A DNA stretch of 64,000 nucleotides from NCBI RefSeq assembly GCF_016653615.1, contig NZ_CP067393.1:1317673-1381672 (forward strand). The letters are read 5' to 3'. Position 1 is the first letter of the stretch. Each line of letters starts with the position of its first letter. Source of the DNA: Entomomonas asaccharolytica (GTDB taxonomy: Bacteria; Pseudomonadota; Gammaproteobacteria; Pseudomonadales; Pseudomonadaceae). The translations under genes and the position numbers were made by a program. This document shows, one piece after another, positions 1 to 64,000 of this stretch. The notes under the pieces are model-generated. The model saw nothing but the letters and a program-made list of their open reading frames with translations, was not told where the DNA came from and made no database searches.

Positions 1-1
1 G

Positions 2-955
2 CAAGGTTGGGTAGATATGTTGATGACTCGCCAGCCTAATTATTTAAATAAGCAACATTATTTTGGTCAAGAGTATCCTATTTTGGCAGAACAAGAAGGA
101 AGTTTTTTAGGTTGTTGTCAACTAACTAGACAACAAGGATTTGTAAATGGTCAACTTGTTGAATTAGGCTATCTTAATAGCTTAAGAGTTAGCAAAAATT
201 ATAGAAATAAGATACGTGTGCTAAAAGAAGGTTTTAATTATCTAAAACACTTTTTTAGCCCACCTGATTATTGTTATACTAGTATTGCTAGTGATAATAA
301 AACAGCCCGTAGGATATTAGAAAAAGGTGTTGCAGGATTACCTAAATATCAGTTGCTAGGTGAGTTATGCACCTTTGTTATTGCCAAACAAAGAGCTAAA
401 GACTTAGGATTATGGCAAAAAGTAGAACAACCACAAGCTATTGTTGATTTTTATAATAAACAAGCTATCCAGTACCAACTAGCTCCCTATTTAACAGAAG
501 ATTGGCTCATAAAAGCTAGCTTGCCAGTATTAGGTTATTATCAAAATAATCAATTACAAGGCTGTACAGTTTTGTGGAATCAGCAGCAGTTTAAGCAGAT
601 CGTAGCTGCTCATTATCATCCTATGATCAGTCTATTAAGACCTGTCTATAATGGTTATGCTAAGCTGACTAAAAGGCCAACATTACCAAGGCTTAAGCAA
701 GTATTAGATCAAACTTTTTTAAGTTTCTTCCAAGTACAAGATCAACGAATGATCATACCTTTAATAAAAGACGCTTTGCATCATTGTCAAACTTCTTTAT
801 TAACATTTTCTTTAGCTGCTAATCATCCCCAAGCTTCTGCTATTATTAATATATTTAAACCGCTGCTTTATAAAACGAGAATTTATGGCGTTGAGCTAGT
901 CGCTAATCCAAGGTGGGAAAAACAAATGCTAAATCCTGAAGCTGCTATTTTATGA
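2..955 (+). CDS. GNAT-like acyltransferase, 5' end outside window
   Basis: The reading frame is open to the left edge, and residues before the first ATG (QGWVD, then MLMTRQPNY) read as ordinary protein, so the true start lies upstream of the window. The visible 317 residues resemble the GNAT N-acyltransferase group found in pseudomonads: a segment with a GxLGCCxLT-like strand, then LGYLNSLRV-(S)KNYRNK at the expected acetyl-CoA pyrophosphate-loop position, then a second, degenerate half. The substrate cannot be inferred. The stop codon overlaps the ATG of the following radical SAM gene (ATGAAAATA, with TGA inside), so it was probably the first gene of a translationally coupled operon whose next two members are now broken. 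Family assignment is moderate; function is unknown. Confidence 0.6.
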   Translation, partial: QGWVDMLMTRQPNYLNKQHYFGQEYPILAEQEGSFLGCCQLTRQQGFVNGQLVELGYLNSLRVSKNYRNKIRVLKEGFNYLKHFFSPPDYCYTSIASDNKTARRILEKGVAGLPKYQLLGELCTFVIAKQRAKDLGLWQKVEQPQAIVDFYNKQAIQYQLAPYLTEDWLIKASLPVLGYYQNNQLQGCTVLWNQQQFKQIVAAHYHPMISLLRPVYNGYAKLTKRPTLPRLKQVLDQTFLSFFQVQDQRMIIPLIKDALHHCQTSLLTFSLAANHPQASAIINIFKPLLYKTRIYGVELVANPRWEKQMLNPEAAIL

Positions 956-1728
956 AAATAGTATTACTAAGACCTAATATGGGGGATTATCAGGCTACTG
1001 ATGCAATGCCACCATCAGCTATGGGCATATTAGCCGCAAGGGCTGAAGGTCATGATATTCAGTTTTATGATGATCGAGTGGAAGTGATACCAGCACAGTT
1101 AGAAGCAGACTTAATTGCTATTTCAGTAGAAACTTTTACTGCTAGACGCAGTTATCAATTGGCTGATTATTATAGAAAGCAAGGTATTAAAGTGGTGATG
1201 GGTGGCTATCACCCTACTTTTTTGCCAGAAGAAGCATTACAACATGCAGATAGTATTGTTGTAGGAGACGCTTAAGGTGCGTGGGAGCAGTTATTAAAAG
1301 TTTTTCGGCAAAATAAATTACAAACTATTTATTATGCTAATCATAGTATACCTTTAGATGACTATCGATTAGATCGCAGTATTTTCAAGGGCAAAAAATA
1401 TGCATCTGTCGATTTGATTCAATACACTCGAGGCTGTCGTTTTACCTGTGATTTTTGCTCTATTCATGGCTTTTATAAAAATGGTGTATCTGAATATCGT
1501 TTTAATCAAGCAGCTTATATTCCTAAGTTGATGACACCTAAACAATTAACTAATGCTTGTCATAATGCTCGTAGTTATTTTAATAGTATCCCCTCAATAA
1601 TAAGACGTTTTTCTGATTTAAGAGTGACTTTACAATCAATAAACCGAGTGTTTTCTTTTTGGCGTTATACTTTTTTATTTAGAAAAGAAGTTTATAAAAA
1701 ACATGGTATAAAATTTGGTCTTAAATGA
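952..1728 (+). pseudogene. B12-binding radical SAM protein, broken by nonsense codon and internal deletion
   Basis: The N-terminal part (MKIVLLRPN..., then GGYHPTFLPEEAL and IVVGDA) is a cobalamin-binding domain typical of B12-dependent radical SAM enzymes. An in-frame TAA at 1273-1275 interrupts it where the family has a Glu (GDAEGAWEQ); one G-to-T change explains this. The same frame continues without further stops through YTRGCRFTCDFCSIHG at about 1420-1460, which contains the CxxxCxxC iron-sulfur motif. Soon after that motif (SEYRF) the sequence jumps to the family's C-terminal tail (TPKQLTNACHNARSYF... FRKEVYKKHG), so most of the radical SAM barrel is missing. The gene cannot encode a working enzyme. 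It overlaps the previous gene's stop and the next gene's ATG. Confidence 0.82.
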
Positions 1729-2396
1729 AAAAGTTATTGCAAATTTACCCTTATCTAGCAGCAGATTTATTATCACCATTAGCAGCTTATTTGTGGTGGA
1801 AAGAATACCAAAACTTATTGCAAATGTTATTAGCATGGCTAATCCCCGTATTGTGGGCTTATATAGTTCCAGGTGTGGGTACTAATATTTGTAAGGTCTG
1901 AGAAGTTAAATCTAGATTTAATCTAGGACGTTTTCGCATACAATATGGATTTGTTTTTGGTAGCGCCACAGCATTACTTGCATGGTTAGTTTATCAATAT
2001 ACTGCACACACAATACTAGATATATTTATTTCAGCATTGATTCTTTGCTCAGTAATGGGTTTTTGGAATATTCTTTATGATATTGTCGCCATTAAAGCAG
2101 GTATTTTATTTGTTTATAATGAAGCTTGGGCAAACAATAAAGGAGCAGAGGCAATAGTACTTGATTATGTCCCTTGGATTTTTGGTGGATTTGGCTTTTG
2201 CTATGGTTTAGTTATGAGTAGCTATAAATATATAGCTTACTTGTATGGACAGCAAAGTTATTTATTCTATACTGTGTTTTTTATTTTAGGTTTATGTATT
2301 TGTATTGTTATCCCTGTATTAGGCGTGATGAATTATTCTTATAAAAAATATGGTCACACAGGCACTAAACCTATTATCCTTAAGAATAAGATTTGA
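1725..2396 (+). pseudogene. Multi-pass membrane protein gene with in-frame TGA
   Basis: An ATG at 1725 overlaps the preceding stop (ATGA) and opens a frame beginning MKKLLQIYPYLAADLL with hydrophobic segments. A TGA at 1899-1901 stops it after about 58 codons, but the same frame continues sensibly (EVKSRFNLGRFRIQYGF...) to 2396 with several more transmembrane-like helices. A Trp codon changed to TGA is the simplest explanation. A shorter product starting at 2037 is possible but would lack the first half. The protein is not recognised. It belongs to the same degraded operon as the two upstream genes. Confidence 0.65.
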
Positions 2397-2414
2397 AATA
2401 AGGATAGCTTTTTT
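2375..2414 (+). terminator. Rho-independent terminator
   Basis: TATCCTTA at 2375-2382 pairs with TAAGGATA at 2399-2406, followed by GC and six Ts. It overlaps the end of the membrane-protein gene and closes the plus-strand operon, facing the convergent PPTase gene. Confidence 0.7.
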
Positions 2415-2501
2415 GTAAGTTGTATCTATTTAACAGGTTACTTTTAAACAAATAATAGATATAGATAATTCTCTTTAATAATATACAAAAAATACTTATA
2501 G

Positions 2502-3167
2502 TTAAGTGAGTAATATATTATCTTGCAATACGATGACTACGGTTTCATGTTCCGTGTTATGAGCAGATGCAATGGATAACATATATTGGTCTTGAAAGTT
2601 TTGGGAATATAGATACCAGTTGTTTTCTTTGATATTTATTTGGCTATGATTAATAAATGGAAAAGGTATTTCAAAGGAGCTAGGAGATAGAAAGAAGCCA
2701 CTACCTTCTGCTTTCATAATAGCTTCTTTTAACGTCCATAATTGAAAGAAATCAAGTTTTTTATTATTTATAAAAGAGTAATATTCACTGTTAGTAAGTG
2801 CCTCTTTATATTCGTGTATATTAATAGGTACTTTTTTTTCTATATCTACACCTATAGCTCCTTGATCGTTATAAGCACAAACTACCCAGCTGTTTGAGTG
2901 TGAAATATTAAAACCACCTTGCATACTATCAATAATTGGTTTTTGATAATGGTTATAGCTTATATCAGGCAGAGTATTTTTTTGAAAATTCTCATGTTTT
3001 TTTAGTATATAAAGTAATAGCATTTTACCTACTAAAGAGCGACATTTATCTTCATTAAATCTAAATTGTTCAAGATCTTTTTGAGTTGAGCTATTAAGTA
3101 TTTTTTTCTGAGACTGAAGATGTGACCACTCCAATCCTTTTATAGAGGCACAGTAAATATAGTTCAT
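2502..3167 (-). CDS. Sfp-type 4'-phosphopantetheinyl transferase
   Basis: This enzyme transfers the phosphopantetheine arm of coenzyme A to the conserved Ser of carrier domains, here most likely the four T domains of the adjacent NRPS. The Mg/CoA-binding motifs are visible: ISHS (about residue 95), GVDIEKK (about 113) and FQLWTLKEAIMKAEG (about 145), matching the family's GxDxE and WxxKEA signatures. The length of about 221 aa is typical. I choose the ATG at 3167, which gives the usual MNYIYC... beginning; a TTG at 3191 is the alternative. The gene follows the NRPS gene by 63 bp on the same strand, so the two are probably cotranscribed. Confidence 0.93.
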   Translation of the reverse strand: MNYIYCASIKGLEWSHLQSQKKILNSSTQKDLEQFRFNEDKCRSLVGKMLLLYILKKHENFQKNTLPDISYNHYQKPIIDSMQGGFNISHSNSWVVCAYNDQGAIGVDIEKKVPINIHEYKEALTNSEYYSFINNKKLDFFQLWTLKEAIMKAEGSGFFLSPSSFEIPFPFINHSQINIKENNWYLYSQNFQDQYMLSIASAHNTEHETVVIVLQDNILLT

Positions 3168-3230
3168 AATATATAAAAAAAACTCCACCAAACAAAAGGT
3201 AATTGCTTGATGGAGTATGCAGTAAAGTAG

Positions 3231-6200
3231 TTAGCTGACTAGTTCAGTGATATAGCTTATGATCTCTTGTTCCTTTTCAAGTATCTTGTAGTGATCACAG
3301 TCTATTTCTACAAGTTGTAATTGATTAGGATAAGTGATGTAAGCATCAATATTATTTAGTGGATATCTTTGATAGAGCTCTGCAGAACCATGAATCTTAT
3401 TAGCTTTAAATAATACTACTTGAGCTTTTTTCAGCTTGCTCGATAAAGGTTGTACAGAAAGTTTATTATCAATCTCCATCATGGATTCTACTTTAGGTTT
3501 TAAATAGGCAGGTATATTTAATTCCTTCATGATATGGACAAGATCAATGGGCTGATCATTTAATTTTAAATCATCTTCATTTAATAGCCATGTATCAAGT
3601 AGATAAACTTTAATATCTTTTATACCTCTTGCTTCTAAATTAGCGGCTAATTCTAAGGCAATTTGTCCTCCTAAAGACCAGCCCAGTAAGGTGATAGGCT
3701 CATCTTTATTAAGTATTGTTTCAATATGCTCTAAGTAGTATTGAGTTAATAAAGTGAGATCATCAATTTTTTGCTCATGATAGAAATTATATGAATCAAT
3801 ACCATAGCAATGATGATGTCCATTTAATTTATTGGCTAAGGAATTATAAACTTCACAGCCACCTAACCCTGGATGGATCATAAACATTTGTGGTTTATCT
3901 TGCGCACTATTTAATAGCATAATCGGATTAAACTGCTCTTTAGTATTAGCAATTTTTATAGCTAATTCTCGAATAGTGTTGGTAGTTAAAATATCTACTA
4001 AACGTAGTTTAATTTTAAAAGCTTCGTTAATTTTATTGTTTAGTAACATTGCTAAAATGCTATTACCACCTAATTTAAAGAAATTATCTAGCATACTAAT
4101 TTCAGTATTTGAAATTTTTAAGACACTAGAGAATACTTGGCAGAGGGTATTTTCAATAGCATTTTCAGGAGCAACATAGGTAATGGTTTCAGTAAAGTTT
4201 GGCTTGGGTAAAGCTCTCCTATTTAGCTTACCATTGGAGGTAATAGGTAGTTCAGTTAGATGAATAAAGTAACTAGGTATCATGTAACTAGGTAAGTTTT
4301 TATGCAAATAGTCGTGTAGTAGTTGTGAGTCAATCTCTTGTGGTGATGTATAGTAAGCCACAAGGTATTTACTACCTGATGAATGCTCGTATGCTATTAC
4401 AATACTATGATTGATTGCTGAGTATTGTGTTAGACGTGCTTCAATTTCACCTAATTCGATTCTAAAACCACGGATTTTTACTTGGAAATCATTACGTCCT
4501 AAGTATTGTATATTGCCATCTGGTAAAGAACGAACAAGATCGCCTGTTTTATAAATACGACTATTATAGTGTTGCTGTTTTTCCTCTGCTGTTTGGAAAG
4601 GATTAGCAATAAAACGTTCAGCGGAAAGACTAGCGTTATTTAGATAGCCTCTAGCAACACCGTCACCTCCTACATATAACTCACCAATAGCTCCTATAGG
4701 AACAGGTTGTAGCTGTTCATTAAGAATATAGGCAGATGTATTAGCAATGGGCTTACCAATTAGTACATCAGTTATATCAGGATTGTTACAATCGTAATAT
4801 AAAACATCCACTGTTGCTTCAGTAGGGCCATATAGATTGTGTACTTCACAATTAGGTATCAAGCTATGGCATTTTTTAACTTCGTAAAGATTTAGTGCTT
4901 CACCGCTACAGAATAAATACTTTAAGTTTTGTACCTTAGATTGTAGTTCTGTTTGGGTGGCTAATGTTTCAACAAAAGCTACCAGCATTGATGGTACAAA
5001 GTGTAATACATTTACTTGTTCACGTTCTATTAACTCAGCTAAATAAAGATTATCTTTATAAAGTTCTGGATGTGCAAAAACAATACAGGCGCCATACCAG
5101 TTTGCCCAGAATAATTCCCATACAGATACATCAAAGGTATAGTTAGTTTTCTGTAAGATATGGTCTTGCTCGGTGATTGGATATTGATTATGCATCCAAA
5201 CAATACGGTTAACCACACCTTGATGTTCTAACATTACACCTTTTGGATTGCCTGTTGTACCACTGGTATAGATAACATAAGCTAAGTTGTTCGGTTGTGC
5301 TACTGGTGTTAAGTCATCGCTGCTGTAATTAGTAATTTCAAGTATTGTTTCTGGTGCTTGTAAATTAATAACTACTTGTTCTGTAGTCGCTAATGCTTTG
5401 ACTTTTTCATAACTTGTGTTGGTGGTTAAAACGACCTTGGTTTTAGTATCTGCAAGCATGTAGCTAATACGCTCAGCTGGAGCTTGTGGGTCCATAGGTA
5501 CATAAGCACCACCTGCTTTAAGAATAGCTAAAATACTAATTAGCATATGTTGCGAGCGGTCCAAACAAAGTGCCACCAGATCATCTGCTTGTATTGCAAA
5601 GTTATCTCTTAAGTAGTGAGCTAACTTATTGGCGCTTTGGTTGAGTTGTTGGTAAGTTAAGCGATTATCTTCATATACCATCGCAATATTATTAGGTGTT
5701 TTTTGCACCTGCTCTTCAAAAAGCGCATGAATAGTCGTATTTTTAGGATAATCGCATTGCGTTTGGTTCCATTGATAAATGGTTTTTGCAAAAGTATCTT
5801 TGTTTAAATAGTTTAGTTGTGTGATGGTTTGTTGCTTTTCACATAAACTAGCAAATTGCTCAAGTATGCATTGATAAACAGTAATGTAATGCATTATGGT
5901 TTGTTCATCAAACAACCGTGTAGCATAGTTAAATATACCTGTGATAGCTTCTTTAGAGTCATCTAACATGGTGGTTATATCAAATTTAGCTACTTGATAC
6001 TCAGTACCTGCCGCTTGATAAGGCAAAAATAACTGTTCTGTGTCCGTTGTTAGATTATTACCGAAAGACTGTACACCAAACATAACTTGAAAAATAGGAT
6101 GTCTTGAGGAGTCTTTTTCAATCTGCATAACATCGACTAATTTTTCAAAGGGTAGATCTTGGTGCTTTTGTGCATCAATGATTAATTGCCCTGTATGTTG

Positions 6201-9200
6201 AATAAACTCAACAAGTGTTTGCTCAGCTGAAATCTGTTGTCTTAATGCTAAGGTGTTAACAAATAAACCAATGGTTTGTTCAATAGCTTGATAATGTCTT
6301 CCCGCAATTGGTGTACCAATGACAATATCTTGTTGATTACTGAAAGCACCCAATAATAGATAATAACCACTTAATAATACACTATATAAACTTACATTGA
6401 GTTCAGCAGCTAAAGAGCGTAGTTGTTGACTGAGTTTAGTATCTAGCTGAAAATTAATATCTTTACCACTGTAGTCTATTTGTAACGGACGGACATAATC
6501 AGTTGGTAAATTTAATGGTTGATAATCAGCTAATTGTTGTTGCCAATAGTGAAGTTGTTCATCTAATACTTTGCCTTGTAGATACTGACGTTGCCATAAA
6601 GCATAATCTTTATATTGAATATCAATAGCTGGTAATAACCATTGCTCCGCTTGTTCAACTTGTCCTTGCTGTAGGGCAGTAAGGTATTGATAATAATGAG
6701 TTAGCTCTTTAATCAATAGTTCTATTGACCAACCATCAAAAGCAATATGATGAATAATCATACTTATGTAATTATCATTACCTAGTAGGTAATGGTTTAC
6801 AGCAATCGGCAGTTCTCTATCTAGCTTAAATACGCGATGTATATGCTTGTAAATATGTTGATCTAAATCTTCTTGTGAGGAGCATATAAAGGTATCCACT
6901 ACAAATGGAGTAGAGGATAGTGACAGTATTTGCTGATAACCTAAACCATCACTATTGGTTTTAATAACAGAACGTAATACCTCATGGCGTTCAATTACTT
7001 TTACAATAGCTTGTTCCATAATAGCGATATCAATGGAAGGGGCTACTTTAAATACTAATGGAATATTATAAGCATTGCTGCCATTCTCATAAGAATCAAT
7101 AAACCATAACCGTTCTTGGGCAAAGGATAATAGTTGTTGCTGTGGGTTATCCACAACAGGGGCTATAATGCACGCATGTTCACCTTTTGATTGTTCAACA
7201 AATTTTGCTAAAGCTTGTACTGAGCGTTGCGCAAAGATATCAGCTACATGGATAGGTTTAGCGAATAGTTTAGAGATTTTGCTAGCTAACTTAATGGCTA
7301 AAATACTATTACCACCTAATCTAAAGAAATCATCTGAGATACTTATAGTTTCAGCTGCAATATGTAAAAACTCAGCATAACATTCCACTAGTAGCTGTTC
7401 AGTTTCTGTAGTAGGTGCTATATATTGTTCTTGGCTAATTAGTGATGGCTTAGGCAAGGCATGGCGATCTATTTTTCCATTGATAGTAACAGGGAAGGAT
7501 GTTAAATGTACAAATGCAGCAGGTAGCATATAATCAGGTAAAAACTGTTGTAAGTACCTCAACAACTCATCGTTAGTTAAAGCTTCTTCAGCTACATAGT
7601 AAGCGGCTAAGTATTTATTACCTGTAGTACTGTCTAGTGCTAAGACGAGAGCTTGTTTAATGGTAGGATAATCATTTAAACGCGCTTCAATTTCACCTAA
7701 TTCAATTCTAAAACCACGAATTTTAACTTGGAAATCGTTACGGCCAATATATTCAATATCACCATCTGCTAAATAACGTACAAGATCGCCTGTTTTATAC
7801 AATCTGCTATTATAATCTTGCGCTTTTTCTTGCTCAGTCTGGAAAGGATTATCAATAAATACTTTATTGGTCATTTCAGGGTTATTCAGATAACCACGCC
7901 CAACACCAGCTCCACCAATATAAAGCTCACCGATGACACCAGCAGGAACTGGCCGTAAATATTTATCTAAGATATAGGTACAAACATTATGAATTGGTCT
8001 ACCAATGTTGGTATTAATATCATCTTTTTGGTAAGGGTGAGCGGTTGCCCAAACAGTTGTTTCGCTAGGGCCATAGACATTAATTAATTTTACACCTTGT
8101 TGACAGTATTGATTAACTAATTCCTTACTAGTCGCTTCACCACCAACAGTTAAAACAGGTAGTTGGAGCGTTTCATTTTTATCTAGTAAGGCAGGGGGAA
8201 TAAATGCAAAGTCTATATTACGTTGTTTAATATAACTAGATAAGGCTGTAAAATCTAGTCGTTTAGTCTCTGCAAGGACATGTAAACAATGTCCATTTAA
8301 TAATGCATTATAAATTTCAAATGCATGAGCATCAAACACATAACTGGAATACCATAGTACATTTTTGGGTTTATTGTGAAGATTACAACGGGCTAAATCC
8401 AAAATATCCTGTTGTACGGTAGCAAGATTTGCCAAGGTATGATGCTCGATCATCACGCCTTTTGGTTGCCCTGTAGTACCACTGGTATAAATAATATAAG
8501 CCAAGTTATTTGCTTGTGTTTGGCTAGTAATATTTTGTTTATCAAAATTTACTAATTTGTTAATTAATAGAGGATTATCTATATCTATTATTTGAGTACT
8601 ATAATTTTCAGCAATAGTATTTAATTGACCACAGTAATGTTGATTGGTTAACACGGCTTTGCACTGTGTATCTGCAATCATTAACTGAGTACGTTCCACG
8701 GGTGTTTGTGGGCTCATAGGTACATAGGCTGCACCAGCCTTAAGTACAGCTAAGATACTAATAACCATATGCTCAGATTTATCAAGATATAATCCAATCA
8801 AATCATCTGGTTTTATTGCTAGCAGTTGTCTTAAATAACTTGCCAGTTGATTGGTGTAATCATTTAATTGTTGATAGCTGAATTGAACATCTTCATAAAC
8901 CAGCGCAATATTATTAGGTGTTTGCTGAACCTGTTCTTCAAATAACTGGCTAATCAGTTTATTTTGAGTAAAGGGTACAGTTTGTGCTGCCTGATTTTGT
9001 ATAAGTTGTGTGTGTTCCTGTGTGGTTAACAGTTTTAATTGATTAACATGGATATTAGGATTATTAAGTAGTTGCTCAAGGGTTAGTTCAACACCTTGTA
9101 ATATCCTAGTAATAGTTTGTTGATCAAATAGCTCACCCGCATATTTTATTTTAAAGTTAATTTCACCTGCTTTTTCATAAACTACGATGCCTAGAGGGTA

Positions 9201-12200
9201 GTCTAATTTTTCTTTACCTTCTTTAAAGACTATCTTAAGTTGTTCATTGTTACTATCTGAAACTGGGTAGTTTTCAAAAACAAATAATGAGTTAAATAGC
9301 CGATTAGCAGATTTTTGTAGTTCTGTAAGATTTACATTACTGTGATTATTTACATTGTTAATATGGGTTTGTAAATTCTTAACAATATTAATTAATGTAT
9401 CTTCAGTATGCTCTAAGGTAATGGGTAGGGTATTAATATAAAGACCTACCGATGTTTCTATGCCATCAACAGGTAGGTTTCTACCTGATACAGTCATACC
9501 TAATGTTGTAGTATCTGTATTACCATAAATACTTAGTTGTTGATGCCAACAGTATTGCATTAATGCATTTAAAGTAAACTCATGGCTTTTGCATAGTTGT
9601 ATAAGTTGTTCACCTTGCTGTTTAGCAATAGTTATAGAAAGTTCTTGCGGATCTTCAATATAACGATGTTCACTTAGGTTTATATGACGCATCTCTGGTT
9701 TAAGAAGACTTTCTAAGTTTTCTTGGTTATCTTGATTGAGATAATTTTTCCAAAACTCATCTGTTTTATGCGTTTGTGCTTGTAAAAATGCTTGTGCGGC
9801 TAAATAACTTTTATCTTCCTGTCTATTAATAGGTTGATTATTGAGTAGTGCCAAATAGTTTTGGTGTACATCATGCAATAGAATAGGAAGACTCCAACCA
9901 TCTAAAATGGCATGATGGTTATTGAAGATACAACGGTAATGTTGTTCGTTGTATTTGATTAAATAGATTCTAAATAACCCCCCTTGAGCGAGGTTGTAAT
10001 TGATTTGACGATCTGTTTCTAATAGATTGCTTGTAGCAATTAATTGTTGATCTTCTGCTTGATCGCTTAAATCAATAAACTGCCAATTAAAGGTATTGGT
10101 TTTATCAACGATTTGGATAAAATCTTCATCCCAAGAGAATCTTAAACGGAGTGTTGGATGTTTTTCCTGGGAAAGTTGCCATGCTTTATGAAGTAAATCA
10201 GCTTGTAATGGATTTTGGTAATCCCAAATCATCTGGATACGATAAGCGTTATCTAATTCACCTTGTACAATGGCATGGTATATAAAGCCTTGCTGTAAAC
10301 TATTAGCAGGGTAGATAGCAGTTATTTCATTATTGTCTTGAATTTTATCTAATAAATTTTTAGAAATGACATGATTAATATCTGATACAGTTAAATAGCT
10401 ACGATTTAACAGTAACAATTCAGTAATTAAACATTCTAATTGTTGAGTAAAGGCGACAGAGAAATATTCTAGTTGTGCACTATTTAAATAACCTTCCACT
10501 GCGAATTGTAATTGTCCATTTAGAATGCCACCATTTAATGCTAACAAATCAGTATTACGATTTTCCGAAGACATTGCGACACCTGAACTTTCATTGCTGA
10601 ATGTCCAGTATGAATGTTGTTCATCACTATCAAATTGACCTAAATAATTAAAGCAGATAGCAGGTAATGGCTGTTCGATATAACCCACTAATACGCCATA
10701 GCCAAAGCCATGATGTGGAATACTTCTTAAGTAATCTTTAATAACAGGTAAATTTTGTACAATTCCTTGCTCTTTGACATCAAGCTTAACAGGATACATA
10801 CAGGTAAACCAACCAACTGTATTATTTATGTCAATATCATTAAATAAATCTTCTCGGCCATGTCCTTCAAGATGGATATAGTGCTGATTAAGATTAAAGA
10901 CAAGTTTTAAAGCACTGGCTAGAGCTGTAAGTAAAATATCATTTATTTCTGTACCATAGACTTTATTTACATCACGTAGCAATACCGTTGTTTGTTCTTT
11001 TGATAGTTGGATTTTGGTTTTATTGAGTGTATCTGTTCGATAAGAAGCTAATTGTTGATTATAATTATCTAACCCTTTAACTGTTTCATGCCAATAAGCT
11101 TGTTCGCTATCAAAGCCTTGTACAGTAAAATTTGGATAGTTTTGTTGCTTATTCACCCATTGACGATAACTTGTACCTTTATCACCTAAAATAGTGCTAG
11201 CATCAATGGCGCTATCTAATGATTTATTTTGTTCAGCAAAGAACTGATAGAGTCTTTGTAGATCATTTTTAATAATTCGCCAACTCACTGCATCAATATT
11301 TAAATGATGTACTGCAATATGAATACGCGCACTATTATCTTCATAACCCTCAAGATAACCTATGTGGAATAGTGGACCTTCTGCAAAATTAAATTGATTT
11401 TGCCATTGAGTTAACTGTTGAGTAATTTGTGTTTCAGTAAGGCCTTTGATATCTATACTATCGAAAGGTAATGCTGCAATTGTTGAATGATAATAGCCCG
11501 TCAAGGAGTCTTGATAAGTAGCTCGTAATATATCGTGATATTCAACCAACTTATTAAGGCTTAATCGTAGTAATTCAATATCAAGTTTTGGTACTTTAAT
11601 TAAAAATGCTTGGTTCCAATGATGATAAGCAGGTAACTTACCTAATTCTCTATTTGCAAAAAACCATTGTTGAATTGGCGCTAAAGGAATATTACCTTCT
11701 AAAACACCCTGTTCAGATTGAATAGTGGCTATTACATTATCTTGGTTTTTAAGTACATGGTCACTTAATGCTTTAACTGTGCGATAGGTAAAAATATCTT
11801 TAATAGATAGATAATAATTCAATGATTGTCTAATGCGATTAGCCAATTGAATACTGCTAATACTATCACCACCTAATTTGAAGAAATCATCTTCTATGCT
11901 AATACTATCAGCTTGTAATCTAAGTACTTCAGCAAATGTGTTGCAGAACAGAAGTTCTGTATCATTGGTTGGTGCTTGATAGTTTTTTGTATTGGTTAAG
12001 ACGGGTTTAGGTAGTGCTCTGAGATTCGCTTTACCATTACTCGTAATAGGGAAGGCGTGCATATGTATAAAAACAGCAGGCAACATATAATCAGGTAAAA
12101 ATTGCTGTAAATAATTTAGTAAGTCATTACTATCAAATGCTTCATCAGCCATGTAATAAGCAGCTAGGTATTTATTGCCTATATTATTATCTAAAGCTAA

Positions 12201-15200
12201 AACAATAGTTTGTTTAATACCAGAATAATTACTTAGCCGCGCTTCAATTTCACCTAATTCAATTCTAAAACCTCGAATTTTAACTTGGAAGTCATTGCGG
12301 CCAATATACTCAATATTACCATCTGCTAAATAACGTACCAGATCGCCTGTTTTATAAAGCCTGCTATTATAATCCTCAGCTTTTTCTTGATCGGTTTGGA
12401 AAGGATTATTAATAAATACTTTATTGGTCATTTCAGGGTTATTTAAATAACCACGCCCAACACCAGCCCCACCAATATATAGTTCACCAATAACACCCAC
12501 TGGCACAGGCTGTAGTCGCTCATCCAATATATAAGTTGTTGTATTGGTCAGTGGTTTACCAATGGTGACGGTTTGCTTAAATGGAGCGGTTGCTTGATTG
12601 GTTAAATAAGCTGTAGCATAAGTGGTTGTTTCTGTTGGGCCATATACATGAACTAAATTAACGTTTGGATAGTATTCTCTAAATTTATTCACATGAATGG
12701 CAGAAGAGGCCTCACCACCAAATAACACGTATTTTAACTGAGCTAAATTAGTTAATTTAGCATCTACTAATGTATTGAAAAAGGCTGTGGTGGAAAAGAA
12801 ATTAGTAATTTTATAGTCAGCAAGTAACTGATTAAATTTCTCCAGATCTAAGAAGTTATCTTTAGTCGCGATTACTAAACTTGCCCCATTGAGTAAACAG
12901 CCAAAAATATCGTAGGTTGAAGCATCGAATTGATAACCAGAGATACTTAATAAATGATCGTCTTGGTTAATCTCAACATAATTAGCATTGATGATTAAAC
13001 GATTAATATTATGGTGTTCAATCAACGTGCCTTTAGGATTACCAGTAGTACCACTGGTATAAATAACATAAGCTAAATCATGTGGCGTAGTATCAATAAT
13101 AGGATGAGCTGTTGGATACTGTGCTAATGTATTTACAAAAGCTGGCTCATCGATACAGGATACAGGGATATCTACAGCTAAAGAAGTCACCTTATCTTGA
13201 TAATGTGATTGAGTAATGATGGCTTTTAGTTTTGCATCTTGTATAATAAAGCCATTACGTTCATTAGGTGCATCAGGATCCATAGGTACATAAGCTGCAC
13301 CTGCTTTTAAGATAGCTAAAATACAAACAACAATTTGTTCTGAGCGATCCAGATATAACCCAACGAGATCATTAGGCTGAAGCTGATAAGTGGTTTGTAA
13401 ATAATGCGCTAATTGATTAGCGCGTTCATTGAGTAGCTCATAAGACAATTGTGTTTGATTAAAGATAACCGCTGTATTATGAGGTGTTTTTTGTAGTTGT
13501 TGTTCAAATAACTGAACCACAGTTTTGTCATTTGCATAGGGCTTTTTAGTATTATTTTTTGAATAAATTAATTCTTCATAGGCGTCCCCGTTTAAATATT
13601 TTAATTTGTTGATAGTTTGTTGTTGTTCACATAAGTTAGCAAATTGTTTAAGAATAGATTGATAAACAGTAATGTAATTTTCTATGGTGTGTTTATCAAA
13701 AAGTGAAGTGGCGTAATTAAATATTCCTGTGATTACCTCATCAGAATCATCTAATGTAGTCGTAATATCAAACTTAGCTACCTGATATTGTGTATCTTCA
13801 ACTTGATAAGGCTCTAATAAGCCATTAATTGCTTTTAATTGTGAGCTACCAAAGGACTGCACACCAAACATTACTTGGAAAATAGGATGTCTTGAGGAGT
13901 CTTTCTCAATTTGAAGAGCATCAACTAATTTTTCAAAAGGTAAATCCTGATGTTTTTGAGCTTCACTAACTAATTGTCCTGTTTGTTTAATAAATTCTAC
14001 TAGTTGTTGCTCAGATTTAATTTGTTGTCTTAAAGCTAAAGTATTTACAAAGAAGCCTATGGTATGCTCAATAGCCTGATAATGTCTACCAGCAATAGGT
14101 GTTCCTAATACAATATCTTTTTGATTACTTAAAGCACCTAATAACAGATAATAACCACTAAGTAATACAGTATATAGACTAACATTCAAATTTGTTGCGA
14201 TGGTTCTTAACTGTTGGCTTAATTGGCTATCCAATTCAAAATAAACATCTTGACCTTTGTAATCAATCTCTAATGGTCGTACATGATCTATTGGTAGATT
14301 TAATGGTTCATAGTCAGTGAGTAGTTGTTGCCAGTATTGCAGCTGTTCATCAAGCACTTTGCCTTGTAAATATTGACGTTGCCATAAAGCAAAATCTTTG
14401 TACTGGGTTTCAACTATAGGTAATTCGAGTTCTTTAGCAAGCTCATTAGCTCCTTTTTGCTGAGCTTCAAGATACTGGTAAGCTTGGATAAATTCATTAA
14501 TAAAGAGATCAAGAGACCAACCATCAAAAGCAATATGATGGATAACAATGGCTAGATAATGTTCATTGGCTAATTGATAACGATTAATAAAGATAGGGTA
14601 TTCTGAATCTAAAGCGTATATATGATGAATATGCTGATATATAGTACTTTGTAAGTCTTGTTGGGAAAGACATAGATTAGAATGAATGGCAAAAGGCATG
14701 GTTTGTAAATCCATTACCTGTTGATAGCCAAGCCCTTCTGAATTTGTTTTAATTAATGAGCGTAATACTTCATGACGTTCCATTACTATAATAATAGCTT
14801 GTTCCACAAGACTAAAATCAACTACAGGGTTTACTTTAAATACTAATGGAATATTATAAGCATCACTGCCACCTTCATAAGAGTCGATAAACCACAACCT
14901 TTCTTGTGCAAAGGATAATAGTTGTTGTTGAGGATTATCAACTGTAGGGGCTACAATAGAAATTTGTGCAGTTTTAGTATTATCAATAAATTCAGCTAAC
15001 GTGCGCACAGTACGATGAGCAAAAATATCAGCTACATGGATTTGTTTAGTAAATAATCTAGCTAACTTACTGGCTAATTTAATCGCTAAAATACTATTAC
15101 CACCTAACCTAAAGAAGTCGTCAGTAACACTAATAGTTTCACTTTCTACACCCAAGAACTCCGCATAGGCTTCAACTATTTGTTGTTCAATAATGCTGCT

Positions 15201-18116
15201 AGGCGCTATGTATTGTGTCTGCGTAATAAAAGAGGGTGCAGGTAAGGCACGGCGATCAACTTTGCCATTTATATTAATAGGGAATGACTGCATGTGTACA
15301 AAGGTAGCGGGCAACATGTAGTCTGGTAAGAATTGTTGTAAATAATTTAGTATCTCATCATTATCGAAAGCTTTATCAGCCACATAATAGGCAGCTAAAT
15401 ATTTATTACCTGCATTATTATCTAGGGCTAGAACAATAGACTGTTTAATAGCAGGATAATTATTTAAACGTGATTCAATTTCACTTAACTCAATTCTAAA
15501 GCCACGAATCTTAACTTGGAAATCATTACGACCAACATATTCAATATTACCATCCGCTAAATAACGAACAAGGTCGCCCGTTTTATATAATTTACTATTA
15601 TAACCTTGAGCTTTTTCATCAGCAGTTTGGAAAGGATTACCGATAAACACTTTATCAGTCATTGCAGGGTTATTTAAGTAACCACGCCCAACACCTGCAC
15701 CACCAATATAAAGTTCGCCAATAGCACCTATAGGAACAGGTTTTATTTGCTCATCTAAAATATAAACAGTTGTATTGGTCAAAGGTTTACCAATAGCAAC
15801 AGTTTGATTAAAAGGTTCTGTTGCCTGATTTGTTAAATAAGCTGTAGCATAAGTGGTTGTTTCTGTTGGACCATAGACATGGACTAAATTAACATTGGGA
15901 TAATATTTTCTAAATTTATTTACATGAATAGCAGATGATGCTTCACCACCAAATAGTACATATTTTAAATGAGCTAAATTAGTTAGTTCAGCATCCACCA
16001 ACGTATTGAAAAAAGCAGTGGTTGAGAAAAAGTTTGTAATTTTATAATCATTAATTAATTGATTAAACTTTTCTAAATCTAAGAAATTATCTTTAGTTGC
16101 GATTACTAAACCTGCACCGTTTAATAAGGAACCAAAAATATCATAAGTAGACGCGTCAAACTGATAACCAGAGATACTCAATAAACGATCAGTTTCATTG
16201 ATCTTAACATAATTAGGATTAATAATTAGACGATTAATATTATGGTGTTCAATCAACGTACCTTTAGGGTTGCCCGTCGTACCACTGGTATAGATAACAT
16301 ACGCTAAATCACATGGTTTAGTTGTATTTGTGGGATTAGTAATTGGGTATTGTGCTAAAGTTGCAATAAAAGCCTGTTGATCAATACAAGATACTGGGAT
16401 ATCTACTACAAGTGAGCTTACCTTAGCTTGATAATGTTGCTGAGTAATAATGGCTTTTAATTTAGCATCTTGCATAATAAAGCCATTACGTTCATTAGGT
16501 GCATCAGGATCCATTGGTACATAAGCGGCCCCTGCTTTTAGTATCGCTAGAATACAGACTACGATTTGTTCAGAGCGATCTAAGTATAATCCTACAAAAT
16601 CATTAGGTTGGATATTATAGGTTGTTTGTAAATGGTGTGCTAGTTGGTTTGCTTGCTGGTTGAGTAGTTCGTAAGATAGCTTTTTTTGATTGAAAATAAC
16701 AGCAATGTTAGCAGGATTTTTTTGAACCTGTTGTTCAAATAGTTGAATCACTGTTTTGTCATTAGCATAGGGTTGTTGTGTGTTATTTCTAGAATAGATT
16801 AACTCTTGATAGCTTTCTTTATCGAGCAAATCAATATCTTTAGTTAGGGTGTGAGTAAGATCATTGACTAGATAGTCTAACAATTGAACAAATAATTTTT
16901 GGTATAGCTTAATAAACTGTTGTACAAGTTGTTTGTCTAAGTGTCTATCATCAAATTTAACACGGTAGTTAATACAATTATTGTATTCTTCCTGTTCAAA
17001 AACTAACTTGTTAGCTAAGTCTATTTGTAATTCATGATTTATTTTTTCGCCATGAATACCATTAAGATGAGTTTGATGGTCACGGAAAAAAGTTTGTACA
17101 AAGGCAACATCTAAAATATTCGGATTATCAACATAAGACATAATCTCATAGACAGGTAAATACTTACCAGCAGATTTTTTAAGGCTTTTATAGTATTCAA
17201 TAACATTATTAAGAACAGTTTGTATAGTAGTGTTATTATCAAAATGATAGTTGATTAACAATGTATTAACATGTGATCCATACTGTAAATCTTTACCTTC
17301 TAACATGGCTACTGGATAAGCAAGAGGAATATTAGTTTGCCTTGTCATTTTATGCAGCAGTAAAGCCATTACTAGCTGACCAAACATGTAAGTAGTAATT
17401 TTATATTTACGACGGAAGGTTTTTAATTGCTTATCAACTTGTTCATCATAACTAAATAGATACTCTGTAATAAAAGGTATAGTTTGCTTTTCAGAGGGTA
17501 TACTGGTTGCTTTTAAAAAAGATAAATCAACACTTTGTACTTCTTTTAAATGTTCTTTCCAGAACGACTCCATTTGCTCTTTTTGGGTAGTAAGTATCTG
17601 TTGGTAGTTATTATAAAGCCTTTGATGCATTTCAGTTTGAACATCAAGGGTAGGAACTTCATAATCAATACCATTATAATTTTTACGAATCTTTTCCCAT
17701 ATTTCTTGGGTACTAATACCATCTACCACAACATGATGAAAAACGAACAATAGCCGATATTGTTCATTAGCTAATTTGATTAGATGTATTCTCGCGAGAA
17801 GATCTTTTTCCAAATTAAAGGGAGAGGTAACGATCTCATAAAGTTCTTCATCAGATAACGGCTGATCATAATAAGTTACAGAATTTTGAACAGGGGGAGA
17901 GGGGATCCAGCAAATACCTTCTGCTTCATTAGATATAGTATGGCGTGTTATAAAATGTTCATTAAATATCTTATTAAAACTAGCAGTAAATTTCTTTACA
18001 TCTACCTCCCCCAAAACTGTATTGTCAATCACAATGTTGTAGTCGCTGCGAAGAGGGTTAGATAACCACTCATAATAGAAAATTGACTGATAAGGGGTCA
18101 GTTTAATGTTTTTCAT
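3231..18116 (-). CDS. Four-module non-ribosomal peptide synthetase with terminal thioesterase
   Basis: Domain order from motifs (approximate residue): C1 (HHVVVDG, 128), A1 (FDASTYD, 653), T1 (LGGNS, 1003), C2 (HHIAFDGW, 1195), A2 (FDASTYD, 1730), T2 (LGGDS, 2080), E (HHLNIDAVSW, 2272), C3 (HHAILDGW, 2735), A3 (FDAHAFE, 3262), T3 (LGGNS, 3600), C4 (HHIAFDGW, 3790), A4 (FDVSVWE, 4329), T4 (LGGNS, 4680), TE (GWSLGG, 4812; distal DCDHYK). C3 begins YPANSLQQGFIYH, the style of condensation domains that accept a D-residue donor, which fits the epimerase before it. Hand-read pocket codes: A1 and A2 both DAYFLGVTYK (bulky aliphatic-like, unsure); A3 DAFFTGVVWK (unassigned); A4 DVWHFSLVDK, the EntF-type serine code. 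Inferred product: a tetrapeptide X-D-X-Y-Ser released by the TE. C1 before the first A domain suggests an acyl or aryl starter or an upstream donor. No tailoring or siderophore genes lie nearby. Confidence 0.95.
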   Translation of the reverse strand: MKNIKLTPYQSIFYYEWLSNPLRSDYNIVIDNTVLGEVDVKKFTASFNKIFNEHFITRHTISNEAEGICWIPSPPVQNSVTYYDQPLSDEELYEIVTSPFNLEKDLLARIHLIKLANEQYRLLFVFHHVVVDGISTQEIWEKIRKNYNGIDYEVPTLDVQTEMHQRLYNNYQQILTTQKEQMESFWKEHLKEVQSVDLSFLKATSIPSEKQTIPFITEYLFSYDEQVDKQLKTFRRKYKITTYMFGQLVMALLLHKMTRQTNIPLAYPVAMLEGKDLQYGSHVNTLLINYHFDNNTTIQTVLNNVIEYYKSLKKSAGKYLPVYEIMSYVDNPNILDVAFVQTFFRDHQTHLNGIHGEKINHELQIDLANKLVFEQEEYNNCINYRVKFDDRHLDKQLVQQFIKLYQKLFVQLLDYLVNDLTHTLTKDIDLLDKESYQELIYSRNNTQQPYANDKTVIQLFEQQVQKNPANIAVIFNQKKLSYELLNQQANQLAHHLQTTYNIQPNDFVGLYLDRSEQIVVCILAILKAGAAYVPMDPDAPNERNGFIMQDAKLKAIITQQHYQAKVSSLVVDIPVSCIDQQAFIATLAQYPITNPTNTTKPCDLAYVIYTSGTTGNPKGTLIEHHNINRLIINPNYVKINETDRLLSISGYQFDASTYDIFGSLLNGAGLVIATKDNFLDLEKFNQLINDYKITNFFSTTAFFNTLVDAELTNLAHLKYVLFGGEASSAIHVNKFRKYYPNVNLVHVYGPTETTTYATAYLTNQATEPFNQTVAIGKPLTNTTVYILDEQIKPVPIGAIGELYIGGAGVGRGYLNNPAMTDKVFIGNPFQTADEKAQGYNSKLYKTGDLVRYLADGNIEYVGRNDFQVKIRGFRIELSEIESRLNNYPAIKQSIVLALDNNAGNKYLAAYYVADKAFDNDEILNYLQQFLPDYMLPATFVHMQSFPININGKVDRRALPAPSFITQTQYIAPSSIIEQQIVEAYAEFLGVESETISVTDDFFRLGGNSILAIKLASKLARLFTKQIHVADIFAHRTVRTLAEFIDNTKTAQISIVAPTVDNPQQQLLSFAQERLWFIDSYEGGSDAYNIPLVFKVNPVVDFSLVEQAIIIVMERHEVLRSLIKTNSEGLGYQQVMDLQTMPFAIHSNLCLSQQDLQSTIYQHIHHIYALDSEYPIFINRYQLANEHYLAIVIHHIAFDGWSLDLFINEFIQAYQYLEAQQKGANELAKELELPIVETQYKDFALWQRQYLQGKVLDEQLQYWQQLLTDYEPLNLPIDHVRPLEIDYKGQDVYFELDSQLSQQLRTIATNLNVSLYTVLLSGYYLLLGALSNQKDIVLGTPIAGRHYQAIEHTIGFFVNTLALRQQIKSEQQLVEFIKQTGQLVSEAQKHQDLPFEKLVDALQIEKDSSRHPIFQVMFGVQSFGSSQLKAINGLLEPYQVEDTQYQVAKFDITTTLDDSDEVITGIFNYATSLFDKHTIENYITVYQSILKQFANLCEQQQTINKLKYLNGDAYEELIYSKNNTKKPYANDKTVVQLFEQQLQKTPHNTAVIFNQTQLSYELLNERANQLAHYLQTTYQLQPNDLVGLYLDRSEQIVVCILAILKAGAAYVPMDPDAPNERNGFIIQDAKLKAIITQSHYQDKVTSLAVDIPVSCIDEPAFVNTLAQYPTAHPIIDTTPHDLAYVIYTSGTTGNPKGTLIEHHNINRLIINANYVEINQDDHLLSISGYQFDASTYDIFGCLLNGASLVIATKDNFLDLEKFNQLLADYKITNFFSTTAFFNTLVDAKLTNLAQLKYVLFGGEASSAIHVNKFREYYPNVNLVHVYGPTETTTYATAYLTNQATAPFKQTVTIGKPLTNTTTYILDERLQPVPVGVIGELYIGGAGVGRGYLNNPEMTNKVFINNPFQTDQEKAEDYNSRLYKTGDLVRYLADGNIEYIGRNDFQVKIRGFRIELGEIEARLSNYSGIKQTIVLALDNNIGNKYLAAYYMADEAFDSNDLLNYLQQFLPDYMLPAVFIHMHAFPITSNGKANLRALPKPVLTNTKNYQAPTNDTELLFCNTFAEVLRLQADSISIEDDFFKLGGDSISSIQLANRIRQSLNYYLSIKDIFTYRTVKALSDHVLKNQDNVIATIQSEQGVLEGNIPLAPIQQWFFANRELGKLPAYHHWNQAFLIKVPKLDIELLRLSLNKLVEYHDILRATYQDSLTGYYHSTIAALPFDSIDIKGLTETQITQQLTQWQNQFNFAEGPLFHIGYLEGYEDNSARIHIAVHHLNIDAVSWRIIKNDLQRLYQFFAEQNKSLDSAIDASTILGDKGTSYRQWVNKQQNYPNFTVQGFDSEQAYWHETVKGLDNYNQQLASYRTDTLNKTKIQLSKEQTTVLLRDVNKVYGTEINDILLTALASALKLVFNLNQHYIHLEGHGREDLFNDIDINNTVGWFTCMYPVKLDVKEQGIVQNLPVIKDYLRSIPHHGFGYGVLVGYIEQPLPAICFNYLGQFDSDEQHSYWTFSNESSGVAMSSENRNTDLLALNGGILNGQLQFAVEGYLNSAQLEYFSVAFTQQLECLITELLLLNRSYLTVSDINHVISKNLLDKIQDNNEITAIYPANSLQQGFIYHAIVQGELDNAYRIQMIWDYQNPLQADLLHKAWQLSQEKHPTLRLRFSWDEDFIQIVDKTNTFNWQFIDLSDQAEDQQLIATSNLLETDRQINYNLAQGGLFRIYLIKYNEQHYRCIFNNHHAILDGWSLPILLHDVHQNYLALLNNQPINRQEDKSYLAAQAFLQAQTHKTDEFWKNYLNQDNQENLESLLKPEMRHINLSEHRYIEDPQELSITIAKQQGEQLIQLCKSHEFTLNALMQYCWHQQLSIYGNTDTTTLGMTVSGRNLPVDGIETSVGLYINTLPITLEHTEDTLINIVKNLQTHINNVNNHSNVNLTELQKSANRLFNSLFVFENYPVSDSNNEQLKIVFKEGKEKLDYPLGIVVYEKAGEINFKIKYAGELFDQQTITRILQGVELTLEQLLNNPNIHVNQLKLLTTQEHTQLIQNQAAQTVPFTQNKLISQLFEEQVQQTPNNIALVYEDVQFSYQQLNDYTNQLASYLRQLLAIKPDDLIGLYLDKSEHMVISILAVLKAGAAYVPMSPQTPVERTQLMIADTQCKAVLTNQHYCGQLNTIAENYSTQIIDIDNPLLINKLVNFDKQNITSQTQANNLAYIIYTSGTTGQPKGVMIEHHTLANLATVQQDILDLARCNLHNKPKNVLWYSSYVFDAHAFEIYNALLNGHCLHVLAETKRLDFTALSSYIKQRNIDFAFIPPALLDKNETLQLPVLTVGGEATSKELVNQYCQQGVKLINVYGPSETTVWATAHPYQKDDINTNIGRPIHNVCTYILDKYLRPVPAGVIGELYIGGAGVGRGYLNNPEMTNKVFIDNPFQTEQEKAQDYNSRLYKTGDLVRYLADGDIEYIGRNDFQVKIRGFRIELGEIEARLNDYPTIKQALVLALDSTTGNKYLAAYYVAEEALTNDELLRYLQQFLPDYMLPAAFVHLTSFPVTINGKIDRHALPKPSLISQEQYIAPTTETEQLLVECYAEFLHIAAETISISDDFFRLGGNSILAIKLASKISKLFAKPIHVADIFAQRSVQALAKFVEQSKGEHACIIAPVVDNPQQQLLSFAQERLWFIDSYENGSNAYNIPLVFKVAPSIDIAIMEQAIVKVIERHEVLRSVIKTNSDGLGYQQILSLSSTPFVVDTFICSSQEDLDQHIYKHIHRVFKLDRELPIAVNHYLLGNDNYISMIIHHIAFDGWSIELLIKELTHYYQYLTALQQGQVEQAEQWLLPAIDIQYKDYALWQRQYLQGKVLDEQLHYWQQQLADYQPLNLPTDYVRPLQIDYSGKDINFQLDTKLSQQLRSLAAELNVSLYSVLLSGYYLLLGAFSNQQDIVIGTPIAGRHYQAIEQTIGLFVNTLALRQQISAEQTLVEFIQHTGQLIIDAQKHQDLPFEKLVDVMQIEKDSSRHPIFQVMFGVQSFGNNLTTDTEQLFLPYQAAGTEYQVAKFDITTMLDDSKEAITGIFNYATRLFDEQTIMHYITVYQCILEQFASLCEKQQTITQLNYLNKDTFAKTIYQWNQTQCDYPKNTTIHALFEEQVQKTPNNIAMVYEDNRLTYQQLNQSANKLAHYLRDNFAIQADDLVALCLDRSQHMLISILAILKAGGAYVPMDPQAPAERISYMLADTKTKVVLTTNTSYEKVKALATTEQVVINLQAPETILEITNYSSDDLTPVAQPNNLAYVIYTSGTTGNPKGVMLEHQGVVNRIVWMHNQYPITEQDHILQKTNYTFDVSVWELFWANWYGACIVFAHPELYKDNLYLAELIEREQVNVLHFVPSMLVAFVETLATQTELQSKVQNLKYLFCSGEALNLYEVKKCHSLIPNCEVHNLYGPTEATVDVLYYDCNNPDITDVLIGKPIANTSAYILNEQLQPVPIGAIGELYVGGDGVARGYLNNASLSAERFIANPFQTAEEKQQHYNSRIYKTGDLVRSLPDGNIQYLGRNDFQVKIRGFRIELGEIEARLTQYSAINHSIVIAYEHSSGSKYLVAYYTSPQEIDSQLLHDYLHKNLPSYMIPSYFIHLTELPITSNGKLNRRALPKPNFTETITYVAPENAIENTLCQVFSSVLKISNTEISMLDNFFKLGGNSILAMLLNNKINEAFKIKLRLVDILTTNTIRELAIKIANTKEQFNPIMLLNSAQDKPQMFMIHPGLGGCEVYNSLANKLNGHHHCYGIDSYNFYHEQKIDDLTLLTQYYLEHIETILNKDEPITLLGWSLGGQIALELAANLEARGIKDIKVYLLDTWLLNEDDLKLNDQPIDLVHIMKELNIPAYLKPKVESMMEIDNKLSVQPLSSKLKKAQVVLFKANKIHGSAELYQRYPLNNIDAYITYPNQLQLVEIDCDHYKILEKEQEIISYITELVS

Positions 18117-18276
18117 TTTTGTATAACCTATAAATGCTGAAATATAGTAAAACTACATTGATGTACAGATAATCATCATGTTTATTGTTGTCGCTAATAA
18201 CAAAGGAAATTAGGACAATTTTTTGCTAACACCAAAAATTAGTTAAAGTATTAATTTGAACAAATAAGAAAAGACT

Positions 18277-18531
18277 CTATTGAGTCTGTTTACATCCAGG
18301 ACTAAATAATTTTCTTAACAGAATAAATTGATTGGTAAGTCTGAAGGATAGACGATATAAAATATTAAAAGGAGTATGATGGTAATTAAGAAATATTTTG
18401 TTTATGAGTTTTATAAAAAAATAGAAACTTATTGAGATATTATTTAAAAAAAATAATGATGGTTTTTTATTATCCCTATGTCCTTTTTTTATTAATGAAT
18501 AAAAAGTTTTTTCATTAATTTTGTTGATCAT
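18277..18531 (-). CDS. Small basic hypothetical protein upstream of the NRPS gene
   Basis: An 84-codon frame beginning MINKINEKTFYSLIKKG has a GGGAG ribosome-binding site eight bases before the ATG at 18531, which favours this start over an upstream alternative at 18579. The protein is rich in Lys, Phe, Leu and Asn and ends LLRKLFSPGCKQTQ. One hydrophobic stretch (ISFYFFIKLI, about residues 32-41) may be amphipathic or membrane-associated. I recognise no family. It lies 160 bp upstream of the NRPS on the same strand, so cotranscription is possible. It could also be a chance frame in AT-rich DNA. Confidence 0.4.
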   Translation of the reverse strand: MINKINEKTFYSLIKKGHRDNKKPSLFFLNNISISFYFFIKLINKIFLNYHHTPFNILYRLSFRLTNQFILLRKLFSPGCKQTQ

Positions 18532-18769
18532 CCTAATACTCCCTATGTTCCTATTAAAAACTGCTGTTAAGGATACCAAGTAAAAGATAATACAAAACTA
18601 TACTTTGGTATAATATACGAATAATATTAATATGCTACTTAGTGTTTTTGGTAAAGTTAAAATCAGTAAATTAACTGATTTTTCTAGCTTTTTTGGCAAA
18701 AATCGGTGCAAATTTGCATAAATTAGGGCTAAATATTATTTATAATAAATAAGGTATTAATTTTATTAA

Positions 18770-19894
18770 TTAGGTCATTTGCGTAATGGTTTTTCTGAAA
18801 CGAGCTAATGCAAAAGTGAAAAAACTAATGCCTAAGATAGTTAAAAATAAGAAAGGTATCCATACCGTTTCAATACCCGCCCCACGAAATAAAATCGCTT
18901 GACCAAGTTCTACAAAGTGAGTGGTAGGCGCTATAAGCATTATATATTGAACAAGTTCAGGCATACTTTCGCGGGGTGTACTACCTCCTGATAACATTTG
19001 CAGAGGCAGTAGAATTAGCATTAATAACATACCAAATTGAGCCATGCTCCGTGCCACGGTTGCTAAAAAAATTCCCATTGAGGTAGTGGCAAATAAATGT
19101 AGTGCAGCACCACAAAGAAATAGCCATTTAGAACCAATAATAGGTACTTTCAGTGCCAACTCTACAATTAGTACAAGTGAACAGCTGGTTGCAATTAAAA
19201 CCGCTAAACCCATTGACCAAATTTTAGATGACATAATTTCAAAAGGTGTAACCGGCATTGCCAGTAAGTGTTCAATCGTACCATGCTCTCTCTCACGCAT
19301 TAAGGCTGCACCTGTTAAGATAATAGAGAGAATAGTGACCATATTAATGGTTTCTGTTACTGAGCCAAACCAAGCATGGGTTAAGTTAGGGTTATAACTC
19401 GTACGTAATGCTAAATCAACGGTTGCTGTTTCAGATGTACGATAGCGTTGTACATATTCATTAATTTCATCCAATACAATTTGTTGTATATAGCCACTAC
19501 CTGTAAATGCTTGACTCATTCGGGTTGCATCGACATTTAATTGAATATCAGGTGTTTCTCCTTTCAGTACATCGCGCTGAAAGTAAGGAGGAATATTAAG
19601 CACAAAAGTATATTTATCTTCGTCCATTCCTGTGTCCATTTCTTTTAAAGAAATTTTGGTAGGCTCGTTAAATAAAGGAGGGTAGAAAGCATTAATAATC
19701 TGCCTTGATAAAGGTGAATCATCTTCATCTACGATGGCAACAGAAGCTAATTTTAGGGTATCAGGAATGGAGGTGGCCGCTGTATAGATAGAGGCTGTAA
19801 AACAGTAAACAATAAGTATCAACATTACAGGGTCGCGCGCTAAGCCCCATAATTCTTTCATTCCTAGCTGATAAATATTTATAAGTTTCTGCAT
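18770..19894 (-). CDS. yhhJ: ABC-2 type transporter permease, YhhJ-like
   Basis: The 374-aa protein has one N-terminal transmembrane segment (about residues 22-42), a large periplasmic domain, and five to six C-terminal helices, the ABC-2 permease topology. The region around LMREREHGTIEHLLAMPVTP (about 205) is the cytoplasmic coupling motif of this family. Length and gene order match E. coli YhhJ (375 aa), the permease next to RbbA. It starts three bases after the rbbA stop on the same strand and is the last gene of the operon. It probably pairs with the permease part of RbbA. The exported substrate is unknown; an NRPS product is possible but nothing in the sequence shows it. Confidence 0.88.
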   Translation of the reverse strand: MQKLINIYQLGMKELWGLARDPVMLILIVYCFTASIYTAATSIPDTLKLASVAIVDEDDSPLSRQIINAFYPPLFNEPTKISLKEMDTGMDEDKYTFVLNIPPYFQRDVLKGETPDIQLNVDATRMSQAFTGSGYIQQIVLDEINEYVQRYRTSETATVDLALRTSYNPNLTHAWFGSVTETINMVTILSIILTGAALMREREHGTIEHLLAMPVTPFEIMSSKIWSMGLAVLIATSCSLVLIVELALKVPIIGSKWLFLCGAALHLFATTSMGIFLATVARSMAQFGMLLMLILLPLQMLSGGSTPRESMPELVQYIMLIAPTTHFVELGQAILFRGAGIETVWIPFLFLTILGISFFTFALARFRKTITQMT

Positions 19895-19897
19895 AAA

Positions 19898-22651
19898 TCA
19901 GCTATCCTGTTTTTTTAAGAGTAGAATACTAATTCCTAATAACACAGGAATCATCGCTAATAGCATATTTATAGAGCTATAGAGATCTGAAAAGGTAAGT
20001 GCTTTATTAAATATGCCACGGCTAACTAATAACATATAAGTAGTAGGGAAATATTCACCTATTACTCGGCCGCCTCCTTCAAGCGAGCTAACGGGGTTAA
20101 TAACACCTGCAAATTGAACAGCTGGCACAAGTGTTAATAGTACCGTTAAAAAGATTACAGCAACTTGGCTGCGAGTGATGGTTGAAGCTAATAAGCCATA
20201 GCTTGTAGCAACGATACAATAGAGAAATGCTGCAAAGCATAAGGTTAGGAAACTGCCTTTAATAGGTACATCAAATATTATTATCGCCATTAATAACAGT
20301 ATAAAAAAACTGATCATTGATAGAATAATATAGGGAATCTGCTTACCAATTAGAAACTCTACTCGCGACATGGGGGTAACATATAAATTAAGAATAGAAC
20401 CCAATTCTTTTTCACGTACAACAGAGAGTGCTGCTACCATAGCAGGTAACATAAGTAGCAAAATGGGAATAACAGCAGGCACCATAGCAGGTAAACTTTT
20501 TACATCAGGATTATAGCGATACCGTATTTCTATTCCTGCATTACCTTGAATATCCATGCCTTGTCGTTCTCTTGCTTGTTCTTGTAACCATTGCGCATGA
20601 ATACCTTGTACATAGCCACGCACAGTCTCAGCGCGCATTGGCATAGCGCCATCAATCCACACACCAATTTCAGCTTGATCACCGCGCTCAACTTTTCTAG
20701 CAAAGTTAGGAGGAATTTCTATAGCAACATTAATATCGCCTTCTCTTAAACGTTGATCTATTTCTTGATGACTATAAAGAGGTGGTTTTTCTATAAAATA
20801 ACGTGATCCTGAAATACTTAAGCTATAGCTATTACTTAATCCTGTTTGATCTTGATCTAATACAGCAAATTTTAAATCCTCAACATCCATGGTAATACCA
20901 TAGCCCATTACCAACATCAAAATAGCGGCTCCTAATAGTGCTAGTGTGGCCCTAATAGGATCTCTTCTTAACTCAAGCGATTCACGCCAAGTACATCCAA
21001 TTAAACGATTTAAACTAAATTTTTTAGGAGCTTCATGAGATGTTTGTTCAGGTTGTTTAAGAGTTTCTATTGATGTTGATACAACTTCTTCATTAGTAAT
21101 ACCAGCACCTGCATCCAATAGGTATTCTATAAACGCTTGTTCAAGCGTAGTGGTTTGGTGTTTTTCCATTAGGTTTGCTGGCGTATCACTGTCTAATACT
21201 GTTCCTGCATGCATTAAAGAAATACGATCACAACGTTCTGCTTCATTCATAAAATGGGTAGTGATAAAGATAGTTACCTGATCTTTACGTGATAACTCTA
21301 CTAGCAAATGCCAAAAATTATCTCGAGCAATAGGATCAACTCCAGAAGTAGGCTCATCCAAAATCAGAATATCAGGCGCATGAATAACGGCTACAGCAAG
21401 AGATAAACGTTGCCGTACACCTAATGGAATATTATCTGGTAAAGTATTTGCTACATTCTCTAAATCAAAACGTTGTAGCATTTCATTAACACGGTTAGCA
21501 ATAGTTTCTTTAGCAACACCAAACAGTTTAGCATGCAATACAAGATTTTGCTTAACGGTAAGTTCACTGTATAACGAAAATGCTTGAGACATATAACCTA
21601 AATGCTTACGCGTATTCAAATCATTAGCATCGATTTCTTTACCAAATAACCAAGCTTTGCCTTCTGTGGCAGGTAGTAAACCAGTTAACATTTTCATGGT
21701 AGTGGATTTACCACAACCATTAGAACCTAAAAAGCCAAATATTTCTCCCTTAGCAATACGAAAGTTAACATGATCCACTGCGATAAAGTCGCCAAACCGT
21801 TGTGTTAATCCTTTTGCTTCAATAGCAATAGAAGTGGTTTCATGTATATGTAATGGGGGAATAGTGACAGGTTTGTAATGCCGTTTTTTTTCTTCTGGCA
21901 TTAATTCTATAAATGACGCCTCCAATGAGTCCTGTTGCGTTTGTTCTAGTATTTCGCTGGGTGTTCCTGTAGCTAATATTTTACCCGCATCCATTGCTAC
22001 TAAATAATCAAAACGTTGTGCTTCATCCATATAAGCAGTGGCAACAATAACACTCATTTGTGGTCGCTGTTTACGGATATTATTAATCATATCCCAAAAT
22101 TGTGAGCGAGATAATGGGTCTACCCCTGTAGTAGGCTCGTCTAAAATAAGTAAATCAGGATCATGTATTAATGCAGCACATAATCCTAGTTTTTGTTTCA
22201 TACCGCCAGAAAGCTTGCCTGCTGCTCTATTTAAGAAGGGATATAATCCCGTACTGGTAGTAAGCTCATCAATTCTCTGACGTCGTTCAGTAGCATTATG
22301 ACCAAATAGACGAGCAAAGAATTGTAGATTTTCTTCAATTGATAAAGTAGGGTATAGATTTTTTCCTAGCCCTTGTGGCATATACGCAATACGTGAACAA
22401 ACAGCCGTACGATGTTGTTTATTAGCCATGTCACCATTTAATGCGGTTATGGATCCTTGTTGGATTACATGAGCTCCTGAAATTAAAGAAAGTAAACTTG
22501 ATTTACCAACGCCATCTGGACCAATTAAACCTACCATACATTGTGCAGGGATATCTAAACTAATATTATCTAAGGCCAATGTTTTGTCATAACGTAGTGA
22601 AACATCTGTTACTTGTACCACAATGTTTGTAAAGCCAATGAGACTACTCAT
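19898..22651 (-). CDS. rbbA: RbbA-like fused double ABC ATPase and permease
   Basis: The 917-aa protein has two ATP-binding cassettes followed by an ABC-2 permease domain. Cassette 1: Walker [10 protein letters not shown] (about 43), signature LSGGMKQK (about 145), Walker [14 protein letters not shown]. Cassette 2: Walker [10 protein letters not shown] (about 311), signature-like [10 protein letters not shown], Walker [14 protein letters not shown] (about 430). In the second cassette the usual LSGG is replaced by LGVRQ. The membrane part starts near residue 555 ([14 protein letters not shown]). The architecture and length match RbbA of E. coli (911 aa), originally described as a ribosome-associated ATPase and now usually grouped with exporters. 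It lies between yhiI (10-bp gap) and yhhJ (3-bp gap). Confidence 0.92.
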
Positions 22652-22661
22652 AACAATAACC

Positions 22662-23747
22662 TTAAGTTTTTTGACACATAGGTACTAGCTTGGATAATTC
22701 ATCAGGCCATGCTGCTTGTTGATCTAGTTTCAACCAAGCAACACCAGGTACACCTGTTTTAATTTGCTCTAAATAACAATTTAAAAGTTCAGGTTTAATT
22801 TGTGCTTTCACACGGAACATTAATTTTTGGCGTTCATTATGAGTTTCAACGGTTTTTGGGGTAAATTGAGCAACACTAGCTACATACGAAACATAAGCAG
22901 GTATAGCCATATCTGGATAAACATCTAAAACCATTCTTACTTCTTGGTTTAAAGCTATTTTACCTGCTACTGTTTCAGGTACAAAAAAAGTGAGATAGAC
23001 ATCGTTTAGATCAACCAAGTTTAATACTTTCCCTCCAGCGCCTAATACTTCTCCTACTTGGGATATTTTATATTGCACACGTCCATTAGCTGTTGCTGGT
23101 AATGTACTGTCATTAATATCTGCTTGAATGCGATCAATGGTAGCTTGTGCTGCTTTAATTGCATAGCTGGCATAGGTGACATTAGCTTCAGCCGCTTGAA
23201 TAGCGGCATCAGTTACATCAATTTGAGCATTGGCAGCAGAAAGCGCTGCGATGGCATTATTTACAGCTGCTTTATCATTATCGTATATTTGAACTGATAC
23301 TGCACCTTGGCGATGGAGAGGTGTAGAGCGTTTTAAGCGAGTATTGGCTAAGTTTAAATCACTTTTGCGTTGCTTAGCAATTGCTTCAATAGCCGCTTTA
23401 TCACTGATCTTTACAGCAAGTTGAGCCTTTGCATTGACCTCGTTGCTAATAGCTTGCTGTAGTTGTGCTTTTGCTTCATTTAACTGTTGCTGAAGAACAT
23501 CTGTTTGCATAATAACCAGAGGTTGGCCTTTTTTAACAAAGTCACCTTCTTTTACTAGTATTTGTTCAATACGTGCTGCTAATTTGGTTGATATATTAAT
23601 TTCTGTTGCTTCTATACGACCATTGCCATTAACAAAATCCTCACCAAAATCACGATTATGTGTACGGCTCCATACTAAGTAGCTTATTATCAAAATAAAA
23701 ATAATAATTATTGGTATTAGTATTGGTTTTTTTAGTTGAACTCTCAT
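22662..23747 (-). CDS. yhiI: HlyD-family membrane fusion protein, YhiI-like
   Basis: The 361-aa periplasmic adaptor has an N-terminal signal anchor (about residues 8-27), a split lipoyl/barrel-sandwich domain ([22 protein letters not shown], in parts, about 59-80; [21 protein letters not shown], in parts, about 218-238) and between them a long Ala/Gln-rich alpha-helical hairpin. It links an inner-membrane ABC exporter to an outer-membrane channel. It is the first gene of a three-gene operon with rbbA and yhhJ in the same order as in enterobacteria. A 17-bp inverted repeat 29 bp upstream may be an operator. Confidence 0.9.
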
Positions 23748-23775
23748 TTTCCGAAGTCTTATCCTTGAATATTAT

Positions 23776-23792
23776 TATGCTGTTTAAGCATA
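23776..23792. promoter_or_regulatory. Inverted repeat upstream of the yhiI operon
   Basis: TATGCT-gttta-AGCATA, with perfect six-base arms, lies 29 bp upstream of the yhiI ATG. Homologous exporter operons are often controlled by TetR-family repressors, so an operator is plausible, but no regulator gene is adjacent. Confidence 0.35.
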
Positions 23793-24552
23793 TCCTTTAT
23801 AAATAACAGTAATATGGATTATCTGATAGTGATGAACAATGTCATATTTATTATTTAATATATTAATTCTGTTAGTTTGAATATCTTTTAAATGATTCAA
23901 CTTTTGTATTTATTTATCATAAATTAAAGTTAATAGATAAATTTTCTATTTATGAAAATAATAGAAAGGAATCATATATAGTCAAAGGCTAAATATAGGA
24001 ATAGTTTTCTTGAAGATACTATTTAAATAATTAATGAGTTTTTTAATATTTTGAGTAGAAGATTCTTTATTAATTAAATTAAACACGCAACATCCTTAAT
24101 TTTCTGTTGTAATAAGTATTTGTTTAACAAAGTGTAATTATTTAAAAAGGTGTAACTTTAAAGGTTCTTAATATGCAATAAAAACTAGACAAAGGTCTAG
24201 TTGACTATATACTTTATTAATAAAAGTTTTACTGTTATAAGTACTAATAAAAATAATATACTTTTTGCTATAGCTATTGTTAATAAAATATATTTTAAAT
24301 AAAGGGGTTAATAATTCACTGGTAAGTTATTGTAATGACTGTTCTAAATGTATTGAAGAAATATATTGTCAAACAAGGTAACTATGGGTATTGATTGTTT
24401 ATTAAATTAAAAAGAGTTCTTTTCGTAAATAAAAAATATCTACTAGACGAAAGTGTAAAATATTTCGTTATTGTAATTAGGTACTATGCTACTACTAGTG
24501 CGTGTAATTCTGTATATTATATTTAACAATTTTTAGGTTGAGGATTTTTGCT
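23793..24552. other. 760-bp AT-rich intergenic region
   Basis: No frame with a convincing ribosome-binding site is visible on either strand. It holds one terminator-like hairpin (24183-24202, listed separately) and presumably the divergent promoters for yhiI and the lipoprotein gene. Nothing else stands out by eye. Confidence 0.6.
24174..24202 (-). terminator. Orphan Rho-independent terminator on the minus strand
   Basis: On the minus strand AACTAGAC-cttt-GTCTAGTT forms a perfect 8-bp hairpin followed by a U-rich tract (TTTTTATT). No minus-strand gene ends here; the nearest candidate, the SNase gene, ends 920 bp away with the lipoprotein gene between. It may end an unannotated small RNA. Confidence 0.5.
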
Positions 24553-24723
24553 ATGAAATTTATTAAATTAGTGGTTATTGCTTCTGTTATATCTTTTCTT
24601 GCTGGTTGTACTGGACATGTTTATAACAATGAAAAAAACTGTAGCTATGATTATTTCCTACATCCAGATATTTCCATTTCTAAAGTAATTGGTGGCTGTG
24701 GCCCTGTTGCACCACATAAATAA
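24553..24723 (+). CDS. yhfL: YhfL-like small lipoprotein (DUF4223 type)
   Basis: A 56-aa lipoprotein: an n-region with Lys residues, a hydrophobic stretch and the lipobox FLAGC, so the mature protein begins at Cys18. The mature part, CTGHVYNNEKNCSYDYFLHP followed by SISKVIGGCGP, closely matches what I recall of E. coli YhfL. I start at the ATG at 24553, with GAGG nine bases upstream, rather than the TTG at 24538. It is expected to be anchored in the outer or inner membrane. Function is unknown for the family. A strong hairpin follows the stop. Confidence 0.85.
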   Translation: MKFIKLVVIASVISFLAGCTGHVYNNEKNCSYDYFLHPDISISKVIGGCGPVAPHK

Positions 24724-24760
24724 TTCAATGTTTTGCAATTAACAAATATATAATGTTATA

Positions 24761-24787
24761 CGGCTTCTCTTTTATAAAGAGAAGCCG
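24761..24787 (+). terminator. 12-bp hairpin after the lipoprotein gene
   Basis: CGGCTTCTCTTT-tat-AAAGAGAAGCCG is a perfect 12-bp stem with a three-base loop, 38 bp after the stop. The following sequence (CATAATAATT) is only weakly U-rich, so termination or 3'-end protection are both possible. Confidence 0.65.
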
Positions 24788-25123
24788 CATAATAATTAGT
24801 GTGCAAGTAAAGTTTGTTTATATAAGGATTAGTAAATAATCTAATAATAAAAAGTCTTTTATTCTGATCTGTTTAAGTATAAATAATTAATATAATTCAT
24901 CCTTATCTTATTAGATAAAATCACTGTTATAGATATTTGTGTAAATTAGTATTCTTTTTATATAACAGAGAAAAAAATTATTTACTTTGAAAATACAAAA
25001 TACAAAGATTCCTTAATGCTCCTACTCAAAATATCTCAAAAAAGAGAATGGAAAAACTTATTTCCATATAATGTATTGTTGAATTAGAAAGAAATTATAA
25101 AAATTTATAGCTTTTTATTCGTT
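24788..25123. other. 336-bp intergenic region
   Basis: AT-rich sequence between convergent genes. I see no coding frame, tRNA or clear repeat in it. Confidence 0.5.
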
Positions 25124-25606
25124 CTATTTTAAAGAATAAAAGAGGTATTTTAACTTTCTTTTAAACTCCGTAACTGCTGTAACTTGTTGTGACCATAAGC
25201 CAACCTTGTTAGCTTTGGCAATTTCTTCAGCTTCTAGGTATTGTTCATTTTTCTTTCCAAAAGGCCGGTACCAAGCCATACCTTTATTAATCATTTCAAG
25301 GTTGATATCAAATAACATTTTTTCTTGTATATAAACAGTACCAAGGGTTCGCCTATATCTATCTTTACCATAGGTGTGTATTCTAACGGTCTTGTTAAAT
25401 ATAAGATCAGATAAGGCTTTTCTTGAAGCTATAGCAAAATCTTGTTTAGATTCAGGTGCATCTATATGATATAACCTAATTTTATGTTGAACTTTATCTT
25501 CTAGGCATATAATAGTATCACCATCAGTAATAGCTACTACTTTACAAATAAGAACATCTGCATAGGAAAGGATAGGGCAGATTAATAGTATGGGTAGTAA
25601 CTTCAT
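25124..25606 (-). CDS. Secreted SNase-type thermonuclease
   Basis: The 160-aa protein has a signal peptide (MKLLPILLICPILSYA) and one staphylococcal-nuclease fold. Hallmarks: VVAITDGDTI (about 23-32), the active-site strand KIRLYHIDAPESKQ (about 42-55, with catalytic Arg and Asp), YGKDRYRRTLGTV (about 79-91), the nucleotide-binding Arg region, and a final LWSQ. Predicted product: a Ca-dependent phosphodiesterase acting on DNA or RNA in the periplasm or outside. It is monocistronic or the last gene of a minus-strand group with the two hypothetical genes upstream. Confidence 0.9.
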   Translation of the reverse strand: MKLLPILLICPILSYADVLICKVVAITDGDTIICLEDKVQHKIRLYHIDAPESKQDFAIASRKALSDLIFNKTVRIHTYGKDRYRRTLGTVYIQEKMLFDINLEMINKGMAWYRPFGKKNEQYLEAEEIAKANKVGLWSQQVTAVTEFKRKLKYLFYSLK

Positions 25607-25796
25607 ATTATTGGTGCAGATATAAAAACTGTAATATTATCATTAAATGAAATAATAAAGGGAATCTTAACTATTTTAATAACCTGTTTGCAATTCAGAT
25701 TTGAAGTTTCTAGCTGTAAATATTAGACAGTGTAAGTTTGTTTTATCTTCAGCAAAGCTTTTTAAGAGTCTTTTCGCTTGGTTTGTTAGAACTTTT

Positions 25797-25988
25797 TTAA
25801 CGGTATTCATTTGCTGGTACAGGTACAGGGCTAGGAACATAGCTCATAACCTCAGAGCAGCTTTTATATTCCATAATCATTCTCAATACAATTTGAGCAG
25901 TACGTTTATTGATAAGCCACTGTCTAGCCTGTTCACGATATAAGCCTAATAATATCTTTTGAATATTCTCTTTATCATATAAATCCAT
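25797..25988 (-). CDS. Small hypothetical protein
   Basis: A 63-aa frame beginning MDLYDKENIQKILLGLYREQ with AAGGAA nine bases before the ATG. It starts 4 bp after the stop of the upstream secreted-protein gene, so the two are probably one operon. The N-terminal two thirds looks helical and the C-terminus is Pro/Val-rich (SPVPVPANEYR). No family is recognised. An overlapping plus-strand frame here has no comparable start signal. Confidence 0.55.
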   Translation of the reverse strand: MDLYDKENIQKILLGLYREQARQWLINKRTAQIVLRMIMEYKSCSEVMSYVPSPVPVPANEYR

Positions 25989-25992
25989 ATAA

Positions 25993-26535
25993 TTATTTCC
26001 TTGATGTATTTTTTAAGGTAGATAATGTTTTATTAATCTCATCTTTAGTGAAGTTTAAAAACTGGATATTTTCTACAAATGGAGTTACCTCATGAAATAA
26101 ATAAACCATTGTATTAGGCCTATCTAAAACGATTGAATCTACACCTATGATTAGCTCAGGCATTCCTTTAATCTTATATTGCGTTATTTCACCATTACAA
26201 ATATCTAAACCTTTTCTAGCATCATTTTCTGAATTATTTTTGCCTATACCAAAGGCATCAAGTAATGTATTCTTATTTTCTTCACTAATTTCTGTATCAC
26301 TATGAAATGCAAAATGTTTTTTATTGTCATAGATGTATGCCATCATATCTCTAGAAAAAATAACTCTATTTGATGGATAGATATTTAAAGAATACCTTCC
26401 AGCAAAATTAATAATTTGCTGGTCGCTTGCTGTAGGATTTAAGTGAGTTTCCTTGATTTTTGGCGCATCACATTTTTCAGCATAAGTTGCTGAAACAAAA
26501 GAACAAATAAATAGCAAGCTTAGAAATCGTTGCAT
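25993..26535 (-). CDS. Secreted hypothetical protein
   Basis: The 180-aa protein has a clear signal peptide (MQRFLSLLFICSFVSATYA, cleavage before EKCDAP). The mature part contains one more Cys (LDIC, forming a possible disulfide with the N-terminal CDAP Cys) and a mix of predicted strands (SLNIYPSNRVIFSRDMMAYI). No family is recognised. It is the first gene of a probable two-gene unit with the 63-aa gene. The location is likely periplasmic. Confidence 0.65.
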   Translation of the reverse strand: MQRFLSLLFICSFVSATYAEKCDAPKIKETHLNPTASDQQIINFAGRYSLNIYPSNRVIFSRDMMAYIYDNKKHFAFHSDTEISEENKNTLLDAFGIGKNNSENDARKGLDICNGEITQYKIKGMPELIIGVDSIVLDRPNTMVYLFHEVTPFVENIQFLNFTKDEINKTLSTLKNTSRK

Positions 26536-26662
26536 ATAATAAATATTCTTAAAGTATTTATGGATTATTAAATTTAGTTTAGATTATAGTCCATTAGCTG
26601 AAAGTTTTTTTACTATTTCATGCCCTAAGTCTGATTTATCTTAAATGATACTCTTGTTAATC

Positions 26663-26679
26663 TTGCACTAGAGGTGCAA
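26663..26679 (+). promoter_or_regulatory. Hairpin presenting the SRAP ribosome-binding site in its loop
   Basis: TTGCAC-tagag-GTGCAA is a six-base inverted repeat ending five bases before the ATG at 26685. The only Shine-Dalgarno-like sequence (GAGG) lies in its loop and 3' arm, so folding could influence translation. Confidence 0.4.
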
Positions 26680-26684
26680 TAGTT

Positions 26685-27353
26685 ATGTGTGGTAGATTTG
26701 CTCAAATTAGTCGCTTAAAAGAAGTGCTTGAAGAACTTGCTAGAAGATTAGAGCAAGAAGAGGTTAATGATAATTTGACTGGTCGTTATAATATTGCGCC
26801 TCAATCAATGGTTAAAATACTCAGAGTTAACGATCAAAAGGTTATTGTAGATAATGTCCATTGGGGTTGGAAACCTTTTTGGGCTAAAGATATGCAACCA
26901 CCTATTAACGCCCGTATTGAAAAAGTGGCTAGCTCTAAATTCTATAGTCAAATCTGGCCTCATCGTTGTTTAATTCCAGCTAATGGTTGGTATGAATGGG
27001 TTAAAGAAGGCAGTAGCAAACAACCATACTATATTCATCTAAAGACAAATAAACCTATGTTCTTTGCAGGGATTGGTCATTTCAAAGAAAATAGTGATAA
27101 TAACGGTTTTGTGATTATTACTGCTGATTCACAAGGTGGTATGATAGATATCTATGATCGTAGACCTGTTGTATTAACACCAGAATATGCAAATGAATGG
27201 ATAGATTCTAATACTACCCTTACTCGAGCAGAAAAAATAATCAATGACCACTATCGTAAACCAAAAGATTTCGACTGGTACAAAGTCAGTGAAGCGGTAG
27301 GTAATGTTAGAAATCAGGGTAAAGAATTAATTAAACCTATTGACTCAGAATAG
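26685..27353 (+). CDS. SRAP-family abasic-site DNA-crosslink protein (YedK/HMCES-like)
   Basis: The 222-aa protein starts MCGRF; Cys2, exposed after Met removal, forms the covalent thiazolidine link with abasic sites in single-stranded DNA. Other family motifs are present: YNIAPQ (about 35), WGWKPFWAKD with INARIEKV (about 62-85), RCLIPANGWYEW (about 97-108) with the active-site Glu, and IITADSQG. Length is typical. The role is to protect abasic sites during replication and SOS repair. Its 3' end overlaps the convergent nuclease gene by 17 bp. The neighbours cho and umuC are also damage-response genes, so this looks like a small DNA-repair cluster. Confidence 0.95.
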   Translation: MCGRFAQISRLKEVLEELARRLEQEEVNDNLTGRYNIAPQSMVKILRVNDQKVIVDNVHWGWKPFWAKDMQPPINARIEKVASSKFYSQIWPHRCLIPANGWYEWVKEGSSKQPYYIHLKTNKPMFFAGIGHFKENSDNNGFVIITADSQGGMIDIYDRRPVVLTPEYANEWIDSNTTLTRAEKIINDHYRKPKDFDWYKVSEAVGNVRNQGKELIKPIDSE

Positions 27354-28158
27354 AGCCATGGCTTGCTAAATCTATAATTTCAGGATTATTATATCTTAAA
27401 AAGTTAATTAATATTAAATAAGCGTCTCGACTAAATGGTGGTAAAGGCTCATTAACAACACTGTCTAAACTTTCAACAGTGGTCATATAACGCCAATTAT
27501 TGATTATATGCCACTGTTTTATATTATATAGATAATCTTCTTCAAGAATAGCAATAGCACCTTTCCAAGACCAAGATATTAGCGAAAAATCCTCAAAAGC
27601 TTTGAGTAAACGATGATTATGAGTATCAATAGGCTCTTGTCCACAACAAGCCCCTAAGCATCTTCTTAACTGATAATTAAAGCAATTTCTAGTGGTTTTC
27701 TCTAAGCCAATAACCTTAGAACAAAGCTGATACTGCGCTATGAGATTCTTTAACCATTGTTTAGCCCTATGAGCTGATCGGTATAGTCCGACACTTATTT
27801 GCTCATCTAAAATATCATCAATTAGCTTTAGCTCAGGTTTATATTCACTATTCAAAATCCATGAGTATAAATGTTTAAGTTGTCGTAATCGCTTATTATA
27901 TAAAGGATATAAGCGTTTAATTTCAGCAGATTCTAAGAGCAATGCACCTAATTCGCCCGCTGTGCATTTATATTCAATAGCGGCCACCTGTTTAATCATA
28001 TCCAGATGAAATCTCGTTTCGTCAGGCTTATAGAAATGAGAAAGCACACGTTTACGGATATTGACACTTTTACCAATATACAGCAGAACATTATTACTAT
28101 CATAAAAATAGTAAACACCTGGTCTTTCAGGTAAGGAATAACAACAATCAAGCATCAT
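27337..28158 (-). CDS. cho: Cho-like GIY-YIG excision nuclease (UvrC homologue)
   Basis: The 273-aa protein matches the N-terminal half of UvrC: a GIY-YIG domain (GVYYFYDSNNVLLYIGKS, about 14-31), the RVLSHF helix, LGALLLESAEIKRLYPLYN (about 84-102) with the catalytic Glu, and a C-terminal part with FNYQLRRCLGACCG (Cys-rich, as in UvrC/Cho). Cho makes the 3' incision in nucleotide excision repair at bulky lesions. It lacks the UvrC C-terminal nuclease, as expected for Cho. The ATG overlaps the umuC stop (TAATG), showing ancestral translational coupling to umuC. Confidence 0.9.
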   Translation of the reverse strand: MMLDCCYSLPERPGVYYFYDSNNVLLYIGKSVNIRKRVLSHFYKPDETRFHLDMIKQVAAIEYKCTAGELGALLLESAEIKRLYPLYNKRLRQLKHLYSWILNSEYKPELKLIDDILDEQISVGLYRSAHRAKQWLKNLIAQYQLCSKVIGLEKTTRNCFNYQLRRCLGACCGQEPIDTHNHRLLKAFEDFSLISWSWKGAIAILEEDYLYNIKQWHIINNWRYMTTVESLDSVVNEPLPPFSRDAYLILINFLRYNNPEIIDLASHGSILSQ

Positions 28159-29408
28159 TATTTAACAGTAGGTATCTCATCCCAGCGCGTAGTATAACGT
28201 TTACTCAGCAAATCTCTTTTAATACTCCATGCGGCATTATGTCTTATACCACCTATTCTAATAGTATCTCTACCCATTTTTTTATTGATTGAATCAATAG
28301 TATTCATAAGTTGATCTGATTTTTTACGTTCTTTGCTATCTTGTGCTGGGCAAAACATATCAAACTACTCTATATCCTTATCAGTAAGATCAAGCATCAT
28401 CGCACCAGCTTTCATAAACAAATAACCTTTCCTGTAAATATTCGTTAATCCTTGCTGTGCTGCCTTAACAATCTCCCGTGTATCATTAGTAGAATAACAA
28501 TAGATGGATTATATTGAGGTAAATCATCCCTAAATCTATTGGTTTTAAGAAATATCATCACAGCACTAGTAACAGAATTTTGCTTTATTAACTTTTCCAC
28601 TCCATGACTCGCATGTACTCTAATAGCTTCGTGTAAAACATATAAACTCTCTGTTAAACGTCCAAAACTACGAGAAGTCATAATATTCTGCTTAGGTGTA
28701 TCAACATCATCAAGCTCTATACAGGGTGTACCCTGTAATTCAAGTAAAGTCCTCTTAACCATAACGGAAAACTGCTTTCTAATAAATTTAGGGTTCTGCC
28801 TCCCTTAATTGCCAAACTGTTTTAATGCCCATTGCCTCTAGTTTGGTTGCTATACGATAGCTAACTCCCCATATTTCACTCACAGGTAATTTTTTTAATA
28901 ATGATTCAAGTTTTGATTCAGTTGGATGCAACCAGTACACACCCTTATACTCTGGATTTTTTTTAGCCACATGATTAGCTATTTTAGCCAGGGTACGTGT
29001 AGGAGAAACTCCAATACCCACAGAAATACCTGTATTCTGCTTAATAATTGCTTTTAATCGCTTACAGTGCTCAACGAGATTACCAAAGCCAGTTAAATGA
29101 ATAAAGGTCTTATCTATTGAATAAAGCTCTACATCAACCGTATGTTCCCTTACTGTATCAAAGACCCTTTTGCTCATATCCCCATACAACTCATAATTAG
29201 AGCTAAGTAAAGTAATCTGTTTACGAATATTAGGAGGAATTTGGAAAGCAGGTATCCCCATAGGCACAAGCGGCTTAACCCCATTAGAACGAGCTATAAC
29301 ACAGCCGTCATTGTTGGAGAGAATGCCTATAGGTTTGCCTTCAAGCTTAGGATTAAATACACGCTCACAGCTTGAATAGAAATTATTACAATCAATAAGA
29401 CCTATCAT
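28158..29408 (-). pseudogene. umuC: umuC (DNA polymerase V catalytic subunit) pseudogene with multiple lesions
   Basis: The start (MIGLIDCNNFYSSCERVFNP, ATG at 29408) is UmuC. The frame ends early near 28788 (LREAEP, stop), but the expected continuation KFIRKQFSVMVKRTLLEL follows in another frame: one extra base. A second frameshift lies near 28480; after it the frame reads NDTREIVKAAQQGLTNIYRKG and then meets a TAG at about 28362-28364, where CAG would be expected. The normal tail follows, ending SKRYTTRWDEIPTVK. In addition, the catalytic SIDE motif reads SIDK: the Glu codon GAG is AAG (29109-29111). So there are two frameshifts, one nonsense and one active-site change. No umuD is adjacent. 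The fragments should not be annotated as separate genes. Confidence 0.93.
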
Positions 29409-29650
29409 ATATACAATACAACTCAAATGTATAAAAACATGATTAAAACTACAGAATAAGATGAGTTAAATATATAGATCAGATTTTATGGCGGTCAAGT
29501 AGGGTTAAGATTTTGAGATAAACACCATAAACGCTTCCACGTTCCTGATTAAATACTTTTTGTTCAGATTTTTTTTATTGCTGGGGCAAAAAGAAACAAA
29601 AATATATAAGAGATAAAATTCAACTTCCATTAATAAACGAGGAAAACAAA

Positions 29651-30331
29651 ATGAATCAATATGATTTTTCATGGGCTTTAACAAAAATTAAATCAGGAGA
29701 AAAACTTACGAGAGTTGAATTCCCTGAACTGAACTATGTCGTTTTAGAAAATGATGAAAATAACAACGAATATATTAAATTAGTTGATGGTAATGGTGGT
29801 TTTCAACCATGGCCTGATACCCATCAAGATCTATTAGCAAATGATTGGAAAATTTATGATGGCGGAATTATTGAGCCACCACCACCAGTAAGAGAAAATC
29901 ATGTTAAAGGTATCGTAACCATTGGTTATTATTTTGATAAACCAAGTTCTTCACAACATGACTATGGATATTATCAAAAATTTGCTTCTGGTGGATTTGA
30001 GCTTATCTCAACTGACTTATTTGATCCTAGCTCAGTAGAAGTAGCAACATGCTGTGGTTTTAAGAATGATACTCATGAAGGATTTTTATTTCAAATTGCT
30101 AATGAAGGTAGTGGCCAAAATATCAACTTTTTATCTCAAAATAGAAATGCTCCCTTAACTGTTTATATTGGTAATGACCAATTCAACTTAGGCGCTTACA
30201 CTGGCTTGTCTAATTATAAAAATTACTACTGGCGGGAAACTGAACAATCTATAGCTTTAAGACAGAAATATTTTAATCAAGATATGGTTGGGAAAAGCTT
30301 TGAAATCCTACTCCAATTTGATTTAGCATAA
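29651..30331 (+). CDS. Protein with N-terminal Tad2/DUF2829-like domain
   Basis: Residues 1-75 follow the pattern of the DUF2829 family: FSWALTKIKSGEKLTRVEF, then PWPDTHQDLLANDWKIYD. In phages this family includes Tad2 (Thoeris anti-defense 2), which sequesters the cyclic ADP-ribose signal made by Thoeris TIR proteins. Members are usually only the domain; here a Pro-rich linker (IIEPPPPVREN) joins it to about 145 further residues rich in Tyr, Phe and Gly that I do not recognise. The gene starts with a plausible ribosome-binding site (GAGGAAAACAAAATG) and lies just outside the ICE attachment site. The domain call is from pattern memory; anti-Thoeris activity is inference. Confidence 0.65.
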   Translation: MNQYDFSWALTKIKSGEKLTRVEFPELNYVVLENDENNNEYIKLVDGNGGFQPWPDTHQDLLANDWKIYDGGIIEPPPPVRENHVKGIVTIGYYFDKPSSSQHDYGYYQKFASGGFELISTDLFDPSSVEVATCCGFKNDTHEGFLFQIANEGSGQNINFLSQNRNAPLTVYIGNDQFNLGAYTGLSNYKNYYWRETEQSIALRQKYFNQDMVGKSFEILLQFDLA

Positions 30332-30364
30332 TTATTTTGCAAAGTTAACTTTAAAAATTAAAAC

Positions 30365-30392
30365 TGCGCCTAGTCACTCTGGGCGCTTCTTC
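30365..30392 (+). terminator. Terminator-like hairpin after the Tad2-like gene
   Basis: GCGCC (30366-30370) pairs with GGGCGC (30381-30386), with partial inner pairing (TAG/TCT region), followed by TTCTTCTCT. It is a moderate-strength terminator candidate. Confidence 0.5.
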
Positions 30393-30614
30393 TCTATATC
30401 TGTCCAGAATCTTACTTCACTTATAATAATAAAGGCAGTTGATAACTTATTATAATAGTTATCTCTAAGTTAGTTAAATTACAGAAACAAAAAAGCCTTA
30501 TGTGATATAGGGCTTAAAATGGTTAAAAACTGTTTAGAAATAGATATTAGTTTTTCGAAAAAATATATTAAAGGTTTTATAGATTATATAAGTTGCTGAA
30601 AATATTTAATTATT
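30393..30614. other. Intergenic region next to the attachment site
   Basis: AT-rich sequence with no visible coding frame between the Tad2-like gene's terminator and the tRNA-Lys fragment. It is the chromosomal flank of the ICE. Confidence 0.4.
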
Positions 30615-30672
30615 TGGTGGGCCGTATAGGGCTCGAACCTATGACCAATTGATTAAGAGTCAACTGCTCTAA
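30615..30672 (-). other. ICE attachment site: 3' fragment of tRNA-Lys(CTT)
   Basis: Read on the minus strand, this is the last ~58 nt of a tRNA gene: AGAGCA of the D-arm, the anticodon arm GTTGA-CTCTTAA-TCAAT (anticodon CTT, Lys), the T arm ATAGG-TTCGAGC-CCTAT, the acceptor strand ACGGCCC and ACCA. Upstream of AGAGCA the sequence no longer matches a tRNA, so the 5' half is absent. PAPI-1/PFGI-1-type ICEs integrate in the 3' end of tRNA-Lys genes and leave such a fragment beside soj/parA, which begins 62 bp to the right. The intact tRNA-Lys and the integrase gene are predicted beyond the right edge of the window. Confidence 0.88.
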
Positions 30673-30733
30673 GATTGTTATTGGTGGTACTTTTGCGCTC
30701 ACAGTTTTTTATTAAAACTGAGAGACATGAGCC

Positions 30734-31633
30734 ATGCAAAATTCAATATTATCTAGCACTAACCGTGCAAAAGTTATTTCCATTGTTTCAACCAAAGGTG
30801 GAGTAGGTAAGACTACTACTGCTGCAAATCTAGGTGCTGTCATCGCTGATGCAGGTAAAAAAGTACTGCTTATCGATTTAGATACACAGCCAACATTATC
30901 CAGTTACTTTGCATTAGAAGATGAAAAACAAAAAGGAACATATGAGCTTGTAGCACAAGGTGATACCAGTTTTGATAATGTATCTAAAACCAATATAAAT
31001 AACCTAGATATTCTTATATCCAATGACTTTAAAAGTGAACTAAATGATTTAGGCGGAAGTGGCTTAGAAGTTAGATTAATCACGTTATTAGAACCATTCA
31101 AAACTCACTATGACCTTATATTAATTGATACACAAGGAACACGATCACTTACTCTAAAAATGGCTATTCTAGCTGCTGATACTACTATCTCCCCAGTTCC
31201 TCCTGAAATGCTAGCTGCTAGAGAATTTGGTAGAGGCACTGTGCAGCTTTTTAAAGAGCTACAAGAAGCTTATCTACCTTTTGGTATTAAAGTACCTATA
31301 GTTAACTTATTTATTAATAGAGCAGATTTCACCTCAACAGACAGCCGTTTAATCTCGGATTCGGTTCGTGAAAGCTTCAGTAATTTTGATAACGTCAGAG
31401 TACTAAATACTGTTATTCCTTCTATTGCAGTCTATAGAAAAGCAGCTACTGAAGCTAAACCTGCCCATCGTTATGAAACTAAACGTCCACATGGTCGCAA
31501 AGCACCTTCAGCACTTGAAACCATGACAGAACTAGCTAAAGAAGTTTTTCCAGAGTGGGTAGAGGAATTAAGTGCTTTAAATCCAGAAACCATTAAATCC
31601 ATAGCAGGGACAGAGGTAATCCAAGAAGCCTAG
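30734..31633 (+). CDS. parA: ParA/Soj-family partition ATPase of the ICE
   Basis: The 299-aa protein has the deviant Walker A motif SIVSTKGGVGKTTTAAN (about 13-29), a Walker A' DLDTQPT, and a Walker B-like LILIDTQG (about 130). In PAPI-1 the homologue Soj lies at the same place, next to the attachment site, and is needed to maintain the excised circle. It acts with the ICE-encoded ParB family protein at 36741-38510. It is the first gene of the ICE leftmost operon; the next gene follows by 12 bp. Confidence 0.93.
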   Translation: MQNSILSSTNRAKVISIVSTKGGVGKTTTAANLGAVIADAGKKVLLIDLDTQPTLSSYFALEDEKQKGTYELVAQGDTSFDNVSKTNINNLDILISNDFKSELNDLGGSGLEVRLITLLEPFKTHYDLILIDTQGTRSLTLKMAILAADTTISPVPPEMLAAREFGRGTVQLFKELQEAYLPFGIKVPIVNLFINRADFTSTDSRLISDSVRESFSNFDNVRVLNTVIPSIAVYRKAATEAKPAHRYETKRPHGRKAPSALETMTELAKEVFPEWVEELSALNPETIKSIAGTEVIQEA

Positions 31634-31645
31634 GAGAATAACAAC

Positions 31646-32257
31646 ATGGCAGGTCTAAAAAGCTTGGCCTATTGTGATGTTATCTTTAAAGGCATCAAAA
31701 AGAATACTCACAATGGCTATGATATTGTTTTTATAAAAGATGGTGTAGAACAACGTCTACCTTATTATTGTTCATATACACGTACTAAAGAAGATAAAAA
31801 GTACGATAAATTTGTGGTGGGTAAGATTGGCTCAATACAACCAGTAGTATGTTGTACGGGTTATTGGTTTGAAATTTATACAGATCAAAGCCTGAGACGT
31901 GCTCCTGAACTGGATATGGATCAAATTGATATTGATCAGAATCCTGAAATCATTGATACCATTGGATGGCGTAATGAGCGAAATCCACAAGGCTTTCGTT
32001 CGCCTGAAGGTATTATTCCTTATTGTTTTACTCCAAAACAAACACCTTCTGAAAGAATCACCTTAGATATACCACAGGGATTTGAAACTATCTGTGAACA
32101 ATATCATTTGTCACCAGAAAAAATCCTCCAAGATTTTATCGAAGGCGTTTGTGTGCAAACAACAAGCCAATTATCACTTAATCCTAATAGGGAGGTTTTA
32201 GTTACTAAACACTACCTTCAAGCACGTTATGGTAAAGCAGAGGAACAATTGATATGA
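31646..32257 (+). CDS. Conserved-position ICE hypothetical protein
   Basis: The 203-aa protein starts 14 bases after an AGGAG and overlaps the start of dnaB by 4 bp (ATGAGTT). The N-terminal part is predicted beta-rich (LAYCDVIFKGIKKNTHNGYDIV, in pieces) and the C-terminus is helical (SPEKILQDFIEGVC). No motif is recognised. Its position between parA and dnaB suggests a role in replication or partition of the ICE, but this is only context. Confidence 0.7.
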   Translation: MAGLKSLAYCDVIFKGIKKNTHNGYDIVFIKDGVEQRLPYYCSYTRTKEDKKYDKFVVGKIGSIQPVVCCTGYWFEIYTDQSLRRAPELDMDQIDIDQNPEIIDTIGWRNERNPQGFRSPEGIIPYCFTPKQTPSERITLDIPQGFETICEQYHLSPEKILQDFIEGVCVQTTSQLSLNPNREVLVTKHYLQARYGKAEEQLI

Positions 32258-33618
32258 GTTCAAAAATTGTTCCACCTTCATCTATGGAAGCTGAACAAGC
32301 TGTATTAGGTGGTTTGATGTTAGAAAACAGTACCTATGATGATGTAATGGAAATCATTTCAGAGCATGACTTTTATAATTTTGATAACAAAATTATTTTT
32401 AATGCAATCCATCTTTTACATATAGAAAATAAGCCATTTGACCCCGTTACATTAAGCGACAAACTTATATCAACCCAACAACTACCTCATATTGCAAATG
32501 TTTTAGCCTATGTGGTGGAGTTGTCACGTAGCATTCCTTCAGTAGCCAATATTGTTGCCTATGCCAAAATAGTAAAAGAGCGTTCTACTCTTAGACAATT
32601 GGCGAACTTAGGTCATGAAATAAGCCAAGCAGCACATCAAAAAAGTACCAACAGTACTGAAGTGATGGCAGTTGCTGACCAAAAACTATTTGAAATCACT
32701 CAAAAACAAACAGGTCAGAAAGATTTTATTAATCTAAGAGACTGTTTAAACGATGTCTTAAACGATATAGACCAACACTTTAATGATGGTAATCCAATCA
32801 CAGGCGTACCATCAGGATTAACAGACCTTGATGACTATACATCAGGCTTCCAAAACGGTGATTTAATTATCCTTGCTGCTAGACCTTCAATGGGTAAAAC
32901 AAGTTTAGCTCTAAAGTTTGGTTTGAGTGCATTAGAGTCCAAAACTGATAAACCAATACTTGTTTATTCTTTAGAAATGCCAGCAGAGCAACTACTTAAA
33001 CGCTTAATTGCGCAAATTGGTGGTTTAAACCTAAAGTCAGTAATGTCGGGACAACTAAATGCTGATAATAATGGCGTTAATGAATTTAATCTACTGACAT
33101 TGGCTTTCAATCAACTGACACAATATGAAAATAGACTCATCATTGATGACACAGCCTCATTAACCACTTCTGCCATACGTGCACGAACCAGACGTTGTAC
33201 ACGTAAATTTGGCAACCCCTCACTAATTCTCATTGACTACCTGCAACTGATTGCTGAATCAGGTAAATACGAAAATCGCAACAATGCAGTAGGAGCGATT
33301 ACCCGTGAACTAAAAGCGTTAGCTAAAGAGTTTGAATGTCCTGTGATTGCCTTATCGCAACTTAACCGAGATGTTGAAAAAAGAACCAATAAACGTCCAG
33401 TGAATGCAGACCTTAGAGACTCAGGTTCGATTGAGCAAGATGCAGACCTAATCATGTTTATCTATCGGGATGAAGTTTATCACCCTGATAGTTTAGAAAC
33501 AGGTACTGCGGAAATAATTATCGGTAAACAACGTAATGGTCCAATTGGTACTGTGCGGACAACCTTCTTAGCTGCTCAAACTGATTTTAAAGACATCTGT
33601 CGCACTACTTATTACTAA
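32254..33618 (+). CDS. dnaB: DnaB-family replicative helicase
   Basis: The 454-aa protein shows the DnaB order: N-terminal primase-interaction domain (PPSSMEAEQAVLGGLML, about 5-22), linker, then the RecA-like motor with Walker A AARPSMGKTSLA (about 209), SLEMPAEQLLKRL, Walker B LILIDYLQLI (about 324), SQLNRDVEKRTNKRPVNADL and RDSGSIEQDAD (motif 4), and IGKQRNGPIGTV. It unwinds DNA ahead of the replisome. ICEs of this class carry their own copy, probably to replicate after excision independently of host DnaB loading. Confidence 0.95.
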   Translation: MSSKIVPPSSMEAEQAVLGGLMLENSTYDDVMEIISEHDFYNFDNKIIFNAIHLLHIENKPFDPVTLSDKLISTQQLPHIANVLAYVVELSRSIPSVANIVAYAKIVKERSTLRQLANLGHEISQAAHQKSTNSTEVMAVADQKLFEITQKQTGQKDFINLRDCLNDVLNDIDQHFNDGNPITGVPSGLTDLDDYTSGFQNGDLIILAARPSMGKTSLALKFGLSALESKTDKPILVYSLEMPAEQLLKRLIAQIGGLNLKSVMSGQLNADNNGVNEFNLLTLAFNQLTQYENRLIIDDTASLTTSAIRARTRRCTRKFGNPSLILIDYLQLIAESGKYENRNNAVGAITRELKALAKEFECPVIALSQLNRDVEKRTNKRPVNADLRDSGSIEQDADLIMFIYRDEVYHPDSLETGTAEIIIGKQRNGPIGTVRTTFLAAQTDFKDICRTTYY

Positions 33619-33636
33619 GGAATAGGGGAGTAAGTT

Positions 33637-33915
33637 ATGCCAAATAAAAATACCCAAGAACAAGCTGTTCTAACTTTTACCAAAGAAAGTAATGATATTT
33701 ACAAAATGATCGCTAATTTTACCCCAGTAAATAGCTTAAACAATGAAGTTTCAGTGTTTCATAAACATGTTTTAGCAATAGCAGCAGAAGTGATGGGAAC
33801 CACCTTATTACTAGCTAATTCAGGTGAAATCTTTGTACTTAGCAATACACCTATTTGGGTAAGACCTATTGCAGTGGCATTAAGCTTAAACAGTCAAGTT
33901 TTAGAAGGAGTATAA
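33637..33915 (+). CDS. Small ICE hypothetical protein
   Basis: The 92-aa protein (MPNKNTQEQAVLTFTKES...) ends 2 bp before the ATG of the next gene and begins 18 bp after dnaB with AGGGGAG as ribosome-binding site. No family is recognised. Part of the parA-dnaB-parB operon by spacing and strand. Confidence 0.6.
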   Translation: MPNKNTQEQAVLTFTKESNDIYKMIANFTPVNSLNNEVSVFHKHVLAIAAEVMGTTLLLANSGEIFVLSNTPIWVRPIAVALSLNSQVLEGV

Positions 33916-33917
33916 CA

Positions 33918-34688
33918 ATGCAATATAAACCAATGGCAATATTTCCAGAACTAATCAATGGCTTATTTACTGGCAATACAAAACAAATTAGAACTCTATG
34001 CGAACCTGCAAATATAGCCAACTTAAGCTATATAGAGGAAATTGATAGCAACAAGTTTGATGATGAAGAAGGTTATTTAACTTTTGAGAGTCCTTACCAA
34101 GTTGGCGATAAAGTTTGGTTACAGGAAGAGTTTAAAGTAGGTGCTTGGCGGCATGATGGACGTATAGCAATAGATTACTTAGCTTCACCTGAAATACGTC
34201 TGACACCTTGGTTATCACCTCTAAACAATGCAGACAGAGATATTATCTATCTATGGCAAAACGAAACTCTGATAGATGTCATGGACAGTGACTTAACGTC
34301 TGATGAACATGGTGATTTTTATTGGCAACCAGGTAAAGCTCCTACCCGTATAAGACCTGCGATTACTATGCCCATGTTTGTCAGTCGAATATGGTTTGAA
34401 ATTACTGATGTGCGTGTTGAAAAACTACATGAGATGACTGTTACAGATGCTCTTAATTCAGGCATTACCCCACAATTCTATAATCAATCAGTACGCGGTT
34501 ATAAAAATTTTCAGTTGCAAGACCGTGCTAATGATGAAGCTACCTGCTTCAGATCACCTATAAAAAGCTACGCTAGTTTATGGAATAAACGTATTGCTTC
34601 AAATACGCCTAGTTTAGCGTGGGAAAGTGATAACAATCTATGGATATGGGTTTATGAAATCCAACGCATTAACAGTCCGTTTAATTGA
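33918..34688 (+). CDS. Phage-type ASCH-like protein
   Basis: The 256-aa protein follows the pattern of a family common in phages and mobile elements: N-terminal MAIFPELINGLFTGNTKQIR (about 5-24; the family often reads F.PEMVRALLAGRKTQTRR), YQVGDKVWLQEEFKV (about 62), a long insert, RPAITMPMFVSRIWFEITDVRVEKLHEMTVTDALNSG (in pieces, about 148-185), LWNKRI and a final WIWVYEIQRI. This is the ASCH-like beta-barrel proposed to bind RNA or DNA. I start at ATG 33918 (GGAG 12 bases upstream). Its role in the ICE is unknown. Confidence 0.6.
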   Translation: MQYKPMAIFPELINGLFTGNTKQIRTLCEPANIANLSYIEEIDSNKFDDEEGYLTFESPYQVGDKVWLQEEFKVGAWRHDGRIAIDYLASPEIRLTPWLSPLNNADRDIIYLWQNETLIDVMDSDLTSDEHGDFYWQPGKAPTRIRPAITMPMFVSRIWFEITDVRVEKLHEMTVTDALNSGITPQFYNQSVRGYKNFQLQDRANDEATCFRSPIKSYASLWNKRIASNTPSLAWESDNNLWIWVYEIQRINSPFN

Positions 34689-34711
34689 TGTAAATACAGG
34701 GAACACGAGCC

Positions 34712-35131
34712 ATGAACATGAATATAGGCCAATTAACAGCACAACAGCTTTTAGAGCTTTGTTTAAAAGCTCATGTATTAGGTAGTGAACCTAATGAAGC
34801 TGTGATGATTACAGAACAAGAATTACCGCTATGGAAAATCTTTGGTGATATTGTTGTGATCACAGACATAACTAAAGATATGGCCATTAAAGGTAATCAA
34901 GTTAGCCATTATAACTACCAAATAACTGTTAATAGCAAATATCAAGGGGATGCAGGGGTTATGCTGATTAGCTGCTTGTACAATGAATTTTTACCTCTGT
35001 ATTACCTTGATCATCACTATAACTATGTCAAAAACTTTAACAAGATTGAAGAAGATGTAATAGAAGTCCCTCTGCTTGAACAACCTTTTAATGCGAATGA
35101 GCACTCCAATAAGGAGGCGACTTATGAATGA
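34712..35131 (+). CDS. ICE hypothetical protein
   Basis: The 139-aa acidic protein (MNMNIGQLTAQQLLELCLKA...) overlaps the next gene's start by 8 bp. A mixed alpha/beta composition with aromatic-rich YYLDHHYNYVKNF near residue 95. No family recognised; operon context only. Confidence 0.6.
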   Translation: MNMNIGQLTAQQLLELCLKAHVLGSEPNEAVMITEQELPLWKIFGDIVVITDITKDMAIKGNQVSHYNYQITVNSKYQGDAGVMLISCLYNEFLPLYYLDHHYNYVKNFNKIEEDVIEVPLLEQPFNANEHSNKEATYE

Positions 35132-35864
35132 GCATAATCGTAAAGATTGGGCAATAGACAAAATAAAAAAATGTTTAGCCTTATATGCCAAATCGACAGG
35201 CAATGAAGCTGAGACTGCATTGCGTCAAGCTAAAAGCTTAATGGAAAAATATGGTCTTAATGAGACAGATATAAAATTAGATGACATTAAAGAATGTGAT
35301 GAAGCCATAGGTACTGGTAGTGGAAATATCCCTCAATGGATAACCTCTTTAGCAACAGTAGTAGCGTATTGTTTTAATTGTCAGGTAATTTTTTCCTATA
35401 AGACAGTGATAAAAAACTATCGTTTTAGTACTGTTAAACTAGTGAGTTTTATCGGTATTGATTCCTCGCCTGAACTAGCACAGTACCTCTTTGTGGTACT
35501 TAAAAGACAATTGAATAAAGATCGTAAAAAATACCTCAATACAGTGAGCCCTTTATGTCATTTAGCGACTAAACGTAAAAAAGCTGATTTGTTTGCAGAT
35601 CACTGGATTGAAGCAGTAACAGAAATAATTGATAGATTTACTGAATTTAACAAAGAGTTCTATCAATTGATTACTCAATACAAAGATATTAAATACAGTG
35701 ATCGTACTAAAATTGAAGAGAAACCAAAAACTCAGGATAAACGTTTTGACTCAGCACGATTAGCAGGTCACCTATCAGGAAAACAAGTCAAAATACATCA
35801 TGGTATTAAGTCAGATAAACCTACTCAACAAACATTAAGTTGGGAGGAACGTCATGTTGGTTGA
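35124..35864 (+). CDS. DUF2786-domain protein
   Basis: The 246-aa protein begins with the DUF2786 signature: DKIKKCLALYAKSTGNEAETALRQAKSLMEKYGL (about 12-45, in pieces), corresponding to the family's K...LLALA.s.N..EA..A...A..LM..y.l. The remainder resembles the companion domain often fused to it. The family occurs widely on phages and ICEs, function unknown. I use ATG 35124 because AAGGAGG lies seven bases upstream; the longer frame would begin inside the previous gene. It overlaps the methylase start by 11 bp. Confidence 0.8.
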   Translation: MNEHNRKDWAIDKIKKCLALYAKSTGNEAETALRQAKSLMEKYGLNETDIKLDDIKECDEAIGTGSGNIPQWITSLATVVAYCFNCQVIFSYKTVIKNYRFSTVKLVSFIGIDSSPELAQYLFVVLKRQLNKDRKKYLNTVSPLCHLATKRKKADLFADHWIEAVTEIIDRFTEFNKEFYQLITQYKDIKYSDRTKIEEKPKTQDKRFDSARLAGHLSGKQVKIHHGIKSDKPTQQTLSWEERHVG

Positions 35865-36744
35865 ACAAAGTAAATTGAATTGGTTTAATCAGTACCAAAG
35901 CATTAACTCCTGTGCAGTACGTTATCATGGAGGCAAGTATAGGTTAGCACCTCATATTGTAAGCTATTTTCCAACTCACAATACCTATGTTGAGCCTTAT
36001 GGAGGAGCAGCTAGTGTATTACTTTATAAACAACCTAGTTATGCTGAAGTTTACAACGACCTAGACGATGAAATAGTCAACTTTTTCAGAGTACTTCAGG
36101 ATGAACAACTGCTGCAAATATTGGTTAAAAAAATAACAGTTACACCTACTGCACGGAAAGAGTTTGAACTAGCATGGCAACCTACAGATGATCCAGTTGA
36201 ACGGGCAAGAAGAACGATTATTCGTGCTCAGTTTGGTTTTGGAAGTGCAGGTGCTACACAAGGTCATACAGGTTTTAAAATCGACACTAAACGTGAATAC
36301 AGCCTTAGTTTTCATTTATGGCGAGACTATCCTGAAAATTTAGTGGCCATTAGAAATCGTTTTATGGGCATTCTTATTGAAAATAAACCTGCTTTAGAAG
36401 TGATTAAAAATCATGATCGTAAAGATACCTTATTTTATATAGATCCACCTTATCCTAAATCTACACGCTCCAGAGAAAGACGTAATGCGTATCGCTATGA
36501 AATGACTGATAGCGAACATCAACAACTACTTGAGCTACTTAACGAGATACAAGGCATGGCTATTATCTCGAGCTACCCTAACAAGCTTTATAAAAAGCAC
36601 TTAAAACATTGGCACTATATTGAAAAATCAGCAGCCATTTCAGGTAATAAAGGCACTGCGACAAGAACTGAAAGTCTATGGTTAAACCCTGCCTGTTATA
36701 ACTCTTTAAACCAACTCGCTTTACCCTTAAGGATGGTCTTATGA
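35854..36744 (+). CDS. Dam-type (D12 class) N6-adenine DNA methyltransferase
   Basis: The 296-aa protein has the AdoMet-binding motif I variant VEPYGGAASVLL (about 47-58; usual form FxEPFxGGG), preceded by YHGGKYRLAPHI (about 24-35), YNDLDDEIVNFFRVL (about 68-82), and catalytic motif IV FYIDPPYP (about 195-202). It methylates adenine in double-stranded DNA; the site is probably Dam-like but not provable here. No restriction gene is adjacent, so it is an orphan enzyme that may protect ICE DNA from host restriction or affect ICE regulation. Its start overlaps the upstream gene and its stop overlaps parB (ATGAGC). Confidence 0.9.
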   Translation: MLVEQSKLNWFNQYQSINSCAVRYHGGKYRLAPHIVSYFPTHNTYVEPYGGAASVLLYKQPSYAEVYNDLDDEIVNFFRVLQDEQLLQILVKKITVTPTARKEFELAWQPTDDPVERARRTIIRAQFGFGSAGATQGHTGFKIDTKREYSLSFHLWRDYPENLVAIRNRFMGILIENKPALEVIKNHDRKDTLFYIDPPYPKSTRSRERRNAYRYEMTDSEHQQLLELLNEIQGMAIISSYPNKLYKKHLKHWHYIEKSAAISGNKGTATRTESLWLNPACYNSLNQLALPLRMVL

Positions 36745-38510
36745 GCAGTACAAACCCAAAAAACCAAAAAAACTTACAACAACAAAAAGTAACGCAAAGT
36801 TTAATGTCAAAAACCTTTAAACGTGGAGAAGAGCAACCAGGTAATAAAACGCCTGTGAATGATATTTCAATCATTGTCACTTTAGACCAACTAAGAGCCT
36901 ATGATCATAACCCACGTAAAAGTGTTAATCCAAAGTTTGCTGAGATTAAAGAGTCTATTCGTACACGTGGTTTAGATCAGCCACCTACCATAACCAAACG
37001 TCCTGATGAAGAACACTATATTATCCGTAATGGAGGTAATACACGACTTAAAGCCCTTAAAGAACTATGGACTGAAACAGGCGATCAACGTTTTTATCGT
37101 ATTCAATGTTTATTTAAACCTTGGGATGGTGAAATAGCAGCACTGGTTGGGCATCTAGTTGAAAATGAGTTACATGGTGAATTGTTATTTATCGATAAAG
37201 CAGTGGCTATTAGCAACATGCGCGAGTTTTATAATAGCCAAGCTAACAAAAATCTCTCACTACGTGAACTGGCAGAATGTTTTAGAAAAGATGGCTATCC
37301 AGTATCACATACCTTAGTAAAAAGAATGCTAGATTGTGTTGAGTATATCTACCCTTATATTCCTGAATTGCTATTTGAAGGGTTAGGTAGACCCCGTGTA
37401 GAAGAATTAATTAGCCTTAAAAACCAACTCTATAAAATATGGAATAAATATATAGAAGATAGCAATCCAATAGATCCTGATGATAATGAAATGTTTCTTG
37501 GCTACTGGGGAGTATCTTTAAGCAAATTTAATGACCTTAATGTTGACGACTATAATTTTAATCGAATTAAAGATGAATTATTAGGTGATTTAGAGTTCTA
37601 TACAGGGCAAGAATACAGAATGCTTGAACTCGACTTACTTAGTTTAACTAAAACCAAAGACCCTATTGAAGCAGAGACACAAGCTCCAACAGTGTTAGCA
37701 GATCCTGTTAAAAATGCAACAGTACCTACAGCTACAACAGAAACAACTGGCTCAGTAAATACCCCATTAACCACACCTACACTAACCACAGTAGCTAAAG
37801 ATGCTGCAACACAGCGTCAACAACCATCAACGAGTGATGATGGTGGATCTGCTGCTGAAGCAGTCATCCTTCATAATATAGCCATTGACCAACCTTCAGA
37901 AGAACAACAACTCTCTACTGAAGAACAACAATACCTTATTGAAAAAACCACTGTAAAACCTGTAACAACCTCTTCAAAGGTACAGCAACTCAATGCCTCA
38001 TTAGAAAAAAGTCTAGGAGGAGAACTGCCCGTATTTAAAGAAGAAGTGGTTAAATCAATTCCTGTTGAAGCTGGTGGTGGTTTGGCGGAAGTATCCAATA
38101 TTTGGTATATCTCTAAACAAATTGAAAACAGTCCTGAACTAATCCGAGAAGAAATATTCAACCTAGCTTGTGATATTGCCAAAGAAGGTAACTACCAATC
38201 ATGGCTTATTAAAACCAATGAAGGTCTAGGATTTGGTATGCAGCCTATGGCTACGTCCAATACTGACCAGTCTGAAGCAATAGGCTTATTGCTGACCTCA
38301 CTATTAAGAATGTTAGATGGTGTACAAACAACACAAGCACTTCCGAATGCTTTGTTCTGCCAACTCTTGATAGGTGGTTATGACATCCAGATTGGAAATA
38401 AACCACCTGAAGCAACAGGCCTCGAAAGATTATCAGATGTATTACTTATTAAATTATTTAGATTAATAAGGCTAGCTAGACACCTAGTCGATCTAATTAA
38501 AGAAAATTAA
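36741..38510 (+). CDS. parB: ParB-family protein of PFGI-1-class ICEs
   Basis: The 589-aa protein has an N-terminal ParB nuclease/CTPase-like domain (about 45-160): LRAYDHNPRKSVNPKF, IRTRGLDQPPTI, then IIRNGGNTRLKAL, and a HTH region (SLRELAECFRKDGYPVSHTLVKRML, in pieces, about 170-195). A low-complexity Thr/Pro/Gln linker spans about 310-420, and a conserved C-terminal domain follows. Length and layout match the PFGI-1-class ICE ParB family, much longer than chromosomal ParB. It presumably binds centromere-like sites on the ICE with ParA; the TGTTAACA sites described below are candidates but unproven. Confidence 0.9.
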   Translation: MSSTNPKNQKNLQQQKVTQSLMSKTFKRGEEQPGNKTPVNDISIIVTLDQLRAYDHNPRKSVNPKFAEIKESIRTRGLDQPPTITKRPDEEHYIIRNGGNTRLKALKELWTETGDQRFYRIQCLFKPWDGEIAALVGHLVENELHGELLFIDKAVAISNMREFYNSQANKNLSLRELAECFRKDGYPVSHTLVKRMLDCVEYIYPYIPELLFEGLGRPRVEELISLKNQLYKIWNKYIEDSNPIDPDDNEMFLGYWGVSLSKFNDLNVDDYNFNRIKDELLGDLEFYTGQEYRMLELDLLSLTKTKDPIEAETQAPTVLADPVKNATVPTATTETTGSVNTPLTTPTLTTVAKDAATQRQQPSTSDDGGSAAEAVILHNIAIDQPSEEQQLSTEEQQYLIEKTTVKPVTTSSKVQQLNASLEKSLGGELPVFKEEVVKSIPVEAGGGLAEVSNIWYISKQIENSPELIREEIFNLACDIAKEGNYQSWLIKTNEGLGFGMQPMATSNTDQSEAIGLLLTSLLRMLDGVQTTQALPNALFCQLLIGGYDIQIGNKPPEATGLERLSDVLLIKLFRLIRLARHLVDLIKEN

Positions 38511-38524
38511 TGGAGGGCCGTAGC

Positions 38525-39430
38525 ATGGAACTTAAGGAGTTTTTACCTGCGAGTACACCGCTTAACCAAGCGGTACTCAGTCAACTCATAAAAGATATTA
38601 ATCAAGGTTACTATAATCGTTGTAGAGCGATGGGTATTAATGATGAAGTGATCAAAATGATTGAGACATTACCTCCTAATGCACTATTTGAGCTAATGGG
38701 AACTCCTGTCGTTTGGGCTAAAATTCAAATTGATGTCAACATGCTACAACGTGTTATACAACTAACTGAGCAAAAAGAACAACATAAAGAATTGATCGAT
38801 AAGGCTATTAGAAATAATGCGTCAAATCGTATTCTTAATGAATGTTTTGGTATCACCAGTACGATAGCGGCTATTAAACGCAAAATGATGAATATCCAAA
38901 AGAGCAAAGGGAGAGTAACACGCCTTAATGATGAGCAGAAAAAAATTCTATGGAGCGAATGGAAGCTCTTTCTAAGTACCGAACCTGTGATTGACCATAT
39001 CAAGCGTATGGAAAAACTAATTGCCATTGCGGAACAGTATAACTGGGATCTCACCTCATTATGGTGTGAGATTGAAGAAAATAACTTAGAAACCAAAGCA
39101 GATCAAGAACTGTTTGAAAAACTAATGATGCTTAGAGCAAAAATTGAAATCGTTACTACCTTTTTTAATGTTTCTGATCGAAAAATCAGTGTAACAAGAA
39201 GGTTTATCAATAGTGATAACCAAGATCGTCAGCCTTTTGGTAGTTGTGATGAACAAATTAAAGGAAGTGTAAAGGACGAGTGGCAATACCTTTTGAACAA
39301 AACCAAAGTAAAACACCTTCATCAATTGACACGTGAACATCTTAAAAAGTTAATTAGTCTTTCTGATAAATATCGGATTGACTTTAATACCTTATGGAAT
39401 GCATTAACTAAAGGGTTACTAGGGGAATGA
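38525..39430 (+). CDS. DUF2857-family ICE protein, possible regulator
   Basis: The 301-aa protein's N-terminal part (STPLNQAVLSQLIKDINQGYYNRCRAMGINDEVIKMIETLP, in pieces) fits DUF2857, a family found just downstream of parB in ICEs of this class. I start at ATG 38525 because GGAGG lies eight bases upstream. From memory, ICEclc carries its transfer activator genes (bisD/bisC, FlhDC-like) in this neighbourhood, and DUF2857 proteins were discussed in that context; I cannot confirm that this is the equivalent. The C-terminal half is helical and charged. A transcription-activator role is a hypothesis. Confidence 0.75.
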   Translation: MELKEFLPASTPLNQAVLSQLIKDINQGYYNRCRAMGINDEVIKMIETLPPNALFELMGTPVVWAKIQIDVNMLQRVIQLTEQKEQHKELIDKAIRNNASNRILNECFGITSTIAAIKRKMMNIQKSKGRVTRLNDEQKKILWSEWKLFLSTEPVIDHIKRMEKLIAIAEQYNWDLTSLWCEIEENNLETKADQELFEKLMMLRAKIEIVTTFFNVSDRKISVTRRFINSDNQDRQPFGSCDEQIKGSVKDEWQYLLNKTKVKHLHQLTREHLKKLISLSDKYRIDFNTLWNALTKGLLGE

Positions 39431-39431
39431 A

Positions 39432-40679
39432 ATGACTAAAAGTATTTGGTCAGAGATTGTTGAACAATGCATTAAAAAAACCGATTCACAGTGGCCACAA
39501 AAGATTACCTCTGATCGTCCTACACCTGAAGGAAAATCACCCAATGGAGTGAGTGGCATTATATACAGTGGTAACATCCATGAGACGGTACCTAAACGAC
39601 TATTATTAGATAACCGTTTAACACCGATTGAACGTAATGCGTGGCAAGTATTTAAACTACTGCTTGATAAAGAAGGTTTTGCTGTACCTCATTATGAAGA
39701 TCTACAGCCTTATCTATCAATGGTACCTTATGGTGAAAAAGCCTCCAAAGAAACCATCGCTAGAACTATCCATATCCTACGTTTAACTCGTTGGCTCAGT
39801 TTAGTCAGTCGTGGCAGAGATAAACGAACAGGACAACACCTTGGCTCATTATACATACTCCATGATGAACCCATTACTGTAGCAGATGCGGTAGAAATTG
39901 ATAAAACTTATATTGAACTTGTAGCGAATAGTCGTAAACATGCTAATAAAAGCGTGAGAATTGTAGCTGATGGAGCAATGGATGATCTACAAAGCTCAGA
40001 ACATGAAGGTGTGCAAACACGTCTAGCATTAATGGCAGAACGGATTAGCTTACAAAGCTTGTCTAAAACTAATGAAATGCACCAGTATCAAACATCTAGT
40101 TCGGAATCCAAACCCAGTAAAAATAGCCGAGTTCGGAATCTAAATAACCCAAGTTCGGAATCCGAAATCAGCAAAAATCACCCAGTTCGGATTAATGATT
40201 TACTCAGTTCGGAATCCGAACCAAAGCTAGAGCCACCTAATAGCAACGGAGTTCGGAATCCAAACCTATATAGTACTAGTACTGTATTTATAAACAATAG
40301 TACTAGTACTGTACTGGATAATAAATATTTAACTGAGGCTACAGCACAACAACATAAAAATATTAACGAGCTAATCAAACAGATTGAACCTGATCAAATA
40401 CCTTTGGTGATTCAAGAGTTTAATCAACGTTGTGCTGAAGGAAATATTCAAAGCCCTATTAAATACTTATTTGGTTTATTAAAACGTGCTGTAAACAATG
40501 AATTTAAGCCTTGGGCAGCTAAAGCAGAAAATAAGCTACCTGCGCAACAGCTTGTGAAGCCAAGTATACAGCCTTTAAAAAATTATCGAAGGGATATAAG
40601 CCAACCTATACCAGAGGATACTAAGCGACAACTTTCAAGTTTAAAAAATCTGTTATCCATGAATGGCCTTAAAAAATGA
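39432..40679 (+). CDS. STY4528-family replication protein
   Basis: The 415-aa protein has the family's N-terminal winged-helix-like part: YSGNIHETVPKRLLLDNRLTPIERNAWQVF (in pieces, about 44-75), YGEKASKETIARTIHILRLTRWLSLVSRGRD (about 100-130), GSLYILHDEPI. It is considered a replication initiator of pathogenicity islands and ICEs. The middle (about 222-300) is a low-complexity linker with alternating SSES and VRN motifs encoded by six copies of one DNA repeat (listed separately). The C-terminal part (INELIKQIEPDQIPLVIQEF) is conserved. It is the last gene of the parA operon; the first TGTTAACA site follows it. Confidence 0.88.
   Translation: MTKSIWSEIVEQCIKKTDSQWPQKITSDRPTPEGKSPNGVSGIIYSGNIHETVPKRLLLDNRLTPIERNAWQVFKLLLDKEGFAVPHYEDLQPYLSMVPYGEKASKETIARTIHILRLTRWLSLVSRGRDKRTGQHLGSLYILHDEPITVADAVEIDKTYIELVANSRKHANKSVRIVADGAMDDLQSSEHEGVQTRLALMAERISLQSLSKTNEMHQYQTSSSESKPSKNSRVRNLNNPSSESEISKNHPVRINDLLSSESEPKLEPPNSNGVRNPNLYSTSTVFINNSTSTVLDNKYLTEATAQQHKNINELIKQIEPDQIPLVIQEFNQRCAEGNIQSPIKYLFGLLKRAVNNEFKPWAAKAENKLPAQQLVKPSIQPLKNYRRDISQPIPEDTKRQLSSLKNLLSMNGLKK
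40098..40265 (+). repeat. Iteron-like array inside the STY4528 gene, candidate replication origin
   Basis: Six copies of AGTTCGGAATCCGAA or close variants start at 40098, 40130, 40152, 40184, 40206 and 40250. The full form is an inverted repeat, TTCGG-aat-CCGAA. Spacings are 32, 22, 32, 22 and 44 bp, i.e. near whole helical turns. Because 32, 22 and 44 are not multiples of three, the repeat is read in two frames in turn: SSES at copies 1, 3, 5 and VRN/VRI at copies 2, 4, 6. Two copies of TAGTACTAGTACTGTA (40271 and 40298) and an AT-rich stretch (40317-40333) follow. The layout resembles the lambda origin inside gene O. Origin function is inference. Confidence 0.72.
40271..40313 (+). repeat. 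Direct repeat TAGTACTAGTACTGTA, two copies
   Basis: The 16-mer occurs at 40271-40286 and 40298-40313, 27 bp apart and in frame (both encode STSTV). It lies between the iteron-like array and an AT-rich stretch, and may be part of the same putative origin. Confidence 0.7.
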
Positions 40680-40710
40680 TTAAGTTTTGAATTTTTTTAA
40701 AATATTTACT

Positions 40711-40727
40711 TGTTAACACTGTTAACA
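40711..40727. repeat. TGTTAACA double site 1
   Basis: TGTTAACA-c-TGTTAACA, two copies of an 8-bp palindrome at 9-bp period, 32 bp upstream of the next ATG. Confidence 0.85.
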
Positions 40728-40758
40728 GCAATCAAAAATTAGTTTAGGAAAATAGCTG

Positions 40759-41271
40759 ATGATTAGCTTAATTTTAATATATTCAATATTTCTTTATTTT
40801 ATGTTGAGTATTTTTTTTGAAGTTTCAGAGAGGAAAGCAATTAGTTTTAGTATTGCCTTCTTTATACTTTTAATAGTAACTGAAATGATTTTTAATAACT
40901 ATTATGATAATAAACTTTCAATACAACTAGCCATAAACAAAAAAATAATAGCTGAACATCATGAGTTTAATATTATAAAAAATAATACAACATTTACTGA
41001 TCAAAATTCGACACTAATATTCTCAGAACTGGTTGAACCTAATGATGCTGCTTTACCTTATAACTTTAATGAACAGACAAAAATACTAGTCAATAATCTT
41101 TACCAATCTACTATTACTAATAACTTCTTTTGGTATAGATATGTCGTTTTGAATAGTGAAGTTATAGAGGAACAAATTGTGACAGTTGAAGAAGATGCTG
41201 TTAAAGAGTTTTTATTAAAAACAGATAAAGCAATTTACCTTAAAATATTTGGTGAGCCAAATCCTTATTAA
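40759..41271 (+). CDS. Membrane-anchored hypothetical protein
   Basis: The 170-aa protein has two N-terminal transmembrane segments (about residues 2-20 and 26-45, SFSIAFFILLIVTEMIF) followed by a soluble, probably periplasmic domain of about 120 residues ending IYLKIFGEPNPY. No family recognised. It is flanked by TGTTAACA sites on both sides, like several other small genes in this stretch, and is probably cargo added to the backbone between STY4528 and PFL_4669. Confidence 0.55.
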   Translation: MISLILIYSIFLYFMLSIFFEVSERKAISFSIAFFILLIVTEMIFNNYYDNKLSIQLAINKKIIAEHHEFNIIKNNTTFTDQNSTLIFSELVEPNDAALPYNFNEQTKILVNNLYQSTITNNFFWYRYVVLNSEVIEEQIVTVEEDAVKEFLLKTDKAIYLKIFGEPNPY

Positions 41272-41274
41272 TAC

Positions 41275-41291
41275 TGTTAACAGTGTTAACA
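41275..41291. repeat. TGTTAACA double site 2
   Basis: TGTTAACA-g-TGTTAACA, immediately after the preceding stop and 20 bp before the next ATG. Confidence 0.85.
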
Positions 41292-41311
41292 AATTAACGA
41301 AAGAGAATTAT

Positions 41312-41473
41312 ATGAAACATAAATCTTTACAAATGTTAATAATAGAGTCTGAAATTAAAATTCAAAGCAAATTAAACGCTTCATTGAAGAATAGCAGCTT
41401 ATTAAATTATGCTAAACCTAAGATAACGATTGTAATTCAAGAGTTAGAGAAAATAAAAAATTCTAAATCATAA
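41312..41473 (+). CDS. Very small hypothetical protein
   Basis: A 53-codon frame (MKHKSLQMLIIESEIKIQ...) with AAGAGAA just before the ATG. It is basic and predicted helical. No family. Placement between two TGTTAACA sites, each close to the gene ends, supports a real cistron, but the evidence is modest. Confidence 0.45.
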   Translation: MKHKSLQMLIIESEIKIQSKLNASLKNSSLLNYAKPKITIVIQELEKIKNSKS

Positions 41474-41495
41474 AACTAGCAATTAAAAAGTTAGT

Positions 41496-41521
41496 TGTTA
41501 ACAGTGTTAACACTGTTAACA
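41496..41521. repeat. TGTTAACA triple site 3
   Basis: Three TGTTAACA units separated by single bases (g, c), 124 bp upstream of the PFL_4669-family gene. Confidence 0.88.
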
Positions 41522-41547
41522 ATATTGTGTACAAAGTACTTACCGTT

Positions 41548-41572
41548 AATAGGTTTTGACCTATTTCTATTT
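41548..41572 (+). terminator. Hairpin element, copy 1
   Basis: AATAGG-ttttga-CCTATT followed by TCTATTT. An almost identical segment of about 40 bp (starting at TTACC and ending CGCA) occurs at 55585-55630. It could be a terminator or a short transposable or recombined repeat. Confidence 0.5.
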
Positions 41573-41644
41573 AACCGCAGTTTATAGAGCGTTTTTAGTA
41601 GACATTATCATCATAGTTAATTTTTTATCATATGAGGTATAACT

Positions 41645-42451
41645 ATGGATGTAACAGAAGATGATGTTTATATTGAGTCAGAAAATAGAATAGGACCATT
41701 ACAAAGTCAAGTTGTAATTACACTTCATACCATACAAGCTATGAAGCTATGGGAAGGTAGGAAGGCTACTGATCCCAAGAAGAGAAATGTAATTATAGGA
41801 TTACCTGGTTTTATTAGTCGTTTAAATGCTATTCATTTTACAGCAAGTTTTGATGATCCTTATGCAGATTGGGACCTGATTAAAATAGAAGATAAATATA
41901 ATAGTACTAGACGAGAGCTATCAAGACTGATTAACACTATTAAGCAAATCAAAGAAAAAAGATTACCTAAGCAAATTAAGGTATCTGAAAACTTAAATAT
42001 TAATCCCTGTGAGCTGATGTTAATTAGTAAGTCACCGCTTGGTTTTAGTGGTGCTTATATGCTAGTTGAGTATGACGATTTCACGAAGGGAATACTGCAA
42101 TTAAGGCATCTTGGACTAATTGGTCGAACTCAATCTGAAGATTTTATTAATGAAGGCTCATCACTCATGAGAAGTTTCTATAGTGTTGTACGTAATTATA
42201 GAAACTCTGGTGCAACTCGTGATGACTTTGCAGCAAACAATGCAAGAGCAAGACAAGCATTAGAGCGAATGGGAGAGCTACCACCTAAAGAAATATTGGA
42301 AGGAAGGAAAAGATCTGAATTTGCTCCAGTCATTAAAAAACGTAAGTTAGCTAATATTGAGCCAGTTATAAAAGATGACAAAACTGAACATTCGATTCCT
42401 CAGTTGGAGGCGAATGTTCAGTTGGATAACGATCAATTGAATGAAGAATAA
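41645..42451 (+). CDS. PFL_4669-family ICE protein
   Basis: The 268-aa protein matches the conserved PFL_4669 family (TIGR03761) of PFGI-1-class ICEs: GPLQSQVVITLHTIQAMKLWEGRK (in pieces, about 14-37), VIIGLPGFISRLNAI (about 45), ADWDLIKIEDKY, LMLISKSPLGFSGAYMLVEYD (in pieces), and NNARARQALERMGELPPKEILEG near the C-terminus. Function is not established; always found between STY4528 and ssb/topB. The C-terminal 30 residues are acidic and divergent. It is followed by its usual partner, DUF3158, after 10 bp. Confidence 0.92.
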   Translation: MDVTEDDVYIESENRIGPLQSQVVITLHTIQAMKLWEGRKATDPKKRNVIIGLPGFISRLNAIHFTASFDDPYADWDLIKIEDKYNSTRRELSRLINTIKQIKEKRLPKQIKVSENLNINPCELMLISKSPLGFSGAYMLVEYDDFTKGILQLRHLGLIGRTQSEDFINEGSSLMRSFYSVVRNYRNSGATRDDFAANNARARQALERMGELPPKEILEGRKRSEFAPVIKKRKLANIEPVIKDDKTEHSIPQLEANVQLDNDQLNEE

Positions 42452-42461
42452 AGGTTAAAGA

Positions 42462-42977
42462 ATGCAGAACTCTGAACAAAGTGCTTACAAACTAGCTGAA
42501 CAAATTGTCTCCAGTTCGGCTGAACAAATTGCCTCCCTAAAAGGCCTTTTAAAGGGTAAGGGGGAGCATGAGGACTCAGCATTGTTAATCAGTCATGCTA
42601 AATACTTAAAACCTAAAATTTTTCGACTAATGGAGGAGCTTCTCGTAATAGTTAATCAACCCCCTTATACATTATTCGATTTGAGAATGAGAATACAAAA
42701 TTCAGCAGGTGATAATTCCTATCTTAGATGGAGAAATAGTGATTTCACATTAATGGGGGTACATATATGGGAAAACGCTATGTTAAATCCACCTGTAAGA
42801 AATGAGCAATCCTTAAAGTGGTTAAATGATTTAGCGTATTTTGAGATTGCTCGATTAGAGCTTAATAAGCATATGAGCTATTTATCAATATTAAGCAAAC
42901 AGCATAAGGAGCATTTGCAAAACTTAGATAAAGTAACAATGGTTTTAAAGAAATCTACAGAACAATTTAAAAGGTAA
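42462..42977 (+). CDS. DUF3158-family ICE protein
   Basis: The 171-aa protein fits DUF3158 in position and pattern: SLKGLLKGKGEHEDS (about 24-38), LKPKIFRLMEELL, LRWRNSDFTLMGVHIWENAM (about 87-106). It is helical throughout, without transmembrane segments. The family always follows PFL_4669 in these ICEs; the pair may act in ICE DNA processing, but no activity is known. A TGTTAACA double site separates it from ssb. Confidence 0.85.
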   Translation: MQNSEQSAYKLAEQIVSSSAEQIASLKGLLKGKGEHEDSALLISHAKYLKPKIFRLMEELLVIVNQPPYTLFDLRMRIQNSAGDNSYLRWRNSDFTLMGVHIWENAMLNPPVRNEQSLKWLNDLAYFEIARLELNKHMSYLSILSKQHKEHLQNLDKVTMVLKKSTEQFKR

Positions 42978-43004
42978 ATACATTTTATTAATTCAATACA
43001 GGTT

Positions 43005-43021
43005 TGTTAACAGTGTTAACA
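43005..43021. repeat. TGTTAACA double site 4
   Basis: TGTTAACA-g-TGTTAACA, 26 bp upstream of the ssb ATG, where it could overlap a promoter or leader. Confidence 0.85.
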
Positions 43022-43047
43022 CAAAATTAAATTTAGAGGGTTAAAGT

Positions 43048-43515
43048 ATGTCAACAGTATTTTTAGGTGAAGGTAATATTGGAAGTATTAATAATAGAAC
43101 GGTAGCCAATGGTAATGAAACACCGCAAACAGTAATATCTTTAAATACCCATTTTGATAATTTAGTCAGAAATAAAAAAACAGATGAGTTAGAAGATCAA
43201 GGTGGATTTTGGGCACCTGTGGAGTTTTGGGTAAAAGATCCTGATGAAGCTAGCCTGTTAATTACTAAGATTTTTAAAAAAGGAATGCGAATTAAAGTTG
43301 ATGGTGTTCTGGTTCGGGAAGAATTTGAAGCCAAAGAAACTGGTGAAAAGAAAGTTATTATGAAAGTACGTACTTTTAGAAGTGGTGTAAGTATCTGCTT
43401 ACAACGTTTAGAGTCTGTGACTATGAAAGATAATAATAGTGCTGCTGTCAATCAATCTACTTCTGAACAAAAGTCGTTTGAAGATAGTAATTTAGAACAG
43501 GAAGAAGCTTTTTAA
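43048..43515 (+). CDS. ssb: ICE-encoded single-stranded DNA-binding protein
   Basis: The 155-aa protein has an OB-fold core (VFLGEGNIGSIN... FWAPVEFWVKDPDEASLLITKIFKKGMRIKVDGVLVREEF, in pieces, about residues 3-95), then a Gln/Ser-rich tail ending EEAF. The acidic tail with a terminal Phe is the usual SSB protein-docking tip, though here reduced to EEAF rather than DDDIPF. Predicted to coat ssDNA during conjugative transfer and replication. A strong terminator follows. Confidence 0.87.
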   Translation: MSTVFLGEGNIGSINNRTVANGNETPQTVISLNTHFDNLVRNKKTDELEDQGGFWAPVEFWVKDPDEASLLITKIFKKGMRIKVDGVLVREEFEAKETGEKKVIMKVRTFRSGVSICLQRLESVTMKDNNSAAVNQSTSEQKSFEDSNLEQEEAF

Positions 43516-43545
43516 TTTTTATTGTAGGGTGATGGTAATTGTAAT

Positions 43546-43580
43546 AAGAGAATCTATTGAACATGTAGGTTCTCTTTTTT
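43546..43580 (+). terminator. Rho-independent terminator after ssb
   Basis: AAGAGAATCTA (43546-43556) pairs over 11 bp with TAGGTTCTCTT (ending 43575), followed by a run of Ts. Site 5 of the TGTTAACA series starts seven bases later. Confidence 0.8.
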
Positions 43581-43586
43581 GAGTTT

Positions 43587-43603
43587 TGTTAACAGTGTTA
43601 ACA
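43587..43603. repeat. TGTTAACA double site 5
   Basis: TGTTAACA-g-TGTTAACA, between the ssb terminator and the next small gene (39 bp upstream of its ATG). Confidence 0.85.
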
Positions 43604-43642
43604 AGAAGAATAAATAATAACTACATAAAGGAAAGTTAATAA

Positions 43643-43948
43643 ATGCCTTGGATCAAAATACCCATCAAACTAAAACAAGAAATAATTGTTTTGCATGAAG
43701 AAATAAGTAAAAGAGGTGATTTCTTAATATCTTATGGGATTACATCTTATTCTAGTGGCTCAGAAGATATGGACGCTTATGTAGAAAGCTCAAACTATCA
43801 TATGCCTGTTAAAGTTACTTTAAAGCCCACAAAGCGCATTAAGGAAAACTGTGATGACTCATCATGCGTAGTATCTTTGAAAGATATTAAACAATATATA
43901 AATGAGTTAAAAATGCTGTTGAATATCTTAAAAAACAAAAGTAAATAA
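43643..43948 (+). CDS. Small hypothetical protein
   Basis: The 101-aa protein (MPWIKIPIKLKQEII...) has AAAGGAAAG ten bases upstream of its ATG. A basic N-terminus, a Ser/Tyr-rich middle and a helical C-terminus (VSLKDIKQYINELKMLLNIL). No family recognised. Likely cargo. Confidence 0.55.
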   Translation: MPWIKIPIKLKQEIIVLHEEISKRGDFLISYGITSYSSGSEDMDAYVESSNYHMPVKVTLKPTKRIKENCDDSSCVVSLKDIKQYINELKMLLNILKNKSK

Positions 43949-43985
43949 AGTAACGCGTTACTTTTAATGATTTTTGGAGATAAGT

Positions 43986-44195
43986 ATGTGGAATAAATTG
44001 AAAATCGTAGCAAATAAAAAATGGCCTTTTAGTGACACAATGACTTTATTTGGGTTAATAGTTGGGTTTATTTGGTTTATGTATTTTTATATAGCATGGG
44101 GAAATATTTGTATTAAAGATATTATTGAACTCAGTATACCATCTACAGCTGTTCTGTTATTTGCAAAATTAACTGCAAGTTACACAGATGATTGA
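43986..44195 (+). CDS. Small two-helix membrane protein
   Basis: A 69-aa protein from ATG 43986 (GGAGA eight bases upstream; the earlier in-frame start lacks a site). Two hydrophobic segments (TMTLFGLIVGFIWFMYFYIA, about 18-37, and SIPSTAVLLFAKL, about 50-62). Resembles small membrane proteins common as ICE or phage cargo; no family assigned. Confidence 0.55.
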   Translation: MWNKLKIVANKKWPFSDTMTLFGLIVGFIWFMYFYIAWGNICIKDIIELSIPSTAVLLFAKLTASYTDD

Positions 44196-44204
44196 ATATA
44201 AGTT

Positions 44205-44474
44205 ATGAAAAAAGATAAACAACCAATAACACCTGCCGAGCGTATGAAAGCTAAGAGGCTTCGTGAAAAAGAATTACACCAACGATTAGGTGGTAAAGAA
44301 AAACGAATACACCTCTATAACTATTCAGTAGAGCATATTAAAACTATTATGGAAAAGTGTGATTATAGTTGTGAGGATGAGGCAATAGTGGATGCTTTAG
44401 CTGTGGCAACACAAGTGGTATTACAAAATGAAGCTGACTTTAATAATTATTTATCAATGAGTCGTAAAAAATAG
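44205..44474 (+). CDS. Small basic protein, possible DNA-binding regulator
   Basis: The 89-aa protein begins MKKDKQPITPAERMKAKRLREKELHQRLGGKEKRIHLYNYS. The TPAERMKAKR(L/M)RE pattern followed by a short strand (RIHLYNYS) and two helices is typical of small ribbon-helix-helix-like regulators on plasmids and ICEs. It is the best small candidate in this stretch for a protein binding the nearby palindromes, but this is inference. The ribosome-binding site is weak. Confidence 0.55.
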   Translation: MKKDKQPITPAERMKAKRLREKELHQRLGGKEKRIHLYNYSVEHIKTIMEKCDYSCEDEAIVDALAVATQVVLQNEADFNNYLSMSRKK

Positions 44475-44487
44475 TAGTAAGCAATTT

Positions 44488-44504
44488 TGTTAACAGTGTT
44501 AACA
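44488..44504. repeat. TGTTAACA double site 6
   Basis: TGTTAACA-g-TGTTAACA, in the 138-bp gap upstream of topB. Confidence 0.85.
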
Positions 44505-44560
44505 GATAATGTAAGTAAAAATCTAAATGAATTAATCCAATTTCCTATTAACTATAGTCT

Positions 44561-44578
44561 ACCTAACTAGAATTAGGT
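44561..44578. promoter_or_regulatory. Inverted repeat upstream of topB
   Basis: ACCTAA-ctagaa-TTAGGT lies 34 bp before the topB ATG, in a position where it could act as an operator or leader hairpin. Confidence 0.35.
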
Positions 44579-44612
44579 GATTCTATTCTTATTTTAATAA
44601 TAGGAGTAGATT

Positions 44613-46640
44613 ATGCAACTTATCTTATGTGAAAAACCTGATCAGGGAAAAATAGTCGCTAAAACGTTAGGTATTACCCAGTCGAAAAATGGCTATATTG
44701 AAGGAAATGGTATAACTGTAACTTGGTGTATAGGTCATATTTTGGAACTGGCTCAGGCCTCAGATTATGATGAGAAATATAAAAAATGGGCGTTAGATTG
44801 GCTTCCCTTTATTCCGAATCAATGGAAATATAACGTAACACCAAAAAAATCTGGACAGTTTAAGATTATTAAACAGTTACTAAAACAAGCAACTGAAGTC
44901 ATTATAGGTACTGATGCAGATAGGGAAGGTGAGTTAATTGCGCGTGAAGTTATGGTATTGTGTGGTTACAAGGGGCCTGTTAAAAGACTTTGGTACAGTG
45001 CTTTAAATGCTACAGCGATTAAAAAAGCTTGGAATGAAATGCAAGATGGTCAAAAAACCTATCCATTATATCTATCTGCTTTAGCTCGTAGTAAAGCAGA
45101 TTGGCTTGTAGGATGTAATCTTACTTGCTTATTTACAATTTTAGCACAACAAAATGGATATAAAGGCTTTATACCAGTAGGCAGAGTACAAACTCCTACT
45201 TTAAAGTTAGTGGTTGATAGAGAGCTAGCTAATACTAATTTTGTTCCAATTCCCTATTGGTTGATAACGATTAAACTCACCAGTCAGGGACAGTCTTTTA
45301 AGGCTGCATGGGATGTGCCTAAACAATTTACAGATGAAGTAGGGCGTTGTATTAAACAAGAAGCAGCTATCCAAGCAACTAAACTTTTTCAAACCACAGG
45401 ACAGGCCACTGTTACCTCAATTACTACAGAGCGTAAAAATACTAATCATCCATTACCTTTTGATTTGGCAGGACTACAACTGATGTGTTGTAACAAATAC
45501 GGTTTTGATGTGGAGGAAACCCTTAATATTGCCCAATCACTGTATGAGAAACATAAAGCAACTTCTTATCCAAGAACAGAATGTGGTTATTTACCGACTA
45601 GTATGTTTGCTGAAGCACCTGTTATATTTAACACATTAGCCAAAACAGATCCTAGTATCAGTAATCTACTCACAAAATTAGATACCACCATTAAATCTAA
45701 ATCATGGAATGATAAACAAGTGGATAAACATTCACATCATGGCATTATTCCTACGGATGAAATCGTTGATCTTTCAGCTATGACGGAAAAAGAACTACAA
45801 GTCTACAAATTAATTAGAGCTAATTACCTTGCCCAGTTCTTACCACTACATGAATATGACCATACAACAGTATTACTGGACTGCAAAGGGCAAACACTGG
45901 TAGCAATAGGTAAGAAAATAATAGTTAATGGTTGGAAAGCTTTATTATCAGGAGATATAGATGATGATAATACTGAAACAGAAGAGAGTACAGAGCCATC
46001 TGAAGCTAAAAATCAAACACAAATACTACCACCTCTTCAGCAAAATATGACATGTCAGATTAATCAAGTGGATTGTCACTCTAAGCAAACCACTGCACCA
46101 CCCTTATACAATGAAGGTACGTTAGTAGTAGCTATGAAATCTGTTGCTAAATTAATTGATGATCCTAAAATCAAACAAAAGCTAAGAGAAACGACAGGTA
46201 TTGGAACACAGGCGACTAGAGCAAATATTATTAAAAAGCTTAAAGACAAAAAGCTAATTACTAAAAAACGAGGTAAATTAATTGCCACAGAAGTAGGGCA
46301 TTCTATTATAAAGACTGTACCAGATGTTATATCTAATCCTGGTACTACAGGTATATGGGAGCAAGCACTAGATATGATAGAGCAGGGGGAAATATCAATA
46401 GATGCCTTTTTGCATAAGCAGTCACAGTGGTTAGCTAGCATGGTTCAGAAGTATGGGAATACTACCATTGAGATTAAGCAACAACCTATAGCAACTGGTG
46501 ATCCTTGCCCTAAATGTGGCAAACCTACCATAAAACGTAAGGGAAAAACCACTACATTTTGGGGATGTCCTGATTATCCTAAATGTGATGGTGTTATATT
46601 TCCTAAAACCCGAAAGAAGAAATATAAAAAACAAGAATAA
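44613..46640 (+). CDS. topB: DNA topoisomerase III
   Basis: The 675-aa type IA topoisomerase has a TOPRIM domain (MQLILCEKPDQGKIVAKTLG; GTDADREGELIAREV, about 107-121, with the metal-binding acidic residues), the gate domains (RSKADWLVGCNLTCLF; GRVQTPTLKLVVDRE, about 191), and the active site TSYPRTECGYLP with catalytic Tyr at about residue 319. The C-terminal end has one four-Cys zinc ribbon (CPKCGKP ... GCPDYPKC). It decatenates single-stranded interlinks in replicating DNA. A copy is standard in PFGI-1-class ICEs. AGGAG lies nine bases before the ATG. Confidence 0.95.
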   Translation: MQLILCEKPDQGKIVAKTLGITQSKNGYIEGNGITVTWCIGHILELAQASDYDEKYKKWALDWLPFIPNQWKYNVTPKKSGQFKIIKQLLKQATEVIIGTDADREGELIAREVMVLCGYKGPVKRLWYSALNATAIKKAWNEMQDGQKTYPLYLSALARSKADWLVGCNLTCLFTILAQQNGYKGFIPVGRVQTPTLKLVVDRELANTNFVPIPYWLITIKLTSQGQSFKAAWDVPKQFTDEVGRCIKQEAAIQATKLFQTTGQATVTSITTERKNTNHPLPFDLAGLQLMCCNKYGFDVEETLNIAQSLYEKHKATSYPRTECGYLPTSMFAEAPVIFNTLAKTDPSISNLLTKLDTTIKSKSWNDKQVDKHSHHGIIPTDEIVDLSAMTEKELQVYKLIRANYLAQFLPLHEYDHTTVLLDCKGQTLVAIGKKIIVNGWKALLSGDIDDDNTETEESTEPSEAKNQTQILPPLQQNMTCQINQVDCHSKQTTAPPLYNEGTLVVAMKSVAKLIDDPKIKQKLRETTGIGTQATRANIIKKLKDKKLITKKRGKLIATEVGHSIIKTVPDVISNPGTTGIWEQALDMIEQGEISIDAFLHKQSQWLASMVQKYGNTTIEIKQQPIATGDPCPKCGKPTIKRKGKTTTFWGCPDYPKCDGVIFPKTRKKKYKKQE

Positions 46641-46655
46641 ACAACTAATAACTTT

Positions 46656-46681
46656 TGTTAACACTGTTAACAGTGTTAACA
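46656..46681. repeat. TGTTAACA triple site 7
   Basis: Three units (separators c, g) between the convergent ends of topB and the Sel1 gene. Its position downstream of both genes argues against a simple promoter operator; it may act as a bidirectional terminator or another type of site. Confidence 0.88.
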
Positions 46682-46713
46682 AAAAAGAGATTAGATAAAT
46701 TAATCAAACACTA

Positions 46714-47472
46714 TTAAGGGGCACTCTCTTGTAATCTTTTTAAATCGAGAGTTGCCATTAGGTAACCGTTATCAAGAGCTTTTTTATACCAGTATATTGC
46801 ACTATCTAGGTCGTTTAGTTTCTTTTCATAAATATAAGCAATATTAGCCATTGCATACATATTACCTTTTTCAGCAGCTTTTTTATACCATACTATAGCT
46901 AGTTCATAATCCTGTTTAACATATATTCCCCACTCATATAGGGAACCCATATTATATATGGCTTGAATATTACCTTTATCAATAGCCTTTTTATACCATG
47001 CCAAAGCTTGTTCACTACTATGTTTGACACCTTCACCTTGAGAATACATATAACCAATATTATACATAGCTGTGCTATTTTCTTTGTCTACACCTTTTAG
47101 ATACCATTGCATAGCTTGATCGTAATCTTGTGTTACTCCATAACCTTCTTTATACAAATAAGCAATATAATTGATGGCCTCTGTATATCCGTTATCATTA
47201 GCTTTTAAAAACCATTGCATAGCTTGTTGATAATCTTTCTGAAAATAATAGACAAGACCAACATGAGCCATAGCTTTACTATTTCCTTTATCTGCTGCCT
47301 TAAGATACCAAGGTAAAGCTTGCTGATAATCTTTTTGTTTAAAATGACTTTCAGCCTTAATCATAATCTCATCAATAGATTGATCATCATTTCCATAACT
47401 AATAGAACTAAAACAAACAACTATTAAACTAGCTAAAAGGAAATTTAATAGTTTAATAAATATAGTTTTCAT
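46714..47472 (-). CDS. Secreted Sel1-repeat protein
   Basis: The 252-aa protein has a signal peptide (LLNFLLASLIVVCFSSISYG) and about six Sel1-type repeats of 36 residues (e.g. DYQQALPWYLKAADKGNSKA, DYDQAMQWYLKGVDKENSTA, DYELAIVWYKKAAEKGNMYA). Such solenoids mediate protein-protein contacts in the periplasm. It is the last of three minus-strand cargo genes opposing the ICE backbone. Confidence 0.9.
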   Translation of the reverse strand: MKTIFIKLLNFLLASLIVVCFSSISYGNDDQSIDEIMIKAESHFKQKDYQQALPWYLKAADKGNSKAMAHVGLVYYFQKDYQQAMQWFLKANDNGYTEAINYIAYLYKEGYGVTQDYDQAMQWYLKGVDKENSTAMYNIGYMYSQGEGVKHSSEQALAWYKKAIDKGNIQAIYNMGSLYEWGIYVKQDYELAIVWYKKAAEKGNMYAMANIAYIYEKKLNDLDSAIYWYKKALDNGYLMATLDLKRLQESAP

Positions 47473-47530
47473 AGAATACCTTGGTTTTTTAAAGTATTTA
47501 TTTAGTCATAAAACAGTTGTATTAAAGGTA

Positions 47531-47547
47531 TGTTAACAGTGTTAACA
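47531..47547. repeat. TGTTAACA double site 8
   Basis: TGTTAACA-g-TGTTAACA, between the stop of the zinc-ribbon gene and the Sel1 gene start (58 bp upstream of the Sel1 ATG). Confidence 0.85.
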
Positions 47548-47566
47548 AAAAAAGAGTAAGAAAAAA

Positions 47567-47821
47567 CTATTTAATATCATAACAGCCAGTAGAAGAATCA
47601 ACCTCAAGTTCTCCATCAGCACCTATAGGATACTCTGTTTGTATTAAGGTTATATTAATTGAGTTACCACATTTAGGACACTTTGTATCTATTGAGACCC
47701 AATAATTAATACTAGGTCCCATGTCACAGTCAGAATCAAAATCTTGGTCAAACTCCCAATCGTTAAGATCTTCGGTTCCTTCAGTATTACACTTGTTACA
47801 TTTAAAAGTTATATTAGTCAT
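47567..47821 (-). CDS. Small zinc-ribbon protein
   Basis: The 84-aa protein has two CxxC pairs (FKCNKCNTEG near residue 7, CPKCGNS near 50) forming a probable zinc ribbon, with a very acidic segment between (DLNDWEFDQDFDSDCDMG). No more specific family. Flanked by TGTTAACA sites at both ends. Confidence 0.65.
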   Translation of the reverse strand: MTNITFKCNKCNTEGTEDLNDWEFDQDFDSDCDMGPSINYWVSIDTKCPKCGNSINITLIQTEYPIGADGELEVDSSTGCYDIK

Positions 47822-47834
47822 TGAGTCTATCCCC

Positions 47835-47851
47835 TGTTAACAGTGTTAACA
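47835..47851. repeat. TGTTAACA double site 9
   Basis: TGTTAACA-g-TGTTAACA, 13 bp upstream of the zinc-ribbon gene's ATG (minus strand) and seven bases after the stop of the P-loop gene. Confidence 0.85.
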
Positions 47852-47858
47852 GCAAAAA

Positions 47859-48320
47859 TTACTTATCCATATTCTTTTTTACATAATAATCTACAAGTCC
47901 TTTGAGCATTTCAGCCATTTCTTGATTTTTTTCTAGCTGCTCTTGTTCATCTTCAGTTAATTTGATTTTCATAATTTGTACAAAATGAGCCGAATTATTT
48001 AATGCTTCTTGTTTTGCTAGGGCAACTCTTTGTTCACCATAATTTTGGCCTAATCGAACAGATATAATACAAATGTCACATTTATGTTTAATGCAGTAAG
48101 CAAAGTTTTCTCTGATGAAATCAGTATGATCACCACATGTAGCTATACCTATATTTAAACCATGATAATTATTAATAACCATTTTTCTATCATAATCATT
48201 AGCCTGATACTTTTCTGCTTTATCTATGTCATAGTTTGGATCTAGTAGTTTAACCAATTGTAAAAGTGTTTTTGATTTACCTCTAAAATTAAGACCAGTG
48301 AGCGCAATAACTGTTTTCAT
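47859..48320 (-). CDS. Small P-loop protein
   Basis: The 153-aa protein starts MKTVIALTGLNFRGKSKTL; GLNFRGKS is a Walker A (GxxxxGKS). A later hydrophobic strand (CDICIISVRL) could hold the Walker B acidic residue, but none is clear. The middle carries GIATCGDHTDF and the C-terminus is a charged helix. It resembles small nucleotide kinases or GTP-binding proteins in size, but I assign no family. First gene of the minus-strand cargo group. Confidence 0.6.
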   Translation of the reverse strand: MKTVIALTGLNFRGKSKTLLQLVKLLDPNYDIDKAEKYQANDYDRKMVINNYHGLNIGIATCGDHTDFIRENFAYCIKHKCDICIISVRLGQNYGEQRVALAKQEALNNSAHFVQIMKIKLTEDEQEQLEKNQEMAEMLKGLVDYYVKKNMDK

Positions 48321-48360
48321 AATAAAAAATCCCTATTTATTGAGTTTATTGAAATAAGAC

Positions 48361-48389
48361 TTGTCAGTTAAATATTATTTTAACATAAT
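48361..48389 (+). promoter_or_regulatory. Sigma-70-like promoter at the start of the structured non-coding region
   Basis: TTGTCA (48361-48366), a 17-bp spacer and CATAAT (48384-48389), each one base from consensus. A degenerate TGTTAACC-A-CGTTGACT copy of the ICE palindrome starts at 48394, at the predicted transcription start, as at the next promoter. Confidence 0.55.
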
Positions 48390-48395
48390 AAACAT

Positions 48396-48590
48396 GTTAA
48401 CCACGTTGACTACTAACGTCATTTAGTAGTACCCCTGAACTGATAACTTTATCGATGGCTCGTGTCGGTTATTAGTTCAAACCTAAGACCGAAAAAGCTT
48501 CAGGTGGGTCGGTCGGTGCTTAAATGTAGTTTAAGGATTGAAGCTTTATTCTCTGAGGGTATTTTGGTTAATACCCATTTATTCTTTGAT
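48396..48590 (+). ncRNA. Candidate structured RNA with four successive hairpins
   Basis: No coding frame is visible. From the 5' end: TACTA/TAGTA; GAACTGATAAC (48437-48447) with GTTATTAGTTC (48468-48478), 11 bp with one G-U; AAAGCTTCA (48494-48502) with TGAAGCTTT (48539-48547), enclosing CTTAAA/TTTAAG (48519-48535); and GGGTATT (48557-48563) with AATACCC (48570-48576), followed by the U-rich ATTTATTCTTT. A promoter-like sequence lies just upstream. An RNA of about 180 nt is predicted; an origin of transfer or replication is an alternative. I recognise no known RNA family. Confidence 0.5.
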
Positions 48591-48599
48591 TTATATTTA

Positions 48600-48960
48600 T
48601 TATAAATATTATCTAGGTGGATGCTTTAAAAATTTTTATTGAGAGTTTTTAAAGCATCCACTTGGATGCTATTCAGATCCAGGCCTAACTGGATAAACAT
48701 TTAGGAACCTTTTGTGCCAATTGAGGTGCCAGCTGGATACTAGGTCCAGATAATTGATCAGCTACACATAGGATCAATGGTTGAAAATACTGACAGCGAT
48801 GATAACTGGATAATGATTGACGAGGGATTATTTGGTTTATTTGAGCTAATCATGTAAACATACTTTGTAGCTTTTTTCTGAAAATTGGTTAATTACTTTA
48901 CAAACTTGAATTGCCAATCTATTTTATATCAAGGCTACAGGCTTTAATTAGCACAGTCTT
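48600..48960. other. Non-coding region with further inverted repeats
   Basis: A perfect 16-bp inverted repeat with a 13-base loop (GTGGATGCTTTAAAAA at 48617-48632 with its complement at 48646-48661) is followed by ATCCAG/CTGGAT (48677-48694), CTGGA/TCCAG (48733-48749) and ATTGATC/GATCAAT (48753-48778). GTGCCA also occurs twice (about 48715 and 48727). No frame with a start signal is visible. Candidate functions are oriT, oriV or continuation of a long structured RNA. Confidence 0.5.
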
Positions 48961-48982
48961 TCAAATTATTTTAAAAAAATGC

Positions 48983-49010
48983 TTGACAAGTGTTTTTTTA
49001 TAGATATAAA
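48983..49010 (+). promoter_or_regulatory. Sigma-70-like promoter for the leader-controlled gene array
   Basis: TTGACA (48983-48988, consensus -35), 16-bp spacer, TATAAA (49005-49010). Predicted start near 49017. A 17-bp imperfect palindrome, TGTTAGCGTTGCTAACA (49025-49041), related to the ICE TGTTAACA sites, lies just downstream, in an operator position. Confidence 0.7.
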
Positions 49011-49016
49011 TATTAG

Positions 49017-49165
49017 GCATGGATTGTTAGCGTTGCTAACAAAACCTGCCCAGTGAACCATCGATCTTCAAGGTTCAGTACAACGTAGTTGTATGGTCAC
49101 ATAAAGTCGATAAAAGCGCACGGTAGCATCGACGATTACTAAACTGAGTAATGTGTGCTTCTTTT
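49017..49165 (+). ncRNA. Structured 5' leader with mutually exclusive hairpins
   Basis: Successive hairpins: TGTTAGC/GCTAACA; TGAACC (49054) with GGTTCA (49072); TACAAC-gta-GTTGTA (49079-49093); then two competing structures. GTCGAT (49106-49111) can pair with ATCGAC (49128-49133); alternatively AAGCGCAC (49114-49121) pairs with GTGTGCTT (49153-49160), enclosing ATTACT/AGTAAT, and is followed by CTTTTCT. The second looks like an attenuator-type terminator and the first may compete with it. It could be a free small RNA or an attenuation leader for the downstream genes. Confidence 0.5.
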
Positions 49166-49235
49166 CTACAAATTCTATTTAGCTTATTGCATGAAATGTG
49201 TATAAGTTATTTCATTGAAATTCCATTAAAGAATA

Positions 49236-49319
49236 CCGAATGGGGAAACTTTTTTCCTCATAAAGGAATTCATGTTTCTCCTTTATTTATTTTATTTAAG
49301 TTTTATATTGGAGAGACAA
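49236..49319 (+). promoter_or_regulatory. Repeated two-hairpin leader, copy 1
   Basis: The most diverged copy: hairpin 1 is weak (GGGGAAAC region at 49242 with TTTTCC), but hairpin 2 is clear: GTTTCTCC (49274-49281) pairs with GGAGAGAC around 49310-49317, the ribosome-binding site of the gene at 49320. Confidence 0.6.
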
Positions 49320-49577
49320 ATGGCAGATTTAGTGAATGAAATTAAATTGAAATCAAATATTGTTAAGTTATTGACTAGATCAAGCGATCCTGAGTCAAAA
49401 CAAACAGTATTAAAGTTTCAAGAAATGATTGTAACTGATGTAGTTAATTTGGCTTATAAGGATGTGATTGAAAATAATCACAGAGATCTTGAGCAATTAG
49501 ATACATTAGGAATAAGTAAGCTTTATGAACTTGAAAAAGCTCGCTTACAAAGTGGAAGTTTTGCTATAGCGTGTTAA
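49320..49577 (+). CDS. Small hypothetical protein, first gene of the leader array
   Basis: The 85-aa protein begins MADLVNEIKLKSNIVKLL; the ATG at 49320 is chosen because GGAGAGAC of the repeated leader lies directly upstream. It is predicted all-helical (DVVNLAYKDVIENNHRDLEQLDTL). No family recognised. Its stop codon (TAA at 49575) lies inside TGTTAACA site 10. Confidence 0.65.
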   Translation: MADLVNEIKLKSNIVKLLTRSSDPESKQTVLKFQEMIVTDVVNLAYKDVIENNHRDLEQLDTLGISKLYELEKARLQSGSFAIAC

Positions 49578-49588
49578 CACTGTTAACA
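49572..49588. repeat. TGTTAACA double site 10
   Basis: TGTTAACA-c-TGTTAACA; its first TAA is the stop codon of the preceding gene. It lies about 40 bp before the next repeated leader. Confidence 0.85.
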
Positions 49589-49628
49589 GCAAAATGAACT
49601 AAAAATTTTTTATAAAATTGTTTTTGAA

Positions 49629-49691
49629 CCCAATTGGGGAAATACTTTCCCTTTGGGATTAGTCTTTCTCCAATTTTTTTTGAGAAATATT
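49629..49691 (+). promoter_or_regulatory. Repeated two-hairpin leader, copy 2 (before DUF3577 gene)
   Basis: Hairpin 1: CCCAA (49629) ... GGGAAA-tac-TTTCCC ... TTGGG (to about 49656). Hairpin 2: TTTCTCCA (49665-49672) can pair with TGAGAAA (49681) or, better, with TGGAGAAA at the duplicated start (49719-49726). From memory a DUF3577 RNA motif has been proposed by comparative genomics; this copy may correspond to it. Confidence 0.75.
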
Positions 49692-50300
49692 ATGAGTAAT
49701 CGAACTCTACAAGCTATTTGGAGAAATATCATGACTAATCAAACTCAACAAACTACTCAATACTTCAACGTTCACACTACTGGTCTTGGTTATGTAAACC
49801 GTATTCGTGAAGTAAAACCTGAAAATGGTGGTAAGCCATTTTGGTCTTGTACTGTTGCAGTATTAAGAGGTGCATCTGATAACGTTAAGTATACCTATAT
49901 CGACTGTCGTGTTTCTGGTGAAGAAGCGTTAAGTTTAGTTAAACGCCTTAAAAAGACAGTTGATGAAGCTATCAAAGAGGGTAAGGCTGAACCAAAGCTA
50001 TTAATCGGCTTTACTATTGGCGATATCTATCCTGAATCATTTACTTATGAATCAGGCGATAAAAAAGGTAAAACTGGTGTAAATATCAAAGGTAGACTAC
50101 TTCGTATATCTTCTATCAAAAAAGATGGTGAAACAGTTTATCAAGCACCTAAGAAAGAGGAAGCTGATCCAGAAGTTCCAGTAGATAATATTCCTGCTGA
50201 ACAAATAGAACAAGCTCAACTTCAAAATGATGTTCCAACAACTCCAGCACCTTCTGAGCAACCTGCTCAAGAAGAAGCTGAAGAAATGGCAGCATTTTAA
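49692..50300 (+). CDS. DUF3577/STY4534-family ICE replication protein
   Basis: The 202-aa protein contains the DUF3577 core: TQYFNVHTTGLGYVNRIREV (about 24-43), FWSCTVAVLRGASDNVKYTYIDCRV (in pieces, about 52-76), LLIGFTIGDIYPESF (about 100), NIKGRLLRIS, and an acidic Pro/Glu/Gln-rich tail. It resembles an OB-fold DNA-binding protein. Two starts exist: 49692 and 49731, each with its own ribosome-binding site, created by a 39-bp tandem duplication; the second is the one homologous to the other leaders. A strong terminator follows. Confidence 0.88.
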   Translation: MSNRTLQAIWRNIMTNQTQQTTQYFNVHTTGLGYVNRIREVKPENGGKPFWSCTVAVLRGASDNVKYTYIDCRVSGEEALSLVKRLKKTVDEAIKEGKAEPKLLIGFTIGDIYPESFTYESGDKKGKTGVNIKGRLLRISSIKKDGETVYQAPKKEEADPEVPVDNIPAEQIEQAQLQNDVPTTPAPSEQPAQEEAEEMAAF

Positions 50301-50317
50301 TTAACTATTAATAATCA

Positions 50318-50340
50318 AGGCCTCTTCTGAGGCCTTTTTA
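50318..50340 (+). terminator. Rho-independent terminator after the DUF3577 gene
   Basis: AAGGCCTC-ttct-GAGGCCTT followed by Ts: a perfect 8-bp stem with tetraloop. It implies that the following leader and gene depend on read-through or on their own promoter. Confidence 0.88.
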
Positions 50341-50352
50341 TTATAAATTTAA

Positions 50353-50430
50353 CCCATTGGGGAAATATTCTTTCCCTTATGGAAATAGTGTTTCTCCAGT
50401 ACTTAATTTTTTATTTATTGGAGAATGACC
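50353..50430 (+). promoter_or_regulatory. Repeated two-hairpin leader, copy 3
   Basis: Hairpin 1 has outer arms CCAT/ATGG (instead of CCCAA/TTGGG) around GGGAAA/TTTCCC. Hairpin 2: TTCTCC(A) at about 50391 pairs with (T)GGAGAA at 50419-50425, the ribosome-binding site. Confidence 0.75.
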
Positions 50431-50898
50431 ATGACTGATTTAACAAGAAGAGAAGTACAGCAAGCTTTTAATACCTATATGAGTAAGCGATATGATACTT
50501 GTCCAGATATTAGAGGTTGTAGTTTTCCTTTGCCTAGTAAGAGTAAAGCTTTAGCACCAGGTAGACATATCGTCATTAATACAGGTGTATTTGAGAAGGA
50601 GCAAGGTTTTGTAGAGTTAAGTGAAGATTTTTGCTCACAAATGTCTAAACCTAGTAAGCATTTTGATAGAAAGACAAGAGCTTGGTTTGTAGGTCAATAT
50701 TACATGGGGCAGTATAAAAAGGTTTTTTCTTTTTCAATAAGGTGTTCACCTTATTTCACAGGAGAAGATGCTCCATATGCCGCTGAAGCTCTTGCCAGAA
50801 AATGTAGAAAATTTGGCTACATTGAAGCTTTAAAAAAAGAGGGGTTATATGACGATTTTATTAACAATGTGAACACTGTTATTGATAGTAAAATATAA
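50431..50898 (+). CDS. Hypothetical protein, paralogue family A, member 1
   Basis: The 155-aa protein shares a core with the gene at 52869: LAPGRH-I, then QGFV-LS---C--MS-P, then a Tyr-rich strand region and IRCSPY before a helical end (ARKCRKFGYIEALKKEGLYDDF). It carries about 50 extra N-terminal residues. I choose the ATG at 50431, following GGAGAATGACC of the leader; an ATG six bases earlier overlaps the ribosome-binding site. No known family. The ORF ends just before leader copy 4. Confidence 0.7.
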   Translation: MTDLTRREVQQAFNTYMSKRYDTCPDIRGCSFPLPSKSKALAPGRHIVINTGVFEKEQGFVELSEDFCSQMSKPSKHFDRKTRAWFVGQYYMGQYKKVFSFSIRCSPYFTGEDAPYAAEALARKCRKFGYIEALKKEGLYDDFINNVNTVIDSKI

Positions 50899-50911
50899 CA
50901 CTTACTTTAAT

Positions 50912-50968
50912 CCCAAGGGAAATTTCTTCTCTTGGGAAGGTATTTCCCTGTTATTTTGGAGAAATACC
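50912..50968 (+). promoter_or_regulatory. Repeated two-hairpin leader, copy 4
   Basis: Hairpin 1: CCCAAG-ggAAAtttcttct-CTTGGG. Hairpin 2: GGTATTTC (50939-50946) pairs with GAAATACC (50961-50968), perfect over 8 bp and abutting the ATG. The spacer between arms is the shortest of the set. Confidence 0.8.
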
Positions 50969-51466
50969 ATGTTTTTAAAAATTGTTGTTCAAGAAAGTAG
51001 GGTTAAATCTAAAACTATTGGAGCAAAGGTTAAAACAGATATTGAAGGTGGTATAACTTACGCTCAACATCAAGTTAAATCTATGCTTTCTTATTTAATT
51101 GATAACAAAGTAATACAACCCAAGTTAGTAAAGTTAGTAGCATTTATAGAGGGACCAAAAGTTGTGCCAGGTGTATCCTCATTAATAGAGGCTACTGTTG
51201 TTTCAGGTAAAATTTTAGAAACAGGAGACATCCAATGGATGATACCTCCAGTTACTAAAGAGGCTGAAGATGCTCTATTTAGGAGTATGCAAAAGCTTGA
51301 AAAAGATCCTGATTTAAAAAATACTGATGAAGCTTTGTATTTACAAGGTTTTGATATTTTTTATAAATTTAGTGAACGTGTTGCTGAAGTCTTAAAAAAT
51401 CTTAATCAACCTATGTTGTATTTAGATATTAATAAGGTGGGTAGTGGCACTATTAAGCTCAAGTAA
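50969..51466 (+). CDS. Hypothetical protein, paralogue family B, member 1
   Basis: The 165-aa protein is a paralogue of the gene at 52187. Shared features: a Gln/His-rich helix early (THAQHQVKSML / AINHFQDQF region), KLVKLVAFIEGPKV / KVVSLFTYIGGKPI, then SLIEATVVSGKILETGDIQWM(I/L)P, AEDALF..M..LE.DP, LYLQGF...F.FS, and a C-terminal NQP(M/L)L--DI-K-G. No known family. Start fixed by the leader at 50969. Confidence 0.7.
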   Translation: MFLKIVVQESRVKSKTIGAKVKTDIEGGITYAQHQVKSMLSYLIDNKVIQPKLVKLVAFIEGPKVVPGVSSLIEATVVSGKILETGDIQWMIPPVTKEAEDALFRSMQKLEKDPDLKNTDEALYLQGFDIFYKFSERVAEVLKNLNQPMLYLDINKVGSGTIKLK

Positions 51467-51485
51467 TCATTCATTAAAAAACTTT

Positions 51486-51549
51486 CCTATGGGGAGATAC
51501 TTTCCCTAGGAACAGTATTTCTCCTTATTTTTTTATTTGGAGAAATAAT
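51486..51549 (+). promoter_or_regulatory. Repeated two-hairpin leader, copy 5
   Basis: Hairpin 1 outer arms are CCTA/TAGG, a compensated change from CCCAA/TTGGG, around GGGGA/TTTCCC. Hairpin 2: TATTTCTCC (about 51516-51524) pairs perfectly with GGAGAAATA (51539-51547) next to the ATG. Confidence 0.82.
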
Positions 51550-52086
51550 ATGTCAGTTTTAAACATTTCAAAAAACCAACAACCTATTAAGGTTTGTAAT
51601 GAGGAAACTACAACTCAAAGTTTAGAGGAAAAGCTACGTAAATTATTGGTCTATAAAAGGCTCTGTAGTCGAACAGATAATAGAAGGGCTGAAGCAAAAA
51701 TAAAGCATGATGTAGCTATATTTAAGCAGTTTAATATAGACTCGATAGATATATTTTACTTAGCAATACCTGAGACGTTAACTCAATATCCTAAGCTGTT
51801 TAAACAGTATGGATTATTAACATTTCATAACTATTCAGTGTTGAATGAATTAAATATTTTAGAGATAGACACTGGTTTTGTTATAGGTACAGTAACCTTT
51901 TTTAGAGGGTTTGGAATAAAAGATAGAGTACGATTATTGCGTGAATCTATTGAAAAATTCGATACTTATGATGAAGCAAGAGTGGCTTTAGAAACTACTA
52001 ATTGGACACAATGGGTGCTACTAGATAATTATGAAGAATCAATTATTGATACAAGTAATTATGATTGGTCACTTTTAAGAAAATAG
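51550..52086 (+). CDS. Hypothetical protein, centre of the leader array
   Basis: The 178-aa protein (MSVLNISKNQQPIKV...) has a basic helical N-terminal third (LEEKLRKLLVYKRLCSRTDNRRAEAKIKHD, in pieces) and a mixed C-terminal part. No paralogue in the window and no recognised family. Its neighbours on both sides belong to paralogue families B and A in mirror order. Confidence 0.65.
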   Translation: MSVLNISKNQQPIKVCNEETTTQSLEEKLRKLLVYKRLCSRTDNRRAEAKIKHDVAIFKQFNIDSIDIFYLAIPETLTQYPKLFKQYGLLTFHNYSVLNELNILEIDTGFVIGTVTFFRGFGIKDRVRLLRESIEKFDTYDEARVALETTNWTQWVLLDNYEESIIDTSNYDWSLLRK

Positions 52087-52111
52087 TCTTTTTTTAAATC
52101 AGAATGGCTAA

Positions 52112-52186
52112 CCCAATAGGGAAATACTTTCTCTATTGGGAAAGTGTTTTTCTAGTAATTAATTCGCTAATTATTGGAGAAAAATT
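52112..52186 (+). promoter_or_regulatory. Repeated two-hairpin leader, copy 6
   Basis: Hairpin 1: CCCAATAG-ggaaatacttt(ct)-CTATTGGG, extendable to about 13 bp. Hairpin 2: TTTTTCTAGTAATTA pairs through 15 positions with TAATTATTGGAGAAAAA (52169-52185) with a few wobbles or bulges; the arms changed together relative to other copies. Confidence 0.8.
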
Positions 52187-52771
52187 ATGTCTGTATATTC
52201 AAATAAACCAATGCATATTTGTGCTGAAGCATTTGAGACTATTGATAAGTTTGAAGGTTTTGGTGGAAATGTAATCGCTGATATTGAAAAAGCAATTAAT
52301 CATTTTCAAGATCAGTTCAAAGGTATTTATTTTCCTGTAATAACAGAAAATACCGTTATATTGCGACCAGACTTAAGGTCAAACATGATTAAACCTAAAG
52401 TGGTAAGTTTATTCACTTATATAGGGGGTAAACCTATCTCTGAAGGTGTTATTGAACTACTACGGGTCACGCTTTTATCAGGTGTTGTCTTAGAGAATGG
52501 TAATATTCAGTGGATGTTACCAATCACTGATGGACCTAATAATAATGATCCACGTATAGAAGAAGCTGAAAATGCATTGTATGAAAAGGTTCTTGAATTA
52601 GAACAAAATCCTTTTACAAGAATGAGTGACGAATTTTTGTATTTAAGAGGGTTTGAACCACATTTTCGTTTTAGTGGTGTTGTCAGAAAAGTATTAAATA
52701 AACTAAATCAACCATTATTAGTTTGTGATATTGATAAATCTGGCAACTATACAATCAAGCAAAGTCAATAA
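52187..52771 (+). CDS. Hypothetical protein, paralogue family B, member 2
   Basis: The 194-aa protein shares the family B core described for the gene at 50969 (e.g. LLRVTLLSGVVLENGNIQWMLP, in pieces; LYLRGFEPHFRFSGVVRKVLNKLNQPLL). It has a longer N-terminus (about 25 residues) with CAEAFETIDKFEGFGGN. No known family. The divergence from member 1 is large, so the duplication is not recent. Confidence 0.7.
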   Translation: MSVYSNKPMHICAEAFETIDKFEGFGGNVIADIEKAINHFQDQFKGIYFPVITENTVILRPDLRSNMIKPKVVSLFTYIGGKPISEGVIELLRVTLLSGVVLENGNIQWMLPITDGPNNNDPRIEEAENALYEKVLELEQNPFTRMSDEFLYLRGFEPHFRFSGVVRKVLNKLNQPLLVCDIDKSGNYTIKQSQ

Positions 52772-52789
52772 TACTTAGCTAATCATCAA

Positions 52790-52868
52790 CCCAATGGGGG
52801 AATACTTTCCCCTTGGGCTTGGTGTTTCTCCATTTTTTCATTTTATAAGTTAATTTTGGGGAAATACC
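52790..52868 (+). promoter_or_regulatory. Repeated two-hairpin leader, copy 7
   Basis: Hairpin 1: CCCAA-tg-GGGGAA-tac-TTTCCCC-TTGGG. Hairpin 2: GGTGTTTCTCC (52821-52831) pairs over 11 bp (two G-U) with GGGGAAATACC (52858-52868), ending at the ATG. The ribosome-binding site here is GGGG rather than GGAG, and the partner strand still pairs. Confidence 0.82.
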
Positions 52869-53183
52869 ATGTATGAAATTCCAGCTATAGCCTTAGCTCC
52901 TGGTCGTCATCAAATTGTATCTACACAAGATGAAGAGGATCAAGGATTTGTAGATTTATCTTTAGAGTTATGTAAAGAGATGTCAAATCCTAGACTTTAT
53001 GAACATAAAGAAAAGGGATATTACTTTGCATACTACTATCAGGGTAATAAGATAAACGTTAGGTTCAAGGTGATATGCTCACCTTATATTAAAAAAACAG
53101 ATATTCAGAAATTTCTTGAAGTAGCTAGAAAGTTTGGTTTTGCAACTGCTTCATTAATGTTTATGGAAGGTAATAAACAATGA
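52869..53183 (+). CDS. Hypothetical protein, paralogue family A, member 2
   Basis: The 104-aa protein shares LAPGRHQI, DQGFVDLSLELCKEMSNP and VICSPY with the gene at 50431 but lacks its N-terminal extension and part of the tail. The stop overlaps the ATG of the next gene (ATGA), so the two are translationally coupled and the last leader may control both. Confidence 0.7.
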   Translation: MYEIPAIALAPGRHQIVSTQDEEDQGFVDLSLELCKEMSNPRLYEHKEKGYYFAYYYQGNKINVRFKVICSPYIKKTDIQKFLEVARKFGFATASLMFMEGNKQ

Positions 53184-53554
53184 TTGCTGATCGTCAAACT
53201 CCTGCTATCTGTTTATCTAGTCATCAACTTAAGGCTTTATGTACTAATACACATCCATCTGAAGAACAGCTTAATGCTTTAATTAGATTATGGATTGTAG
53301 CACGTAATAGTACTTCTCAAAATAAGCGTATAGCATCATTTTTACTAAACTTTTGGGGTGGTAGTTACTATAAGTTTGATATGACAGAGTTAAAAACAAT
53401 GGAAAAGGACTTATTGGATGACTGTTTAACAGTAATTCAGTTACTAAGTACGAGTAGCCAATCACTGACACAGCTTTTAGGTGTGACAGAAGATATGCTT
53501 CAAGCTCTAGCCAATCATCATAAAATAAGACCTTTCTATATAACTAAGAAATAA
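53180..53554 (+). CDS. DUF7673-like ICE/plasmid protein
   Basis: The 124-aa helical protein has a pattern seen in ICE and plasmid proteins of the DUF7673 type: ALIRLWIVARNSTSQNKRIASFLLNFWGG (in pieces, about 33-62) followed by FDMTELKTMEKDLLDDCLTVIQLL (about 70-93). The assignment is from pattern memory. Function unknown. Translationally coupled to the gene before it; a strong terminator follows directly. Confidence 0.6.
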   Translation: MIADRQTPAICLSSHQLKALCTNTHPSEEQLNALIRLWIVARNSTSQNKRIASFLLNFWGGSYYKFDMTELKTMEKDLLDDCLTVIQLLSTSSQSLTQLLGVTEDMLQALANHHKIRPFYITKK

Positions 53555-53558
53555 ATAG

Positions 53559-53580
53559 GGCATCTTCGGATGCCTTTTTT
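53559..53580 (+). terminator. Rho-independent terminator ending the leader array
   Basis: GGCATC-ttcg-GATGCC followed by six Ts: a UUCG-capped 6-bp stem five bases after the stop. Confidence 0.88.
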
Positions 53581-53672
53581 ATTAGAAAAAGAGCAGTTTC
53601 TATTTACCTGCATCATTAATTCATAATAGCTTGCAACATAGTTATATTCACTAATAATTATCTGAGTGGCAT

Positions 53673-55580
53673 ATGACTATAGAGATCGAGAAACTTTCAA
53701 CTAAATATTCTGCAAGCCAAATAGAACATGCATTACTATGGAAAGAACGATTTAAAAAATGTGCAGATAATCCTGATAAATTTGAAAAAAACTTTCTTAA
53801 AGATTACTTAGACATAACTAATAGACACTACTTCTGGTTTTACCAGATTAGTGATACAGAAGTTATATTACGTCTCTTTGATTATTTCTTATATTACGAT
53901 GGTCAATTTATACGTGGTGTAGCTAATACCTATCGTAAAGCCAGTCCTAAAAAATTAACCAAAAGATATATAACCCAATGTAAAGAGATGGTTATAGAGC
54001 AAGGTTGCTACTATGATCCGCTTATCCCTAGTACAAGCTTTACTGACAAATTTCGAGAAAATATAGCGAGCTATACGAAATATATTTATTACACATTGCT
54101 TGTTAAGAAGTATTTTAAAGTAGTAGATAAGCATTATCACAATGCATACAATATTGATAAAGAGATATGGAATCAGTTTCATACTAATACAACGAGGTTT
54201 ATCAGAGGTAAGAATTATTATTTTCTTCGTTTGGCAGCCTTTAAGTTAAAGCTTTTTAATCAAGCATTAAACCCCAATATTTTAAAACTTATACGATCAG
54301 TTAGGTGTCCTACCTATCGGTTGTATAATTGGGTTGCTGAAGGCAACTCATCTTATCGAGAACAACTGATTAGGGCACAACCTGTATTGGTACCTATGCT
54401 AGTATTACATGATGTGACAGATATACACCCATTAAAAGAACTTTTACTTTATTTACAAACCAATAACTACCCTTGGAAACTATTAAATAACATAAAGAAA
54501 CCTGATCTAATTGAAAAAGATTATATTGATTATAAGTTACCCTACAAGATTAAAGGTGAACCACAATATTTGTTCAACTTATTTGGAGTAGTAGCAGATA
54601 GACAGCTACCTTTAAATGAAGTATTAAGTTTCTTTTTTAGAACACCCTCAATTAAAGAGATTAGCTATATAGGTAAAATGAGAGTGTATGATCTAGGAGG
54701 AGCCATTTCTTATACTCATTATAATATCTATGATTGGTTATTTGATGGTACTAAACTGGGTAATATAAAACCAAAAAATAAAAAAGAGTGGCAAGCATGG
54801 CGAAAATTATATTGGAAATATGAAGAATTTATAACAAAACGTCCAGATTTGATTAGTTTTTTCAAAGGAGTCAAAAACCCTCTGAATGAAGGGATGTTTG
54901 ATGAATATAAAAGAACTAAAGAAGATTATATGGAAATGATACGTAATTTATCTACTACACGTTTAGGGGGTGATAATCTCTTTTATGAACTAAGAGATAA
55001 ATTAGAAAGTCATTTAAGCTACATCCAATTAAAAAATATTCTAATTAAATACCATAAAGTATTGCCCAAGCTACAGGCTAAATTGACACAGGAGCTAACA
55101 GGCCTTAATCAGGGTAATTCATGGCAACCCATGTTAAACCAAAATAATCTAATAGCACCCAACAAAGTGGTTATCACAGAATTATTAACACCAGAAGCTT
55201 TAGAGAAGGAGGGACGTAGTATGAAACATTGCGTTGCCTCTTATTTTTCATCCTGTTTTGAAGGATATTGTCGGATTATTTCTTTTAGAAAAGAAGGTAA
55301 ATCATTAGCTACTGCTGAGTTTAATATTCAGACTGTTCAACAGGGTGATAGTTACATTGATGAAATACAATGTAGGCAATTTAGAGGCTTTGGTAATAAA
55401 GAGACCCCTAAAGAAGCTGACGAGGCATATAGGTGGTTTAGCAAATATTATCTAAGTACTTCATCATCTATTATTAACCTAGACTGGCCAGATGAAAGTT
55501 ATAAAATTGATGGACTACGTTATTTTCGTAATAAACTTTCGGATGAATTAAGGCATTGGTTAAAGGGTATTATCTTATAA
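53673..55580 (+). CDS. PcfJ-domain protein
   Basis: The 635-aa protein has a large N-terminal region without recognised motifs and a C-terminal PcfJ-like domain (about 495-600): LLTPEALEKEGRSMKHCVASYFSSCFEGYCRIISFRKEGKSLATAEF (in pieces). The EG--M-HCV--Y pattern is diagnostic. PcfJ-like proteins occur on many conjugative elements; biochemical role unknown. It lies between two terminators and so is probably its own transcription unit. Confidence 0.85.
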   Translation: MTIEIEKLSTKYSASQIEHALLWKERFKKCADNPDKFEKNFLKDYLDITNRHYFWFYQISDTEVILRLFDYFLYYDGQFIRGVANTYRKASPKKLTKRYITQCKEMVIEQGCYYDPLIPSTSFTDKFRENIASYTKYIYYTLLVKKYFKVVDKHYHNAYNIDKEIWNQFHTNTTRFIRGKNYYFLRLAAFKLKLFNQALNPNILKLIRSVRCPTYRLYNWVAEGNSSYREQLIRAQPVLVPMLVLHDVTDIHPLKELLLYLQTNNYPWKLLNNIKKPDLIEKDYIDYKLPYKIKGEPQYLFNLFGVVADRQLPLNEVLSFFFRTPSIKEISYIGKMRVYDLGGAISYTHYNIYDWLFDGTKLGNIKPKNKKEWQAWRKLYWKYEEFITKRPDLISFFKGVKNPLNEGMFDEYKRTKEDYMEMIRNLSTTRLGGDNLFYELRDKLESHLSYIQLKNILIKYHKVLPKLQAKLTQELTGLNQGNSWQPMLNQNNLIAPNKVVITELLTPEALEKEGRSMKHCVASYFSSCFEGYCRIISFRKEGKSLATAEFNIQTVQQGDSYIDEIQCRQFRGFGNKETPKEADEAYRWFSKYYLSTSSSIINLDWPDESYKIDGLRYFRNKLSDELRHWLKGIIL

Positions 55581-55596
55581 AAATTTACCCTTGAAT

Positions 55597-55622
55597 AATA
55601 GGTTTTGGCCTATTTCTATTTA
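55597..55622 (+). terminator. Hairpin element, copy 2
   Basis: AATAGG-ttttgg-CCTATT followed by TCTATTTAAT, 17 bases after the pcfJ-like stop. Its neighbourhood is nearly identical to 41541-41580. Confidence 0.55.
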
Positions 55623-55693
55623 ATCGCATAAAAAAAATAACAGCTATGTAAAAGTTAACTTATTTCAAACATGTCAATCATGGAGTTAACTGA

Positions 55694-56365
55694 ATGAAAC
55701 AGTGCATTGTAATCATCTCACTAGGCTTATTAATCAGTCTAACAGGTTGTTCAAGTAAAGATACAACCCAAAAATCAACACAACAACCCAATATCATTAT
55801 TACAGATAATGACCAAAATGGTGGCTTTCGTAATCCTGAGCCATTAGCCCCTGATCTTTATCCACAAGGTTCTGAACCAACACCAGAACCTATTATTCGC
55901 TATGGTCGATATAATTTAGCCAGTGCCAAGCCTACAGCAGAACAACAAGATTTGATGGCACAAATTATTACTACCAATATTCCCATAACTATTACTAATC
56001 CAACTGTGATGGATGCGATGGATTATGTTATGCAAAGATCAGGATATAACCTTTGCCCATCTAGTACGAGTAAAGAAATTCGTACTCTCTACTCAAGAAA
56101 CTTACCTGCTGCACATTACAAGCTTGGTCCTATTACCTTAAGAAATGCTTTACAAGTTTTAGCAGGTCCTGCTTTCCAAGTGAATGTTGATGAAGTTAAC
56201 CGTAAGGTTTGTTTTGATGTTAGGGAAGATTACAAATTACCAGAAGCTACATCTAGCATTAAACAAATCGCTGCTAACGATGCTTACTTAGCTACACAGT
56301 CCACATTAAAAAATAAAAACAACAAACCTGTAGCAGAGCAAAAAGAAGGGGATAACAACAAATGA
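55694..56365 (+). CDS. pilL: PilL-like lipoprotein of the ICE conjugation module
   Basis: The 223-aa lipoprotein has a lipobox (LLISLTGC, Cys19) and the conserved PFGI-1-class PilL domain (TIGR03748-type): RYGRYNLASAKPTAEQQDLMAQII (in pieces, about 75-98), VMDAMDYVMQRSGYNLC (about 114-130), LPAAHYKLGPITLRNALQVLAGPAFQV (in pieces). It begins the type IVB pilus/mating-pair segment. In some ICEs PilL is larger; here the product ends shortly after the domain. The stop overlaps the next gene's start (ATGA). Confidence 0.88.
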   Translation: MKQCIVIISLGLLISLTGCSSKDTTQKSTQQPNIIITDNDQNGGFRNPEPLAPDLYPQGSEPTPEPIIRYGRYNLASAKPTAEQQDLMAQIITTNIPITITNPTVMDAMDYVMQRSGYNLCPSSTSKEIRTLYSRNLPAAHYKLGPITLRNALQVLAGPAFQVNVDEVNRKVCFDVREDYKLPEATSSIKQIAANDAYLATQSTLKNKNNKPVAEQKEGDNNK

Positions 56366-57117
56366 TTAATTCAGAAAAAATCAAGAAATCATTTAGAGGC
56401 CTTACATTTAAGCAGATTTGTTTAATTAGTTCGGCTGTATTCGCTATTTTGTTTCTTACTCTGTTTATTTTAATGAACATTTCTGATAATTCAGCTATAA
56501 ATAGTTTAAAAACACAAATAACAAAGTATGAGACAGAAATTGAATCATTAAATAACCAAGTTATTACCAGTAAGGAGCGTGTAGAGCATTTTAAAAATGA
56601 ACTCACTAAAATTATTACTACCAATGATAAAATTAAAGACACAATAGCTAGTCTCAACCGTAGGTTAGAAGAAGTACAGCAGTTCCAATTAGACCAATAT
56701 TTAAAACAAAGCCAAGCAACTGAAGATTCACCTTCAAAAGATGATATAGCTAACCTACAAACTCAAATTACCACACTACAATTTCAGATAAGCAGTGTTA
56801 ATCAAAAGATTTACGAACTCAATAAGCAAAATATAACCAGTGTTGTAAACAACCAAACAACAAATACTGGCAACGCCACTACAACCACTGCTAAAACTGT
56901 AGTAAGGCCATTAAAACCAAATTTTGCCATCGTTGGTATTGAATCTAGGGGTGGACAGCTATTTGTGGCAGTAGCTCCTTCTTCTTCAGCAAAACTCAAC
57001 CAAATTTCACTATTACGTGAAGGTGATAGCTATCGTGGTTGGCAATTAAAAACAATTCGTACCAATGCCGCAGTTTTTAATGTAGGTGGTCGTCAACAAG
57101 TCATCAGTATTCGTTAG
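56362..57117 (+). CDS. Inner-membrane coiled-coil ICE protein, PilP-like C-terminus
   Basis: The 251-aa protein has one transmembrane segment (ICLISSAVFAILFLTLFILM, about 19-38), two coiled-coil stretches (about 48-105 and 125-160), a Thr/Asn-rich linker and a C-terminal beta domain (PNFAIVGIESRGGQLFVAVAP ... GWQLKTI). The topology and position suggest a pilus or secretion-channel component spanning inner membrane to periplasm. The PilP-like comparison is tentative. Confidence 0.65.
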   Translation: MINSEKIKKSFRGLTFKQICLISSAVFAILFLTLFILMNISDNSAINSLKTQITKYETEIESLNNQVITSKERVEHFKNELTKIITTNDKIKDTIASLNRRLEEVQQFQLDQYLKQSQATEDSPSKDDIANLQTQITTLQFQISSVNQKIYELNKQNITSVVNNQTTNTGNATTTTAKTVVRPLKPNFAIVGIESRGGQLFVAVAPSSSAKLNQISLLREGDSYRGWQLKTIRTNAAVFNVGGRQQVISIR

Positions 57118-57126
57118 GGGATAATC

Positions 57127-57912
57127 ATGAAATATAACTATTTACTAGCTTATTGTTTATTAACCGTTTCACTGACAGCTTCAGCACAACTATCTGTAAC
57201 TAGTGATAAAGAAAGTTTTAGTTTTCTTAATCAACAACAACTGCAAGGACAGACTCACGCTGAGACTAAGCAAACTCAGTCGCAAATTACCAATAGCCTT
57301 AAACAACAATATGCAGAACAAGCAGCCCAATGGTCACTTACTGAACAAGAATGGGAAAAGTTTGAGGCAATTAAGAAAGGTCCTAGGGGATACTGGAGTC
57401 CTAATCTTGATCCATTAACCGCATTAGGTATGGAAGCTGAAACAGATGAGGAACGTCAACGTTATGCAGAAACTCAAGTAAAAATGGAAGTAGCCAGAGT
57501 TGAGCGAGAGCTAGCTTATCAACGCGCTTATAACGCAGCCTTTAAACGTCTTTATCCCAATATGCTACCTGTACAAGGCATGGGAACAACTAAACCTTTA
57601 ATGAGTACTAGTACAGCTACCAGTAATCGTTTAACAGTATTTGTTAAACAAGACTGTAAGCCCTGTGAAGCAAAAGTTAAAACATTGCAAAAAGCAGGTA
57701 CTGGTTTTGATATATACATGGTCGATAGCAATAACAAAGACGATGTAATCAGAAAGTGGGCCAATAAAGTTGGTATCCAACCACAGCTTGTTCATCGTAA
57801 ACAAATTACCTTGAATCATGGAGAAAAGCTTTGGAAACAAGTAGGGAGGGAAACGGACAAATTGCCTATTACCTATCTTCAGGCTAATGGGCAATTGGTT
57901 CGTCAAAATTAA
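57127..57912 (+). CDS. PFL_4693-family ICE protein with thioredoxin-like C-terminus
   Basis: The 261-aa secreted protein (signal peptide ending ASA near residue 20) has the family core WSLTEQEWEKFEAIKKGPRGYWSPNLDPLTALGMEA (in pieces, about 68-105) and RVERELAYQRAYNAAFKRLYPN. The C-terminal 100 residues carry VFVKQDCKPCEAKVKTL with a CxxC (CKPC) as in thioredoxin-like folds, and ITYLQANGQLV at the cis-Pro position (LPITYL). A periplasmic disulfide or scaffolding role in conjugation is inferred. Confidence 0.88.
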   Translation: MKYNYLLAYCLLTVSLTASAQLSVTSDKESFSFLNQQQLQGQTHAETKQTQSQITNSLKQQYAEQAAQWSLTEQEWEKFEAIKKGPRGYWSPNLDPLTALGMEAETDEERQRYAETQVKMEVARVERELAYQRAYNAAFKRLYPNMLPVQGMGTTKPLMSTSTATSNRLTVFVKQDCKPCEAKVKTLQKAGTGFDIYMVDSNNKDDVIRKWANKVGIQPQLVHRKQITLNHGEKLWKQVGRETDKLPITYLQANGQLVRQN

Positions 57913-57939
57913 AAATTTAAGTTGTAGGTAGTAGAAAGT

Positions 57940-58953
57940 ATGAGAAATAAATTGTTATTAGTTTTACCCTTATTTATGACGAATATAGCAATAGCAGGGA
58001 ACTGGTCTACCATTTTAGATGTTGAGGTATATGGTGACGGAAATGGCAATAACCAGTCGCCATACTCCGTAACAAATGGTTATAACAATACCTTAACAGA
58101 CATAGACCCTGGTGGGGAAACAAGAAGTTCAGAGTCGAGTATGGTCACAGGTTCTGGTAACTATTTTGGTACGGGGGAATGGAATAGTGCCTTTGGTAAT
58201 AATAATACCGTCAGAGGCTCTATTTGGACAAATGGAGCTAATATTTTTGGCAACAGTAATAGTACCAATACTGCACACTCTAACACCATTGGCAATAACA
58301 ACACTGTAACAGGTACAGGCAATATTACTATAGGCAATAATAGTACCGTTTCAGGAACCAATAGTATTTCGTTAGGGAGTAATAATAGTGCCTCCAATGG
58401 TGGTATAGCAATAGGTAGTAATTCAACTGCTAGTCGAACAGATGAAGTTAACTTTGGAGATCGTCAACTCACTGGCATATTAGCAGGGCAAGCGGATACT
58501 GATGGTGTTAATGTCAGTCAAATGAATAGTAAAGCACTGGAAGTATTGGATGATGCAAAACAGTATACCGATGATACCTTTGAAGATGCAAAATCAGTAG
58601 CCAATAGCTATACAGACCAAAAAATCTACGAATTGCTAAATGACAGCACTATCGACTTTTCCAAAGACAATGCTTATACCACAGGGCGTATTAATCAACT
58701 AAATAAAAAACTAGAAAAGATACAAAAAGAAGTCAATGCAGGTATCTCTTCAGCTATAGCTTCAGCCTCAGTACCCCAAAAATTAGGCAAGCAAGTTAGT
58801 TTCGGTATGGGGGTAGGTACCTACAAAAATGAAATGGCTTATGCCTTGGGTGTTAAGTGGGGTATTACCAAAAGAGTTGCATTAGGATCATCTATTGCTT
58901 TCAACACCCAGAAAGATACAAGTTTATCGTTATCACTGGCTTATGGCTTCTAA
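57940..58953 (+). CDS. Trimeric autotransporter adhesin (YadA-like), 1
   Basis: The 337-aa protein has a signal peptide (LLLVLPLFMTNIAIA), a short passenger with repeated GNNNTV/GNSNST head motifs (about 60-165), the neck motif DEVNFGDRQLTGILAGQADTDGVNVSQMN (in pieces, about 168-196), a coiled-coil stalk, and a C-terminal four-strand YadA anchor ending LSLSLAYGF with terminal Phe. It is predicted to be displayed on the cell surface as a trimer. It interrupts the usual PFL_4693-PFL_4695 adjacency of PFGI-1-class ICEs. Confidence 0.92.
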   Translation: MRNKLLLVLPLFMTNIAIAGNWSTILDVEVYGDGNGNNQSPYSVTNGYNNTLTDIDPGGETRSSESSMVTGSGNYFGTGEWNSAFGNNNTVRGSIWTNGANIFGNSNSTNTAHSNTIGNNNTVTGTGNITIGNNSTVSGTNSISLGSNNSASNGGIAIGSNSTASRTDEVNFGDRQLTGILAGQADTDGVNVSQMNSKALEVLDDAKQYTDDTFEDAKSVANSYTDQKIYELLNDSTIDFSKDNAYTTGRINQLNKKLEKIQKEVNAGISSAIASASVPQKLGKQVSFGMGVGTYKNEMAYALGVKWGITKRVALGSSIAFNTQKDTSLSLSLAYGF

Positions 58954-59015
58954 AGCGTAAAGCCAATGGCAATTATTTATTAGATTTACAACGTTAGAGT
59001 GAAATAAGGTGTTTT

Positions 59016-60002
59016 ATGAAAAATGTTAAAAAGAAAGGTTTATTTATTATTAGTGTATTAGCTTTAACAATTGCTAATACTCATGCTAGAACAGTTAATG
59101 TGGTTATGCCAGATAATGTGCTACATGGTGATGGCAATGTCATCACTAATGCAGATAAAAGTGTCAATATTGGGTGGGGTGATCGCATTACAGATGTAAC
59201 CAATACTAACAGCATTGGTTCAAATAATACGATCAATACAGCGACTGATAGTAATGTTAATGGGATTGGAAATAATGTAGAAAATGCCACTGGCACCTCG
59301 GCAATGGGCAATAGCAATACAATTAAAGATACAGAAAATAGCCAAGTTATTGGCAACAACAATACTGTTTCAGGTTCAAACAATATTGCTATCGGTAACA
59401 ACAATAATGTATCAGGCGAAAATAGCATGGCCATTGGAGGTGGTACTGCTAGTAATGGGGGTATTGCCATTGGCAGTGGGTCAACAGCCAATCGAGAAGA
59501 TGAAGTCAACTTTGGAGATCGTCAACTTACTGGTATCAAAGCAGGTGTGGCAGATACTGATGCAGTAAATGTTGGTCAGCTTAATAGTAAAGCGAGTGAA
59601 ACACTTCAAAATGCAAATAACTACACTGATAGCAGAGTACCTACTATTATCAACGAAGCTAATCAATATACTGATTACCAATACAATCAGGCAATTGATC
59701 AACTTTTTCAGAAAAATCGTGGCTATATCGATAGTCAGATAAATCGCTTAGATAAAAAAATTGATAACTATCGAAATGATGCTTTTGCAGGGGTGGCAGG
59801 TGCGTTAGCTATTGCTTCTATTCCGAAAAAGGAAGGCTATCAAACCTCTTATGGCGTAGGTGTTGCTAACTTTCGTAATCAACAAGCCATAGCAGCTGGC
59901 ATTGAACACAACACCAGTACTAGAACTGTCATGAAATTTAACTTCTCCTCGGATACTAAAGGTGGAATCGGTCTAGGCGCAGGTTTTGCCATAGGGCATT
60001 AA
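59016..60002 (+). CDS. Trimeric autotransporter adhesin (YadA-like), 2
   Basis: The 328-aa paralogue of the previous gene has the same plan: signal peptide (LFIISVLALTIANTHA), head repeats (IGSNNTI, IGNNNTV, IGNNNNV), a near-identical neck (DEVNFGDRQLTGIKAGVADTDAVNVGQLN, in pieces), stalk, and YadA anchor ending GAGFAIGH. The terminal His instead of an aromatic residue is unusual for outer-membrane beta-barrels and might lower assembly efficiency. The two may form homo- or heterotrimers. Confidence 0.92.
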   Translation: MKNVKKKGLFIISVLALTIANTHARTVNVVMPDNVLHGDGNVITNADKSVNIGWGDRITDVTNTNSIGSNNTINTATDSNVNGIGNNVENATGTSAMGNSNTIKDTENSQVIGNNNTVSGSNNIAIGNNNNVSGENSMAIGGGTASNGGIAIGSGSTANREDEVNFGDRQLTGIKAGVADTDAVNVGQLNSKASETLQNANNYTDSRVPTIINEANQYTDYQYNQAIDQLFQKNRGYIDSQINRLDKKIDNYRNDAFAGVAGALAIASIPKKEGYQTSYGVGVANFRNQQAIAAGIEHNTSTRTVMKFNFSSDTKGGIGLGAGFAIGH

Positions 60003-60046
60003 TGCCATTTGACAGGGAAGTCTTTTTTATCTCTTCAATGCAACGT

Positions 60047-60072
60047 TGTTAACACTGTTAACAGTGTTAACA
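60047..60072. repeat. TGTTAACA triple site 11
   Basis: Three units (separators c, g), 18 bp upstream of the PFL_4695-family ATG and immediately after the inserted adhesin pair. Confidence 0.88.
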
Positions 60073-60090
60073 AAATCTAAAGGTGAACAA

Positions 60091-60603
60091 ATGTACAAAC
60101 TCCCTTTATACCTTTTTATTAGTTTCACAAGTTTAGTAGCTACAGCCAATGATAAGCTAACCATTGTAGCTGATCTTGGAGGTGAGTCAGCACTTCAGTA
60201 CTATCAAACACTTAATATTCAAAATGATAAAAAGCCAGTTAAGCCCATTCCTCTTGTAAAAGTTCCTTATGATGAACGCTCAGTACTACCTATCGTGAGT
60301 AAACGATTAACACCAGGTAAGGTTGAGCCACGTTTGATCAATGCTAATGGCTTGATTAGGCCTTTTTTTCTCGTAGGTGATGATGATTATTCCTATCAAT
60401 GGTTACAAAACAGGGCTGACATACTTAGACGTTTAAAAGCGGTTGGATTAATCGTTAATGCCAACAATGAAGCTTCATTAAAAAAGATCCGCACCTTTCT
60501 TCCTGATGTCACTTTATTACCTGTCTCAGGAGATGACATCGCAGATCGCTTTAAATTGACTCATTATCCAGTATTAATCACTGCCACTGGTATAGAACAA
60601 TAA
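60091..60603 (+). CDS. PFL_4695-family ICE protein
   Basis: The 170-aa secreted protein (signal peptide LPLYLFISFTSLVATA) matches the PFL_4695 family (TIGR03765): LTIVADLGGESALQYYQTL (about 21-39), VPLVKVPYDERSVLPI-like segment, LTPGKVEPRLINANGLIRPFFLVGDD (in pieces, about 80-105), and LRRLKAVGLIVNANN. AAGGTGA lies ahead of ATG 60091; the longer frame would run through the TGTTAACA site. Function in conjugation is unknown; it precedes traD as usual. Confidence 0.9.
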   Translation: MYKLPLYLFISFTSLVATANDKLTIVADLGGESALQYYQTLNIQNDKKPVKPIPLVKVPYDERSVLPIVSKRLTPGKVEPRLINANGLIRPFFLVGDDDYSYQWLQNRADILRRLKAVGLIVNANNEASLKKIRTFLPDVTLLPVSGDDIADRFKLTHYPVLITATGIEQ

Positions 60604-60628
60604 AAAGGCTTTGACGAGGGAAAAGGCT

Positions 60629-62836
60629 ATGGCAAAAAAGCATATCTTAGAATCAAAATTAAGGCCTCCTGTAGAGTTGTATACTGCAACTGTTTGTTTT
60701 GGTAGTGCAGCACTCTGTTTGCATTCTCCTTGGGCGTTAGCATTATCACCACAAATAGGTATTTATACAGCAATAGGATTTGGTTGTTTAGGTACTATTA
60801 GAGCTAAACAAGGTTATGAAGTGCTGCGTTACCATCGTAATATAAAGCGACTGCCTACCTATGAAATGACCTCAAAGCAAATACCTATTAGCAATAAATT
60901 CTTGTTTATGGGCAAAGGTTTCATGTGGACAAGAGAGCATACGCAACGACTAATCGATTCTGATGATCCCAATGTTCAAAAATATGTTACCCCTTCAAGT
61001 TTCTTTAATTTAGCTCGCTATTTAGAGAAAAAGTTTGAAAATACCTCACTAGCACCACTGACTAAACTCACACAAACAGACCATTGGCTTAACCCTGTTA
61101 GACCATTACCACCTGTGGGGGGTAAATCAACCATACATGGTGTAGAACCCAATGAAGTAGATGCTTATTTACCATTAGGTGAAAGAGTTGGACATACAGT
61201 TGTTTTCGGAACTACTCGTGTAGGTAAAACTCGTCTATGCGAAGTTTATGTTACCCAAGATATACATCGTGGAGAAGTGGTAATTGTATTTGATCCTAAA
61301 GGTGATGCTGATCTACTGAAGCGAATGTATGCTGAATGTAAACGTGCAGGTCGTTTAAATGAATTCTATATGTTCCATCTAGGACACCCTGAAATATCAG
61401 CACGATATAATGCCGTAGGTCGTTTTGGACGTGTATCTGAAGTTGCTTCAAGGGTAGCAGGGCAACTTAGTGGATCGGGTAATAGTGCAGCGTTTAAAGA
61501 ATTTGCTTGGCGATTTGTTAACATCATAGCCAGAGCACTGGTAGGTTTAGGTAAGCGTCCTGATTATTCATTAATTGCCCGTTATGTAATTAATATGGAT
61601 GAACTCTTTGTTGAATATGCCATGACCTACTTCAACAAATACCAACCTAATGCTGCTGAACTAATTGTCAAAATTGAAGGAGGCCTGAACGATAAAAATA
61701 TACCCATGAATATGCGTGGTCGTGAAAAACGAGTGATTGCTATTGAACAATATATCACTGTAAGCAAAACCTACGACCCTGTACTAGATGGTCTACGTTC
61801 AGCGATACGCTATGATAAAACCTACTTTGATAAGATCGTAGCTTCCTTATTGCCCCTGCTTGAAAAACTAACCTCTGGTAAAACAGCCGAACTACTAGCA
61901 CCTGATTACACCGACTTAAACGATGATCGTCCAATCTTTGATTGGCAACAGGTTATTCGTAAGCGTGGTGTAGTTTATGTTGGCTTAGATGCCATGTCAG
62001 ACTCAGAAGTGGCAGCAGCAGTAGGTAACTCCATGTTTGCCGACTTAGTATCAATGGCAGGGTGGATTTACAAACATGGTTTAAATGAAGGCTTACCAGG
62101 GCAAGCAACCAATAAAAAAACACCTATTAATATTCATGCAGATGAATTTAACGAATTAATGGGCGATGAATTTATACCCTTAATCAATAAGGGGGGTGGT
62201 GCAGGTATTCAAGTGACTGCCTATACACAGACACTAAGTGATATTGAAGCACGTATAGGTAATGCTGCAAAGGCAGGGCAAGTAATAGGTAACTTTAATA
62301 ACTTACAAATGCTTAGAGTACGTGAACCTAAAACAGGAGAACTACTCACCAACCAACTGCCTAAAGTTAATATCCTAACCAATACATTAGTATCTGGTGC
62401 AACGGATGTGGCTGATCCAACAGCCAACACACAGTTCACATCATCCTCTCAAGATCGGGTAAGTCAAACCAGTGTACCTATGTTAGAACCTGCCATTATG
62501 ACCAAACTACCTAAAGGTCAAATGTTCTCTTTACAAGAAGGTGGACAGCTTTGGAAAGTTAGAATGCCATTACCTAAACCAGATCCAGATGACATTCTGC
62601 CTGATCGTTTACAAGACCTTGTTAACGACATGCGAAAGAACTACAACGCTAATGCAGGGGAGTGGTGGAAGTCCTCTATCAGTGCACCTTCTAGTATTGA
62701 AGGCTTTGAAGATTTACTTAAATCATACAGTACACCACCTTCAGTAATAGATGATGGTATAGATGATGAGCTTATGTTTTTTGGTAGTCAAATGACTGAA
62801 CAATCTTATGAAGCAACTGCTGACTTGCAAGACTAA
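60629..62836 (+). CDS. traD: TraD-type conjugative coupling protein
   Basis: The 735-aa VirD4-family ATPase (SXT/TOL TraD subfamily) has two N-terminal hydrophobic segments (about 17-55), Walker A VFGTTRVGKTRLCE (about 191-204), Walker B VVIVFDPKGDADL (about 214-226), and the C-terminal conserved HADEFNELMGDEFIPLINKGGGAG (in pieces, about 505-530) and VTAYTQTLSDIEARIG. It links the relaxosome to the mating channel and powers DNA export at the inner membrane. The ATG at 60629 is used; a TTG at 60611 is an alternative. Confidence 0.94.
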   Translation: MAKKHILESKLRPPVELYTATVCFGSAALCLHSPWALALSPQIGIYTAIGFGCLGTIRAKQGYEVLRYHRNIKRLPTYEMTSKQIPISNKFLFMGKGFMWTREHTQRLIDSDDPNVQKYVTPSSFFNLARYLEKKFENTSLAPLTKLTQTDHWLNPVRPLPPVGGKSTIHGVEPNEVDAYLPLGERVGHTVVFGTTRVGKTRLCEVYVTQDIHRGEVVIVFDPKGDADLLKRMYAECKRAGRLNEFYMFHLGHPEISARYNAVGRFGRVSEVASRVAGQLSGSGNSAAFKEFAWRFVNIIARALVGLGKRPDYSLIARYVINMDELFVEYAMTYFNKYQPNAAELIVKIEGGLNDKNIPMNMRGREKRVIAIEQYITVSKTYDPVLDGLRSAIRYDKTYFDKIVASLLPLLEKLTSGKTAELLAPDYTDLNDDRPIFDWQQVIRKRGVVYVGLDAMSDSEVAAAVGNSMFADLVSMAGWIYKHGLNEGLPGQATNKKTPINIHADEFNELMGDEFIPLINKGGGAGIQVTAYTQTLSDIEARIGNAAKAGQVIGNFNNLQMLRVREPKTGELLTNQLPKVNILTNTLVSGATDVADPTANTQFTSSSQDRVSQTSVPMLEPAIMTKLPKGQMFSLQEGGQLWKVRMPLPKPDPDDILPDRLQDLVNDMRKNYNANAGEWWKSSISAPSSIEGFEDLLKSYSTPPSVIDDGIDDELMFFGSQMTEQSYEATADLQD

Positions 62837-62846
62837 GGACAACATA

Positions 62847-63131
62847 ATGCAAATGGCCGAATGCAACCACAGCAAAACGATTATTAACTCTATTCAAGTA
62901 CATAGTTTAGAAGTTGATAAAATTGCTTCAGATTACCTAAAAACACTGCTCAATAAACTCTTATTTCATTCTGACACAGAAGAAAGCTTAATCAAACAAC
63001 TCATAGAGCTAGGATTAAAGCCAACAGTACTTGAAGAAGTAAGTATTGCAACAAAGGCCCTTATGATAGACGACCCTGATGTAGGTAAAGCAGTTCTCTA
63101 TCTTAATGAAATCACTGTTAGCATACATTAG
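62847..63131 (+). CDS. Small hypothetical protein between traD and the TIGR03747 gene
   Basis: The 94-aa protein (MQMAECNHSKTIINSIQVHS...) is predicted helical with an acidic centre. It lies 10 bp after traD and 8 bp before the next gene, so it is cotranscribed with the conjugation genes. No family recognised. Confidence 0.6.
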   Translation: MQMAECNHSKTIINSIQVHSLEVDKIASDYLKTLLNKLLFHSDTEESLIKQLIELGLKPTVLEEVSIATKALMIDDPDVGKAVLYLNEITVSIH

Positions 63132-63139
63132 GAAAAAAT

Positions 63140-63862
63140 ATGAGTAGCACAGTATCTGAAGCACAAAGAATACAAGCTAAACCCAAAGGTTTTATTGGAA
63201 AAACAATCAACTTACCCTTTGCAATATTAGGACTACTGCTAGTCTCATTATTACTCTCCATTGTCTTTGAATGGATCGGTATATTCTTCTTTTGGAGTGA
63301 AGAGGGTTGGCATCATAGTCAAATGATGTTTAATACAGAATTAGGATGGTTGAATGATAACTTTAAGCAATCATTGGTAGTGAGTGAACCAGGCTCTACA
63401 ATTGTTTGGCTATTAGAATTAATTTATGAATGGTTATTTGTTAAAACAGGATTTGTAGATTTTACCTCTAGTGCAAGGGTTAGCAGTCAACAAGGCAATG
63501 ATGTAGCGACAATCTATATTCTGATTGAAGACTACTTAGTTGCCATTATTTATGTCACCTTAACCTTTATTGTAAGGGTAATGGTATTAGTTCTATCAAT
63601 CCCTTTATTTATGATGGCCATGTTAACAGGCTTTACTGAAGGACTAGTAAGGCGTGATTTAAGACGTTTTGGAGCAGGGCGAGAATCAAGTTTTATCTAT
63701 CATAGAGCTAAACGATTGATTACCCCCTTATTGATAGCACCTTGGTTCATTTACTTATCCTGTCCAGTATCTGTCAATCCTGTATGGGTGTTAATACCCT
63801 GTGCCATTGCATTAGGTATTGCAGTTACAGTGACTGCTGCTACCTTTAAAAAATACCTTTAA
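63140..63862 (+). CDS. ICE membrane protein, TIGR03747 family
   Basis: The 240-aa protein has four hydrophobic segments (about 25-50, 130-150, 155-172, 205-235) and family motifs WIGIFFFWSEEGWHHSQMM (in pieces, about 46-64), GFTEGLVRRDLRRFGAGRESSFIYHRAKR (in pieces, about 163-190). It follows traD in PFGI-1-class and related ICEs. Presumed mating-apparatus membrane component. Confidence 0.9.
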   Translation: MSSTVSEAQRIQAKPKGFIGKTINLPFAILGLLLVSLLLSIVFEWIGIFFFWSEEGWHHSQMMFNTELGWLNDNFKQSLVVSEPGSTIVWLLELIYEWLFVKTGFVDFTSSARVSSQQGNDVATIYILIEDYLVAIIYVTLTFIVRVMVLVLSIPLFMMAMLTGFTEGLVRRDLRRFGAGRESSFIYHRAKRLITPLLIAPWFIYLSCPVSVNPVWVLIPCAIALGIAVTVTAATFKKYL

Positions 63863-63885
63863 TTTATCTTACTTCAGGAGTTACT

Positions 63886-64000
63886 ATGCAACGTTACCGA
63901 CATACCACTAGTTATTTTAAGATTCCTCATGTAGTAAATAAAACAGGCCTATTATTTAAAAAGCAAGAACAACCTAAAGAACCTGATGATAAATTAATAT
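63886..64000 (+). CDS. ICE gene, 3' end outside window
   Basis: ATG 63886 follows CAGGAG and opens MQRYRHTTSYFKIPHVVNKT..., in frame to the window edge. Thirty-eight codons are too few to assign a family. By position it continues the conjugation operon. Confidence 0.6.
   Translation, partial: MQRYRHTTSYFKIPHVVNKTGLLFKKQEQPKEPDDKLI

Follow-up and report, generated by a model that had tools for sequence, protein, structure and literature searches.

The seven consecutive leaders of the 64-kb window (the whole stretch of 64,000 nucleotides analysed, from Entomomonas asaccharolytica) are probably copies of one bistable leader family of ICEs and related conjugative plasmids, which controls access to the Shine-Dalgarno (SD) sequence and may gate translation, perhaps in pulses. 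By computation the leader has two competing folds, both under selection, and is associated with establishment-type genes. It is not described by Rfam. We regard it as very likely that the leader is bistable and controls translation; it most likely acts as a switch of translation, which may be open while the RNA is nascent and closed once it is mature. If this is true, genes needed on cell entry (anti-restriction, SSB, recombination and replication factors) would be under one repeated translational RNA switch.

Identification of the leaders

All seven leaders of the sequence-only reading were located where it had placed them, with the quoted arms present, when checked against the letters of the window (Table 1). 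A covariance model built from the seven gave 59-85 bits on the leaders themselves (E 4e-11 to 5e-17), and the next matches in the rest of the 64-kb window scored at most 23 bits and were mainly antisense palindrome echoes. The hairpin 1 sequence GGGGAAATACTTTCCCC has five exact or near matches against 0.08 expected. The start of the second gene had been left between 49692 and 49731; both candidates exist because about 39 bp around the SD and start are duplicated in tandem, and the DUF3577 protein begins at 49731. Pfam assigned this gene to DUF3577 (2.4e-47), and a Pfam search with the product of the gene behind leader 1 returned no match. The set is larger than the seven first counted: at least eight or nine further copies lie on the same strand of the same genome, approximately 30-45 kb downstream and beyond the window.

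Table 1. Positions in the window of the leaders, example strands and neighbouring RNA features.
Feature	Position	Strand	Score	Remarks
radC RNA (Rfam RF01754)	49008..49156	+	51.1 bits (gathering 40)	79 nt 5' of leader 1
Leader 1 (hairpin 1, hairpin 2, SD)	49236..49319	+	61.8 bits	gene 49320-49577, 85 aa
Leader 2	49629..49691	+	68.0 bits	5' of DUF3577 / STY4534-family gene
Intrinsic terminator-like stem	50317..50336	+		between gene 2 and leader 3
Leader 3	50352..50430	+	75.1 bits	gene 50431-50898
Leader 4	50911..50968	+	59.0 bits	gene 50969-51466
Leader 5	51484..51549	+	73.5 bits	gene 51550-52086
Leader 6	52112..52186	+	84.6 bits	gene 52187-52771
Leader 7	52790..52868	+	83.8 bits	gene 52869-53183
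Strand A, leader 7: TGGGGGAATAC	52795..52805	+		hairpin 1 5' strand and loop; can pair with B'
Strand B', leader 7: GGTGTTTCTCC	52821..52831	+		anti-SD; partner either A or A'
Strand A', leader 7: GGGGAAATACC	52858..52868	+		SD strand, reaches start codon

Covariation of the two hairpins

Four strands in the order A-B-B'-A' make up the leader, with A:B forming hairpin 1 and B':A' forming hairpin 2. Covariation between these arms had been put forward as direct evidence for selected structure, which the seven copies alone do not provide: in their MAFFT alignment 81.1% of cells are paired, compared to 81.4% in shuffles, and double-change pairs number 4 versus 3.8. The evidence appears only once 51 copies are compared. 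Both sides have changed in 22 of the 23 pairs of hairpins 1 and 2, a result matched by none of 500 shuffles; as copies within one element are kin, the shuffles overstate independence, for which the within-genome, held-out and chimera controls described below compensate partly. The covariation score was 0.298 against 0.166, and slid controls gave 4-9 pairs. This comparison supports a structure that is under selection and reused across a gene array.

The proposal that hairpin 2 sequesters the SD is borne out. A covarying helix that contains the SD strand lies directly 5' of the start codon, as in an SD-sequestering translational leader, and the predicted folds agree, with the SD paired to B' in 68 of 76 full-length MFEs and in 30 of 32 in an independent set. 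Conservation is limited to the helices, the SD and the start, with a near-invariant outer CCC/GGG in hairpin 1, and the loops and linkers vary freely. A metabolite riboswitch was rejected, there being no conserved unpaired aptamer core.

A second, mutually exclusive fold

Both hairpins of the original two-hairpin description are real, but that description overlooked that the leader can fold in either of two incompatible ways. The 5' strand of hairpin 1 is similar to the SD strand, so that both compete for one anti-SD strand. A, with its loop and B, can also take the linker and B' as partners, which gives one long hairpin that excludes both small hairpins and leaves the SD free. The long-hairpin duplex is copy-specific (own -19.6 versus swaps -13.7 kcal/mol, model values at 37 C; z -17.6), as is the A:B' duplex (z -11.6; within-genome permutation z -7.9; held-out set z -11.2). 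The long hairpin was formed by 86% of own nascent segments versus 27% of G+C-matched chimeras, and by 91% versus 25% in a third, independent set. In leader 6 the alternative hairpin runs for 17 pairs without interruption; approximately 10-15% of copies have no clear long hairpin. Within the alternative helix, G-U cells are retained better than A-C cells (105 versus 9; observed/expected 0.88 versus 0.45), and one wobble is retained in 40 of 51 copies. The leader carries a second, SD-freeing helix kept by compensatory change, as is characteristic of a bistable, switch-type leader.

Plain SD-masking hairpins that lower translation would also have a closed fold dominant at equilibrium, and the A:B' complementarity could then be a by-product of purine-rich A and A', both of which contain GGGGA/GGAGA-like runs. 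We consider this quite improbable, given that the A:B' match is copy-specific even among copies that share a genome and a G+C class, that it reaches into the hairpin 1 loop, B and the linker, that the long hairpin is lost in chimeras, and that copies with a weak B':A' retain a strong A:B' (e.g., L052:9099, L050:9971). An RNA thermometer, suggested by an SD within a hairpin with an A+T-rich loop, is the most improbable explanation: the helices have 10-13 pairs and are G+C-rich in many species, and a competing second fold would be superfluous.

Genomic context

The leader was found in 34 of 369 gammaproteobacterial genomes, in arrays with one copy per gene and up to about nine or more copies. 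No similar DNA was found in phages. Each of the seven leaders of ICEHin1056 stops precisely where an annotated start codon begins. Among the genes that follow the leader, those of known type encode DUF3577, RadC, ArdC, ArdA, SSB, RecT, methyltransferases and a helicase, with DUF3577 the commonest (18 of the collected copies). The stop codon of the upstream reading frame is within approximately 50 nt for more than half of the copies, over a range of 2 to several hundred nt. The 40 nt upstream of the copies show no promoter-like conservation, only a G-poor stretch of approximately 10 nt before hairpin 1, and sigma-70-like sites were not commoner than in shuffles in a promoter scan of the region. 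Proximity to an upstream stop codon together with the lack of upstream promoter conservation is as expected for within-operon control.

This context bears on two other explanations. The perfect inverted repeats might act at the DNA level, as palindromes that template switching or gene conversion keeps perfect, or as Frpo-type ssDNA promoters on the transferred strand, and the leaders are indeed found on conjugative elements before establishment genes, whose plasmid counterparts are known leading-region genes (PMC11541004). However, G-U tolerance and the conserved wobble are on the mRNA strand, the leader is in register with the SD and start codon, several successive copies lie no more than 20 nt from upstream stop codons, and no conserved -10/-35 sequences of the kind a Frpo-type promoter calls for occur near the copies. 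A DNA-level role is accordingly very improbable. Translation attenuation, in which a ribosome (erm-like) or ribosomes finishing the upstream gene open hairpin 1 and shift the balance, would suit the four-strand logic, which resembles the erm type, and the many leaders that start 2-40 nt past a stop codon. Against this, the distance to the upstream stop varies as given above, a terminator-like stem precedes leader 3, and a non-systematic look noticed no conserved short reading frame before hairpin 1; we judge attenuation improbable.

Model for translational control

Predicted folding favors the long hairpin for the part of the leader transcribed before the SD, and SD closure for the full leader. 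Leader 1 follows this pattern, with a long hairpin in the nascent part and a closed SD in the full leader; leader 2, in the 65-nt piece examined, keeps the long hairpin as its best fold also when complete. The SD strand would thus emerge unpaired from a transcript already folded into the long hairpin, and the fresh transcript could be translated. Refolding to hairpins 1 and 2 would then stop translation, resulting in a brief pulse per transcript, which a factor stabilizing either fold could adjust. With its own leader copy on each cistron of an array, translation of the whole gene set could be gated together. Which event comes first, which way control runs and what triggers it biologically are matters of inference, and the nascent-open, mature-closed timing is a tentative reading of modelled folds, somewhat short of probable. 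In favor of this timing, conversion of the long hairpin into the closed fold has to overcome a median of 11.9 kcal/mol according to findpath, which estimates barriers roughly.

Most copies have the closed fold as their ground state, and kinetics or some factor would be required to open it. A trans-acting factor, either an RNA-binding protein of the element or host or a small RNA, could pick the fold and switch all leaders of an element, whose genes would be off without it. One architecture common to many dispersed copies, the closed ground state and the near-invariant outer arms of hairpin 1 are consistent with such a factor, and the conserved radC RNA upstream of some copies could be a sensor. 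Yet that RNA is absent from most window copies, the loops and linkers contain no conserved unpaired bases that would mark a ligand or protein site, and the paired sequences vary widely even within one genome, which leaves little for a sequence-specific binder to read. A switch made of RNA only and driven by kinetics fits equally, and we consider the trans-acting factor rather unlikely.

On the preferred reading of a bistable switch, a broader picture is conceivable, although on balance doubtful: an element-wide post-transcriptional regulon in gammaproteobacterial conjugative elements, in which a leader before each establishment or anti-defence gene would give a translation pulse followed by self-closure, with no dedicated protein. 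Such a regulon would work at once in a recipient that lacks the element's regulators. The leader would be a handle on the timing of these genes and on the roles of the many DUF genes that share it. It is also a marker by which further genes of the set can be traced, for instance in ICEHin1056. The competing folds allow precise, testable mutants.

Relationship to known elements

The radC RNA is the sole Rfam family in the window. Like the leader, the radC RNA motif (Weinberg et al. 2010, PMC2864571) is a candidate cis-regulator that proteobacterial mobile elements carry. It lies directly 5' (approximately 10-80 nt) of many leaders, including leader 1, and the order of radC RNA then leader is also found in relatives. 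The 149-position radC model, however, stops before the leader, which has a structure and SD pairing of its own, and no radC RNA occurs at six of the seven window leaders and at many others. The leaders were rejected as radC RNAs themselves, with none of the seven reaching the gathering score. The leader supplies context for this RNA.

A search of Rfam 15 with the window leaders up to E = 10 gave no plausible match; the best was manA-II at 27.4 bits versus a cut-off of 100, and this and other weak matches (STnc370 among them) were far below cut-offs. For ten related loci, no Rfam 15 family matched the leader up to E = 1. The DUF3577 RNA motif, reportedly of Weinberg et al. 2017, precedes DUF3577 genes to judge by its name, and would be like the leader in this respect. 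No DUF3577 RNA family from Rfam 15 was found on the leaders, including DUF3577 leaders of other species. To our knowledge, neither reuse in an array nor a bistable fold has come from that motif work, and literature searches on the radC or DUF3577 motif, ICE leaders and ICEHin1056 regulation returned nothing on the leader.

CUP elements of the IncN R46/pKM101 leading region are promoter/repressor units (ArdK, ArdR). Like the leader, they are repeated regulatory elements upstream of ardA, ardB and neighbouring genes; the identity of the two was rejected, as the leader model R2 has no match in R46.

In toxin mRNAs of the hok and aapA type, a metastable nascent hairpin holds translation off. As predicted for the leader, these RNAs fold otherwise while nascent than at full length, and the nascent fold governs whether the SD is accessible (e.g., PMC6733600); unlike in these mRNAs, the predicted nascent fold of the leader leaves the SD free, and there is no toxin-antitoxin context. 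The leader also resembles erm-type attenuators and riboswitch expression platforms, in which four strands with exclusive pairings set access to the SD. It differs from both in that no aptamer or leader peptide is seen and in that it is arrayed, one copy per gene.

Leaders in the window and their distribution

The window, part of a single-contig genome of 3.24 Mb, contains an ICEHin1056/SPI-7-type integrative conjugative element (ICE) encoding ParA, DnaB, SSB, TopB, DUF3577 and TraD and, further along, TraC, TraU and TraG. All seven leaders described by the sequence-only reading were found, each 5' of its own gene. Every leader consists of strands A-B-B'-A', with A:B forming hairpin 1 (hp1) and B':A' forming hairpin 2 (hp2); A' is the Shine-Dalgarno (SD) strand and B' the anti-SD. 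A covariance model built on the seven (R1) gave 59-85 bits for each in a scan of the window, with no match of comparable score elsewhere in it. R1 also detected at least eight further copies in the same genome, 30-45 kb downstream on the same strand and 5' of other ICE genes; 15 of 145 related genomes had the leader as well. Of 369 gammaproteobacterial genomes, 34 had matches to a refined model (R2, E ≤ 0.001); the window's own copies aside, a single genome carried as many as nine. Within the phylum, matches were mostly confined to this class.

The sequence-only reading had taken paired changes among the seven as "direct evidence" for selected RNA structure. Covariation within the seven was not above shuffles, so the strongest statement of that reading went beyond its data; the claim finds support in a larger alignment. 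Among 51 copies, 22 of the 23 base pairs of hp1 and hp2 had changed on both sides, versus 4-9 in slid controls, and none of 500 shuffles matched the observed covariation on any of five measures.

Coordinates of features in the window and at related loci (G000, the window's own genome; G115, another genome; L049 and L050, loci of the second array outside the window; L052, a further locus)
Feature	Location	Observation
Non-ribosomal peptide synthetase gene	window 3231-18116	Very large (4961 aa), with export genes; adjoins the element
radC RNA (RF01754)	ends 79 nt 5' of leader 1	Sole Rfam match in the window
Seven leaders	window 49236-52868	
Tandem duplication at DUF3577 gene	window 49680-49740	~39 bp, including SD and start (TTGAGAAATATTATGAGTAATCGAACT... 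/ TTGGAGAAATATCATGACTAATCAAACT...); the gene has two SD-start units as a result
Two adjacent genes	window 57940-60002	Trimeric-autotransporter-like repeats (IGNNNTVSG, DAVNVGQL), inserted amid conjugation genes
Second radC RNA	G000:C1:415812-415958	66 bits
Second leader array (L049, L050)	G000:C1:1398751-1412084	Outside the window; precedes a series of small genes, DUF3275, an SNF2-type helicase and several ~230 aa paralogs
MOBH relaxase gene	G000:C1:1422754	Follows the second array
Helicase gene leaders	L050:5964-6043; L052:9099-9176	A:B' strong, B':A' weak; SD perhaps not closed but constitutively open
Leader arrays, identically spaced	G115:C1:2233436-2249915; 4262995-4279474	One element in two inverted copies

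A second, competing fold

In every copy A and the SD strand A' are similar in sequence (e.g., GGGGAAATAC and GGAGAAATACC), so that B' is able to pair with either. The A:B' duplex averaged -16.3 kcal/mol with its own B' versus -11.5 kcal/mol with B' from another copy (z -11.6; z -7.9 when exchange was restricted to one genome), and z was -11.2 for 53 distant copies that had been held out (-9.9 within G+C classes). Pairing continues into the loop, B and the linker: A-loop-B folds onto the stretch of outer strand, linker and B' as one long hairpin, which excludes hp1 and hp2 and leaves the SD free (own -19.6 versus permuted -13.7, z -17.6; z -6.2 for the distal half alone). In leader 6 of the window this fold has 17 uninterrupted pairs. 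These computations show a leader family with two selected folds that exclude each other, one closing and the other opening the SD.

The nascent state was modelled by folding the leader only up to B', and the mature state by folding the whole leader. The long hairpin was the best fold of the nascent part in 65 of 76 copies (7/7 in the window), the SD was paired to B' in the whole leader in 68, and both behaviors were seen in 57. Leader 2, in the piece tested, retained the long hairpin even at full length. The long hairpin formed in 86% of own sequences versus 27% (sd 4%) of chimeras whose 3' part was exchanged within G+C class; a third, independent set gave 91% versus 25%, with SD closure in 30/32. 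For the passage from the long hairpin to the closed fold the barrier was estimated at a median of 11.9 kcal/mol, which by an ordinary rule of thumb would correspond to seconds or longer. The SD may be open in nascent RNA and closed in mature RNA, an order that would produce a pulse of translation. The main rival, a shared trans-acting protein or RNA that biases the choice of fold, we regard as possible but rather unlikely.

On the mRNA strand, G-U cells were better kept than A-C cells in the hp1 inner helix, hp2 and the alternative helix (observed/expected 0.81-0.88 versus 0.45-0.69), and one A/B' G-U wobble was retained in 40 of 51 copies. No promoter-like conservation was found 5' of hp1, where the only feature is a G-poor stretch of ~10 bases. 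More than half of the copies start within ~50 nt of the stop codon that ends an upstream reading frame. These observations speak for translational control inside operons and disfavor both a single-stranded-DNA promoter and a DNA palindrome maintained by repair.

Genes behind the leader and the radC RNA

Seven leaders in the annotated ICEHin1056 record end exactly at annotated start codons, those of STY4534/DUF3577, DUF3560, radC, an ArdC-like metallopeptidase and three hypothetical proteins; no leader match was found there at tra genes, parA, dnaB, ssb or topB. Leader genes in other elements include DUF3577, RadC, ArdC, ArdA, SSB, RecT, DUF3275, DUF6573, Eco57I/DUF6094 methyltransferases and an SNF2-type helicase. 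Plasmid leading regions keep establishment and anti-defence genes (PMC11541004), and the ICE leader genes appear to be of the same type. The second array in the window's genome is located upstream of the MOBH relaxase gene.

In relatives, many radC RNAs have the leader within ~10-50 nt on their 3' side, and in a Stutzerimonas element the two occur in this order in 3/3 cases. Often, therefore, the leader accompanies radC RNA on its 3' side, yet it is also free-standing, as in 6/7 window copies. At the locus of the second radC RNA (L115), no leader was among the matches listed.

Comparison with known systems

A "DUF3577 motif" named in the literature may cover part of the leader family. Bistable control of the SD is a principle already known from erm attenuators, riboswitch platforms and hok-type mRNAs. 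What appears to be new is that every gene in an establishment set has its own copy of such a switch, and that the switch occurs, outside Rfam 15 coverage, on conjugative elements across an entire class.
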